A stretch of DNA of 46,012 nt from a virus. The stretch covers positions 1 through 46,012 of IMG/VR virus record IMGVR_UViG_3300030451_001127. One strand, written 5' to 3'. Positions within the stretch are counted from its first letter, which is position 1, and the number at the start of each line of letters is the position of its first letter. The position numbers were made by a program, and so were the translations under genes. The notes beneath the pieces were generated by a model, which saw nothing but the letters and a program-made list of their open reading frames with translations, made no database searches and was not told where the DNA came from. Of the stretch, positions 1 through 46,012 are shown piece after piece.

Positions 1-300
1 ACCCGTAACGAATTTATCGAGGGTGCTTACACATATTCTTGGGATAAGAAAAGGTGGGAGAAACTCCGATCAGCTGGCTGGATAGAGGTTTGGCGACATA
101 GAAACAGAACAAGTATTAAGTACTCTGTATTTAAAACGTCGTTTAAATGCTCACAGCTAGTGACACGAATATATCGCATACTGCTAGGCGAAGAAGATCT
201 ACCGACTTCTGAACGTAGCATTTTTTATAACAACAAGTCGTATACAGATAAAGTCTATAATAAAGCTATAGACGATATGATACGAGACAAAGACAGATAA
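1..300 (+). CDS. C-terminal part of a probable winged-helix phage protein (5' partial)
   Basis: An open frame runs from the first base to a TAA at 298-300, giving 99 residues without the true start, which lies outside the window. The readable part contains WEKLRSAGWIEVWRHRNR and then an aromatic, basic stretch ending in a charged tail. A helix followed by a beta-hairpin rich in Trp, Tyr and Arg resembles the wing of small MarR-like winged-helix proteins that many marine phages carry near the terminase; this is recalled family knowledge, not a search. It ends one base before the next gene, so it belongs to the same operon. DNA binding, perhaps in regulation or packaging, is inference. The reading frame is secure; the function is not. 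Confidence 0.6.
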   Translation, partial: TRNEFIEGAYTYSWDKKRWEKLRSAGWIEVWRHRNRTSIKYSVFKTSFKCSQLVTRIYRILLGEEDLPTSERSIFYNNKSYTDKVYNKAIDDMIRDKDR

Positions 301-301
301 C

Positions 302-646
302 ATGCCTTATAAAATGAAGGGTACAGCAATGTACGACAAAATGAATGTTAATGGTAAGACAGTCATGAAGCTTAAAAAAGAATACGGTGGCGCTATGGAA
401 ATGGAGCACGGAGCGATGAAGAAGCACGGTCACTCTGCAATGGACGCTGCTAAACCAGATTACATTGACATCGATGGAGATGGAAATAAAAAAGAATCTA
501 TGAAGCAAGCTGCTGAAGACAAAAAGTCTGGCATGACTATGAAGCACGGAGCTGCAATGGAAATGGATAAGCCAATGACCGAAGACGTAGCTATGAAGAT
601 GAAAGCTGCGTATAAGAATTACAAGAAAGGTTACTACGGAGCATAA
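302..646 (+). CDS. Small Met/Lys-rich phage protein with a DxDGDG motif
   Basis: A 114-residue basic protein very rich in Met, Lys, His and Gly. It begins MPYKMKG, a start shared in pattern with other small proteins of this window (646, 42996, 44018). The middle carries two related Met/His segments (around residues 31-48 and 78-89) and, between them, DIDGDGNKKES (56-66). That stretch looks like a calcium-binding loop but does not keep the canonical 12-residue EF-hand spacing. Similar short proteins with this acidic motif are common in marine phage genomes (recalled). The stop overlaps the next start by one base (TAATG), so translation is probably coupled. Function unknown; a minor virion or DNA-associated protein is a guess. 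Confidence 0.75.
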   Translation: MPYKMKGTAMYDKMNVNGKTVMKLKKEYGGAMEMEHGAMKKHGHSAMDAAKPDYIDIDGDGNKKESMKQAAEDKKSGMTMKHGAAMEMDKPMTEDVAMKMKAAYKNYKKGYYGA

Positions 647-1014
647 TGCCATTTAAACTTAATAGGTATAAACCCCTGCCTGGTATAGCTACTGGTGGTA
701 AACTACGTAAAGGATTAAAGTTTAAGGTTAAACACAAGAACCTTGAGCCCGGTGTAATGGGTGAAGCTTATGAAAGTAAAGTTGTTGTAGATAAAAACAT
801 AAAGAAAGGTAGTGCTGAATACAAAAAAGTAATGAAGCATGAGGCTCAGCACGTAAAAGATATGCAAACTGGCCGCGCTGGATTTGGACCTGACTATGTA
901 AGATGGGAAGGTAAAACATTTCCTCGTAAAGACGGTAAAATAAAATACAACGGAAAGTGGTTAGAAGAAGGTCACAGATCTTTTCCTTGGGAACAATCAG
1001 CAAATAAAGCATGA
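646..1014 (+). CDS. Small basic protein with an HExxH zincin-like motif
   Basis: A 122-residue basic protein starting MPFKLNR. Residues 65-69 read HEAQH, preceded by a helix-like VMK and followed by VKDM, as in the active helix of zinc metallopeptidases, where the two His bind zinc and Glu activates water. The rest has short hydrophilic strands (RWEGKTFPR, GKWLEEGHRSFPW), a pattern recalled from a widespread small protein of marine phages. A third zinc ligand may be the His in EEGHRS, but this cannot be established here. It overlaps the holin start by four bases (ATGA). Peptidase activity is an inference; the protein is small for a complete zincin and could have lost catalysis. Possible jobs are processing of virion proteins or help in lysis. 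Confidence 0.7.
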   Translation: MPFKLNRYKPLPGIATGGKLRKGLKFKVKHKNLEPGVMGEAYESKVVVDKNIKKGSAEYKKVMKHEAQHVKDMQTGRAGFGPDYVRWEGKTFPRKDGKIKYNGKWLEEGHRSFPWEQSANKA

Positions 1015-1439
1015 AAAAAATTAAAGAAACAGGCCTAGGTAAATGGTTAGCTAACAAAGCACCAAACGTGCTTGATGTAGTTGGTGAAATGTTACCAGAT
1101 CAAGGAGCACTAGGTATAGTTAAAAACCTTATTGATAAAGATCCTGAAGTAGACACGGAAGCAGGTATGGCCGCTGTAGACGCTGAAGTTGCTTTTCAAA
1201 ATAACGTAAGCGAAAGATGGAAAGCTGATATGGGTAGCGATGTAAAGCTAGCTAAGATGATTAGACCATTAACACTTATCGCTTTAATGAGTATGTTTAT
1301 GCTAACAATGGTTTTTGATAGTATGGACAACTTACCTTTCAATGTTAAAGATTCATATGTAGACTTACTACAGATACTTATGCTAACCGCTTTTGGTGCA
1401 TACTTTGCTGGTAGATCTATAGAAAAAGTAAAAAAATAA
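1011..1439 (+). CDS. Holin of the GTA-type (3TM holin-like)
   Basis: 142 residues. The first 65 are amphipathic and soluble-looking, with an acidic helix around 42-62. The segment FQNNVSERWKADMGSD followed by KLAKMIRPLTL (62-89) is a typical lead-in of the holin family described for gene-transfer-agent release (GTA_holin_3TM type). Two clear membrane segments follow at about 86-103 (rich in Leu, Met, Ile) and 117-134, separated by a short loop with NLPFNVKDSYVD. The end is basic (IEKVKK), as is usual for the cytoplasmic tail of a holin. Expected role: timed pore formation in the inner membrane to release or activate the endolysin, which here lies far away at 41.6 kb. It starts inside the previous gene (ATGA overlap). 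Confidence 0.75.
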   Translation: MKKIKETGLGKWLANKAPNVLDVVGEMLPDQGALGIVKNLIDKDPEVDTEAGMAAVDAEVAFQNNVSERWKADMGSDVKLAKMIRPLTLIALMSMFMLTMVFDSMDNLPFNVKDSYVDLLQILMLTAFGAYFAGRSIEKVKK

Positions 1440-1440
1440 A

Positions 1441-1812
1441 ATGGGATTAAATTCAACAGAAGTCTCTTATGGCTTTTCACAATTAGGTAACGCTTTCCTT
1501 AAAGGAACCGGCGCTTATACACCTCCAGCTGGAAAAGTTGTTGTAGCTGTACAGGTTGTATCAGGCGCATGTACTTTTGCTTTATTAACGCCAGATACAT
1601 CTGGATATGTAGACGGAACAACTGGCGCTGCTCTTGAAGGAACCACGGCTTTTATAGGTACAACTAAAGTTGCTGCTAACGGAGCTAATGCAGAAGCAAT
1701 ACCTACAGATTATATATTTGCAAGGGGAACTGTGCTTTTTGGCAGGTTTACAGCGGTTACTTTAGGTGACGCGGATGACGCGGTTATACTTCACTTTGGA
1801 CCTGCTATATAA
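1441..1812 (+). CDS. Possible head-decoration or fibre-type structural protein
   Basis: 123 residues, neutral to acidic, rich in Ala, Gly, Thr and Val, with almost no Lys or Arg. The sequence alternates hydrophobic strands with small-residue turns (KVVVAVQVVSGACTFALL, ARGTVLFGRFTAVTLG), so an all-beta fold is likely. There is no signal peptide or membrane segment. It starts one base after the holin stop (TAAAATG) and overlaps the next gene by one base. Proteins with this composition next to phage head genes are often capsid decoration or fibre-head domains; this is analogy only. No family was recognised. Confidence 0.65.
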   Translation: MGLNSTEVSYGFSQLGNAFLKGTGAYTPPAGKVVVAVQVVSGACTFALLTPDTSGYVDGTTGAALEGTTAFIGTTKVAANGANAEAIPTDYIFARGTVLFGRFTAVTLGDADDAVILHFGPAI

Positions 1813-2438
1813 TGTTTGGGCTTAGCGTAGGCGCTTCAGGCGCGATTCAACCGACATCTACTATTATTTCGGAGTTAATAACTGTTAGTCATACTAACGG
1901 GGCACAATCACTAACTCATAACTCTGGTCAAGGAGAGTCTAACTTTTCTTTATCTGGGTTTGGCGCTAGTGGTATAAACGCCGCTCTTACAGGTACTTGG
2001 ATGACTTTACCAATGGCTGCTTCAATAGTAAGCTTGAATATTAAAAGCAATATTGTTGCTGATGATATTCCAGCTGGTACAACTAAACACGCTGTAGTAA
2101 TGCTCAATCAAGGCTACGTAATTAGTTCTGGTAATTCAACATCAGGACCAAGGATTACTCGAAACGTAAACCAAGGAACGGCATTGTCAGCAGGGCCTAG
2201 TTACAGCGCGCCAGGTAATGTTGGTGATATAGGTACATTTGAGATGCTTGGCCAGATGCCAGTTTTTACAGCGGGACACAGAGGTCTAATCATTGGAACA
2301 AACTATCTAGGCACAAGCGGTATTGTTAGTCCTGGTTATTTTAACTACACGTTCCAAATACACGCTGATTACGCAACAAAAGATTACAAATTTATACTTG
2401 AGCTAGAAGTTAGTATGGATAGCACAGGTTTGAATTAA
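1812..2438 (+). CDS. Hypothetical beta-rich structural protein
   Basis: 208 residues, low in charged amino acids and rich in Ser, Thr, Gly and Asn. It contains many short beta-strand patterns (ELITVSHTNGAQSL, AASIVSLNIKSNIV) and ends in a strand series with acidic ends (YKFILELEVSMDS). The start overlaps the previous stop by one base, so it is coupled to the upstream gene. Composition and position suggest an external virion component such as a head fibre or decoration protein, but no family was recognised. A 25-base A/T-only-like leader separates it from the next gene. Confidence 0.65.
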   Translation: MFGLSVGASGAIQPTSTIISELITVSHTNGAQSLTHNSGQGESNFSLSGFGASGINAALTGTWMTLPMAASIVSLNIKSNIVADDIPAGTTKHAVVMLNQGYVISSGNSTSGPRITRNVNQGTALSAGPSYSAPGNVGDIGTFEMLGQMPVFTAGHRGLIIGTNYLGTSGIVSPGYFNYTFQIHADYATKDYKFILELEVSMDSTGLN

Positions 2439-2463
2439 TAAACAATTTTAATTTAATTTAATT
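2439..2463 (+). promoter_or_regulatory. A/T-rich translation leader
   Basis: This short gap consists of repeated TTTAATTTAATTTAATT just before the ATG at 2464 and contains no Shine-Dalgarno purine run. Similar TTTAATTA-type leaders precede the genes at 11149 and 22372. In Bacteroidetes, A/T-rich unstructured leaders support initiation. Whether it is also a promoter cannot be decided; no clear TTG/TAnnTTTG pair was seen. Confidence 0.35.
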
Positions 2464-2742
2464 ATGGGAAAAAAGAAAGAAAAGGTTATTGACCTAAAAC
2501 CAGAAAAGATTTCTGAAGAAGAACTTACAGAGCTTAGAAACGTTGTATCAGCAATTAATAAATTGCAGTTTGATATAGGAACTATGGAAGTGCAGAAGCA
2601 TAATGCTTTACATGCTTTATTTCAAGGTAACGATAAGCTAACTGAAATGCAAGCCGCTTACAAAAAGAAATACGGTACGGACGATATTAACATACAAGAC
2701 GGTACCATTAAATACAAGGAAGATGGATCGTCTGATTCGTAA
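2464..2742 (+). CDS. Small coiled-coil phage protein
   Basis: 92 residues. It starts with a basic run (MGKKKEKVIDLKPEKIS), followed by a long amphipathic helix about 18-66 with Leu/Ile/Val heptad-like spacing (EELTELRNVVSAINKLQFD, then QKHNALHALFQGNDKL), a turn (KYGTDDINIQDGTIKY) and an acidic end. The shape, two helices with a beta turn, is reminiscent of prefoldin-like coiled-coil proteins found in marine phages near structural genes. No enzymatic motif is visible. It overlaps the next gene by 20 bases. Function unknown; an assembly helper is possible given the neighbouring chaperonin-like gene. Confidence 0.7.
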   Translation: MGKKKEKVIDLKPEKISEEELTELRNVVSAINKLQFDIGTMEVQKHNALHALFQGNDKLTEMQAAYKKKYGTDDINIQDGTIKYKEDGSSDS

Positions 2743-2944
2743 GATCACGATAGGTAAAGACTACAAAAATGACGCTATGCACTATTCTGTTGGGCAGGAG
2801 GTGTATGGCGGTCATACTATCTGTGATATTTTAGAAGAAACTGAAAAGTACTCTATATACATTAGAAAAGATAAAGCTGTAATTCCTTGGAAAGACTTCA
2901 ACAAGAATATGGCTATATCTGTGGAGTATAATTTAGAGTACTAA
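2723..2944 (+). CDS. Hypothetical small protein (SH3-like beta fold possible)
   Basis: 73 residues: a basic start (MDRLIRKITIGKDY), then strands HYSVGQEVYGGHTICDILE, KYSIYIRK and AVIPWKDF. Short alternating strands with Gly turns suggest a small beta-barrel, but no family is certain. The chosen ATG lies inside the end of the preceding gene (20-base overlap), the only start that includes the N-terminal strand. The TAATG at its end couples it to the GroES-like gene. Small proteins of this sort sit before the terminase in other marine phages (recalled). Function unknown. Confidence 0.6.
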   Translation: MDRLIRKITIGKDYKNDAMHYSVGQEVYGGHTICDILEETEKYSIYIRKDKAVIPWKDFNKNMAISVEYNLEY

Positions 2945-3534
2945 TGCAAGGATTATACAACTTTATTGTAGAGCCTATTGGAGAGAGATACGACAACACT
3001 ACTAAAGTTGGAGACAAAGAGTTAATACTCAATACTGACGTAGCAAATCACTCGCACGTCAATAGATTAGCTAAAGTTATATCTGTACCTAGGTTTACTA
3101 ATTACGATATAAAAGAAGGCGATACAGTTATAGTTCACTTTAATGTGTTTAGGCGTTGGCACGATGTAAAGGGGCGTGAGCGTAATAGCAGATCGTACTA
3201 CGAAGAAGATAGATACTTCGTGAATTACGATCAGATATTTCTGTACAAACGTGATGAAGAGTGGATATGCCCACAAGGTTATTGTTTTGTACAACCTATT
3301 AAAGACAATAGCAAACTAAGTGTTGAAATTGAAAAACCCTTAGTTGGTATTGTTAAGCACACTGATGGCAGAGCAGAGCTAAACTCTCTTATAGGTTTTA
3401 GACCTAATATAGAGTGTGAGTTCGTAATTGATGGTAAAAGGTTATACCGGATACCATCTCAATTTATTACAATTAAATATGAATATCAAGGAGACGAAGA
3501 AGAGTATAATCCAAGCTGGGCAAAAAGCAGTTAA
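2944..3534 (+). CDS. Probable GroES-like (Cpn10-fold) co-chaperonin-like protein, duplicated
   Basis: 196 residues. The first half begins YNFIVEPIGERYDNTTKVG and later has AKVISVP, then YDIKEGDTVIVHFNVFRRW and a closing YFVNYDQIFLYK. This order (strand with a proline near the start, mobile-loop-like stretch, GxV-type strand, GDxV strand, tyrosine-closed strand ending in an I-L element) is the layout of GroES/Cpn10. A second half (about 111-190) starts GYCFVQPIKDN and repeats a shortened version (LVGIVKHT, ending FITIKYEY). Known family role: capping the GroEL chamber, as T4 gp31 does to fold the capsid protein. Here it lies three genes before portal and capsid, fitting that role. Assignment by fold pattern only; a nucleic-acid-binding beta-barrel is the alternative. 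The first 56 bases of the next gene overlap its end. Confidence 0.55.
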   Translation: MQGLYNFIVEPIGERYDNTTKVGDKELILNTDVANHSHVNRLAKVISVPRFTNYDIKEGDTVIVHFNVFRRWHDVKGRERNSRSYYEEDRYFVNYDQIFLYKRDEEWICPQGYCFVQPIKDNSKLSVEIEKPLVGIVKHTDGRAELNSLIGFRPNIECEFVIDGKRLYRIPSQFITIKYEYQGDEEEYNPSWAKSS

Positions 3535-3757
3535 CGAGCTTATCAAAGTAGCGGAAGAAAAAATCATCACTAACACTGAAGACGACGTATCTGCTGATAG
3601 ACTTAAAAACGCCGCTGCAACAAAAAAGCTTGCGATCTTTGACGCCTTTGAAATATTAGCTAGAATCCAAGAAGAACAAAACTTACTAGATGGTAAGTCT
3701 CCAGAAGAAAAAAAAGAGCGTGTCTTCAAGGGTTTTGCTGAAGGTAGATCTAAATAA
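3479..3757 (+). CDS. Candidate terminase small subunit
   Basis: 92 residues from the ATG at 3479 (MNIKETKKSIIQAGQKAV). An upstream in-frame ATG at 3428 would add 17 residues copied out of phase from the preceding gene and is less likely. The protein is all-helical in pattern: a helix 3-30, an acidic linker TNTEDDVSADR, a second helix with KNAAATKKLAIFDAFEILARI, and a basic tail EGRSK. Its position directly before the large terminase, with a TAATG one-base overlap, and its size and helical nature fit a small terminase that recognises viral DNA and forms a ring. There is no clear helix-turn-helix signature, so the call rests mostly on context. Confidence 0.6.
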   Translation: MNIKETKKSIIQAGQKAVNELIKVAEEKIITNTEDDVSADRLKNAAATKKLAIFDAFEILARIQEEQNLLDGKSPEEKKERVFKGFAEGRSK

Positions 3758-5976
3758 TGTACGAGCAGAGTTTAGTAAAGGTTGTAGAACCAATTAAGAA
3801 AACAACTATCACGAGACTTAATCGTGGTAAAAAATGGAAATACGGTTATGATAAAGACCATGATATCGTCGTTATATCAAAGACTGGGCAAATCGGAGAA
3901 ATCCTTGAAATCCAAGGGCTGCAAATCGCATTGCCGCGCGTGCCCGCCTCTAATGTGTTTAAACATAAAAAAGACAAGTGGGTAAAGGCTGAATATCCAA
4001 AAGAGCTTAGCCGTATAAAAAATATATTCGACTGGAGAGACTATCCAGATGAGCAAAAAGAAAAGTGGTATGACTACATTGACGAAGAGTTCAAGCGTAG
4101 AGACGAAGGCTTTTGGTTTACAAATAAAGGCGTACCGACATATATAACAGGTGCACACTACATGTATCTGCAATGGAGTAAGATTGACGTTGGAGCTCCA
4201 GATTTTAGAGAGGCAAACAGACTATTCTTTATATTCTGGGAAGCCTGTAAAGCTGATAAGAGATGCTATGGGATGTGCTACCTTAAAAACCGTCGTTCAG
4301 GTTTCTCGTTTATGTCATCAGCCGAAACAGTTAACTTAGCCACTATATCGAGTGATAGTAGATATGGGATACTTTCTAAGTCTGGAGCCGATGCAAAGAA
4401 AATGTTTACTGATAAGGTTGTGCCTATATCTTTAAACTATCCTTTCTTTTTCAAGCCAATACAAGACGGTATGGATCGTCCAAAGTCTGAGCTTGCGTAT
4501 AGAGTTCCGGCTAGTAAGTTTACTCGTAAGAAAATACAGAGTAACGAACAGCTTGAAGAGATAGTAGGTCTTGATACTACGATTGACTGGAAGAATACTG
4601 GTGATAATAGTTACGATGGTGAAAAGCTAAGTTTACTAGTTCACGATGAAAGTGGTAAGTGGGAAAGACCTGATAATATATTAAACAACTGGCGAGTTAC
4701 TAAAACCTGTTTAAGGCTAGGTAGTAAAATCGTTGGTAAGTGCTTAATGGGTAGTACCAGTAATGCACTTGACAAGGGTGGAGATAACTTTAAAAAACTA
4801 TACAATGATTCTGACGTCACACGACGAAATCGTAATGGACAAACGAAGTCTGGGCTTTATTCTCTCTTTATCCCAATGGAATGGAACTATGAAGGATTTA
4901 TTGACGAATACGGACTTCCAGTCTTTGATAGTCGAAGTGATGATGTACGACATGGACCAGACGGTGAATTAATAGACGTAGGTGTTATAGATCACTGGGA
5001 AAATGAAGCAGAAGGTTTAAAAGATGATCAAGACGCTTTAAACGAATTTTACAGACAGTTTCCTCGCACTGAAGAACATGCGTTCAGAGACGAGACTAAA
5101 AACAGTATATTTAATTTAATTAAGATTTATGAGCAAATTGATTTTAACGAGGGTAGTAGGCATAATGCGCATACTACGACAGGCTCTTTTGGTTGGGTTA
5201 ATGGTGTACGTGATACACAAGTTGTTTTTCACCCCGACCCTGGAGGCAGATTTAAAGTAAGCTGGGTACCACCAAGTCATTTGCAAAATAAACAAATAAT
5301 AAAAAATGGAATTAAATATCCCGGTAACGATCATGTTGGCGCCTTTGGTTGCGATAGTTACGATATCAGCGGTACGGTTGATGGTCGCGGTTCTAAAGGA
5401 GCTTTACACGGGTTAACAAAATTTTCTATGGAAGACGCACCATCAAGCACGTTCTTTCTAGAGTATATAGCAAGACCACAAACTGCAGAGATGTTCTTTG
5501 AGGACGTTCTAATGGCATTAGTATTTTACGGGATGCCTTTGCTTGCGGAGAACAATAAACCACGTCTATTGTATTATCTACGCCGTAGAGGATACAGAGG
5601 TTATAGTATGAACAGACCAGATAAGTCTTGGAAGAAGTTATCAACTGCTGAAAAAGAAGTTGGTGGTATACCAAACTCAAGTGAAGATATTAAGCAAGCT
5701 CACGCCGCTGCAATTGAAATGTATATTAACGATCATGTCGGACATTTAGGCGATGGTGATTTTGGAACAATGTATTTTAACGATACGCTACTTGATTGGG
5801 CTAAGTTTGATATAAACCGTAGAACAAAACACGATGCATCAATTAGCTCTGGTTTAGCCATCATGGCTTGCAATAGACATTTATACGCACCAAACCCTAA
5901 ACAAGAGCGAACACCAGTTAATTTGAATATAGCAAAATACGACAATAAAGGGTTTACATCCCAGATAATTAAATAA
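3757..5976 (+). CDS. terL: Terminase large subunit (DNA-packaging ATPase and nuclease)
   Basis: 739 residues. It powers DNA translocation into the prohead and cuts the concatemer. The ATPase half has a Walker A-like loop CYLKNRRSGFS (174-184), where the usual GKS/T is replaced by RRSGFS, a variation also seen in other phage terminases. The Walker B is LSLLVHDE (291-298), with catalytic Glu 298. The nuclease half starts near AFGCDSYD (529-536), with Asp 533 as the likely first metal ligand; further acidic residues follow near the C-terminal third. A linker with LFIPMEWNYEGFIDEYG lies between. Length is at the upper end of the family. It is preceded by the candidate small subunit (one-base overlap) and followed by the portal after two bases. 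Confidence 0.93.
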   Translation: MYEQSLVKVVEPIKKTTITRLNRGKKWKYGYDKDHDIVVISKTGQIGEILEIQGLQIALPRVPASNVFKHKKDKWVKAEYPKELSRIKNIFDWRDYPDEQKEKWYDYIDEEFKRRDEGFWFTNKGVPTYITGAHYMYLQWSKIDVGAPDFREANRLFFIFWEACKADKRCYGMCYLKNRRSGFSFMSSAETVNLATISSDSRYGILSKSGADAKKMFTDKVVPISLNYPFFFKPIQDGMDRPKSELAYRVPASKFTRKKIQSNEQLEEIVGLDTTIDWKNTGDNSYDGEKLSLLVHDESGKWERPDNILNNWRVTKTCLRLGSKIVGKCLMGSTSNALDKGGDNFKKLYNDSDVTRRNRNGQTKSGLYSLFIPMEWNYEGFIDEYGLPVFDSRSDDVRHGPDGELIDVGVIDHWENEAEGLKDDQDALNEFYRQFPRTEEHAFRDETKNSIFNLIKIYEQIDFNEGSRHNAHTTTGSFGWVNGVRDTQVVFHPDPGGRFKVSWVPPSHLQNKQIIKNGIKYPGNDHVGAFGCDSYDISGTVDGRGSKGALHGLTKFSMEDAPSSTFFLEYIARPQTAEMFFEDVLMALVFYGMPLLAENNKPRLLYYLRRRGYRGYSMNRPDKSWKKLSTAEKEVGGIPNSSEDIKQAHAAAIEMYINDHVGHLGDGDFGTMYFNDTLLDWAKFDINRRTKHDASISSGLAIMACNRHLYAPNPKQERTPVNLNIAKYDNKGFTSQIIK

Positions 5977-5978
5977 GT

Positions 5979-8351
5979 ATGGCGGAAAACGTATATGTAA
6001 ATTTTCCTTCTCAAGCTGTTTCTGATCTCGAGAAGATGAGTCCAGAGTATGGGCTTAAAGTAGCTCGTGCTATTGAGACAGAGTGGTTCAAGGATTCTTA
6101 CAATAATAGATATAGATCTTCTCAACACAAATACCATCAACTAAGGTTGTACGCTAGAGGTGAGCAAGCTATACAAAAATATAAAGATGAGTTGTCTATT
6201 AACGGCGATTTGTCTTATCTTAACTTAGACTGGAAGCCTGTACCTATTGTACCGAAGTTTGTAGATATTGTTGTAAACGGTATGTCAGAGCGTATGTTCA
6301 GCATAAACGCATACTCACAAGATCAGTACGGCGTAAACAAAAGAAATGAATATATGGAAGCTATGTTGAAAGACATAGAAAACAAAAAGTTCAACGATCA
6401 AACAAAAGCTGTATATGGAATAGATCTTTACAATAATCCTGAAGATAAGAGATTAGAGACTAAAGAAGAATTAGACATACATATGCAGCTTGACTATAAG
6501 CAAGCGGTAGAAATAGCAGAAGAGCAAGCTATCAACGTGCTGCTTGATGGTAATAACTATGACTTAACTAGACGTAGACTAATATACGATTTAACAGTTT
6601 TAGGAATAGCTTGCGTTAAAACTAACTTCAATTGGAGCGATGGCGCAACGGTTGAGTATGTAGATCCAGCTAATATTGTTTATTCATTTACTGAATCACC
6701 TTATTTTGATGATATATACTACGTCGGTGAGGTTAAGACTATACCTATTAATGAATTAGCTAGAGAGTTTGATCATTTAACAGAGTCTGACTTAGAAGAT
6801 ATATACGCTACATCTAGTCAAAGATACTTAAGAGGTAGAAGAATACACGAAGTAGATAAAAACAAAGTTCAAGTTTTATATTTTAATTATAGAACCCATA
6901 TGAACGATGTTTATAAAATTAAAGAAACTAAGTCTGGAGGATACAAGGCTATTGAAAAGCCAGACACTTTTAATCCACCAGAGGATAAACAAACCAACTT
7001 TACTCGAATACAAAGATCTGTAGAGTGTATTTTTGAAGGAGCAGTTATACTAGGTACGGATAAACTACTAAAGTGGAATAAAGCTGAAAACATGATGCGT
7101 AGTAAGTCTGACTTTAATAAAGTTAAGATGAACTATTCTATTGTAGCACCTCGCATGTACGAAGGTCGTATTGAATCTTTAGTTAGTAGAATTACTGGGT
7201 TTGCTGATATGATTCAGCTAACACATTTAAAGTTACAGCAAGTCATGTCGCGCATGGTACCAGATGGAGTGTACCTTGATGCGGATGGTCTTGCTGAAGT
7301 TGATTTAGGCAACGGCACAAACTACAACCCGCAAGAAGCGCTTAATATGTTCTTCCAAACTGGTAGTGTTATTGGTAGGAGCTTTACGTCTGAAGGAGAG
7401 CAAAATCCTGGTAAAGTGCCTATTCAACAGATATCAAACAGCGCTGGTCAAGATAAAATAGGTACGTTAATAAACACGTATAACTATTATCTTCAGATGA
7501 TAAGAGATACTACAGGTCTTAACGAAGCTAGAGACGCTAGTGTTCCAGACCCTAAATCTCTTGTTGGTGTTCAGAAGCTGGCGGCAGCTAACTCTAATGT
7601 AGCTACTCGTCATATACTTTTAGGCTCTCAATATCTAACAGTACAGGTAGCAGAAGCTTTATCGTTGAGAATATCTGATATATTAGAATACTCGCCTACG
7701 GCTGATGCTTTTGTGCAAGCTGTTGGAGCTCACAATGTAGCTACGTTAAAAGACATGGCTGATTTGTACCTGTATGACTTTGGTATATTTATTGAGCTAG
7801 AGCCTGACCAAGAAGAAAAAGCTATGTTAGAAAACAATATTCAAACTGCTCTTTCTCAAAAGTTAATTGACTTAGATGACGCTATAGACATAAGAGACAT
7901 AAAGAACGTTAAGCTAGCCAACCAACTATTAAAAATAAAACGTAAGAAAAAACAGGAAAGAGATCAAGCAATCCAACAACAAAACATGGAAGCGCAAGCG
8001 AAAGCAAATGCGCAAGCTCAACAAGCCGCTGCTCAAGCTGAGATACAAAAAAATCAGGCAAAAGCTCAAACAGAGATTCAAATAGAAGCAACTAAAGCAG
8101 ATGCTAAACTTAGACATCTTCAGGAAGAAGCTAGAGTAAAGAAAGAGCTAATGCAATTTGAGTTTGACTTGAACATGCAAGCACAACAAATGTCTCGCCA
8201 AGACATGATGAATATCGAGCAAATGAAAGAGCAGGGTAAGGATAGGCGAGAAAACATGAAGCAAGACACTAAAAAGTTTGAATCTTCAGGTAATGATGTA
8301 TTAGAAGGCGGAATGAGATTAAGCGATTTCAACCCACAAATAGGACAATAA
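5979..8351 (+). CDS. Portal protein
   Basis: 790 residues. It forms the dodecameric ring at the packaging vertex through which DNA enters and leaves, and is the docking site for the terminase. Position immediately after terL, size and composition support the call. The central part has long helices and loops typical of portals, including YDLTVLGIACVKTNF, RMYEGRIESLVSRITGF and the conserved-looking TTGLNEARDASVPDPKSLVG segment (about 510-530). From about 650 to 770 it turns into a long Lys/Glu/Gln/Ala-rich coiled coil (QAQAKANAQAQQAAAQAE-type), which could form a barrel extending into the capsid as in P22-like portals. The C-terminus is SDFNPQIGQ. An A/T-rich 17-base gap precedes the scaffold gene. 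Confidence 0.85.
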   Translation: MAENVYVNFPSQAVSDLEKMSPEYGLKVARAIETEWFKDSYNNRYRSSQHKYHQLRLYARGEQAIQKYKDELSINGDLSYLNLDWKPVPIVPKFVDIVVNGMSERMFSINAYSQDQYGVNKRNEYMEAMLKDIENKKFNDQTKAVYGIDLYNNPEDKRLETKEELDIHMQLDYKQAVEIAEEQAINVLLDGNNYDLTRRRLIYDLTVLGIACVKTNFNWSDGATVEYVDPANIVYSFTESPYFDDIYYVGEVKTIPINELAREFDHLTESDLEDIYATSSQRYLRGRRIHEVDKNKVQVLYFNYRTHMNDVYKIKETKSGGYKAIEKPDTFNPPEDKQTNFTRIQRSVECIFEGAVILGTDKLLKWNKAENMMRSKSDFNKVKMNYSIVAPRMYEGRIESLVSRITGFADMIQLTHLKLQQVMSRMVPDGVYLDADGLAEVDLGNGTNYNPQEALNMFFQTGSVIGRSFTSEGEQNPGKVPIQQISNSAGQDKIGTLINTYNYYLQMIRDTTGLNEARDASVPDPKSLVGVQKLAAANSNVATRHILLGSQYLTVQVAEALSLRISDILEYSPTADAFVQAVGAHNVATLKDMADLYLYDFGIFIELEPDQEEKAMLENNIQTALSQKLIDLDDAIDIRDIKNVKLANQLLKIKRKKKQERDQAIQQQNMEAQAKANAQAQQAAAQAEIQKNQAKAQTEIQIEATKADAKLRHLQEEARVKKELMQFEFDLNMQAQQMSRQDMMNIEQMKEQGKDRRENMKQDTKKFESSGNDVLEGGMRLSDFNPQIGQ

Positions 8352-8368
8352 TTATATAATATTTTATC

Positions 8369-9553
8369 ATGGAAAATAACCAAACAGATCTTGAGGAGGT
8401 AATCCAAGAGGTCGAACAAGAGAACACTGCAGAAGAAACAGTAGAGCAAGACCTAAGTAAATTTAAAAGCGCTGATGACCCAGAGGTTATCAAAGTAGAT
8501 TTATCAAAACCACCAACTAATGAAGTTGAAGAAAACAACACTGACGACACAGGAGTGGCTGGAAGCAATGAAAACTCCGAGCCCACACAAAGTGAAGACG
8601 AAGTACAAGCGCAAGCCGAAACACAAGAATCAACTGGAGTACTAGAAGAAGTAAACGAAACAGTTGAAGAGCTTAAAGAAGAAGTAAGCGAGGCTATAGA
8701 TAAAGCACAAGAAGCCGGAACTCCACTACCAGAGAACGTGCAAAAGCTCATTGACTTCATGGCTGATACTGGTGGCAGCTTGGAAGACTACGTTCGTTTA
8801 AACAGAGACGTTAAAGATATAGACGATCAAGACGCGTTGCGTGAGTATTATCAAAGAACTAAACCGCATCTATCTTCAGACGAAGTAGAATTTTTAATGG
8901 AAGATAAATTCTCTTATGACGAAGAGCTAGATGAAGCTAAAGATATTAAAAGAAAGAAACTGGCCCTCAAAGAGCAAGTTGCCGAGGCCAAAGCCTACTT
9001 AGACAGGCAAAAGTCTAAATACTACGAAGAAATTAAAGCTGGAAGTAACCTCACTCCTGAGCAACAGAAGGCAATTGATTTTTTCAACCGATACAATAAA
9101 GAGTCAGAGCAGACAAGAAAAGTAGCTGACAAACAGAAAGCTGAGTTTACAGATCAAACAAACCGAGTTTTCAACGACAAGTTCAAAGGTTTTGAATACA
9201 ACGTCGGAGAAAAAGTATACAGGTTTAATGTTAACAATGTAGACGAAGTTAAAGAAACTCAAAGCGATATTAGTAATTTTGTCAAAAGGTTTTTGAACAA
9301 AGAAAACACTATGTCAGATGCTAAGGGTTATCACAAAAGTTTGTTTACAGCTATGAACGCGGATGCTATTGCTCAGCACTTTTACGAACAAGGTAAAGCA
9401 GATGCTATTAAAGATGGTGTCGCTAAAGCTAAAAACATAAACACTGAAGCCCGTAGTTCACATACAGAGCCTCAGTTTCAAAATGGTATTAAAGCTAGAG
9501 TGTTAGGCGATGATTCAGATTCTTTACGTTTCAAAATTAAAAGAAAAAAATAA
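8369..9553 (+). CDS. Putative scaffolding protein
   Basis: 394 residues between portal and capsid genes, the usual site of a scaffold. The first 120 residues are extremely acidic and low in complexity (QEVEQENTAEETVEQDL and similar). They are followed by a helical region with charged coiled-coil stretches (about 190-275, including KDIKRKKLALKEQVAEAKAY). The last part contains a more globular segment and a basic tail (FKIKRKK), which could bind the inner face of the capsid protein, as known for P22-type scaffolds. No protease motif is visible, so self-cleavage cannot be claimed. The long reverse-strand frame across its start is a mirror of the acidic repeats and not a gene. A short A-rich gap leads to the capsid gene. 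Confidence 0.75.
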   Translation: MENNQTDLEEVIQEVEQENTAEETVEQDLSKFKSADDPEVIKVDLSKPPTNEVEENNTDDTGVAGSNENSEPTQSEDEVQAQAETQESTGVLEEVNETVEELKEEVSEAIDKAQEAGTPLPENVQKLIDFMADTGGSLEDYVRLNRDVKDIDDQDALREYYQRTKPHLSSDEVEFLMEDKFSYDEELDEAKDIKRKKLALKEQVAEAKAYLDRQKSKYYEEIKAGSNLTPEQQKAIDFFNRYNKESEQTRKVADKQKAEFTDQTNRVFNDKFKGFEYNVGEKVYRFNVNNVDEVKETQSDISNFVKRFLNKENTMSDAKGYHKSLFTAMNADAIAQHFYEQGKADAIKDGVAKAKNINTEARSSHTEPQFQNGIKARVLGDDSDSLRFKIKRKK

Positions 9554-9572
9554 CATTTAAAAAAAATTAAAA
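9554..9572 (+). promoter_or_regulatory. A-rich translation leader of the capsid gene
   Basis: The gap before the capsid ATG is CATTTAAAAAAAATTAAAA, with no Shine-Dalgarno. High A content directly upstream of the start codon is the hallmark of strongly translated Bacteroidetes genes (established for Flavobacteria). It fits the need for large amounts of capsid protein and supports the host assignment. Confidence 0.5.
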
Positions 9573-11081
9573 ATGGCAATTTCAAATCCAGGTGGTAATT
9601 TAAATAGTGTAGCTGCACCAACTAAGCAGACACTAGAAACAAATTACCTAGATTTAGCGTCATCAGCTGGACAAGGCTGGGCGCAACAATACGTTCCAGA
9701 TCTAATGGAAGCAGAAGCTGAGGTGTTCGGTCCAAGAACAATCTCTGGTTTCCTTGCTCAAGTTGGAGCTGAAGAATCAATGACGGCTGACCAAGTTGTT
9801 TGGTCTGAACAAGGTCGTTTACACCTTTCATACAGAGGACATATCGCAAACGCTACTCAACAAACTGGTAACAGTAACGAAGAGGGTGGTACTTTCGAGA
9901 TCGACACAGATATCGATGGTAACCCTGTAGGTACTTCTGCAATTGATCACGGTGTTAGAGTTAACGATATGGTGCTTGTAGCTGATAACAGCGCAACAGC
10001 ACAAGGTATCGTTACTGCTGTATCAAACGATCAGATTAGTATCGCTCTTTACAATGCTGGTAACACTACTGCTACATTCGCAAACGCGGGTCTAGCTGCT
10101 GATACTGGTGATACAGCTACGCTATTAGTTTACGGTTCAGAGTTTAAGAAAGGAGATAACTACAACGGTAGTTCTTCTCGTCAAGCTAACGAGCCACAGT
10201 TTAAGTCGTTTAACAACAAGCCTATCATTCTTAAGGACTACTACGAAGTATCAGGATCTGATGCATCTCGTATTGGTTGGGTTGAAGTAGCTGCTGAAGA
10301 CGGACAGTCAGGATACCTATGGTACCTAAAAGCGCAGTCTGACACTCGTGCACGTTTCGTTGACTACCTTGAGATGGCTATGCTTGAGTCAGTTAAGACT
10401 GTAGCTGCTAACTCTAAAGTTGATGCGTTCTTAGGAACTGACGGTACTACTCTTACTGGTACTGAAGGTTTATTCGCAGCTATCGAAGATCGTGGTAACA
10501 TTACTACTGGTATCACTGGTGTTAACGCTGCTACTGACCTTGCGGAGTTTGACGCTATCTTAGCTGAGTTTGATAAGCAAGGTGCTATTGAAGAGAACAT
10601 GCTTTTCCTTAACCGTTCTACATCTCTAGCTATTGATGATATGCTTGCTTCAATGAACTCGTACGGTGCTGGTGGTACTTCATACGGAGTGTTTGATAAC
10701 GACGAAGACATGGCTCTAAACCTTGGCTTCTCAGGTTTCCGTCGCGGATCTTACGACTTCTACAAGTCTGACTTCCGTTACTTAAACGACAGAGCTACTC
10801 GTGGTGGTATTAATGATAGAGACACTGTAAACGCTATCCGCGGAGTTATTATTCCTGCTGGTACTTCTACTGTATACGATCAAACACTAGGTAGAAACCT
10901 TAGACGTCCGTTCTTACACGTTCGTTTCAGAGCTTCTGCAACTGATGATCGTCGTATGAAGACTTGGGTAACAGGTTCTGTTGGAGCTGCTACATCTGCT
11001 CTAGACGCAATGCAACTACACATGCTTTCTGAGCGTTGCTTAGTTGTACAAGGCGCAAACAACTTCATGTTGATGAAGTAA
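9573..11081 (+). CDS. Major capsid protein
   Basis: 502 residues, expected HK97 fold, forming the icosahedral shell. The order portal-scaffold-this gene and the size fit. The N-terminal part has TKQTLETNYLDLASSAGQGW and DLMEAEAEVFGPRTISGF, followed by VGAEESMTADQVVWSEQG; this resembles capsid proteins of marine phages (recalled). A beta-rich insertion (about 120-200, NDMVLVADNSATAQGIVTAV...) could be a surface domain. The C-terminal half has the helix-loop patterns of the A domain. It is flanked by an A-rich leader and a strong hairpin. Codon use differs from its neighbours: CGT dominates for arginine, and C-ending Phe and Asn codons are frequent, whereas neighbouring genes mostly use AGA, fitting very high expression. 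There is no visible delta-domain cleavage site. Confidence 0.85.
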   Translation: MAISNPGGNLNSVAAPTKQTLETNYLDLASSAGQGWAQQYVPDLMEAEAEVFGPRTISGFLAQVGAEESMTADQVVWSEQGRLHLSYRGHIANATQQTGNSNEEGGTFEIDTDIDGNPVGTSAIDHGVRVNDMVLVADNSATAQGIVTAVSNDQISIALYNAGNTTATFANAGLAADTGDTATLLVYGSEFKKGDNYNGSSSRQANEPQFKSFNNKPIILKDYYEVSGSDASRIGWVEVAAEDGQSGYLWYLKAQSDTRARFVDYLEMAMLESVKTVAANSKVDAFLGTDGTTLTGTEGLFAAIEDRGNITTGITGVNAATDLAEFDAILAEFDKQGAIEENMLFLNRSTSLAIDDMLASMNSYGAGGTSYGVFDNDEDMALNLGFSGFRRGSYDFYKSDFRYLNDRATRGGINDRDTVNAIRGVIIPAGTSTVYDQTLGRNLRRPFLHVRFRASATDDRRMKTWVTGSVGAATSALDAMQLHMLSERCLVVQGANNFMLMK

Positions 11082-11094
11082 ACTATATTTATCG

Positions 11095-11125
11095 AAACTA
11101 CCTCACCTTCGGGTGGGGTAGTTTT
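11095..11125 (+). terminator. Hairpin with UUCG loop after the capsid gene
   Basis: The arms AAACTACCTCACC (11095-11107) and GGTGGGGTAGTTT (11112-11124) pair over 13 positions with one G-U pair, closing a TTCG tetraloop. A short T run (TTTT ending at 11125) follows. This is a textbook intrinsic terminator shape, 14 bases after the capsid stop. It may partly stop transcription so that capsid mRNA exceeds that of downstream genes, or protect the 3' end of the capsid mRNA. Confidence 0.85.
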
Positions 11126-11148
11126 ATATTATTTAATTATATTATATT

Positions 11149-11982
11149 ATGGCTAAAAAGAAAAAAGAAGAGGTTGTAGAAGAACCTCAAACACAAGAAA
11201 CTGTAGTGGTAGAAGCGCCAAAGCCAAAGCCAGCTCCAGTTGTGAAAGAAGAACCAAAAGATACTTGGGAAATAAAAGATAGAGTTTACTATTTAAAGAA
11301 TAATAAAAAACCTTTATCTTATATTCTAAAAGGTTCAGACATATATTACTTCGACGAAGATTTAGGCTACGAAAGAGAGCTTAGATATACTGCTAACCAA
11401 AAGACACCGTTTGTTGATGAAATGAAAGGTGATCAACGGTTAGAGCACATGGTGTTTAGAAACGGAGCTTTATTTGTTCCTAAAAATAAACAAACGCTAC
11501 AAAAACTACTTTCGTTATATCACCCTCACAAAGACAGAGTTTACTACGAGTGGAAACCTGTTGAAGTTGCAGCAAATCAAATTGATATTTTAGAGATGGA
11601 AGCGGATGCTTTAATCGCTGCTAGAGATATTGATGTTGATCTTGCGGAGGCAATTATGAGAGTAGAGCTTGGTTCTGAAGTTTCTTCAATGAGCTCTAAA
11701 GAATTACGAAGAGACGTATTGCTTTTTGCTAAACGTAATCCTACGCTGTTCTTAGAGTTAGTAAACGATGATAACGTAGTATTACGTAACTTTGGAATTA
11801 AAGCTGTTGAACTAGGTATTATCAGATTATCTAACGATCAAAGACACTTTATGTGGGGATCGAACGATAGAAAACTAATGACAGTACCATTTGACGAACA
11901 TCCATACTCAGCGCTTGCCGCTTGGTTTAAGACTGACGAAGGTATGGAGATCTATAAGAATATAGAAAAAAGATTAAATTAA
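11149..11982 (+). CDS. Putative head-associated or connector protein
   Basis: 277 residues. The first 40 are a low-complexity, mixed-charge tail rich in Lys, Glu, Pro and Val (KPKPAPVVKEEPK), probably flexible. A compact region follows with VYYLKNNKKPLSYILKGSDI, FDEDLGYERELRY and YHPHKDRVYYEW, then a helical C-terminal part with LEMEADALIAARDIDVDL and LRRDVLLFAKRNPTLF. No known family was identified. Its location between capsid and ring proteins, and its own flanking hairpins, suggest a head-decoration, completion or connector protein. The leader is TTATATTATTTAATTATATT, again without Shine-Dalgarno. Confidence 0.65.
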   Translation: MAKKKKEEVVEEPQTQETVVVEAPKPKPAPVVKEEPKDTWEIKDRVYYLKNNKKPLSYILKGSDIYYFDEDLGYERELRYTANQKTPFVDEMKGDQRLEHMVFRNGALFVPKNKQTLQKLLSLYHPHKDRVYYEWKPVEVAANQIDILEMEADALIAARDIDVDLAEAIMRVELGSEVSSMSSKELRRDVLLFAKRNPTLFLELVNDDNVVLRNFGIKAVELGIIRLSNDQRHFMWGSNDRKLMTVPFDEHPYSALAAWFKTDEGMEIYKNIEKRLN

Positions 11983-11990
11983 TAATCACT

Positions 11991-12028
11991 TAGTTGGGCG
12001 GTCACCCTTCGGGGTGATCGCTAAACTA
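11991..12028 (+). terminator. Second hairpin with UUCG loop
   Basis: The arms GCGGTCACCC (11998-12007) and GGGTGATCGC (12012-12021) pair with one G-U and close a TTCG loop. Two unpaired bases on each side and an outer TAGTT/AACTA stem extend it. There is no T run (ACTATAAAAACG follows), so it may be an RNA-stability or processing hairpin, or a weak attenuator, rather than a full terminator. Confidence 0.65.
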
Positions 12029-12040
12029 TAAAAACGAATT

Positions 12041-12775
12041 ATGGCAGTAAGTATAGACACGGTTTATCAACGAGTATTAGCAATAGCTAATAAAGAGCAG
12101 AGAGGTTATATCACTCCTCAGGAGTATAACTTACTTGCCAACCAGGCTCAGATGCAAATATTTGAAAGCTACTTCTACATGCTAAACACAAGAGAAAGAG
12201 CTGAGCCTGATAAAAAAATAGAAGTAGACGAAACAGATATTACAGAGTTGATATCTGCAAAACTAGATCCATTTAGGTCTATAGCGCCAGTAAATGGTGG
12301 CACTAATTTTCAAAGCACAATATCAGTAGATGGAACTGAACACGAGGTGTTTCAGACAGGTAGAGTATTTCATAATGGAGACGTATGCCAGAAGGTAGAT
12401 GTAAACGAAGCTAGACGATACACAAGATCAATAAGACATCTTGCTACTACTGCTAATCAAGGTGCTATTTACTGTGATAGTACTACTAGTGGTCAAGATA
12501 TAAACGTGTTTGCTGGATCATCTACAATAGAGTCTAACGTAACAGCAGAGTACTTTAGAGTACCTACAACCGTTGATTGGGCGTACGTTGTTGTTAGTGA
12601 CGTAGCTCTATACAATGCTAACGTAGCTGTAAACTTTGAGCTGCATAGATCAGAAGAAGATACACTAGTCAACAAAATTCTTGAATTAGCTGGAATTACT
12701 ATCGCTAAGCCAGGTTTATCTCAATACGCAGCCGGTATGCAAGCTGGCGAAACAGCTATTCAAAACATAATGTAA
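12041..12775 (+). CDS. Putative tail-adaptor / ring protein
   Basis: 244 residues. The N-terminal 50 residues form helices with YQRVLAIANKEQRGYITPQE and LLANQAQMQIFESYFYM, a pattern that occurs in connector (adaptor) proteins of crAss-like and related marine phages as I recall them. The middle is beta-rich, with repeated short strands (QDINVFAGSSTIESNVTAEY), and the end returns to helices (VNKILELAGITIAKPG, AAGMQAGETAIQNIM). The position after the head genes and before the giant tail protein supports a role in joining portal and tail. It ends two bases before the next start. Function by context. Confidence 0.65.
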   Translation: MAVSIDTVYQRVLAIANKEQRGYITPQEYNLLANQAQMQIFESYFYMLNTRERAEPDKKIEVDETDITELISAKLDPFRSIAPVNGGTNFQSTISVDGTEHEVFQTGRVFHNGDVCQKVDVNEARRYTRSIRHLATTANQGAIYCDSTTSGQDINVFAGSSTIESNVTAEYFRVPTTVDWAYVVVSDVALYNANVAVNFELHRSEEDTLVNKILELAGITIAKPGLSQYAAGMQAGETAIQNIM

Positions 12776-12776
12776 A

Positions 12777-13715
12777 ATGGGTATATTAAGAACAGATCCG
12801 TATACGTATTACGACAATACAAGTCCTGATTTTGGTAGATACCAATTTATCAGTTTAACAGAAATTATAGATTCTTTTTCAGCAACATACGTAGGTAAAG
12901 ATAAAATCTGTGATAATGTCACTTTAAACGATATTACTTTTCACGCTATACGTGGTTTGCAGGAATTAAGCTACGATACTTTGAAGTGTACTAAAAGCTG
13001 GGAAGTAGAGATACCTTCTAGCTTAGTTTTAGTTATGCCTATAGACTATGTTAATTATGTAGGTTTATACTGGGCTGATGATAGTGGAGCGTTAAGAAGA
13101 ATATATCCAACATCTAAAACAGCTAATCCGTTTGACGTTAGTCAAACTGTACAAGGTTTTGGTGGCTTTGATACAGGCGGAGCAAGTCAAGACTTGACTA
13201 GAACAGCCGCTGATTCAGATGGTAACTTTGGCTCTACTACTTTTGAAAACTATAAGTCAAACACAACTTCCGATATTGGCGATCAAGACGCAGATGAAAT
13301 AGACGATCAGTACGGCGAGTTGTTAGGAGGTAGATACGGTCTTGATCCTCAATACGCTCAAGCTAATGGAACATTTTTTATTGATGAAGAGCAAGGTAAA
13401 TTTCATTTTAGCTCTAGCTTGAGTGGAAAAACTTTAGTTTTAAAATACATTAGCGATGGTATAGCAAGTAACGCTGCGGGTACTGCTTTAGATTTAAGCA
13501 ACTCTTTAGTACCTAAGTTTGCTGAAGAAGCAATATATCAACACATATTGTATGGCGTGCTTTTCGCTAAGAAAGATACTAACCAAGGTTTATTATCAGA
13601 GATTAAAAGAAGAAGATTTGCTGAAACAAGAAAAGCAAAAATAAGACTATCAAATTATAAGCTTGAAGAGCTTACGCAAGTATTAAGAGGAAGTTCTAAA
13701 ATTATTAAGCACTAA
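12777..13715 (+). CDS. Putative tail-tube-like or ring protein
   Basis: 312 residues. It starts MGILRTDPYTYYDN and has FHAIRGLQELSYDTLK (about 58-73), a helix that often opens head-tail connector proteins, then IPSSLVLVMPIDYVNYVGLYW (strand-rich), an acidic glycine- and aspartate-rich linker (about 130-190) and a C-terminal helical basic part (EIKRRRFAETRKAKIRLSNY). The architecture is like the P22 gp4/gp10-type or T7 gp11-type connector proteins only in a general sense; the closest remembered relatives are conserved unknowns from marine phages. It is separated by two bases from the giant structural gene. Structural role likely, exact place uncertain. Confidence 0.65.
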   Translation: MGILRTDPYTYYDNTSPDFGRYQFISLTEIIDSFSATYVGKDKICDNVTLNDITFHAIRGLQELSYDTLKCTKSWEVEIPSSLVLVMPIDYVNYVGLYWADDSGALRRIYPTSKTANPFDVSQTVQGFGGFDTGGASQDLTRTAADSDGNFGSTTFENYKSNTTSDIGDQDADEIDDQYGELLGGRYGLDPQYAQANGTFFIDEEQGKFHFSSSLSGKTLVLKYISDGIASNAAGTALDLSNSLVPKFAEEAIYQHILYGVLFAKKDTNQGLLSEIKRRRFAETRKAKIRLSNYKLEELTQVLRGSSKIIKH

Positions 13716-13717
13716 GC

Positions 13718-16700
13718 ATGCCAGAATTAAAACGTACATTTTCTAAAGCCAAGATGAACAAGGACATGGACGAACGTCTTGTTCCTAAAGGTGAGTATAG
13801 AGATGCATTAAATATAGAAATAGCAACGTCTGAAGGATCAGATGTTGGCACAGCTCAGTCGCTGCTAGGCAACACGTTGCAGAATACTATGCACTCGTCT
13901 GACGGCGTTTATTTTAGCGCTGATGACGTGACTTCAACTGCTACATGCGTTGGGTCTATAGCTGCAGATGATAGAGATTGTATATACTACTTAGTTTCTG
14001 ACGGTGATCTTAACAACGCACACGGTTATCCTACTATAAGAAAAGATTATATATTAGAATATAACACTGTTTCCGAAAATTTAAAGTACGTATTTGTAGA
14101 TATATTTGAGGTTAACACATCACCTAACGCAAACGTTAATGGATCTACTACAATACCGGTAGAGCTTGGAGCTAGTAATACTACAAATATAACTGGTATT
14201 AGAGAGGGTATGTACATTACTGGAACGTTTAATAACGTTTCTGGCAGTAGCCAAACTATTCTTGGTCAAACTGTAGCTAATGGAGCTACTTATACTGTAA
14301 CAAAAAGTGACAACGTTAGAGTTATTTCTCAAACTTACGAAAGTAATACACGTAAATATACTCTTAATAAGACTCTATACTTAGCTGATGCAAACGTTAT
14401 AACATTTAACGCAGAGCGAGTTCTTGAGTTTAATAAGAACACTGTTATAACAGGTATAAATATACTTGATGATTTTTTATTTTTTACAGACAATCATCAT
14501 GAACCAAAGAAAATAAATATAGTAAGATCTATATTAGGAACTGGAGGTACAACAGAAGATTTAATTGGTGGAACTACCACTGCTACTTTCAATGGTGAAA
14601 CACCTTATTTTCAGACTAGATTAGTTAAACCATATCCGTATCCATCTTCTGGCGATATTGATAGTTATGAGGTTGCTATTACCCAAAACACATCTGGTGA
14701 CGTCGCGCCTATATACGTAGGCTTAGAAGATATTACTGTAATTAAAGAAGCTCCAACACAGCCTTTAGAGCTTGAAATGTTTAGAACTTCTTTAAAACGC
14801 GTACAAGATGATGGAACTGAAAACCCTCCTTTTGGCATACAAACAAATGTTACTTATACAGAATCCGGCAATACACCTATAGCTGTAGAATCTGAGGTAC
14901 CAATAACCTTTGATAATCCTGTTGATTTTAGAGTTAATGATATATTACTTATAGCTCCTCAACAAGACACGTATTCTCCGGACGATTTTGATGACTACGA
15001 TATAAGAGCTGAAGTTATACAGTCTAATGTAACTGGACCAAACCAGTTAGCTACTACTGGCTTTGTCATTAAAATACTTTCTATTAATGCTAATATTCAA
15101 GGCACAAACTGGTATGTAAGACTAGAAGATAAAGATCCTTTATTTAAGTTTAAGTTTCCTAGATTTTCTTATAGGTATAAGTACTGCGACGGTGAATATT
15201 CTCCGTTTGCACCGTTTTCACAAATAGCTTTTTTACCAGATTACTTTGAGTATAAACCTAAAAAAGGTTATAATCTAGGTATGGTAAACCAGCTTAGAGG
15301 TCTTAGGTTAAATTACTATAAGCATAGAGACTACGAAGAAAACGCATATGACGCACCTGTATTTCCTCAAGATGTTGTAGAAATAGATATACTATATAAA
15401 GAAACAAATAATCCGGTAGTATATACTGTAAAAACTATACGTAAAAACGACGGAGATCCTATGTGGCCGTCAAACGAGGTTACAGAACTAGGCAACGCAA
15501 GAGGTTCTTTTGAGGTTACTACAGATATGATTCACAATGTAGTTCCTGCAAATCAACTTATAAGGCCTTATGACAATGTACCAAGAAAAGCACTTGCACA
15601 AGAAATAAGTGCTAGCAGATTAATATATGGTAATTATCTTCAAAACTACACTGTGCTTAGAGATCCTATTATACAGCTAGGTATAGATTCTACTGCTATA
15701 GAAGATTATTCTAATGGATCAGAAATAAACTACGCTTTACCTTCAGTTAAAACTATGCGTAAGTATCAAGTAGGTGTAGTGTTTAGCGATAGGCATGGTA
15801 GAGAAACTCCAGTGCTAACTTCTGAAAAAGCTAGTATCGAAGTTCCAAAAACTTTATCTGAGTTTAGAAATAGACTAGTATGCAACATAGATACGAAGTT
15901 TGGTGAAGTACCTTCTTGGGCAGAATACATGTCTTGGTACGTAAAAGAAATAAGTTCAGAGTATTATACTATTGCTATGGATCGTTGGTATAATGCAGCT
16001 GATGGTAATATATATATATCATTTCCTTCTGCGGATAGAAATAAACTTAGTGAAGAAGACTATTTAATACTTAAAAAAGCTCACGGAAGTAATCAAGCCG
16101 TAGATGAAAAAAGTAGATATAAAATATTATCTATAGATAACGAAGCTCCTGATTATATTAAAAGCAAAAGAACAGTTGTAGGAAAGCTATTTAACGAAGG
16201 CTTTGTAGGTAATAACGTAGAAGGATATCCAATAGAAGATACAAACTTTATAGACATAGACAATGGTATTGATGAAGATGGGCCTTTTAACTCTGTGTTT
16301 GGTGAAGTTAGTGATTTTTCTGATAGCGAATACGAGTTAGTAATTACAGGAGGCTTACCTGTTGAAAGAGCCGTGTATCAAGTGCAGCAAATTACTACTT
16401 TTGGTAACTCAGCTAGAATAATTATAGTTGGAAGTTTTGGCCCAGAAATAAGTTTTACTTCTAGTAACGGTTTGTTTTCTGGAGCTGTAGATAACTTAAC
16501 TGTATCGTTAATAAAATTAACTCCTGTAAATAGACCAGAGTTTGACGGTAGATTTTTTGTAAAAATATTTAGAGACGAAGCGTTAGAAAAATTTGTACTT
16601 TCTCAATCAAACGAATCAGAGCAGTACGTAGTAAATGATTCTATAGGTGTAAGATATATAAACAACAACGCTTATACAAATATTTATTCTCCTGACCAGC

Positions 16701-19700
16701 CTATACCTGTAGACTTGCAGTATATAAATTCTTGGGCAACTAACTCTGGTGTAGCTAGCGAAAGATCAAAGCACCCTACAGAGTATAGCCATATTGTAGC
16801 TGCGGATGGACAATACTATTGGGGTGGAGCTAGTTCAGCTAACGGTGATGGTGATGCGTTTGGATTAACCACTAAAGCTGTTAACGGTAATCCTATGCTA
16901 GCTTTAAACTACGCACAGTTTCAAATTGAAGACTTTAATGACGGTTGCTCTCAATTTTGGGGAGCAGTAGCTGAAGATTACGATGTATTTATAGACTGTT
17001 GTACGGCTTATACTTTAACTGGCAAAAGAGCATATTACAATCCTGATACATACGAGGCTGCGGGCGACACATTCGATCACATAATGTGCGACGCTCCAGG
17101 TAGTAGATATCAAAACAACTTACCATGGCACGATATTAGCGACGAAAGTGGTATACTTGACAACGGTTCACTTGGTTCAGAATCTGAAAGAAGTCCATAT
17201 CCTTATGCTGGTATATATAGTGGTAGTAATTTTTCTTCTAACGGTTTTGGCATATATAATGAAGGTAAAGGGCATCCTAGTAGAGGTATATGGGGCGACG
17301 ATGGAGATGGTAATCCTATATATATGGATTTATCTTATTCAGGCATATATAGTAATTACACTACTTGGAATGGCGAGGATTTAGATGATGAGCAAGTTCC
17401 CGCTCATACTGTTCAAAACGGTTCTAGTGGAATCCAACAGAACGCTGTTAGAGAAATTATGGAAAAGCTAGGAACTCCTGGCACAAGATTTAGATTTAGA
17501 GACGATCCTGATCAAACAGTATACATAGTTCAAGGTGAAATGCATACGCCTGGAGGATATCAAAATATTGGCTCAGCAGCCGATAACTATTATCTTGGCT
17601 ATGACAACGAGTTTTGGACAGCTACAAGTAAGCTTGAAGGAGTTTGGGGTATAAGAAACTTTGTTTACGACGTGCAGCAGTATTTTGATAGTAATTTTGA
17701 GCAATGGAGTGATGAGCTTAATACAGTAAGATGCTTAAGGCAGCGATGGACTATTGTATGTAGAACAGCAGCAGGTGGCGGTATAGGTAGCGGACCAAGT
17801 GGCTATAATCCTATTAGAGGTACTAAGTCTCATGTTCCATTTGGTGATAGTAAATTTAGAAGAGCTCTGCATCATGACTATACTGATAAAATTGTTCTTG
17901 ATGTATTAGACTCTGACGTAGAAAGCTATGATGTTGGTTCATACACTGAAAATCCTGCTATATGGGAAACGGAGCCTAAAGAAAGTGTAGATGTAGATTT
18001 ATATTATCAAGCTAGTGGCTTAATACCTCTAACATTAAAATCTTCTAACAATGAAGAGTTAATACCTATTGGCACTACTTTTGAGTCTAGTCTTAATTCT
18101 ACAACTATTGTACAACCAACAACACACACCGTCACTAAAGTTGATAACGAAACTATAACATTTACACCTGCTATACCTGTAGTAAATTTACCTATAAACG
18201 ATGGCGATACAGTAAGGTTTACTAAGCGTAATCATTATTCTTTTAATAATGTCATAAAAACAGGTGCTGCTGTAGGAGGTACAACAATGACTTTGGAAGG
18301 AGGTGCTGATACAATAGTTCCGCAAAATAAATTGTATACTCAAAGACATTATTTAGACTGGAATAACTGCTGGTGTTTTGGTAATGGCGTAGAATCTGAT
18401 AGAGTTAGAGATGACTTTAATGGTACTCAAATGGATAATGGAGTTAAAGTTTCTTCAACAATAACAGGTAGAGTCAGAGAAGAGCGTAGAGAGCATGGTA
18501 TGATATATTCAGGCTTATACAACTCTACTACTGGTGTAAACGAGCTTAATCAATTTATTGCTGGAGAAAATATAACAAAAGATCTTAATCCAGTACACGG
18601 TAGTATACAAGCTCTTTTAAACAGAAATACTAGATTAATTATGTTCTGTGAAGACAAAGTTCTTAGAGCAGATACTAATAAAGATCTTATATTCAATGCT
18701 GATGGTAACTCTCAACTTGTAGCTAGCAATAAAGTTATAGGTAGTACTGTACCATATAAAGGCAAATATGGTATAGGTACTAATCCAGAATCTTTAGCTG
18801 TAACACCTTATGCCGTTTATTTTACAGACGCTATGAGAGGCGCGGTGTTACGACTTACTAATGAAGGCTTAGTAGCGGTATCAGACAAAGGCATGAAAGA
18901 TTACTTTGCTGATCTATTTTCTTCATACGTAGATAAAGTTGTTGGTACGTATGATGATCGTAAAAAAGAATATAATATTACTGTATCAAGTAAATATGAA
19001 ATAGGAGATGTATTACCATATAACAACATTACAGTTTCATATAGTGATATTGCAGGTGGGTTTACTAGCTTTAAATCTTTTTATGCAGAAAGTGGTGTAA
19101 GTATAAACAATCAATATTATACTTTTAAAAGAGGCGAGCTATATAAGCATCACGATAATTCTTCAAGAAATAATTTTTACGGAGTAGCCGCATCAAGTCA
19201 AACAGTTAACACTGAATTACCTTTTGCTACTAGCAATGCCACTAATGGCGAGTCATCTATAACAGTTTTATTTAATGATCAACCGTCAGACGTTAAAGCT
19301 TTTACAACTATTAATTATGAAGGTAGTGAAAATAGAATACAAGAGTTTGATACTCAGGCCGCGAACTTTTACAATAATGATTATAGCGTAAATAATGGAT
19401 TAATAGCTACGTCAGTTACCGATGGTGAGTATTATAACTTAGATGCTCAAGCAGGCTGGTATGTAGATAACATACAAACAAACTTACAAGATACTGGAAA
19501 CATATTCTTTAAAGACAAAGAAGGTAAGTATTTTGCGTACCCTACCGGTACGACAACTGGTTTTGAAAGCGTGCTTTCATATGACAATACTACTGGTACA
19601 TCGCAACCAAATATTACAGAAGTGTCTTTAAATAAAAACGCTAAAGATATTACTGTTCAAGGATTAGGTAATGCTAACATATTACATAGCGATGCTAATG

Positions 19701-21931
19701 CTAAGGGCCAAATATTTATTGGTGTATTTAACAATGTATCAACTACATACCAAGGATCTGACGGCGGAGGTGGCGTTTGGGATTCTACTGCAGACTCAAC
19801 CAACTGGACTGTAGATAGTACTGTTTTCCCTTATTGGTTTGGGCTAGATGATACGCCTATACCATCAGGTCAATATATTGATTTAATTATAACTCCTGTA
19901 ATAGCAGGAGTATATAGCGGTATACCTTTATCAGCCTCAAACTTCGCTATAGGTGGAGCAACAGAAAGCCCAGATAATACTTGGACTGGCGGTAATGTCG
20001 ATGCACCTGTTTTAAAGGTAGAGTTTAGTGACATTGATTACGATGGTGGACCTGGAGTACCTGGTAGCTCGAGTAATAGAGTTAAGGCTAGAGTACATTT
20101 AGATCCATCGTATACGACTGATGGTAACGTGACAGCTTTTATAGACATTGATCAAACAATAGTAGATTTAGGTCGACAGAGATCTGGAGGTGTAAAAACG
20201 ATATATCAAATATACGGTTCTGATGTACAGACTGATCCAACCGTAGCTAATGGCAGAGTGTTTGATTTAACAGATATTACAGAATCTGGATATCAAAACG
20301 GACCTAATCCTCCAGCTAATCCTTTGGTAGGACCTTTAGATCAAGCGCAACCAACTAGTATTATAAATAGTCATATAGCAAATAATACTTTAGTTAATAA
20401 TCAGACAAGCGAGATAGCTAAAATACGTTTTACAGCAGACGAAGATTACTATTACGAAAATAATGGCACGGCTGCGCCGCATGTAGTATTTGATATACCT
20501 GAAGGAAGTCCACTAGAGCCTTATTATACTTATGAGATAACTGATCAAGTATATACCACTGTTTTAGGATATCCACTGTTAACTGATTTTACAGCAAGAA
20601 TATACTTTGAACCTCCTATGACTTCAGAGTTATTTGAAGACTTTAGCACTATACAATATCTTGCTCATATTGCAAATATAATTTACACACCAGTTGCTTT
20701 ACCTAGAGCAGCTACTGGTTTAGCTTCTATTGATTACAATGAAAGAACTAGCTGTAGCGCTGCAGAAAAAACTATATGTCTATACGGCGTTAAAGATTCT
20801 ACTTATGAAATAAGAATTGAAAAGAAGTCAAGTCTTACTAGTGACACTGCTAGTCAATATTATAATTTTGAAACAAAAGCTTTCCAAACAGACATTGCTT
20901 TTGAATCAGGAACTATAGGCGCAAAAGGCGTAAACAAACATTACGTATGTTTGCCAGAGGTAACTTCAGATACTAGATATGATATAGTTATAAACCCAGG
21001 AACAACAACTGTTTCTTCTTCAATACCTGTTCTTAGAGGACAAGCTAAGATTTTGCAATATGGTAAAAGAACATTAAGTATAAAACCACAAACAGAAGGA
21101 GGTGGTAGCTACGGAACTATGCCAACTTTTGAAATAACTAGGCCTTATAGTAAAAAGTATAGTTACAAAGGATACTCTAATGATACTAATATTACTGGAG
21201 GTAATGGCGGCGTAAGTTCTACAAATATTACGCTAACTAAAGTTAGTTCTAGATTAGAAGAAGGTATGTTTATATGTGATCCTTTTGGAACTAGTACTAT
21301 ACCTCATTTAACTAAGATAAACAAAATACGAAATACAAGAATAACTTTATCTACAGCTTGCACTGTGGCAGACAATACTAATCTGCTAGCATTTCGCGAT
21401 AATGGCTCTGTAGTTCCGTTTAATTTATCTGTGCCACCAGCTTCTGGCAAAACGATTTCTTTAAAACAAGATCTTGACTTTAGAAAAGCTTTATCTAATC
21501 CAACCAAAGTTACTGCAACTAATACTACTACGGCTGGAACTAGCGTTAGATTTGGAACAAATAGCATGAGAGGCATAGTTGAAGGCATGATATTTACTGG
21601 TAACGGTGTTGTTGGTGCGCCTGGAGATGTTTTGCCTAATGGTGTTGTCTTTGCAAGGGTTTCATCAATTAATCTTGAAGCTGGAGAATTTACAGCTAAT
21701 GTAGCTCAAAATCTTACTGGAGTAAATTTAACTTTTATTTCAGAAGAAATTACAAATGACGTTTCAGATGATTTTGCTAGTACCGACACTCGCAATATCT
21801 TTGCGACTAAACATTTAAACGCAAGTTTAGAAAGTGGTAATCTAAAAATAGAAGGTTATTTAAATATAAATATTTTAGGCAAAGATTCAGATGTATTTAT
21901 ATATCTTGATGATTTTGCTTCAACAAATTAA
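13718..21931 (+). CDS. Giant tail/stabilisation structural protein (2737 residues)
   Basis: About 300 kDa. The N-terminus, with FSKAKMNKDMDERLVPKG and EYRDALNIEIATSEGSDVG (to about residue 47), resembles the conserved opening of tail stabilisation / tail-hub proteins in marine and crAss-like phages (recalled, P22 gp10-like by analogy). The rest is a long series of beta-strand-rich, Tyr-, Asp-, Asn- and Thr-rich stretches, low in Lys, consistent with stacked beta domains. There is a Cys-bearing insert (DYDVFIDCCTAYTL, near 1090). The region around 1600-1760 contains LLNRNTRLIMFCEDKVLRAD and MRGAVLRLTNEGLVAVSDK, propeller-like blades as in receptor-contacting tail tubes. There is no visible cleavage motif and no frameshift; one open frame covers 8.2 kb. 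Homologues in other phages seem shorter, so domain fusion is likely. Role in the tail: confident; precise function: not. Confidence 0.75.
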   Translation: MPELKRTFSKAKMNKDMDERLVPKGEYRDALNIEIATSEGSDVGTAQSLLGNTLQNTMHSSDGVYFSADDVTSTATCVGSIAADDRDCIYYLVSDGDLNNAHGYPTIRKDYILEYNTVSENLKYVFVDIFEVNTSPNANVNGSTTIPVELGASNTTNITGIREGMYITGTFNNVSGSSQTILGQTVANGATYTVTKSDNVRVISQTYESNTRKYTLNKTLYLADANVITFNAERVLEFNKNTVITGINILDDFLFFTDNHHEPKKINIVRSILGTGGTTEDLIGGTTTATFNGETPYFQTRLVKPYPYPSSGDIDSYEVAITQNTSGDVAPIYVGLEDITVIKEAPTQPLELEMFRTSLKRVQDDGTENPPFGIQTNVTYTESGNTPIAVESEVPITFDNPVDFRVNDILLIAPQQDTYSPDDFDDYDIRAEVIQSNVTGPNQLATTGFVIKILSINANIQGTNWYVRLEDKDPLFKFKFPRFSYRYKYCDGEYSPFAPFSQIAFLPDYFEYKPKKGYNLGMVNQLRGLRLNYYKHRDYEENAYDAPVFPQDVVEIDILYKETNNPVVYTVKTIRKNDGDPMWPSNEVTELGNARGSFEVTTDMIHNVVPANQLIRPYDNVPRKALAQEISASRLIYGNYLQNYTVLRDPIIQLGIDSTAIEDYSNGSEINYALPSVKTMRKYQVGVVFSDRHGRETPVLTSEKASIEVPKTLSEFRNRLVCNIDTKFGEVPSWAEYMSWYVKEISSEYYTIAMDRWYNAADGNIYISFPSADRNKLSEEDYLILKKAHGSNQAVDEKSRYKILSIDNEAPDYIKSKRTVVGKLFNEGFVGNNVEGYPIEDTNFIDIDNGIDEDGPFNSVFGEVSDFSDSEYELVITGGLPVERAVYQVQQITTFGNSARIIIVGSFGPEISFTSSNGLFSGAVDNLTVSLIKLTPVNRPEFDGRFFVKIFRDEALEKFVLSQSNESEQYVVNDSIGVRYINNNAYTNIYSPDQPIPVDLQYINSWATNSGVASERSKHPTEYSHIVAADGQYYWGGASSANGDGDAFGLTTKAVNGNPMLALNYAQFQIEDFNDGCSQFWGAVAEDYDVFIDCCTAYTLTGKRAYYNPDTYEAAGDTFDHIMCDAPGSRYQNNLPWHDISDESGILDNGSLGSESERSPYPYAGIYSGSNFSSNGFGIYNEGKGHPSRGIWGDDGDGNPIYMDLSYSGIYSNYTTWNGEDLDDEQVPAHTVQNGSSGIQQNAVREIMEKLGTPGTRFRFRDDPDQTVYIVQGEMHTPGGYQNIGSAADNYYLGYDNEFWTATSKLEGVWGIRNFVYDVQQYFDSNFEQWSDELNTVRCLRQRWTIVCRTAAGGGIGSGPSGYNPIRGTKSHVPFGDSKFRRALHHDYTDKIVLDVLDSDVESYDVGSYTENPAIWETEPKESVDVDLYYQASGLIPLTLKSSNNEELIPIGTTFESSLNSTTIVQPTTHTVTKVDNETITFTPAIPVVNLPINDGDTVRFTKRNHYSFNNVIKTGAAVGGTTMTLEGGADTIVPQNKLYTQRHYLDWNNCWCFGNGVESDRVRDDFNGTQMDNGVKVSSTITGRVREERREHGMIYSGLYNSTTGVNELNQFIAGENITKDLNPVHGSIQALLNRNTRLIMFCEDKVLRADTNKDLIFNADGNSQLVASNKVIGSTVPYKGKYGIGTNPESLAVTPYAVYFTDAMRGAVLRLTNEGLVAVSDKGMKDYFADLFSSYVDKVVGTYDDRKKEYNITVSSKYEIGDVLPYNNITVSYSDIAGGFTSFKSFYAESGVSINNQYYTFKRGELYKHHDNSSRNNFYGVAASSQTVNTELPFATSNATNGESSITVLFNDQPSDVKAFTTINYEGSENRIQEFDTQAANFYNNDYSVNNGLIATSVTDGEYYNLDAQAGWYVDNIQTNLQDTGNIFFKDKEGKYFAYPTGTTTGFESVLSYDNTTGTSQPNITEVSLNKNAKDITVQGLGNANILHSDANAKGQIFIGVFNNVSTTYQGSDGGGGVWDSTADSTNWTVDSTVFPYWFGLDDTPIPSGQYIDLIITPVIAGVYSGIPLSASNFAIGGATESPDNTWTGGNVDAPVLKVEFSDIDYDGGPGVPGSSSNRVKARVHLDPSYTTDGNVTAFIDIDQTIVDLGRQRSGGVKTIYQIYGSDVQTDPTVANGRVFDLTDITESGYQNGPNPPANPLVGPLDQAQPTSIINSHIANNTLVNNQTSEIAKIRFTADEDYYYENNGTAAPHVVFDIPEGSPLEPYYTYEITDQVYTTVLGYPLLTDFTARIYFEPPMTSELFEDFSTIQYLAHIANIIYTPVALPRAATGLASIDYNERTSCSAAEKTICLYGVKDSTYEIRIEKKSSLTSDTASQYYNFETKAFQTDIAFESGTIGAKGVNKHYVCLPEVTSDTRYDIVINPGTTTVSSSIPVLRGQAKILQYGKRTLSIKPQTEGGGSYGTMPTFEITRPYSKKYSYKGYSNDTNITGGNGGVSSTNITLTKVSSRLEEGMFICDPFGTSTIPHLTKINKIRNTRITLSTACTVADNTNLLAFRDNGSVVPFNLSVPPASGKTISLKQDLDFRKALSNPTKVTATNTTTAGTSVRFGTNSMRGIVEGMIFTGNGVVGAPGDVLPNGVVFARVSSINLEAGEFTANVAQNLTGVNLTFISEEITNDVSDDFASTDTRNIFATKHLNASLESGNLKIEGYLNINILGKDSDVFIYLDDFASTN

Positions 21932-21936
21932 TTAAC

Positions 21937-22326
21937 ATGCCGTACGCAGAACTAACATTTACAGCTCCACTTAATGTATCTTGTCAAGTAGGAGACACTG
22001 CTTACTATTGTAGCACTAGCTCAGGCACAAGTGCTGACGGTGGTTTTACTAATCAATCAGGTAACATTGTAGAAATTGGTGAAATAAGAGAAATAAATAA
22101 TAGAACTAGCAACACACCTACTATGAAAGTAGAAACTAGCTTAGGATATTCTGATCTAGGTAGCGCTAATGGATTATCTGATAAGTTCATATTGTTTAAT
22201 AAAAACAACAAAGCAAACTTAAGTACACCATCAGGGTATTATGCAAAAGTTAAGCTAGCCAACAACTCTACATCTGAAGCAGAACTATATAGCGTAGCTA
22301 TGGAAACGTTTGCTAGTAGTAAATAA
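21937..22326 (+). CDS. Hypothetical structural protein
   Basis: 129 residues beginning MPYAELTFTAPLNVSCQVGD, followed by TAYYCSTSSGTSADGG, a Cys pair separated by several residues, and beta-strand patterns (NIVEIGEIREINN, YYAKVKLANNSTSEAEL). No signal peptide. Polar and Ser/Thr-rich, in keeping with a small virion surface or tail-attached protein. It follows the giant gene by five bases and precedes an A/T-rich gap. No family recognised. Confidence 0.65.
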   Translation: MPYAELTFTAPLNVSCQVGDTAYYCSTSSGTSADGGFTNQSGNIVEIGEIREINNRTSNTPTMKVETSLGYSDLGSANGLSDKFILFNKNNKANLSTPSGYYAKVKLANNSTSEAELYSVAMETFASSK

Positions 22327-22371
22327 ATAGTAAAAAGTGTAACTATATATTAGTAAAATTTAATTAAATTT
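22327..22371 (+). promoter_or_regulatory. A/T-rich gap, possible promoter or leader
   Basis: A 45-base gap containing ACTATATATTAGTAAAATTT and ending AATTAAATTT before the ATG at 22372. No Shine-Dalgarno. It is one of the few real gaps in the late operon, so it might carry a promoter, but no convincing Bacteroidetes consensus pair was found. The TTTAATTAAATTT element recalls the leaders at 2439 and 11130. Confidence 0.35.
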
Positions 22372-22866
22372 ATGGCTAATAATAGTTTAAACAAAAGCGA
22401 TAGTCAACTAGTAAAAAACTTTAGATCTTCTATAACAGAATTAGAAAATAAATTTAAAGAAGCTGCTGACGGCGAAAACATAATTGTAGGTACTAGTGAT
22501 AATCCTATAATACCTAATAGCGATCTATGTTCAACTGAATCTATATTTGCTGACGGTGTTTATGCTAGGGAAATGTTTGTTAAACAAGGCTGCGTTGTCA
22601 TCGGCGCTATACACAAGCATGAGCATATAAGCTTTCTTATGTCAGGTCATTTAACAGTTGTAGACGAAAACGGAGCTTCAGAACATAAGGCTCCAAGCGT
22701 AATAGTCGCTGGGGCAGGGATAAAGAGAGTTGCGTACGCGCATGAAGATACTATATGGTACAACGTGCATGGCAATCCTACAAACACTGAAGATCTTAAA
22801 GAATTAGAAAAAGAAATAATTGTAGCTAGTTATGAAGAATATGAAGAATACATTAAAAATAAATAA
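22372..22866 (+). CDS. Cupin-fold protein
   Basis: 164 residues. The central part has the cupin layout: VVIGAIHKHEHISFLMSGHL around residues 75-94 with His 81, 83 and 85 as potential metal ligands, a Gly after the next strand (SGHLTVVDENG), then VIVAGAGIKRVAYAHED with His 124, and YNVHGNP with His 133. Cupins are six-stranded barrels that bind a metal through two His motifs; the family includes enzymes and simple binding proteins. The N-terminal 40 residues form a helix and the C-terminus an acidic helix (EEYEEYIKNK). It lies among tail/ejection genes, and phage cupins in such places have been noticed before, with no proven function. A metal-dependent virion protein or a cell-surface sugar-modifying enzyme are guesses. 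The start follows an A/T-rich leader. Confidence 0.75.
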   Translation: MANNSLNKSDSQLVKNFRSSITELENKFKEAADGENIIVGTSDNPIIPNSDLCSTESIFADGVYAREMFVKQGCVVIGAIHKHEHISFLMSGHLTVVDENGASEHKAPSVIVAGAGIKRVAYAHEDTIWYNVHGNPTNTEDLKELEKEIIVASYEEYEEYIKNK

Positions 22867-22869
22867 ACT

Positions 22870-23604
22870 ATGAGTTGGGCAGTAGTTGTGGCCGCTGGTA
22901 TTACGGCTACGGTAGAGATAACTAAAAGCGTTCAAGCAAATAATAGGGCCAAAGAGCAGGCTCAGTTAGCAAAAGAAGCTCAAGAAGAGCTAGATAAAGC
23001 TAAAGATCAGTTTGAAGCTTTAGACACTAGTAATCCGTACCTAAACATGGAAAACGTGTATGAAGATTTAACCGTAAATAAGCAAGCCGCAGAGTTTGAA
23101 AGATCTCAGATGCTACAGTCTCAAGCGAATACTATGAATCAAATGAGGGCTGCTGCTGGATCGTCTGGCATAGCCGCGTTAGCACAAACGCTAGCTAATA
23201 CAGGTGCTATAGCAGCGCAAAAAACAAGTGCGTCTATAGCTGCCCAAGAGCAACAAAACATGCTTAAAGAGCGTGCCGAAGAATCTAGACTGCAAGGGCT
23301 TGAGCGTGAAGGAGAAATTATTAGTAGACAAGCTGAAATGGGTATTATACAGTCTATGATGGGTATGTCGGCTGATGAAATTAACGTTGCTAGACAAGCT
23401 GAAATGCTAGCAATACAACAGGCTCAACAAGCTCAAGCTCAAGCTATACAGTCTGGCGGTCAAGCCGTAGCAGGTACATTGAGAGCGGAAGATGTAATAG
23501 ATCAGCAGCAGTATGACGCTGCTATGCAGCAGTTAGGCGGCACTGGCTCTGCGTCTCAGTACGAGTTGTTTAATCAGTGGTTAGCAAGCCAAGGAAATTT
23601 ATAA
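22870..23604 (+). CDS. Probable internal virion / DNA-ejection protein (gp14-like)
   Basis: 244 residues. It begins with a short hydrophobic segment (MSWAVVVAAGITATVEI, 1-17), then a long helical region rich in Ala, Gln, Glu and Met, with ERSQMLQSQANTMNQMRAAAGS and repeated Q/A motifs (AIQQAQQAQAQAIQSG). A membrane-inserting N-terminus followed by coiled coil is the pattern of T7 gp14-type ejection proteins, which enter the cell envelope to build a DNA channel. The end QYELFNQWLASQGNL is also typical. It sits directly before two larger ejection-type genes. The assignment is by pattern and position. Confidence 0.65.
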   Translation: MSWAVVVAAGITATVEITKSVQANNRAKEQAQLAKEAQEELDKAKDQFEALDTSNPYLNMENVYEDLTVNKQAAEFERSQMLQSQANTMNQMRAAAGSSGIAALAQTLANTGAIAAQKTSASIAAQEQQNMLKERAEESRLQGLEREGEIISRQAEMGIIQSMMGMSADEINVARQAEMLAIQQAQQAQAQAIQSGGQAVAGTLRAEDVIDQQQYDAAMQQLGGTGSASQYELFNQWLASQGNL

Positions 23605-23607
23605 GAC

Positions 23608-24966
23608 ATGTCTAATCACACAACAACACGATCAGCAAGAACTTTAAACTACTCTTTAGACTCTAGCCTTTTAAATAGAATCAAGGAAGCTAACTTAATG
23701 ACTGCTAAGGTAGGTTCCATGAAAGCGCCTGGTGAAGGGTTTGGTAAAAACATATCACCTGATATTTTAAATGCTACTAAACTAGTCGCTGCTGGAACTA
23801 TAGACTTTAAAAAAGCTTTAGAAGAAGGTAAAGAAGCAACGCGTCTTCTTGAAGAAAAGTTTAAAAATGCAGAGCTTACTGAAGGGTGGAATACAGTAGA
23901 ACTAAAAGATCAAGTTACTAAAGCAGAAACCGAGCGCCAAACTCGCTATAATGAAGCTGTAAGAAATGGTGATAAAGCCTTACAGGAAAAAATACTTGAA
24001 GAGCAGCAGGTGGCTGTTGCAGCATTTGCTAAGCACGATGCTTTGGGTAAAACTGTTTTAGACACTAAGAAAAACGTAGGCTTTATTGATAATGAAAACG
24101 CTTTTTCGACAGCCGATAAATATTTTTTAGGTGAATATGCTGATCCTAGAAACTTAATGATTATAGATACTAATGTAGACGGTGAAAAAGACGGTATTAC
24201 TCGCATGGGCGTTAAGTATCAAACAACTAACCCTGATGAACCAGGTTATATAGATCCAGCTGAGGCTGAAAAGTTACTAAAAGATCCTAATAGTGGTTAT
24301 AGAAAAATGCCTAAGATGGGTCCATTCGACGAAGGTGAAAGTGAATTTACAATAGTAAGAGCATTAACCACATCTGATGTAACTGACATGCTTGGTAATG
24401 CTACACTACCCACTGTAGAAGCTAACGAAATAGAAAAGCAGATACAAAGATTAGAAAAAGAAAAGGCTAAGTATGGCAAAGACGCCGCTGATGGCGGTGC
24501 TGAAGGTACATACAACTTCAATAATGAAACGATAAGTAGTTCTTTTGGTTCTATGATAAACGAAGGTAATAGCAAGAAGATGATGTATGGTGATTTAAGT
24601 ATGGGCACTACTTTTGCGCAAGACTTTTTATTACACCCTGATTTTAACGCAATGGCTATAAACGCAGACGGGTTTAAAAATATATCTATTACAGTACCTG
24701 AAGGTACACTTGGTGATACAGGCGATGGTATACTTACAGTAGAAGAAATGCAAGCTGTTGATCCGGATAGTGATGTAAGAAAGCTGATATTAAAAGAATT
24801 AGAAAAGCCTGAAAATATTGAAACATTAAAAGCTTACTGGGGTGAGTGGGCTATGCTAAAAGCAAAACGAAGAGTTGATCCAGTTAAGTTTGGTGGAGTA
24901 GCGAACGTGCAAACCAATGTCAGTGTAAATCTTGATGGCACTAACAAAGGAAACAATAGACAATAA
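23608..24966 (+). CDS. Hypothetical ejection-module protein
   Basis: 452 residues, acidic, mainly helical with long charged stretches (KNAELTEGWNTVELKDQVTK; ANEIEKQIQRLEKEKAKYG near 270-290). No signal peptide, membrane segment or enzymatic motif is visible. It lies between the gp14-like gene and the 3420-residue gene, spaced by three and nine bases, as part of one transcription unit. By position it corresponds to the middle protein of the three internal virion proteins in podoviruses, but sequence gives no family support. Confidence 0.55.
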   Translation: MSNHTTTRSARTLNYSLDSSLLNRIKEANLMTAKVGSMKAPGEGFGKNISPDILNATKLVAAGTIDFKKALEEGKEATRLLEEKFKNAELTEGWNTVELKDQVTKAETERQTRYNEAVRNGDKALQEKILEEQQVAVAAFAKHDALGKTVLDTKKNVGFIDNENAFSTADKYFLGEYADPRNLMIIDTNVDGEKDGITRMGVKYQTTNPDEPGYIDPAEAEKLLKDPNSGYRKMPKMGPFDEGESEFTIVRALTTSDVTDMLGNATLPTVEANEIEKQIQRLEKEKAKYGKDAADGGAEGTYNFNNETISSSFGSMINEGNSKKMMYGDLSMGTTFAQDFLLHPDFNAMAINADGFKNISITVPEGTLGDTGDGILTVEEMQAVDPDSDVRKLILKELEKPENIETLKAYWGEWAMLKAKRRVDPVKFGGVANVQTNVSVNLDGTNKGNNRQ

Positions 24967-24975
24967 TAAAATAAT

Positions 24976-27900
24976 ATGTCATTAGAAAATTTAGGTACAG
25001 ATGTAAAGCAGCTGTTAGTAGATTTTACAACTACAGCTAAAGCAGATAACTTTGATTTAAATATTACGCTTACAAAGTTTCCAGAGTTACAGCACGTTGA
25101 TAAACAGCTTTTAGTTGATTTTATCACAACAGCTCAAGCTGACAATTTTGATTTAAACGTTACTCTTCCGAAGTTCCCAGAAATTGTAGGACAAGATGTT
25201 AGCAATGTGGGAAAGCGACAAGACCCAACAGTGTATTACGGGACACCAGTTGTTGGGTTAGACAAGTCAGAATCGCCTACGGTGTCCAAAGAGGAAGATG
25301 TTTCTTCAGATCCTATAAAGAAAGCACTTGACGAAGAAGCTAAAGAAAAAGACGCTGTTAAAAAACAGGCGGAAAGAGAGGTAGCTAATATGTCTCCCGA
25401 GAAGCAAGAGGAGCTTTTTGGTGCTAATTGGTATATGATGCAAGAAGCTTTTAAGGTTTCTACAGTTGCAGATTTAATTAAATCAGGTGAGTACAAAAGT
25501 GAGTTACCACCTGAAACAACCGCTAGTATAGATGACGTACCAGAAAGAGGGGATGAAGGTGAGCTTGGATTAAACTACGACTCACCTGTAATTGATCTAA
25601 CTGATTTTTCCACAGTTATAAATAAAAGCGCTGCAGACGTTAGACTAGCGTTTGATAAAAGTGGTGACTACCCTGGTCTTAGAATTATAGAAACTGGAGG
25701 TATAGGTGAAGCAGTAAGATTTATATTGCCTGACGGTACTGAGATACCTATAGATTTATACCCTACCAAGGATACTGGTAGAGGTGTTAGAGAATGGTTA
25801 TACGAAGGCACTCAATTAGGTGAAGCACAAGCCGCAAGTAGACAGCGTGTGTTAGATGAGCAGATGAACAAGCTCAAGCAAGTAAAAGAGTGGTACGACA
25901 AAAATGATTCAAGAGAAGACATTGGACTGTTTAGAATATTAGGTAAGCGAGACGATGCATTTCATTTTTCTTTTGAAAATACTGAGTACGATGATTTAGA
26001 CTCTATCAACAGGGAGCTAGAAGTTATAGGTTACGAAGTAAAAGCTCCTATTCCAGGTAGATATTTAATATATAATAAAGAAGGAGAAGTTGTCTACAAA
26101 GGTGATGGTGCTCAAGGAGTTCAAAACTTTTTTTGGGAAAATTTAACTGAAGGGCAAATTAGCGCTCTAAAAGATAGCACAACCGAAGCTACTATTAATG
26201 CAACTAACGTATATAGAGCAAATAGAAACGAGCTATATGACAGCGTAATATCTCAAGATCCAGAAGAGCTTCTTAACTGGGGTTTAAATAATATCGTAGG
26301 ACAAAAGGCTTGGCAAGGAACTGTAGTTAAAGAAGGTTCTATTTCAGCATCAAGCTTAATTCGTAATGCCGCTGAGAAAGCTGGAGTATCTGATGCCACT
26401 ATAGATTTATTGCTTGGTGAAGAGTGGATGGGAAATGGAGCACGTGTAGGCACTAAAGATGGAGATGAAGCGGTTAGATTTAATCTTAGAACTTTACTTG
26501 ACGATAAAGATCGCTACGGTAGAGACAAAGGTACTGGTTTAAGTATTCCTCTTGCGTTAAAAAATAAAATACCTGAAGACGAGTTTAATATACTTCAGAA
26601 CCTGTTTAACGCAGATGAAAATGGCTATACAGGTATAGTAACAGAAGATATAATTAAAGAAGAGGCTTTTCGTCAAGCCGACGAGAAGACTGCTACGTAT
26701 ATGTCAACACTATCGTCGCTAGATGACGCTAATGGCCCTCAATTTATACCGCTATATGATGGTAACGGTAACCCTGTACTAGACGAAAACGGTGTTCAGA
26801 AAAAACAAGAGTTTAGGCCTGAGGCTCTTTCGGCTACTATAGATGAATTACGAAGAGGATCTAATTATCTTGATGATATAGCTAGTCAAAATGATAACTA
26901 CTTAAACATGACAGGTAGTTATAAAGAACTTTTTGATGCTTATGGCTTGAAAGGAACGCAAATACAAGCTGAGTCTAAAAAAGAATTAGACGAGGTTTTG
27001 AAACAAGTTGCTGAAGCTGGATTAGGATACGAAGTAAAAGACGGTATAGTTACTGTTAGTGGACTCGACGAAGATAAAGTTAACAAATATCAAAGATTAG
27101 TTAATGATCAAATATACAAGTCAAGAGAAGCAGCTTTACAGTGGACAGAAGGATACGACGCTTTAATGGGCGAGTACAAAACTTTTGCTAGCGACGCTCT
27201 TGATCTTGGCGTTATAACAGATAGAGAATACAACTTCGCGGATAACTTACGCGCTGATTTTTGGGGAGGTTTTAATGATATAGGTCTTAATATATCTTCT
27301 TTCTTTGGTAGCGAACAAGCTATGCGTATGAAAGAAAGCAGGCAAAGAGGCGGTGAAGCTAGAGAGCAGTTAGGTTCATATGACGAAATGATTGACGCTG
27401 GTCTTGGTTGGAGGTTTGCTGGTAGAACTATAGCTCAACAAGGAGCTAACGTGGCTGTTGCTATTGGTACAAATATTATTTTGCCTGGAGCAGGTAGCTG
27501 GCTTGTACCTACTATGTTTGGTTTGAGTGCAGGTGGTGAAAAAAGATTTCAACTTGAGCAACAAATAGACGCCGGAGAGTTTGCGCAGCTAGAATTATCA
27601 AGTTTAGAAAATGCTTATAAAAATGGTTTAGTAGGAAAAGCTGAGTACTTAGAAAGAAAGTCTAATCTTCACGAGACTATAGCACTAGGAGATATTGATA
27701 GAGGCACGCTGTATGCAGCTGTTGGTACCGCTGCTATCATTGAAGGTGGTATATCATACGCTATAGGTACGAACCCTAACGCCAGAAGCGCTATTGACGC
27801 GCTTAAAGGAAGTGTAGATGATATAGCTTCAGCTATAACTACAACATCTGGTAGTAGGTTTCTTCAAATGACTGGTAAAACTTTGAAAGAGATCGGTGGA

Positions 27901-30900
27901 GAGGTACTTGAAGAAGAGTTAATATACGTTGGTAATAACTTAGCAGATGGTTATTTACTAGGCGCTGATGTAAAGTGGGATCAGTTTGACGATATAGCAG
28001 TTACTTCATTGCTTACAAGTGGGCCAATGAACGGCCCAGCTAACGCTATTAACTTTATAAAAACCAACTATGTCACACGCGAAGCTAGGCAAAGTTATTT
28101 TGAAGGTAAAGCTGAGTTAGAAACGTTAAAAAAAGCGCTTACTAATGTAGACCCTAATGATACTCAAACTATAAACTTATACCACGAAAAGATCCGTGAT
28201 GTTGTTAGAACTAAGATAGCTTATGCAGACAACAACATGGAGGCTAGCGCTATAATAAATGGTACTAGAGGTTTAGAGCAATTAGTTAGAGCCGGATCTA
28301 TTGAAAGTAATATAAATAGAGAGGCTGGTATTAAACCAGAAGATAGCCCTCAAAAAAAGAAAGAGAAACTAGATTTATATAGAAAAAAATTAAGCTCTGA
28401 AAAACAACAAGAACTAGATACTAAGCTAAGCTTAATACAAGAGACGCGAGATAACATTACAGCCTCAACTGACGTGAAGTTTCAAAAAGAAGCTCTTGGT
28501 GAGAACGGGCTTATAAAAGAACATCTTGGCGACAGAGGCCTTCGTATTGCTGATAGATTAGCTAGAACTAACCCTGAGTTTAATTCTATGTCTAATAAAG
28601 ACAAGTTCATAGCGGTTCACGACGCGTCTAAAAAACAATTTCAACAGTCTGTTGTTAATGAAATGAAAAACGACAGTGATGTTAAAAAGTTTGTTGAAGA
28701 AAAAGTATATGGTAAAGGTGGTTTTGAAGGCTCTGGAAGAACTAATAGAAAAAGAAAATTAGAAAACTCTTATTACGAAGCCTTAGGCTCTATGCTTACT
28801 GCAAAAAGAACAAAGGCAAGAGTAACATACGACAGTCAGTATCTTAATGCTAAAGATATACTTAGTCAAAAAGAACTTAGTGAAGTTCAGATTATTGAAA
28901 AAGCAAATATAAAAGAAATACAACAATACCATATTGACAACTGGGAAGATATGGGTTATACTTCTATTGAGCAAGCAGAAAAAGAAGTAAGAGACTTTGT
29001 TGACAAAGACGGTAATCCCGTAGTAGATGACTTTGGTAGCATTACTATAGGTAAAAACGGTAAGCCTACATACTTAACTCTTAATGCTGAAAAAGTAAAA
29101 GAAAAATTAAGTCAAGGTAAGATTCTACAAGGAACAGTTTTTTCACACGAAATAAGTCACGTGATTACTGACATGGCTATGAATGAAGCTGAGATTGTAG
29201 AATTAGCTGAAAACCTACATGATTCAATGCAAAGAACGTCTCAACTTCGACGCATCAATGCACTAGCAATAGGCCAAATGACTAATCCTACTATCGTGGA
29301 AGATGCTAGATTAAAGGTTAAAGATCCGTCTAAACCGTACAACGCGGAGACTAATCCAATACTACCTATGAAACAGCAGACACCACTAGCTGCTGAAGAG
29401 TACGTTCATAGAGTACAAGACTTATTGCAAGACCCTGATAATGAAGTAGCGCTAGAACAAGCTAGAAAATCAGGTCAAGGTTTAGGTAACTTGTTTAGAA
29501 GCCTGTATGGAGGTGACTTTACTTTTAATGCAGCTGGATCTGGTTTAAACTATGTTGTAGGTTATATTGACGCCTTTAATAAGGGAGAAATATCTAGACA
29601 GGCTAAAAGAAAAATATCTAACAACATTAAATCTGACGAAGAATATTCAGAAGATATAAAGTCTGGTAAGAAAAGCTCTCAAGATGTATCAAGAGAAAAA
29701 GCAGAGGCTAGCAATAGAGTTCAAGAGTTATGGGAAAAAGGCGATGTAGCTAGCATTATTGACGAGTTTGACGGCATAAATACAGATGATGCAGCTATAG
29801 CTAAACGTAAAGGTCAAAACGTAGAAAGAAAAAAATCTTTACTAGAATCAATATTAAAGCCATACTCTAGAGTTGCAGGCTTTAATATGGAAGATGGTAA
29901 GATGGCGCTAATGACGCATCCTAGAGGGTTCTTAGGTCTTGTGCAAGAATACAATATAGAAAAAGGTGTACCACTTGCAGCGTGGTTAAACAAGTATTTA
30001 CCAGAAAGAGTTAAAGAAATAGTAGGAACTATAGGCGCAGACGGTCAGTTTACTGTAGATATAGACTCGCCAGCAGTTGTAGCTGTAGCTGATGACAATG
30101 ACGGCGTTTCACATGAGATGGAACGTAAGGGTAAAGGTGTAAAGCTTTGGACGAGGTTTGGAAGCAAAGGTAACAGCATACATAATAGTATAATGGCTGA
30201 TGTCATTAGCGGTGATATCAAGGTTGATGGTAAAAACTACAAAACATTAGGTGGCAAAAGATTCTACGAGGTTATGGATATGATGGGTATAAACCCTGTT
30301 AATAAAGCTGGTAAGCCTAAGACCGGTAACCTAGATCAGACTGATGTGTCAAACGCTCAGCGTTGGATACAGCAACATATTAGCGAGATACGTAACGCTA
30401 TAATACCTCAACACTCTACAACTAAGATGGTTAAGAACCCTAATACAGGGAAGCTCGAACCAAGACCAGATAAAGCTATAGGCATACCTCAAGTATTACT
30501 TAACTCAGAGCTATTTACTAAGCATACTAGAAAAGATAATCTCACTGGTTATTCTTTTAATGACGGCTTAACAGACGCTGAGATATTGTCTATGTTTGGT
30601 GTAACTAAAAGAGGCGAGCCGAATATTAAGCTTAAAGATGACAGAAACATTGGCCAAAGAATAAAAGCCTTAGTAAAGCTAACTGACATGGCTATGACTA
30701 ACCAAGGTGCTAGAGTAGCTATGGAAAACAGAGGTGATCACATCTCAGAAATACTACACTTAGCAGATGGTAGATCGTTAAACCTGTATTCTCAAGACGT
30801 TGATCCTACTGGTAAGGGTATTATTGACATGTTAGTTGGAGATACTATAGAAGGTTTCCAAGATGAGGCCAAGCTAGTTGCCGATATAGCTCTTGATGTT

Positions 30901-33900
30901 GGTTATAACACACCAAAGTTTCATCAAAGAGTTGCAGAAGAAGGTATATCAATATCTGTGCTCCAATATTTAGAGTCTATTAACTTTGAAAAATATTTTG
31001 CTAAAGGTGATCAAGGTTTAAAAGATCCTTTACGTAGTGCTATAGGTACTGGTAAATTCAAGCCTGGCGCAGAGGCTTTGCTTGGCAAGTTTTTTGAAAA
31101 TAAAATTGACGCTGATGACGTGACTGCTAACAAGCAGCTTGCAGCGGGCGCTAAAAGCTTAATTAAAAGTTTACCCGCGCCTTTAGTAAAAGCGTTAGGC
31201 TCACAATTCTTTGGCTTATTAGGTAGCAACAGAGGTTTAAATAAAAACAAAAACCAAGACGTATACGACGCTTACGAAGCTAAAACAAAAGGAGTAGTAG
31301 CTCAACCTGGAATAGTGCTGTTAAATGCTAATACAGGTTTAATGCTAAAAATACAAAGAATATTAGTAGATCCTAATTTAAACGCTAAGCAAAAAGAAGC
31401 TAGAGTTAAACAGCTTTACGGAAAAGATATTGATGCTGCTAATGAAAACAATGCTGTGGCTTTGAAGCAAGTGTTAGAAGCTATGTCTAAAACCACTGAT
31501 ACCAATGCTAGACTTGGTATTATGCGTATGTTTGAAATAGGTTCGAACAACACTCTTGGCATTAGAGGTTTAACAACTCTTGACGCTATACAGTACACAG
31601 ACGTTTCTCAGGCTAGATATATAGGCACGCATAAGAAGACAGGTAAAGTAGTTCATTTTGCTAGTAATCCTGATGCTAAGCAAAAAAATATTTATGATAT
31701 AGATCTTAATACTAAGCACCCTAATTATGCTGCGGCTGAGTCCTATGCAGACAGAAAATCTATAGCTGCTAGCCTTACTGAAAAAGGTAATCGTAAGAAA
31801 AACTATACAGACGAGAAAATACAAAAGCATAAGCAGAAAATACTAGAAGACGCTTTAAAGTTTAAAGGAGAGCACGTTACACCTAGCGCTAATACTCAAC
31901 GCCTCATGGTTGAAGCGCTGCTTCAAGCTTGGTACGACGGTGGTTTTGACATGGCTACAGCTAGTGAAGAGCTAACCGCAAACTTTGCTCAAACATTAGG
32001 CGCTAAAGTTTTTAGTGATCTTCAAGACGATGCTTTAGGTACTACTAGCACGGCGGATCAACTGCGTATGCTAGCTATACAAAATGACGTTAATATAGAC
32101 GAGTTTGTAGATACTAGAGAAGGTCAAGCTTTTTCTAGTTACGTTAGAAGCTTTATAACTAACAAAGAAACTTTAAGGCAGGTACAAGAAAATATATCTA
32201 AAGATAAATCTGCTAAGTTCCCTGAGTTAAAAGAAAGATTAAGCTCTATACTAGATGATAGCGTATCAGATATTGAGTTGCAAAAAACTGCAACAGATAT
32301 TCGTAAAGCAAACAACAAACGCTCTCAAGATACTTCTCCAAAAGGCATGACTGCTTGGGACTTTGATGATACTCTAGCTACTACAAAGTCTAATGTTATA
32401 TTTACTAAAGATGGTGAAACTAAAATAGTAAGCGCTGAAGATTTTGCTACACAAGGTGCTGACTTAGTAGCTGAAGGTTGGACACCAGATTTCTCTGAGT
32501 TTAACAAAGTAACTGGTGGTGAGCCAGGTCCTATGTTTGACAAAGCTATGGAGCGTGCTAGAAAATATGGTACAGAAGATACATATATACTTACAGCTAG
32601 AGCACCTGAAGCTGCGCCAGCTATTAAAGAGTTTTTAGATGCGCTAGGTTTAAACATACCACTTGAAAATATTACAGGTTTAGGCAACTCAACTGGTGAA
32701 GCAAAAGCTAGATGGTTATTAGATAAGCACGCTCAAGGATACAACGACATTGCATTTGCTGATGACGCTATGCAAAACGTTGAAGCTGTTAGAAAAGTCT
32801 TTGACGAAAATGATATAAAGGGTAAAGTTGAACAAGCTAAAAAGAAGTTTAGTCAAGACGTTGAAGCTACGTTTGTAGATCAAATGCTATCAGAAGGTCA
32901 ATCTGAAATTGACATGCAGTTCCAAGAGGTTCTTGAAGAAACAAAAGGTATAGACAGACGTAAAACTTTCTCCGCAGTTAAGGCTAGACAGCGTGGTAAA
33001 AACAAAGGTAAATTTAAGTTTTTCTTACCACCTTCGGCAGAAGACTTCAAGGGTCTTATGTACTCGTTTATGGGCAAAGGTGAGATAGGTGAAAAGCATC
33101 ACGCTTGGTTTAAAAAGAATTTATTTGATCCTTATTCAAAAGGTATGATGAGAATAAACTCTTTAAATCAAGAAATATCTAACAATATAAGATCACTTAA
33201 AAAATCTATACCTGGTATAAAAAATAAACTACGTGATAAAGTTGGTGACACAAACTTTACAAACGAGCAAGCTATAAGAGTTTTTAACTGGAATAGGAAC
33301 GGAGTTGAAGTACCTGGTTTGTCACGAGCTGATTTAAACACGCTTGTAAAAGCTGTTAACAACGATGCTGATTTAAAGATATTTGCTGACAACGCCTCAG
33401 ACATAGCTAATAAAATAGGTGTTGATCAAAACCCAGGCGTAGCTTGGTTAGCTGGATCTGTTTCTTCTGACATGAATGATATGTTACAGGACTCTAGAGC
33501 GGCGCTGCTGCAAGAGTTTAATAGTAATGCTGACGCTGTTTTTAGCGACAAGAACTTAAATAAAATTGAAGCTATATACGGTAGTAATTTTAGAGAAGCT
33601 CTTGAAGACGTCTTGTATCGTATGAAAACTGGTAGCACTAGGCCGCAAGGACAAAGTAGAATCATGAATAACTTCATGAACTGGATTAATGGTTCTATTG
33701 GTACGACTATGTTTTTTAACGCTAGATCTGCAATGTTGCAGATGGTATCTAACGTTAACTTTATAAACTGGCATGACAATAATCCACTTAAAGCGGCTAA
33801 AGCCTTTGCGAATCAAAAGCAATATTGGTCTGACGTTGCAATGATATTTAACTCGGATTATCTTAAACAACGTCGTGGTGGGTTAGGTACTGACTTAAAC

Positions 33901-35238
33901 GCAGCTGAGTTACTAAAAGACTTACAGCAAGGTGATAAGCCTATGAAGACTGCTATAGCACACTTGTTGCAATTAGGTTTTACACCTACTCAAATTGCTG
34001 ACAGCTTGGCTATCGCTACTGGTGGTGCTACTATGTACAGAAACAGGGTTAATTCCTATATAGAGCAAGGTATGAGTCAGCAAGAGGCTGAGTCGAAAGC
34101 TTTTGAAGATATGAAAGAGATATCTGAAGAAACTCAACAGTCTACTAGACCAGATAAAATATCTCAACAACAAGCTTCACCTCTTGGTAAGTTGATATTA
34201 GCTTTCCAAAACACACCTATGCAGTATAATAGAATTATTAAGCGAGCTGCTCAAGACTGGGTTAATGGTAGAGGCGATTGGAAACAGCACTTATCTAAGA
34301 TAGCTTACTATGGCGGTGTTCAAAGTATGATATTCTACGGGCTTCAAACAGCGTTGTGGTCTAGCTTATTTGGCGATGACGATGAAGAAGATCTAGAAGA
34401 AAAACAAGGTAGAGTGCTTAATGGCATGACAGACAGTTTACTACGTGGTGGTGGTATTGGTGGCGCGGTTCTAGCTACTGCAAAGAATACCATATTAGAG
34501 TTTATAGAGCAAGATGCTAAGAACGATGACGGTATATTCTACACAGATCCTAACCACGCATACACTATAATCGAAGCCCTTAACTTGTCACCGCCAATTG
34601 GTATTAAAGCTAGAAAGTTATACAGCGCTACGCAGACGTGGCAGTTTAATAGAGATGTAATTGATCATATGTCTAAAACAGATATTGATAATCCTATTTA
34701 TGACGCTACATTTTCGGCTACAGAAGCTTTAACTAATATACCGCTTAGTAGATTATATAACAAGTATCAAAATATATCTGAGGCTATGAACTCTGATAAT
34801 GAAACTTGGCAGCGTGTAGCTATGTTATTAGGTTGGAGCCGCTGGAGTTTTGGTATACAGAATACCGACGTTATGACAGCTAAGCAGGAGGTTAAAGAAA
34901 TTAAAGCTAAAGAAGCAGAGGAAAGAAGAGAGCAAAAGAAACAAGAGAAAGAAGCTGAAAGGCAAGCTGAAAACGAGGCTGTAATTCAAGGGCACATTGA
35001 AGAACAAAAGCAACAACGTGAAGACGGTATATCAGAAGATAAAATCACTTGTGCCGCTGTTAAACGCAATGGCGAAAGATGTGGTAAGACGGTTCTGCCT
35101 GGTCAAACATACTGTACTGTACACGAACAAGTTGAGCAACAAGACAATGAAGTTCAATGCTCACATATAAAATCAAATGGCGATCGCTGTAAAATGAAAA
35201 CAAAAAATAAATCAGGAAAATGTTACTACCACGATTAA
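24976..35238 (+). CDS. Giant multi-domain virion protein (3420 residues; polyvalent-type)
   Basis: About 380 kDa, one open frame of 10.2 kb, in the place of the largest internal virion protein. Visible parts: two tandem 28-residue repeats (11-38 and 43-70); two hydrophobic stretches near 816-860 and 912-932 that could enter membranes; a zincin-type HEISH motif (1391-1395); a HAD-phosphatase-like domain with WDFDDTL (Asp 2462, 2464, 2465), LTAR (2539-2542) and FADDAMQNVEAV (Asp 2596, 2597); a helical part with GTTMFFNARSAMLQMVSNVN (about 2907-2926), like the large-polyvalent-protein-associated domains found in phage and plasmid giants; another hydrophobic stretch near 3115-3135; a Lys/Glu coiled coil; and two C-terminal Cys/His units starting at Cys 3359. 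Inference: it is carried in the virion and injected, where its enzyme domains act early against host DNA, RNA or defences. No RNA-polymerase DxDxD signature or lysozyme motif was found. Its stop is overlapped by the next gene by 19 bases. Confidence 0.8.
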   Translation: MSLENLGTDVKQLLVDFTTTAKADNFDLNITLTKFPELQHVDKQLLVDFITTAQADNFDLNVTLPKFPEIVGQDVSNVGKRQDPTVYYGTPVVGLDKSESPTVSKEEDVSSDPIKKALDEEAKEKDAVKKQAEREVANMSPEKQEELFGANWYMMQEAFKVSTVADLIKSGEYKSELPPETTASIDDVPERGDEGELGLNYDSPVIDLTDFSTVINKSAADVRLAFDKSGDYPGLRIIETGGIGEAVRFILPDGTEIPIDLYPTKDTGRGVREWLYEGTQLGEAQAASRQRVLDEQMNKLKQVKEWYDKNDSREDIGLFRILGKRDDAFHFSFENTEYDDLDSINRELEVIGYEVKAPIPGRYLIYNKEGEVVYKGDGAQGVQNFFWENLTEGQISALKDSTTEATINATNVYRANRNELYDSVISQDPEELLNWGLNNIVGQKAWQGTVVKEGSISASSLIRNAAEKAGVSDATIDLLLGEEWMGNGARVGTKDGDEAVRFNLRTLLDDKDRYGRDKGTGLSIPLALKNKIPEDEFNILQNLFNADENGYTGIVTEDIIKEEAFRQADEKTATYMSTLSSLDDANGPQFIPLYDGNGNPVLDENGVQKKQEFRPEALSATIDELRRGSNYLDDIASQNDNYLNMTGSYKELFDAYGLKGTQIQAESKKELDEVLKQVAEAGLGYEVKDGIVTVSGLDEDKVNKYQRLVNDQIYKSREAALQWTEGYDALMGEYKTFASDALDLGVITDREYNFADNLRADFWGGFNDIGLNISSFFGSEQAMRMKESRQRGGEAREQLGSYDEMIDAGLGWRFAGRTIAQQGANVAVAIGTNIILPGAGSWLVPTMFGLSAGGEKRFQLEQQIDAGEFAQLELSSLENAYKNGLVGKAEYLERKSNLHETIALGDIDRGTLYAAVGTAAIIEGGISYAIGTNPNARSAIDALKGSVDDIASAITTTSGSRFLQMTGKTLKEIGGEVLEEELIYVGNNLADGYLLGADVKWDQFDDIAVTSLLTSGPMNGPANAINFIKTNYVTREARQSYFEGKAELETLKKALTNVDPNDTQTINLYHEKIRDVVRTKIAYADNNMEASAIINGTRGLEQLVRAGSIESNINREAGIKPEDSPQKKKEKLDLYRKKLSSEKQQELDTKLSLIQETRDNITASTDVKFQKEALGENGLIKEHLGDRGLRIADRLARTNPEFNSMSNKDKFIAVHDASKKQFQQSVVNEMKNDSDVKKFVEEKVYGKGGFEGSGRTNRKRKLENSYYEALGSMLTAKRTKARVTYDSQYLNAKDILSQKELSEVQIIEKANIKEIQQYHIDNWEDMGYTSIEQAEKEVRDFVDKDGNPVVDDFGSITIGKNGKPTYLTLNAEKVKEKLSQGKILQGTVFSHEISHVITDMAMNEAEIVELAENLHDSMQRTSQLRRINALAIGQMTNPTIVEDARLKVKDPSKPYNAETNPILPMKQQTPLAAEEYVHRVQDLLQDPDNEVALEQARKSGQGLGNLFRSLYGGDFTFNAAGSGLNYVVGYIDAFNKGEISRQAKRKISNNIKSDEEYSEDIKSGKKSSQDVSREKAEASNRVQELWEKGDVASIIDEFDGINTDDAAIAKRKGQNVERKKSLLESILKPYSRVAGFNMEDGKMALMTHPRGFLGLVQEYNIEKGVPLAAWLNKYLPERVKEIVGTIGADGQFTVDIDSPAVVAVADDNDGVSHEMERKGKGVKLWTRFGSKGNSIHNSIMADVISGDIKVDGKNYKTLGGKRFYEVMDMMGINPVNKAGKPKTGNLDQTDVSNAQRWIQQHISEIRNAIIPQHSTTKMVKNPNTGKLEPRPDKAIGIPQVLLNSELFTKHTRKDNLTGYSFNDGLTDAEILSMFGVTKRGEPNIKLKDDRNIGQRIKALVKLTDMAMTNQGARVAMENRGDHISEILHLADGRSLNLYSQDVDPTGKGIIDMLVGDTIEGFQDEAKLVADIALDVGYNTPKFHQRVAEEGISISVLQYLESINFEKYFAKGDQGLKDPLRSAIGTGKFKPGAEALLGKFFENKIDADDVTANKQLAAGAKSLIKSLPAPLVKALGSQFFGLLGSNRGLNKNKNQDVYDAYEAKTKGVVAQPGIVLLNANTGLMLKIQRILVDPNLNAKQKEARVKQLYGKDIDAANENNAVALKQVLEAMSKTTDTNARLGIMRMFEIGSNNTLGIRGLTTLDAIQYTDVSQARYIGTHKKTGKVVHFASNPDAKQKNIYDIDLNTKHPNYAAAESYADRKSIAASLTEKGNRKKNYTDEKIQKHKQKILEDALKFKGEHVTPSANTQRLMVEALLQAWYDGGFDMATASEELTANFAQTLGAKVFSDLQDDALGTTSTADQLRMLAIQNDVNIDEFVDTREGQAFSSYVRSFITNKETLRQVQENISKDKSAKFPELKERLSSILDDSVSDIELQKTATDIRKANNKRSQDTSPKGMTAWDFDDTLATTKSNVIFTKDGETKIVSAEDFATQGADLVAEGWTPDFSEFNKVTGGEPGPMFDKAMERARKYGTEDTYILTARAPEAAPAIKEFLDALGLNIPLENITGLGNSTGEAKARWLLDKHAQGYNDIAFADDAMQNVEAVRKVFDENDIKGKVEQAKKKFSQDVEATFVDQMLSEGQSEIDMQFQEVLEETKGIDRRKTFSAVKARQRGKNKGKFKFFLPPSAEDFKGLMYSFMGKGEIGEKHHAWFKKNLFDPYSKGMMRINSLNQEISNNIRSLKKSIPGIKNKLRDKVGDTNFTNEQAIRVFNWNRNGVEVPGLSRADLNTLVKAVNNDADLKIFADNASDIANKIGVDQNPGVAWLAGSVSSDMNDMLQDSRAALLQEFNSNADAVFSDKNLNKIEAIYGSNFREALEDVLYRMKTGSTRPQGQSRIMNNFMNWINGSIGTTMFFNARSAMLQMVSNVNFINWHDNNPLKAAKAFANQKQYWSDVAMIFNSDYLKQRRGGLGTDLNAAELLKDLQQGDKPMKTAIAHLLQLGFTPTQIADSLAIATGGATMYRNRVNSYIEQGMSQQEAESKAFEDMKEISEETQQSTRPDKISQQQASPLGKLILAFQNTPMQYNRIIKRAAQDWVNGRGDWKQHLSKIAYYGGVQSMIFYGLQTALWSSLFGDDDEEDLEEKQGRVLNGMTDSLLRGGGIGGAVLATAKNTILEFIEQDAKNDDGIFYTDPNHAYTIIEALNLSPPIGIKARKLYSATQTWQFNRDVIDHMSKTDIDNPIYDATFSATEALTNIPLSRLYNKYQNISEAMNSDNETWQRVAMLLGWSRWSFGIQNTDVMTAKQEVKEIKAKEAEERREQKKQEKEAERQAENEAVIQGHIEEQKQQREDGISEDKITCAAVKRNGERCGKTVLPGQTYCTVHEQVEQQDNEVQCSHIKSNGDRCKMKTKNKSGKCYYHD
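25006..25185 (+). repeat. Tandem N-terminal repeats in the giant protein
   Basis: Two copies of a 28-residue unit (KQLLVDFTTTAKADNFDLNI... and KQLLVDFITTAQADNFDLNV...), 25006-25089 and 25102-25185, joined by QHVD. They are nearly identical at protein level but differ at many third codon positions, so the duplication is old and kept by selection. A motif for packing into the virion or docking to a partner is a plausible guess. Confidence 0.85.
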
Positions 35239-36263
35239 GTTTATTATTAACCTTACTGTTTAGCTGCACAGTACTGCAAGCTCAAGAGTTAAAGAAGGCG
35301 TTTAAGTTTTCTACGTTCTACGCTGCTGTCAACGGAGGTAACTCTGTATCAGATCAGACTATATATTCTGTTACTGACGGGTTGACTCAAGAAACTATAG
35401 CAACACCTTTTGATTATAGCTTATCTATGGGCGTGCGTAAGATCGCTAGATTTGGTTACGAAAACAGAGCTAATGCTTTTTATGATGGATCAGAAACATC
35501 TTGGTCTGCTGATGCTAATATAGGTAAACGCAATGGCATAGAGTTTCTTGGAGAGGTTACATACGAAAGACAGCAGGGCCGAGAGTTCTTTAATCAACAC
35601 CACTTTTTTCGCTACATCGGAGACAAAGTTATGGCAAAGGTTGAATATCTTGAAGACGGGTTTGCAGACATTGAGTACTTTGAAGGATCGCAAAGATTTA
35701 GACTTAAGCTCGGCAACAAGTTTTCTTTGCACGCAGGTGTTGCACAACGTATCTCAGAGCCTTACGGATATGATCCACTTGAAGAGTGGAAGCTGGCAAC
35801 AGGAGACATACACTATACTTACCTTGCAATTGAAGAAGGATATTCACACAACCTTACTACAGGCGAGTACCTCGCTCCTGACGGGACAGTCGTTGCAACA
35901 AACACTGAAGTCTGGGAAGCAGTCACTATCCCTAACATCTTATCTGAATACACTGCTAGAAAAAGAAGTGAACTCGCTCGTCAATGGAATTACTCAGTGG
36001 TTGCCGGCTTCGACTTCTATCACTTTACAGACGACTTCTGGTTCCACACATGGGGAAACGTTTTACCCTACCATTACGATACTGGAGGTGAATATATGTA
36101 TCACAATACAGTAGGTGGTCAATGGCTTGATTACTCAGCTGGTTTAATATATGGACACAGATTTAACAAACACATAGGTGTATTCCTTGAAGGTAGGTAT
36201 TATAAGTACTGGAATAGAGAGTGGTACAACTTTAAGTGTGGAGCAAACTATGTAATCTTTTAA
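35220..36263 (+). CDS. Putative outer-membrane beta-barrel protein with signal peptide
   Basis: 347 residues. It starts MLLPRLSLLLTLLFSCTVLQAQ, a clear Sec signal peptide ending in an AXA-like LQAQ, so the protein is exported. The mature part is a series of amphipathic strands rich in aromatic residues and Gly (KFSTFYAAVNGG, SLSMGVRKIARFGY, KVMAKVEYLEDGFADIEYF, YSAGLIYGHRF, VFLEGRYYKYW) and ends in NYVIF with a C-terminal phenylalanine, the signature used by the barrel-assembly machine for outer-membrane proteins. No lipobox Cys is placed correctly for a lipoprotein. A phage making its own outer-membrane barrel could block the receptor against other phages, change permeability or aid lysis; all are inference. 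The ATG lies within the end of the giant gene. The 188-residue frame on the same strand in another phase is a shadow. Confidence 0.65.
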   Translation: MLLPRLSLLLTLLFSCTVLQAQELKKAFKFSTFYAAVNGGNSVSDQTIYSVTDGLTQETIATPFDYSLSMGVRKIARFGYENRANAFYDGSETSWSADANIGKRNGIEFLGEVTYERQQGREFFNQHHFFRYIGDKVMAKVEYLEDGFADIEYFEGSQRFRLKLGNKFSLHAGVAQRISEPYGYDPLEEWKLATGDIHYTYLAIEEGYSHNLTTGEYLAPDGTVVATNTEVWEAVTIPNILSEYTARKRSELARQWNYSVVAGFDFYHFTDDFWFHTWGNVLPYHYDTGGEYMYHNTVGGQWLDYSAGLIYGHRFNKHIGVFLEGRYYKYWNREWYNFKCGANYVIF

Positions 36264-36266
36264 GAT

Positions 36267-36551
36267 ATGGCAAAGCAAATAGGTGAGGATACTAAAGTAA
36301 CGTTAGACCTCAAAACAATAGGTATGGCATCAGCAGGTTTAGCTGCTTTAATTGGTATGTATTTTACGCTACAAGCTGATATAGCTTTAGCAAAAGAATT
36401 ACCTGAACCACTACCACCAGATGTGACTCGTATGGAGTTTGATATGAAAGATAAACTAGTGCGTCAGACTATTATGACTACACAAGAAGACGTATCTGAG
36501 CTCAAGGAGGATCTTGATCGTATTGAAGAGAAAATAGATAAACTACAGTAA
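36267..36551 (+). CDS. Small membrane protein with coiled coil
   Basis: 94 residues: a soluble start, one hydrophobic segment SAGLAALIGMYFTLQADIAL (23-42), a linker with PEPLPPDVTRME, and a C-terminal coiled coil (TQEDVSELKEDLDRIEEK). One membrane anchor plus coiled coil resembles small holin-associated, spanin-like or anchor proteins common in marine phages; it has no signal cleavage site and no lipobox. Starting three bases after the barrel gene, it may act with it across the envelope. Membrane location: fairly sure; function: unknown. Confidence 0.65.
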   Translation: MAKQIGEDTKVTLDLKTIGMASAGLAALIGMYFTLQADIALAKELPEPLPPDVTRMEFDMKDKLVRQTIMTTQEDVSELKEDLDRIEEKIDKLQ

Positions 36552-36703
36552 TGAAAGAGTTTACGCAACACTTCTTTGGTATGTGTGATAGTCATACATG
36601 CGATTATCATGGACATCCAAGTATTATATACGCTATAGCTTTTATAGCTATATGCTCTATTGGTAGTATTGTAATTAATAAGAAAGCATGGAAGAAACAA
36701 TGA
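36551..36703 (+). CDS. 50-residue Cys/His-rich small membrane protein
   Basis: Too short for most ORF callers. It starts in the TAATG overlap with the preceding gene and ends TGA at 36701-36703, overlapping the next ATG. The N-terminus has MCDSHTCDYHGH, a cluster of two Cys and three His that could bind a metal ion. Then comes a single membrane segment (SIIYAIAFIAICSIGSIVI) and a basic tail (NKKAWKKQ). The exact overlaps on both sides and the strong membrane pattern support it as a real gene. Function unknown. Confidence 0.6.
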   Translation: MKEFTQHFFGMCDSHTCDYHGHPSIIYAIAFIAICSIGSIVINKKAWKKQ

Positions 36704-37056
36704 ACTTTAGAACAGTAGCAGCATACATTATCTTAATGCTATGTATGTTTGCGGCTGGTACAGCTTTTAGCCAAAACATGTGCAACAGCGATATTTGTGT
36801 CGTACAGTTTAACGCTAGCTGGAACGCTAGTAATAGTGTAGACTACCTAGATAAACTTACTGACTGTGAGGTTATGAACGTTAATATCGATGAAGGAACT
36901 TATCAGTCTGACTATGAGATCGTAGTAGTACCTACTATTATTGTATTCAACGGTAAAGAGGTTGAAAGATTTCAAGCTAATATTATGATGCAAATGGAAG
37001 CCACGCGTAAAGAAGTACAAGACGTAGTTGATGAAATTATATATAGTGATTTTTAA
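36700..37056 (+). CDS. Exported thioredoxin-fold protein without CxxC
   Basis: 118 residues from the ATG at 36700, which overlaps the previous stop (ATGA); an in-frame ATG at 36688 would add four residues before the signal peptide. Signal peptide FRTVAAYIILMLCMFAAGTA, cut near FSQ. The mature part follows the thioredoxin pattern: a strand CVVQFNASWNASNSVDYLDK, where the canonical WCGPC is replaced by WNASN; a second strand EVMNVNIDE; the cis-proline segment VVVPTIIVFNG; and a final helix with KEVQDVVDEI. Only a CNSDIC pair just after cleavage offers thiols. So it is probably a binding or chaperone-type thioredoxin relative in the periplasm, not an active oxidoreductase. It may assist folding of the Cys-rich protein encoded next (one base apart). 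Confidence 0.65.
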   Translation: MNFRTVAAYIILMLCMFAAGTAFSQNMCNSDICVVQFNASWNASNSVDYLDKLTDCEVMNVNIDEGTYQSDYEIVVVPTIIVFNGKEVERFQANIMMQMEATRKEVQDVVDEIIYSDF

Positions 37057-39354
37057 ATGAAGAAGTTAGGATACATATTTGTAATACTGTTTTGGCTGCT
37101 AGCTAGTACAGTGTTAGGACAAGGCAGTTGGTTAGATATTACTGTACAAACAGATAACTACGGCGGTGAAACATCGTGGGAGATATTAAACGAGGACGAA
37201 GAGGTTGTCGCAGTTAACCCTCCATACCAGGACAATAGCTTATTAACTGTAACAAAGTTCTTGCCTGCCGGTGATTACCAGTTTGTAATGATGGATGCTT
37301 TTGGCGATGGTATATGCTGTGGCTTTGGTGAAGGTTTTTACAGGCTACACAACGCTTGCGGTTTAGATACAGCTAACTATGAGTTTTCTACAGCTGTCGA
37401 CACTATAGACTTTACACTTAACCCTTGTCTACCACTAGTGCCAGGTTGTACTAACGATTTAGCAAACAACTACAACCCATGGGCTACTGTCGAAGATGGT
37501 ACATGTAACGTAATCGAGTGTGACTCAGCTGAGACGTTAGTATCTATGGAGTTAACATTAGACACTTGGCCTAATGAAACTGGTTTTACTCTAGTTGATC
37601 TAGCTGTTGGTCAATTTTATGATCAAGTATTACCTGGTGAGTTTGATTTTGGTGATCAACTTGTTACGTACACATATGACTTTTGCGTATCACTAGGTTT
37701 TGAGTTAATACTAGTGGATACGTATGGTGACGGATTAAACGGATCTGCATCAGGTGGTGAAGACGGGTCTTGTATTATCACGGCTTGCGATAGTGTTATA
37801 TGGGAGTTAGACGATTTAGCATTTGCAGAGTTTGACGGCGGTACGATGTACTCTGGCGCTATATTTACTGAGCCATGTCCACCTGCTCCTGACGTGCCTG
37901 GCTGTATGGACGACGACTACGTAGATTATAATCCACTAGCTACAGTACAGGATACTTGTGAAACTCTACACGTTTGGGGTTGTACAAATCCTGAAGCGTT
38001 TAACTACGATAGCTTAGCTACTATATCAGATAACAATAGTCCTTGTGCTATTAACGTTACTATTGAAGACGACGGTGGTGATGGTTGGGGTAACTCAAAG
38101 CTAGGTATGATACAAGGTGATCAGCAATGGTTGTTTACTATGGGTCCTGGTTCATTTGAACAGTCATGGACTATTAACTTAGACTCTGACGCAGAGGTAA
38201 AGCTTTACTACTTTCAACAAGGTAACGCTCAACAGTCAGCACAAGAGCTAGCTTTCCAGACGTTACACAACTCTGTGTTGATTACTAACGAAGCTGGTGA
38301 TACACTATTGTCTGAAGGTACAAACCCTTTCTTTAACAACGGACAAGGAGCGTTACAGCCGTTTGACGAACCTAACTGGACTACATATAGCTTTATACCT
38401 TACTGTGGTGATAGCTGTGAACCATTTAGCTATGGCTGTACAGATGCTATGGCGCAAAACTACAACGCTGAAGTAAACACAGAAGACGGTAGTTGCTACT
38501 ACCAAGCTGGTTGTACTCAAGCAGGTTATTTAGAATATTATACACAAGGCTATGAAGCTGATTACGACAACGGAGACTGTCAGACGTTAGCAGTATTCGG
38601 TTGCATGGACGAAGAAGCATTTAACTATAACCCAGAAGCAAACGTTGATAACGAGGGTTGTATACCTGTAGTGTTAGGCTGCACGAACCCACTTGCTTTT
38701 AATTACAACTCGGCCGCTAATACTGACGATGATAGCTGTATACCTTTCGTCTACGGTTGCACGGACGCAACTATGTTTAACTATGATCCGGAAGCTAACG
38801 CTGAAGATGGTAGCTGTATTCCTTACATTTATGGCTGTACTGACAGTAGCGCCTTTAATTATGATCCAGCTGCTAATACTGATAATGGCTCGTGCGAAGA
38901 AGTGGTGGTCGACTGTATGGACCCGCTAGCGTACAACTATAATGAACTTGCAAACGAACCTGCAGACAACTGTTTATATGACGCTGGTTGTATCGGTGGA
39001 CCTGGTGAACCATACTGGTTAAATGACTTGTGCTATGCATGGGTGATTGAAGCAGATCCATATTGCTGTAGTGAAGAGTGGGATAACACTTGTCAAGCAA
39101 CATATGACTACTGTAGTGTAACAGGTATAGAATCCGTGCTAGCTGGTGATGACTTAGTTGTCTACCCAAACCCGGTGGGCAATGTGTTAAACATAAATCA
39201 AAACGTTGACGTAGACGTGATCGATTCCAACGGACGTATCATAGTATCTAAAACAAATACGAACGCGATAGACGCGTCCCTATGGCCTCCAGGAATGTAT
39301 ATGGTACGTATTATTTGGAACGGTCGCGTCGTAGTCAATAAAGTTATTAAATGA
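37057..39354 (+). CDS. Secreted Cys-rich repeat protein with T9SS sorting domain
   Basis: 765 residues. The start MKKLGYIFVILFWLLASTVL is a Sec signal peptide. The mature protein has beta-sandwich-like regions (about 21-125, 150-270 and 325-450) and about ten copies of a unit patterned GCxD/N-xx-AxNYNPxAN-xxD-xSC, most regular near residues 545-635. A Cys-dense segment near 650-690 (YCCSEEWDNTCQ) follows, and the last ~70 residues (from VVYPNP, 701) have the form of the T9SS type A C-terminal sorting domain (YPNPxxxxL ... GMYMVRI ... KVIK). Known role of the domain: passage through the T9SS of Bacteroidetes and attachment to the cell surface. A phage-encoded T9SS substrate is unusual. Possible purposes: a surface adhesin that masks receptors, or particle binding. 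It is also possible that it was captured from a host gene. Confidence 0.85.
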   Translation: MKKLGYIFVILFWLLASTVLGQGSWLDITVQTDNYGGETSWEILNEDEEVVAVNPPYQDNSLLTVTKFLPAGDYQFVMMDAFGDGICCGFGEGFYRLHNACGLDTANYEFSTAVDTIDFTLNPCLPLVPGCTNDLANNYNPWATVEDGTCNVIECDSAETLVSMELTLDTWPNETGFTLVDLAVGQFYDQVLPGEFDFGDQLVTYTYDFCVSLGFELILVDTYGDGLNGSASGGEDGSCIITACDSVIWELDDLAFAEFDGGTMYSGAIFTEPCPPAPDVPGCMDDDYVDYNPLATVQDTCETLHVWGCTNPEAFNYDSLATISDNNSPCAINVTIEDDGGDGWGNSKLGMIQGDQQWLFTMGPGSFEQSWTINLDSDAEVKLYYFQQGNAQQSAQELAFQTLHNSVLITNEAGDTLLSEGTNPFFNNGQGALQPFDEPNWTTYSFIPYCGDSCEPFSYGCTDAMAQNYNAEVNTEDGSCYYQAGCTQAGYLEYYTQGYEADYDNGDCQTLAVFGCMDEEAFNYNPEANVDNEGCIPVVLGCTNPLAFNYNSAANTDDDSCIPFVYGCTDATMFNYDPEANAEDGSCIPYIYGCTDSSAFNYDPAANTDNGSCEEVVVDCMDPLAYNYNELANEPADNCLYDAGCIGGPGEPYWLNDLCYAWVIEADPYCCSEEWDNTCQATYDYCSVTGIESVLAGDDLVVYPNPVGNVLNINQNVDVDVIDSNGRIIVSKTNTNAIDASLWPPGMYMVRIIWNGRVVVNKVIK
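37444..38979 (+). repeat. GCTDxxAxNYNPxANxxDGSC protein repeats
   Basis: About ten units of roughly 24-30 residues, two Cys per typical unit, scattered first and then tandem between 38590 and 38970. Conserved core: Cys-Thr-Asp/Asn, then Asn-Tyr-Asn/Asp-Pro, then Asp-Gly-Ser-Cys. Acidic and Asn-rich spacing suggests calcium-binding, disulfide-closed loops as in bacterial surface proteins of Flavobacteria. Most T9SS-exported proteins in that group carry such units (recalled). Confidence 0.8.
39133..39354 (+). other. T9SS type A C-terminal sorting domain
   Basis: Last ~73 residues of the secreted protein. Markers in order: LVVYPNPVGNVLNI, the central strand VIDSNGRIIVSK (the usual xxGxxV pattern), ASLWPPGMYMVRI (the usual LxxGxYxxxI pattern), and the closing VVVNKVIK with a terminal Lys. 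All core elements are present. Confidence 0.85.
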
Positions 39355-40820
39355 TTAAGTGGATAGGTCAACATATATGGGATTTTGTTTCTAGGTTTCG
39401 CAATGATATTTATATTGTGCACGACGATGGTGACGAATACAAAATATCTACTAGCACTCAAGATTTAGACGTTAACGTACCGAGTGGATCAGGAACTGGC
39501 GTAAGGTTTTTTAACACAAGCCAAGACGATCCTGTTTTTGACTTCAACGTAGGTAGAGCACAGCTTAACATAAAAGACGATACAGGTGGAGGTAATCCAA
39601 GTATGTCGCTAACAACTGGAGCGAACATAGCTAGCGGAACTACTCTTAATTTTACCAAAGGCAGAATATCAGGTGGTTCAGTTGTAGCTGGGCAAGATGA
39701 CGATATAATAAACACTATAGGTTATAAGAGCTATAACGATGCTGCAGAGCCAATAACTTTTGCTCAAGTACAAGCTCAAATAGCAGACGCTAGCGATACA
39801 GACGAAGTTGGTAAATATACTATTCAAGTTGCTACAAGTAATGGTACTACGTCAAACCTGCGAAATGTTTTGTACGCCGAGGGAAGCCCTTCCGCTGACG
39901 ATGTAGATGTAACTATTGGACACGGTTCTACTTCAGTGGTAACTTTTCCTGGACGAATATCTCCTGCTAGAATAGATTTAGGTGGTACTGGTGTAATTGA
40001 CATCCTCAACTCATCTGAATCCTTCAGCGATACTGACACTGCATTAATGACAGCCGCTGCTATTGACGATCGTATTGCAGCTGCTGGCGGTAGTGTAAGC
40101 GTATCAGATAGTACTGCTAATACAGATTTCCCTGTAGTGTTTCATGATGAGTCTAACAACCTACATGATGACACAGGCGCGTTTACATACAATCCTTTTA
40201 CTGGTTTATTAACATCTGGAAAAGGAGATATTACTTCGTTAGTAACTGACACACTTAAGGTGGATACGGCTATAAATTTAGGCCATGCAACAGATACTAC
40301 TATAGCTCGATCAGCTGCTGGTAAAGTTACTATTGAAGGCAATCAAATAGTTACAGCTGGCGCAGTTAGTGTAGCTAGTGAAGCTCAAGCACCTATAAGC
40401 ACAATGGTGGCGAGGCGAACTATAACGCAAGCAGAGGCCAACAATATGCACTCAACGCCTATTGAAATAGTTCCAGCTCAAGGAGCCAATACTGTTATTA
40501 TACCTTTAGGTGGCATGGTAAGAGTAGATAGAGCCACTACGCAATCGCAAGGCGCTTGTGATTGGAATATGCACTATGCTGACCAAGAACCAGGTACTTA
40601 CCTTACCTCATCAATTCAACACATAAGAAGGTTTATGTACAACGAAAGTGGTGATAGAATATTTCATATAACACCTGGTATTGCGGCCACAGAGGTGGCT
40701 CAAAGCTTAACAGACGATAATAACAAAGCTGTAGAGGTTAGTTTTGATTCAGCAGCAACAACAAACGCTTTCACAGGTATAGATGTGTATTTAACATACT
40801 ACGTAATACAAATATCATAA
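39351..40820 (+). CDS. Tail-fibre / receptor-binding protein
   Basis: 489 residues, overlapping the previous stop by four bases (ATGA). It begins MIKWIGQHIWDFVSRFRNDI, a conserved opening of fibre-type proteins in uncultured marine phages (recalled), likely the virion-docking part. The rest is low in Lys and rich in Thr, Ser, Gly, Asp and Ala, with repeated beta-strand patterns (TTLNFTKGRISGGSVVAG, VTIGHGSTSVVTFPGRIS), a segment with DTALMTAAAIDDRIAAAGGS like trimeric fibre stalks, and a globular-looking end (about 370-489) that may contact the receptor. No chaperone cleavage site was seen. Typical for phage adhesins, and following genes look like fibre partners. Confidence 0.75.
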   Translation: MIKWIGQHIWDFVSRFRNDIYIVHDDGDEYKISTSTQDLDVNVPSGSGTGVRFFNTSQDDPVFDFNVGRAQLNIKDDTGGGNPSMSLTTGANIASGTTLNFTKGRISGGSVVAGQDDDIINTIGYKSYNDAAEPITFAQVQAQIADASDTDEVGKYTIQVATSNGTTSNLRNVLYAEGSPSADDVDVTIGHGSTSVVTFPGRISPARIDLGGTGVIDILNSSESFSDTDTALMTAAAIDDRIAAAGGSVSVSDSTANTDFPVVFHDESNNLHDDTGAFTYNPFTGLLTSGKGDITSLVTDTLKVDTAINLGHATDTTIARSAAGKVTIEGNQIVTAGAVSVASEAQAPISTMVARRTITQAEANNMHSTPIEIVPAQGANTVIIPLGGMVRVDRATTQSQGACDWNMHYADQEPGTYLTSSIQHIRRFMYNESGDRIFHITPGIAATEVAQSLTDDNNKAVEVSFDSAATTNAFTGIDVYLTYYVIQIS

Positions 40821-41311
40821 TGGCATTATCATCAGCAAAGCACGAGAAATTTTATGCAACATCAGGAGGTGGAGCAGACGAGGTTTCAACTAAGAACTTA
40901 ACAAACATTACAGCAGCTTGGAACCAAGAGAAAACAGAAGGCTGTGCGAAGTATGTGGAAGATCCTATATTAGGCCCTATAATATATCAGCTACAACAGA
41001 TGCAAGATGAGATAGATTATCTTAGAACAGAAATCAGTGCTAATAAAGATAAGACTGGTATAACAACAGAACAAGCAAACGCTATTACAGCTAACACAGC
41101 TAAGACAAGCATGACTTTAGGAACCACTGGATCTACAGCTCTAGCTGGTGATACAAACATCGTTACTATAGGTAGTGGTACTACAATAGCTTTTGGTGAC
41201 ATGATAACTACAGTAACTGGTAAAGCGCCTAAAACAACTACAACATACAGTATAGTAATGACTGTAACAAACGGCGGAGTAAGTAAAACAATAACTCATA
41301 CACTAGCGTAA
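40820..41311 (+). CDS. Putative fibre-associated protein
   Basis: 163 residues beginning MALSSAKHEKFYATSGGGAD; a helical part with IIYQLQQMQDEIDYLRTEIS (about 54-73) suggests a trimeric coiled coil, followed by a Thr-rich beta part (TTTTYSIVMTVTNGG). The start uses the last base of the upstream stop (TAATGG). Composition and place in the fibre operon suggest a minor fibre or tip protein. No enzyme motif. Not recognised. Confidence 0.6.
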   Translation: MALSSAKHEKFYATSGGGADEVSTKNLTNITAAWNQEKTEGCAKYVEDPILGPIIYQLQQMQDEIDYLRTEISANKDKTGITTEQANAITANTAKTSMTLGTTGSTALAGDTNIVTIGSGTTIAFGDMITTVTGKAPKTTTTYSIVMTVTNGGVSKTITHTLA

Positions 41312-41619
41312 TGGAAAGAGGTTTATTTAACATAACAAGCGCCACGACTACTACCTTAGTAGACATAAGAACTAAACAAAGTAAAAACATAAGCTTACGC
41401 ATGACTAACACGCACGCTAGCACTGCTGTTACTGTTGATTTGTTTTTAGAAGATGAATCATTAAACAAAGTTTATATATTAAAAACAGATATACCAGGCC
41501 AAACAAGCTTACTGTTAAACGAAGATTTGTCATTTAATAACAGCACACTAGCTTTAAAACTAACAACATCAGCTGGAGGTTTAAGTACATCTACTCCTTT
41601 ATCTGTAATTATAAAGTAA
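41311..41619 (+). CDS. Small beta-sandwich-like structural protein
   Basis: 102 residues: an all-beta pattern (TTTTLVDIRTKQSKNISLRM, AVTVDLFLEDES, KVYILKTDIPGQTSLLLNED). No signal peptide. The start overlaps the preceding stop by one base and the end overlaps the endolysin start. Probably part of the fibre or tail tip; small proteins of this shape, with HASTAVTVDLF, are common in marine phage fibre regions (recalled). Confidence 0.6.
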   Translation: MERGLFNITSATTTTLVDIRTKQSKNISLRMTNTHASTAVTVDLFLEDESLNKVYILKTDIPGQTSLLLNEDLSFNNSTLALKLTTSAGGLSTSTPLSVIIK

Positions 41620-42080
41620 TGGACAATATAAGTAAACACATAAGCTACAAAGAAGCAACGCGTAGTAATACAGCTTTACGTAGAGGTATTAATAATATAC
41701 CTGATGTAGAAGAGCTTGAAAACATGAAGCTAATAGCTGAGAAAGTTTTTGAACCACTACGCAAGCACGTTGGTGGACCTATTAAAATAAATAGTTTTTA
41801 CAGGTCACCTGAGCTAAACGTAGCTATTGGTGGTAGTAAGAACTCTCAACATTGCAAAGGTCAAGCAATAGATTTAGACGATACGTACGGACACAGAACA
41901 AACGCGTCTATGTTTCAATGGATGCGTTATCACTTAGACTATGATCAAATTATATGGGAGTTTGGTGACGATAAAAACCCAGCGTGGATACACGTTAGCT
42001 ACGTGTCTGAAGACGAAAACAGACACCGTTGCTTAAAAGCATATAAAGAAAATGGTAAAACAAAATACAAAGTAATATAA
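41619..42080 (+). CDS. Peptidoglycan peptidase of the M15 family (endolysin)
   Basis: 153 residues. The pattern NSFYRSPELNVAIGG (66-80 region), NSQHCKGQAIDLD and WIHVSY is the M15 (VanY/D-Ala-D-Ala carboxypeptidase-like, subfamily 3) signature: His 78 and Asp 85 with a final His 125 bind zinc. It cuts peptide cross-links of peptidoglycan; phage relatives act as endolysins. No signal peptide, so release needs the holin at 1011. Its location in the fibre operon rather than next to the holin is unusual but known in marine phages. Single-domain size matches the minimal family. Confidence 0.85.
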   Translation: MDNISKHISYKEATRSNTALRRGINNIPDVEELENMKLIAEKVFEPLRKHVGGPIKINSFYRSPELNVAIGGSKNSQHCKGQAIDLDDTYGHRTNASMFQWMRYHLDYDQIIWEFGDDKNPAWIHVSYVSEDENRHRCLKAYKENGKTKYKVI

Positions 42081-42086
42081 GAAATT

Positions 42087-42584
42087 ATGGCAGACTTATC
42101 TGTAACAATTACTGAAAGCGTAACGCTGAACAGTAAAGCAAGGGGAAATACAATATCAAAAACATTTGCTGGTATCAATAATACTATTGAAAAATTAGTC
42201 ACATGTCTCGCAAATAACGATACTACAATACTCAAGTGTGGGCCTACTGGTCATACGTCAGACGCGGAGGTTCACGTAGATGATATTAGATATATCCGAG
42301 TAACAAACTTAGCGACTGACGCGGCTCACGTAGTAAACCTATCTTTACAAATTGACGATACTGAGCATGCTTCTGACGCTGCAACAGCTGAAGACACGGC
42401 TAACTTTTTATTAGGAGCTGGTGAAAGTTTTATATTAGGAACAGTTTTAAATGGTCTTAACGTAGAAGAAGGTGATACAACTCCTGTGGATGCTGGAGCT
42501 AATCTTAATAATCTTGAGTCTATAATTATTAACGAAGCTGCAGGTAACAACGTGCAGATCGAAATGTTTGTGGCTACTGTATAA
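42087..42584 (+). CDS. Hypothetical structural protein
   Basis: 165 residues, acidic, rich in Thr, Ala, Asn and Asp, starting MADLSVTITESVTLNSK. Strands such as IRYIRVTNLATDAAHVVNLS and ESFILGTVLNGLNVEEG suggest a beta-rich domain; IIINEAAGNNVQIEMFVATV closes it. No signal peptide. Together with the previous genes it may belong to the fibre or decoration group. Its end overlaps the start of the basic protein gene. Not recognised. Confidence 0.6.
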   Translation: MADLSVTITESVTLNSKARGNTISKTFAGINNTIEKLVTCLANNDTTILKCGPTGHTSDAEVHVDDIRYIRVTNLATDAAHVVNLSLQIDDTEHASDAATAEDTANFLLGAGESFILGTVLNGLNVEEGDTTPVDAGANLNNLESIIINEAAGNNVQIEMFVATV

Positions 42585-42991
42585 TGGCTTATACTCAAAA
42601 AAATAATCCTTTTCCAGTTACATCGTGCGGCAGGCGTAGAAACTTTCAGACTACTGGTAATCCTATCAAGATGGTTGAAGACTCTCCGCTTGATAAACGT
42701 AAGCGCAAGCGTAAGCCTGACGTACGTAGAACTATAGGTCCAGGCAAGAACTTCAATAAAGCAAAGTCAACAGGTACTGGTGGCGCTGCTGGTGGAGGTA
42801 TGACTGAAAAAGGCGTAAGAGAATACAGGCGTAAAAATCCTGGTAGTAAATTAAAGACAGCTGTAACTACACCACCTTCAAGATTAAAGAAAGGTAGTAA
42901 AGCAGCTAAACGTAGAAAATCGTTCTGTGCTAGATCAAAAGGCTGGAAAAGCAAAAGAGGCCTTGCAGCTAGACGCAGATGGAATTGTTAA
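42584..42991 (+). CDS. Small highly basic protein (DUF6321-like)
   Basis: 135 residues with an extreme Lys/Arg content and a high positive charge. After a short start with NPFPVTSCGRRRNFQTT come KRKRKPDVRRTIGPGKNF and TGGAAGGGMTEKGVREYRRK, then PSRLKKGSKAAKRRKSFCAR and a terminal RRRWNC. It resembles short basic proteins (annotated DUF6321) that occur in cyanophages and other marine phages (recalled). The similarity to histone-like tails suggests DNA binding or neutralisation of packaged DNA. Two Cys near the end may bind metal or form a disulfide. Confidence 0.7.
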   Translation: MAYTQKNNPFPVTSCGRRRNFQTTGNPIKMVEDSPLDKRKRKRKPDVRRTIGPGKNFNKAKSTGTGGAAGGGMTEKGVREYRRKNPGSKLKTAVTTPPSRLKKGSKAAKRRKSFCARSKGWKSKRGLAARRRWNC

Positions 42992-42995
42992 CATC

Positions 42996-43286
42996 ATGGC
43001 TTTTAAAATGAAATACAAAGATCTCAATGAGGTCGTAGAACAATTAAGAGGTGCGGTCAAAGCTCACGGTAAACAGGCTGACACTATTGAAAAACATATT
43101 AAAGATATGGATGGTGGTAGCGCAAAAAAGCAACTATCTCCTATGAAGGGTAAGATTAGTGGCCCTTGTAAAACAGCTGCTAAACGCAAGTTTAAAGTAT
43201 GGCCTAGCGCTTATGCTTCAGGTTGGGGCGTGCGTTGCACTAAAGCAGGTGGACCTAGTAAAATGGGTAAAAGCAAAAAGAAATAA
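42996..43286 (+). CDS. Small basic protein with MAFKMK start
   Basis: 96 residues from the ATG at 42996; the in-frame start at 42927 lies inside the previous gene and is rejected because the conserved MAFKMK start is preferred. A helix (KDLNEVVEQLRGAVKAHGKQ) is followed by SPMKGKISGPCKTAAKRKF and the motif WPSAYASGWGVRCTKAGG, which recurs in marine-phage small proteins (recalled). Two conserved Cys. Strongly basic, ending KMGKSKKK. Function unknown; a DNA-binding or packaged protein is a reasonable guess. Its end overlaps the next start by one base. Confidence 0.7.
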   Translation: MAFKMKYKDLNEVVEQLRGAVKAHGKQADTIEKHIKDMDGGSAKKQLSPMKGKISGPCKTAAKRKFKVWPSAYASGWGVRCTKAGGPSKMGKSKKK

Positions 43287-43570
43287 TGGCTATATACAGA
43301 TCATCTCCGGTTAACAAGAAAAGCAAAAAGATGGGTGACTTTAAACACTCAGACGCCCCTGATGCTAAAGGTAAGTTTAATAGTCTTTCGCCATCTGGTT
43401 TAGCGTCTTGGCTTATTAAAACTAGAAAAGGTAATCTGTCTAAAATTATTAGTAGTCTTAATCAACAGTATGTTTTCAATAGAAAAAAGCGACCTTCATA
43501 CGCTAAGAAAATGAAAACAACTATGAATATAGTTCGCAAGCGTTTAGGTAAAAAGAAAGATGGCAAGTAA
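43286..43570 (+). CDS. Small basic hypothetical protein
   Basis: 94 residues, strongly basic, MAIYRSSPVNKKSKKMGDF at the start. There is a central helix (SPSGLASWLIKTRKGNLSK) and a helical tail with SYAKKMKTTMNIVRKRLGKK. Very low acidity and no hydrophobic core of note. It overlaps the next gene by 11 bases. It may fold only with DNA or RNA. No family recognised. Confidence 0.65.
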   Translation: MAIYRSSPVNKKSKKMGDFKHSDAPDAKGKFNSLSPSGLASWLIKTRKGNLSKIISSLNQQYVFNRKKRPSYAKKMKTTMNIVRKRLGKKKDGK

Positions 43571-44018
43571 AGCTTATAGAGGCGTATTGAAAGCTAGAAT
43601 ATCAAAGCTATACGGCGGAGATGTTACAGTTGAAAAAGCTCGTAAGCTTAAAAATCGTAAAGACGCTACGCCAAGAGATAAACAATTAGCAAACTGGTTT
43701 ATAAACATGCAGACTAATAGATCTTCATTTAAGAAAAAGAAAGCGGATCCTAAAGAGGGTACGGGCAAGAAGCCTAAAGGCAGCGGCAGAAGACTATACA
43801 CAGACGAAAATCCTAAAGACACAGTGCCAATTAAGTTTGCTACAGTATCTGATGCTAGAAAAACTATAGCTAAAGTAAAACGTATTAACAAACCTTACGC
43901 TAGAAAAATACAGATACTAACTGTACTAGAGCAACGCGCTAGAGTTATGGGTAAAATGGAGCAAGCTCGCTTAGCTAAAGCTGCTAAAAAAGAATTAAAA
44001 AGAAAACACAATAAGTAA
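43560..44018 (+). CDS. Basic hypothetical protein
   Basis: 152 residues, basic throughout with four sections: a helical N-terminus (AYRGVLKARISKLYGGD), KARKLKNRKDATPRDKQLAN, a flexible Lys/Gly/Pro linker (DPKEGTGKKPKGSGRRLY), and a C-terminal helix-rich part (MGKMEQARLAKAAKKELKRK). A DNA- or RNA-binding role is plausible but unproven. It starts inside the end of the previous gene and overlaps the next start by one base. Confidence 0.65.
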   Translation: MASKAYRGVLKARISKLYGGDVTVEKARKLKNRKDATPRDKQLANWFINMQTNRSSFKKKKADPKEGTGKKPKGSGRRLYTDENPKDTVPIKFATVSDARKTIAKVKRINKPYARKIQILTVLEQRARVMGKMEQARLAKAAKKELKRKHNK

Positions 44019-44302
44019 TGGCGTTTAAAATGAAATCACCCTTAGCTAAAAAGTCTAAGGTAAAAGGTGGAGGCACGAAAAAAGTTTGTTTACCTGCTGC
44101 TAAAGTTAGAAGCATGAGCAAATCAGAGCGCGATAAAGTAGTGCGCGCTAAACGATCTGCAGCTAAAGGTGGTAAGTACAAACGCTCTAGTAAAAGCAAC
44201 GTCAAAGGCGCTCGTAAAAAAGGAGCTACATTACGTGATTGGTTTGAAAAAGAAAACTGGGTACAAGTTGGTAACCCAAGTAAAAAATGCGGAGAGAAAT
44301 AA
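44018..44302 (+). CDS. Small basic protein with MAFKMK start and conserved tail
   Basis: 94 residues, Lys/Arg/Ser-rich. It starts MAFKMKSPLAKKSKVKGGG, then KKVCLPAAKVRSMSKSERDK, KRSSKSNVKGARKKGATL and a C-terminal RDWFEKENWVQVGNPSKKCG. Small proteins with this LRDWF/W tail are known in viruses of marine hosts and giant viruses (recalled). Two Cys may form a zinc site or disulfide. Last gene of the rightward block, before the convergent terminator. Confidence 0.7.
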   Translation: MAFKMKSPLAKKSKVKGGGTKKVCLPAAKVRSMSKSERDKVVRAKRSAAKGGKYKRSSKSNVKGARKKGATLRDWFEKENWVQVGNPSKKCGEK

Positions 44303-44303
44303 A

Positions 44304-44327
44304 AAAAGGGGACTTACGTCCCCTTTT
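44304..44327. terminator. Convergent (bidirectional) terminator
   Basis: The arms AAAAGGGGAC (44304-44313) and GTCCCCTTTT (44318-44327) pair perfectly around a TTAC loop. The T run follows the stem on the plus strand and the A run gives a T run on the minus strand, so it can end both the late operon and the leftward RNR operon that converge here. Confidence 0.9.
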
Positions 44328-44346
44328 CTGTATCCGGTAGTTTAGA

Positions 44347-46012
44347 TTATCTAACCTCACACGATCCACCTGAGCAAGCTAGCTCACCAGAAAGATCTGT
44401 ATTATCCTCGGTCTCCATTACATTTGATAAGTCAACAGTATCTAGTGACTTAACCATTTCATTAAATTTAGTTTTAGTAATGTCCTCAAATGGAGCTTGA
44501 GTATATGTACCACCGTCGTATGGTAGAACAGATAAACCGTTATAGTATTCTCTATTCTTCCACATCCACTCACCAGCTTCTTCCCACTCGTTAGCTTTTA
44601 AACTAATAGTAGCAGAAACATTATGAGTGTTTGAACCAGTCCTATGACCAGGCGATACCCAGTCAGTTGATACTTTCTTTACTCTTTCAAGTAAATCAAA
44701 TGCAGACTCAGTTCTTACAATAGAACCTTCAGGTGCCGCTTGCGGTACGCTGATCACAGCTGTATCATGAGGTCTGAAGTATTCATCTTCGATCAACTCA
44801 GGATGGTTATTAACTAGGTAAGAATAAATTGCTTCGTTCTTACCAACTCGTAGTCTACGTACATAGTGCTTGTTGTGCCAAGCATGTATGCCAGATGATG
44901 TGCCTAATACTAGCGACGTAGTACCTGCTGGCTTAACACATGTTGTACGCGCTGCTTTGTTAATACCTATAAGCTTAGCAACTCTAGTATTTTCACGCTT
45001 AACTATATCAGCAGCTTTCTTCATATCAAGATTCATAACCTTGTTAGAGCCTATGCCTGTCATTGATACACCAATCAAAGCATCTTTCTCAGTTGTGTCT
45101 TTCCATACCTCACGTAGATAGTGAAAATCTGTATAACCTGCTTGCAGTGTACCTATGAAGGCAGCGACTTTAACTCTAGCATTTAAATCATCTTGATCAA
45201 CTATATCTGACACGTTAACCTCACATAAGTTACAGAACTGATAAGGACGAAGAGCAATCTCGCAACACGGGTTTGTTCCCCAGTCCTTATCATTGTTTAG
45301 ATATATACCAGGCTCGCCAGCTCCTGATGCTTCAACTCTTTTCCACAGATCCATAAAGAAATCTTTTTTAACTTTATGTCTCATTAACACGGCAGAGTTG
45401 TTAGCTCTACCACGTTGTGGATTAAGTTCCCACCAGTTACCTGACTTACATGATATCATCTCTTCATCTGTAGCACTAAATAGTGATATAAGTGCTGCAC
45501 GTCGAATGCCACCAGCCAAGACAGCGTCAGCAATATGACAGATGATATCGTGTACTTCAAGACTTGTAAGCTGTGTTCCATCTTCTTTATTATCTAATAT
45601 ACCTTGAACTTTAACTAAACACTCTTTGAGTGGTTGTGGGCCAGGAGCTTTACCTCCTGATGTCACTAGCCTTGCGCCTTTAGGTCTGATGTCTGAGTAA
45701 TCAAACTTTACTTTAGAACATCTACGACCACCAAGGTATGATTCAATAAGTACTTTAACCGCATCAGCCCAGCCTTCTATACTATCACCAATTACAAAAC
45801 GCCTGTGTCGCTTTTCAAACGGTTTAATGATGTGTGGTAGTCTTCCAACGTGGTGCTGCTGCACTGAATAACCCACCCCACAGCCTGAAAGAAGTAAGAA
45901 CATAGTTTCGCTAAAGCTATCAATGTGGTCAATAGGTAAGTAGCTGCAGTTATACAACCTGTTCGGAGATATTTCAATAGGCTTACCACTGAACTGTAGT
46001 GAACGCATTGAC
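44347..46012 (-). CDS. Class II (adenosylcobalamin-dependent) ribonucleotide reductase, C-terminal part
   Basis: At least 554 residues; the N-terminal part lies beyond the window edge. The first visible Met is internal, since SMRSLQFSG is a conserved core segment. Motifs: RLYNCSYLPID with the first active Cys; GCGVGYSVQ; a thiyl-Cys segment NPCCEIALRPYQFCNLCEVN carrying the Asn/Cys/Glu catalytic set; SLVLGTSSGIHAWHNKHYVR; and a C-terminal CSGGSC redox pair (CxxxxC). These fit the monomeric ribonucleoside-triphosphate reductase type. It makes dNTPs from NTPs for phage DNA synthesis, using host vitamin B12. It is the only leftward gene, facing the late operon across the terminator. Confidence 0.93.
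   Translation of the reverse strand, partial: SMRSLQFSGKPIEISPNRLYNCSYLPIDHIDSFSETMFLLLSGCGVGYSVQQHHVGRLPHIIKPFEKRHRRFVIGDSIEGWADAVKVLIESYLGGRRCSKVKFDYSDIRPKGARLVTSGGKAPGPQPLKECLVKVQGILDNKEDGTQLTSLEVHDIICHIADAVLAGGIRRAALISLFSATDEEMISCKSGNWWELNPQRGRANNSAVLMRHKVKKDFFMDLWKRVEASGAGEPGIYLNNDKDWGTNPCCEIALRPYQFCNLCEVNVSDIVDQDDLNARVKVAAFIGTLQAGYTDFHYLREVWKDTTEKDALIGVSMTGIGSNKVMNLDMKKAADIVKRENTRVAKLIGINKAARTTCVKPAGTTSLVLGTSSGIHAWHNKHYVRRLRVGKNEAIYSYLVNNHPELIEDEYFRPHDTAVISVPQAAPEGSIVRTESAFDLLERVKKVSTDWVSPGHRTGSNTHNVSATISLKANEWEEAGEWMWKNREYYNGLSVLPYDGGTYTQAPFEDITKTKFNEMVKSLDTVDLSNVMETEDNTDLSGELACSGGSCEVR

Follow-up and report, generated by a model that had tools for sequence, protein, structure and literature searches.

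Candidate head cargo with short N-terminal tags: a run of five small basic genes in an uncultured Bacteroidota-type podophage

A basic gene run at the end of the late operon

What do five small, strongly basic proteins encoded one after another at the end of a late operon do for a phage? The question is raised by a marine Bacteroidota-type podophage represented by virus record IMGVR_UViG_3300030451_001127, the whole 46,012 nt of which form the window analyzed here. Five consecutive ORFs on the + strand at 42584-44302 (P1-P5, 94-152 aa; Table 1) have a Lys plus Arg fraction (K+R) of 0.25-0.32 against a window median of 0.121. When the 35 genes of the window were compared, the five most basic were exactly P1-P5 (net charges +34, +17, +22, +32, and +24, respectively), and an equally basic run of five was found in 10 of 100,000 gene-order shuffles. 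These counts uphold the initial annotation, which had described five consecutive Lys/Arg-rich genes of 94-152 residues. The conservation comparison that it had suggested gave dN<dS in 35 of 35 comparisons of P1-P5 with seven related loci, and on this evidence P1-P5 look like real genes under purifying selection.

Table 1. Features of the window discussed in the text
Feature	Coordinates	Strand	Length	Description
P1	42584..42991	+	135 aa	Tag B N-terminus MAYTQKNNPF; C-terminal DUF6321 module (PF19846)
P2	42996..43286	+	96 aa	Tag A N-terminus MAFKMK; C-terminal WPSAYAS/Cys-pair module
P3	43286..43570	+	94 aa	Lysine-rich module
P4	43560..44018	+	152 aa	Predicted helical, two parts
P5	44018..44302	+	94 aa	Tag A N-terminus MAFKMK; highly conserved core with Cys pair
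X1	302..646	+	114 aa	Tag-like N-terminus MPYKMKG; Met/Lys-rich; EF-hand-like DGDGN stretch; seventh most basic gene
X2	646..1014	+	122 aa	Tag of same type (MPFKL); HExxH motif; sixth most basic gene
Terminator-like hairpin	44302..44329	.		Between P5 and opposing ribonucleotide reductase gene; 12 pairs, scored as - strand site

The ORF list starts P2 at a GTG (42927), which would give a 65-nt overlap with P1. The ATG at 42996, 4 nt past the end of P1, is the likelier start because the MAFKM N-terminus that it yields is common to several homologs. With this start P1 and P2 do not overlap, and the earlier description of the genes as overlapping holds for P2/P3 (1 nt), P3/P4 (11 nt), and P4/P5 (1 nt). 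The paired Cys residues ascribed to several of the proteins are present in P2 and P5 (two Cys each) and in part of P1 (three Cys); P3 and P4 contain none. The hairpin that follows P5 reads GGGGAC/GTCCCC and then TTTT on the + strand, and the terminator scan returned four sites in all, compared with 4.6 in shuffles.

Relatives of the modules in other phages

By Pfam analysis, P1 is a member of DUF6321 (PF19846; 43.8 bits against a cut-off of 28.5, E=4e-11), whereas P2 falls below the DUF5872 cut-off (PF19197; 16.1 bits against 27.5); the Pfam and PHROGs searches with P2 used the sequence from 42999, without the first Met. P5 and its 29 aligned relatives likewise all fail DUF5872, and two cyanophage proteins with the P2 module, SSM1_115 and QFG06285, had no DUF5872 match at E up to 0.1. 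DUF5872 is named in the gene table of an algal virus (available part of PMC12085832), and a giant-virus link through this family was rejected because P2 is under the cut-off and these two proteins are unmatched. Our literature search returned no function for DUF6321 or DUF5872. No histone, HU, or protamine family was matched by P1-P5 in Pfam or PHROGs at E up to 1, so the term "histone-like" first applied to them is apt as to charge only.

Searches of 50,697 isolate phage records returned no match to P2, P3, or P5 at the limits used, and P3 has a weak match to phrog_600 (E=0.00078). A search of solved structures gave no credible relative for P1 or for the P5 profile (best E 0.023). The structure model of P5 (pLDDT 61) was too poor for use. 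That of P4 (pLDDT 78) had no PDB fold match at E 0.001 and five viral matches at that limit, all of them unnamed or uncharacterized proteins of phages or uncultured viruses, one being a P-TIM68 protein.

The P1, P2, and P4 modules occur fused in proteins of T4-like cyanophages, with all three present in S-SM2 and Bellamy. Among nine such proteins, module HMMs matched P1 in eight, P2 in six, and P4 in three at E 1.2e-9 or better, compared with 0.075 for the best of 360 shuffled controls. The P2-family HMM gave E 4.5e-16 to 1.3e-18 for its six proteins, and the P4 HMM gave E 2.1e-17 to 1.1e-48. Matches of P5 to these proteins were weak (best iE 0.0015), and P3 matched none of the nine. The T4-GC 119-type proteins (SSM1_115, SSM2_109, and QFG06285; phrog_727) resemble the run in combining within a single protein the P1 (DUF6321) and P2 modules, the P4 module in some of them, and weak permuted P5 parts. 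They differ from it in being one long fusion that lacks tags, is less basic (K+R 0.15-0.27), and is mostly encoded beside packaging or head genes. The gene lies between the terminase genes in S-SM2, S-SM1, S-N03, and Bellamy, one small gene past the major head protein gene in P-TIM68, and elsewhere in P-SSM4.

Some of these relatives carry a virion annotation. QFG06285 of S-SCSM1, which combines the P1 module with the P2 module, has the annotation "virion protein," and 45 proteins are reported as detected by MS in CsCl-purified virions of this phage (available part of PMC9602691). The S-SM1 copy, SSM1_115, belongs to T4-GC 119, the orthologs of which carry the remark "similar to Synechococcus phage S-SM1 protein." Within the annotation stretches covered, this remark appears on T4-GC 190 and on genes that are structural or unknown and is absent from gp16, gp17, gp32, gp59, gp61, and nrdA; the genes that carry it include ones named as detected in the S-SM1 virion in the available part of the paper.

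Cellulophaga phage phi40:1 gp080 (phrog_6437) is small and basic (K+R 0.32) and is annotated as structural from MS/MS. Its homologs directly abut P1 in four related loci (L005, L006, L068, and L075) and P5 in three others (L042, L046, and L048), placing them within the same gene run. The protein differs from P1-P5 in lacking a tag, and the search made found no homolog of it in the window. A gene identical to it is present in phi38:1, which shares the major capsid protein and TerL type of the window (35 and 37%, respectively). A paper on protein methylation in Cellulophaga phages does not mention gp80/gp080 in its available part (PMC13288928).

Phages that infect Pelagibacter and cyanobacteria also carry P1 and P4 modules, and the C-terminal part of P4 is common to pelagiphages and cyanophages. 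In Pelagibacter phage HTVC033P, a run of seven small basic ORFs (gp36-gp42) lies close to a lysis gene, including a DUF6321 protein (gp36) and a P4-type protein (gp40, 75% identity over 49% of P4). These proteins are shorter than P1-P5, lack the MAFKM tag, and belong to a phage of a different host.

The link of P1-P5 to virions is indirect, and it runs through two other phage groups in which homologous modules or neighbors have MS-backed annotations as virion proteins. It bears on two alternative readings. In the first, P1-P5 would be lysis accessories, along the lines of the disruptin idea, in which cationic proteins disrupt the outer membrane alongside the endolysin. The run follows an M15 endolysin gene with one gene between, the HTVC033P run adjoins an amidase gene, the DUF6321 gene of HTVC028P lies a few genes past an M15 peptidase gene, and an amidase gene is found three genes away from phi40:1 gp080. 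We regard this reading as very unlikely given the virion annotation of homologs and the location of the cyanophage gene at terminase or head genes (P-SSM4 excepted); 94-152 aa would also be long for membrane-active peptides. Slightly less probable still is that P1-P5 are host-takeover proteins that act, unpackaged, on the nucleoid or ribosomes of the infected cell; the high charge alone would fit, but the position at the late-operon end and the virion annotation of relatives argue against it.

Short N-terminal sequences on unrelated proteins

P1-P5 are members of a mosaic set of small basic modules that are shuffled, fused, or split across uncultured phages and are gained, lost, and shuffled between related loci. 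Genes in these loci were predicted as longest ORFs, a simple rule under which starts may be missed or wrongly placed, and under single-linkage clustering most of the basic families collapse into one cluster of 330. Two short N-terminal sequences recur on these and other proteins. Tag A (MAFKM/L or near variants) starts P2, P5, and X2 as well as dozens of small proteins that are otherwise unrelated, and tag B (MxYxQxNPF) starts P1 and homologs of P1, P3, and P5. These tags are swapped between proteins. P3 and P4 of the window have no tag, and in homologs the P3 module sits behind tag A or tag B N-termini (alignment A3). X1 is outside the listed tag matches of the window and was not returned by the quick gene caller.

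AFKM was the N-terminal 4-mer on the most unrelated clusters (10, with 3 for the next) in the P5 loci, the best 80 of 456 P5 relatives in viral_contigs. These loci were searched for partly with the peptide MAFKMKSP, and the set therefore favors tagged P5. The tag regexes were derived from the P5 loci; tag-pattern loci (80 listed loci of at least 120 stretches) and loci fetched by TerL were fresh sets. Among the tag-pattern loci, 80 of 91 matches to the MAFKMK pattern were at gene starts, in 41 clusters, a few of which may be chance matches (such as the amidase-like L115/L155 pair), and tag B was on 43 proteins. Four proteins of these loci had the P2 module (WPSAYAS), and none of the four was matched by the tag-A regex applied there; C-x-NPKG, a motif present in the cyanophage proteins, was absent from them. 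A possible second half of tag A, [SN]P[FLM], was present in 21/66 tagged, 51/374 untagged basic, and 64/1272 of all untagged proteins; it is enriched among tagged proteins without being a general feature.

In the TerL loci (79 of 80, leaving out L093), the broad tag was matched at the start of 35 of 894 proteins but at 2 of 5733 internal Met positions, and about 26 of the 35 were assigned by eye to the X2 family. Tag A is not universal in the lineage: the broad regex found it in 27 of 79 loci, and the narrow regex in 14 of the 39 loci with at least 3 kb upstream (from 73 of 80 loci, leaving out L093 and six loci whose match lies at a contig end or is truncated by one). Basic proteins (K+R at least 0.2) made up 4 of the 18 tagged proteins in this less biased set. 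No tag was found in isolates MW202828 (TerL 64-67%), Panino, phi38:1, or phi18:3; one protein of isolate elemoF starts MFKMK. Our search turned up no proteome for this phage or for any phage that carries the tag.

The common N-terminus could instead be a translation-start or recombination sequence that acts as DNA. The tags lie precisely where genes begin, with A-rich sequence upstream, shuffled modules could recombine at the tag joints, and in the tag-pattern loci Phe at position 3 is encoded by TTT in 60 of 62 cases, against a background of 85%. In the same loci, however, the tag Ala codon varies (GCA 28, GCT 19, GCG 12, and GCC 1), and where Met is replaced by Leu the codons are CTA (12), TTA (9), and CTT (2), so that none of the 23 codons is a single base away from ATG (uncorrected for relatedness). 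Both patterns indicate selection on the peptide, and we consider a DNA-level role quite unlikely.

Possible head cargo and its implications

The arrangement of a short N-terminal sequence on otherwise unrelated proteins is that of the T-even internal proteins, which have in common only an N-terminal packaging signal and neutralize host nucleases by inhibiting restriction enzymes (available parts of PMC3012670 and PMC12373910). Like the tagged proteins here, T4 IPI-IPIII are small, basic (pI 8.9-9.5), accessory, and variable (PMC12373910, available part). The likeness is one of arrangement only (the 10 AFKM clusters and the 41 tag-pattern clusters): the T4-type targeting sequence is absent from the window tags, the T4 N-termini (MKTYQEF/MKTFKEF) being unrelated to MAFKM or MxYxQxNPF, and the T4 proteins are less basic (K+R 0.14-0.19). 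They are also cleaved, packaged, and injected; for the window proteins, packaging and injection are predicted. A T4-type N-terminus regex gave 6/9, a count that is not independent because the regex was loosened after the cyanophage examples; it also matched one unrelated S-SM1 gene.

This parallel raises the reading that P1-P5 are injected counter-defense proteins like T4 Ip1-3, each blocking a host nuclease or defense, with charge as an aid to packing rather than the purpose. The tagged proteins are largely unrelated in our loci too, and their modules come and go. We nevertheless think it unlikely: the cores of P1-P5 are conserved across phages (70-96% identity among 30 aligned P5 proteins, alignment A1) and not fast diversifying, no PADLOC anti-phage defense model was matched by P1-P5 at E up to 0.1, and the occurrence of P1 and P4 modules in phages of Pelagibacter and cyanobacteria would be odd for narrow inhibitors.

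On balance, we lean toward P1-P5 being late virion DNA-binding cargo that is packaged in the head and partly addressed by tags. P1-P5 would be small basic nucleic-acid-binding proteins packaged alongside the DNA, which their lysines would help to neutralize and order, and at infection they would probably exit the head together with the DNA. By calculation, 10% of the charge on the 46-kb DNA would be offset by about 71 copies of each protein. By analogy with the T4 capsid-targeting sequence, the tags on P2 and P5 (MAFKM), P1 (MxYxQxNPF), and X2 would most likely address these proteins to the assembling head. For this phage, virion status, head location, DNA binding, ejection, and tag targeting are all features that we infer. 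Four roles had been offered at the outset: condensing packaged DNA, coating DNA after ejection, binding RNA, or neutralizing host nucleases. The first is the best supported, by the annotated virion proteins of the two phage groups, and it presupposes DNA binding. Nothing in the present comparisons pointed to RNA or ribosomes.

More tentatively, as a possible rather than a probable reading, a large lineage of uncultured marine Bacteroidota phages may fill the head with dozens of small, mutually unrelated proteins by means of the interchangeable N-terminal tags M-A-F-K-M/L and M-x-Y-x-Q-x-N-P-F. The cargo would comprise basic DNA-packing modules like P1-P5 and HExxH peptidase-like proteins, a mosaic partly common to cyanophages and pelagiphages, and the tags would form a capsid-targeting code independent of the one in T4, making it the second such code.

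Small basic ORFs of the P1-P5 kind are widespread and unexplained; a DUF6321 variant alone is present in 542 of the 50,697 phage records. Of the 60 listed, almost all go under the name hypothetical protein. A link to virions and a removable N-terminal tag would give many uncharacterized genes a testable function. Reading out the tag would also serve as a mining rule for listing a phage's candidate head cargo, an approach already applied to the internal proteins of T-even phages (PMC12373910, available part). If the tag works in this way, it would be a second head-loading signal and a route to the injected proteins of Bacteroidota phages.

The basic run and its genomic setting

The initial annotation described a run of five histone-like basic genes, and this observation was confirmed, as the consecutive ORFs P1–P5 encode the five most basic products among the 35 genes of the window. 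Their K+R fraction is 0.25–0.32 against a median of 0.121 for the 35 genes, and their summed net charge is +129. The most likely start of P2 is 42996, rather than the GTG at 42927. When P1–P5 were compared with seven related loci, dN was lower than dS in 35 of 35 comparisons. A promoter and terminator scan of the window gave a total no greater than in shuffles.

Features of the 46,012-base virus record
Feature	Position	Detail
X1	302-646	N-terminus MPYKMKG
X2	646-1014	N-terminus MPFKL
Holin	1011-1439	
Terminase	3757-5976	
Portal	5979-8351	
Capsid-type virion protein	9573-11081	
Giant late-region ORF	13718-21931	2737 aa
Giant late-region ORF	24976-35238	3420 aa
Acidic ORF	37057-39354	765 aa, 37 Cys, K+R 1.6%, pI 4.1
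M15 endolysin	41619-42080	
P1	42584-42991	plus strand
P2	42996-43286	plus strand; N-terminus MAFKMK
P3	43286-43570	plus strand
P4	43560-44018	plus strand
P5	44018-44302	plus strand; N-terminus MAFKMK
Hairpin	44302-44329	after last gene (P5)
Ribonucleotide reductase		minus strand

The late region of this IMG/VR record is podophage-like. Judged by terminase and capsid protein, its nearest isolates are MW202828 (TerL 63.7%), Maribacter phage Panino, Flavobacterium elemo phages, and Cellulophaga phages, making a marine member of the Bacteroidota the most likely host. One P5 relative is carried by a Saprospiraceae MAG contig and another by a contig binned as Aliivibrio. The same late region encodes the acidic protein, at the opposite extreme of charge from P1–P5, and two giant ORFs; homologs of the 3420-aa product occur in 38 of the 80 P5 loci (best 80 of 456).

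P5 had 456 relatives in uncultured viral contigs, from which the best 80 were fetched as the P5 loci, and no match at E 1e-5 among 50,697 isolate phage records. Within these best 80 of 456, many of them incomplete, homologs of P2 were found in 70, of P3 in 47, of P1 in 46, and of P4 in 46. Of the 55 P5 loci whose sequence extends 3.5 kb or more upstream of P5, 20 had all five families within 5 kb, in the order of the window in 13 and in other orders in 7. Because gene orders vary, single ORFs match two families at once (19 ORFs), and two neighboring ORFs both match P4 in some loci, P1–P5 are, as judged by sequence, a mosaic cassette of basic modules, not a single protein family. The families are already in libraries, without function there, and neither a link of them to virions nor the N-terminal tag was found in the open-licence papers searched.

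An exchangeable N-terminal tag

The tag (MAFKM/L and near variants) begins P2, P5, and, in related form, X1 and X2. In homologs, one P5 core is preceded by alternative N-termini (MAFKM, MYTQ-SPF, MAYNQ-NPF, and MPFKQ-NPF), and P3 homologs have a comparable set. In the P5 loci (best 80 of 456), the tag was at the N-terminus of 64 of 1338 distinct proteins versus 2 of 6023 internal Met residues, and 55 of these 64 proteins were basic (K+R at least 0.2). When proteins from these loci were clustered with their first 12 residues stripped beforehand, AFKM was found on 10 unrelated clusters and the runner-up 4-mer on 3.

Viral contigs were also scanned with an 18-base DNA pattern encoding MAFKMK, and 80 loci among the matches listed were examined. 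The pattern was a gene start in 80 of 91 matches; these fell into 41 clusters, and chance may account for a few of them. Among these 80 loci, 30 had holin homologs and 46 had a terminase homolog in reach; the terminase was 70–88% identical to that of the window in 43 loci with a tagged gene and 23–26% in the other 3. The 70–88% identity indicates that the tagged loci, where a terminase is in reach, are of the window's lineage.

In loci fetched by terminase, a broad form of the tag began 35 of 894 proteins versus 2 of 5733 internal Met residues, and 27 of 79 loci had such a protein. Because the X2 family makes up about 26 of these 35 (judged by eye) and only 4 of 18 proteins tagged under a narrow regex were basic (tagged gene in 14 of 39 eligible loci), the tag near the terminase is mostly on X2; basic carriers were seen mainly in the P5 cluster. 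Neither genome half of MW202828 had a tag, and in the stretches read of four other isolates the sole tag-like start was the MFKMK of an elemoF protein (QMP85242, L208 16876-17895), a Flavobacterium elemo phage "Structural protein" sited between the portal and capsid genes.

Fifth-position Leu codons of the tag were CTA (12), TTA (9), and CTT (2), none of which is a single substitution away from ATG. This suggests conservation at the level of the peptide and not of the DNA, although Phe is encoded by TTT in 60 of 62.

Members of the X2 family, in the window and in terminase-linked loci, are small proteins with tags MPFKL, MAFKLG, and MGFKLG, and have an HExxH motif where sequence was shown. X2 had no Pfam match at E 0.1; it may be a peptidase that is packaged, or an enzyme of head maturation. 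X1 is Met/Lys-rich with an EF-hand-like DIDGDGN stretch, which resembles one in a tagged protein at 4371 of another locus (L088).

Relatives in isolate phages and their virions

A variant of DUF6321, the Pfam family of P1, is present in 542 of 50,697 phage records; the names of 483 of these are Synechococcus phage, cyanophage, or Prochlorococcus phage, and 36 are Pelagibacter phages by name. Over its C-terminal part, P4 shares 75% identity with Pelagibacter phage HTVC033P gp40, which lies within a series of seven small basic ORFs. In T4-like cyanophages the modules are fused into one protein: when nine such proteins were searched with HMMs of the window families, P1 matched 8 (E ≤1.2e-9), P2 matched 6 (E ≤4.5e-16), and P4 matched 3 (E ≤2.1e-17), compared with a best value of 0.075 for 360 shuffled sequences. 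All three modules occur together in the S-SM2 and Bellamy proteins. The P3 HMM matched none of the nine, and P5 matched weakly (best iE 0.0015), with two parts in swapped order. In S-SM2 SSM2_109 (L211 3938-6064), LRDWF..WVQV stands ahead of SMSKSER, which suggests a permuted module. The gene for the P4-type protein of P-TIM68 is one small gene downstream of the major head protein gene.

Several annotations of such relatives concern virions. S-SCSM1 QFG06285, which contains modules of the P1 and P2 types, carries the annotation "virion protein," a label that we infer rests on the MS of CsCl-purified particles, in which 45 proteins were found (part of PMC9602691). S-SM1 SSM1_115 is T4-GC 119, and part of PMC3037559 gives 41 proteins for the S-SM1 virion proteome. 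In related GenBank records, the note "similar to Synechococcus phage S-SM1 protein" is on gp4, gp5, gp13, gp14, gp15, gp18, gp48, and gp53, on T4-GC 15, 190, and 119, and on other fiber, structural, or unknown genes; in the stretches read it is absent from gp16, gp17, gp32, gp59, gp61, and nrdA, and likewise from gp7, gp8, gp9, and gp26. Cellulophaga phage phi40:1 gp080 has a K+R fraction of 0.32 (0.34 in the form of 91 residues) and is labeled structural on the basis of "experimental MS/MS proteomics analysis," and its homologs are members of the P1–P5 run in eight P5 loci (best 80 of 456), directly abutting P1 in four (L005, L006, L068, and L075), P5 in three (L042, L046, and L048), and neither in L073.

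Comparison with T4 internal proteins

The tagged basic proteins of the window may work in the manner of the T4 internal proteins. According to portions of PMC3012670 and PMC12373910, the T4 proteins share a capsid targeting sequence, and the packaged DNA is interspersed with about 1000 of their molecules, whose lysines touch phosphates. A T4-like N-terminus (MKTF, MKTY, MKSF, and similar) was on the module protein or an adjoining ORF in 6 of 9 cyanophage loci (L211–L219); as these same examples served to tune the regex, the count is no more than a lead. The P-SSM2, P-SSM4, and S-SM1 loci had none on or beside the module protein; the single S-SM1 match was an unrelated gene, and two further P-SSM4 stretches gave 0 of 96 genes. 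On a T4 stretch, the regex found exactly the three ip genes among 65.

On balance, we lean toward P1–P5 being virion proteins that would lie probably inside the head in association with DNA, some of them addressed by exchangeable N-terminal tags. The main rival, that P1–P5 are counter-defense cargo, has an analogue in T4 Ip1–3, which inhibit restriction enzymes once injected (same portions of PMC3012670 and PMC12373910), and we regard it as rather unlikely.

Part of PMC3281028 describes basic proteins on DNA in the virions of chlorella viruses and, for phages, states that there is no evidence of much contribution by basic proteins. Were P1–P5 confirmed as such a case, they would bear on that statement.
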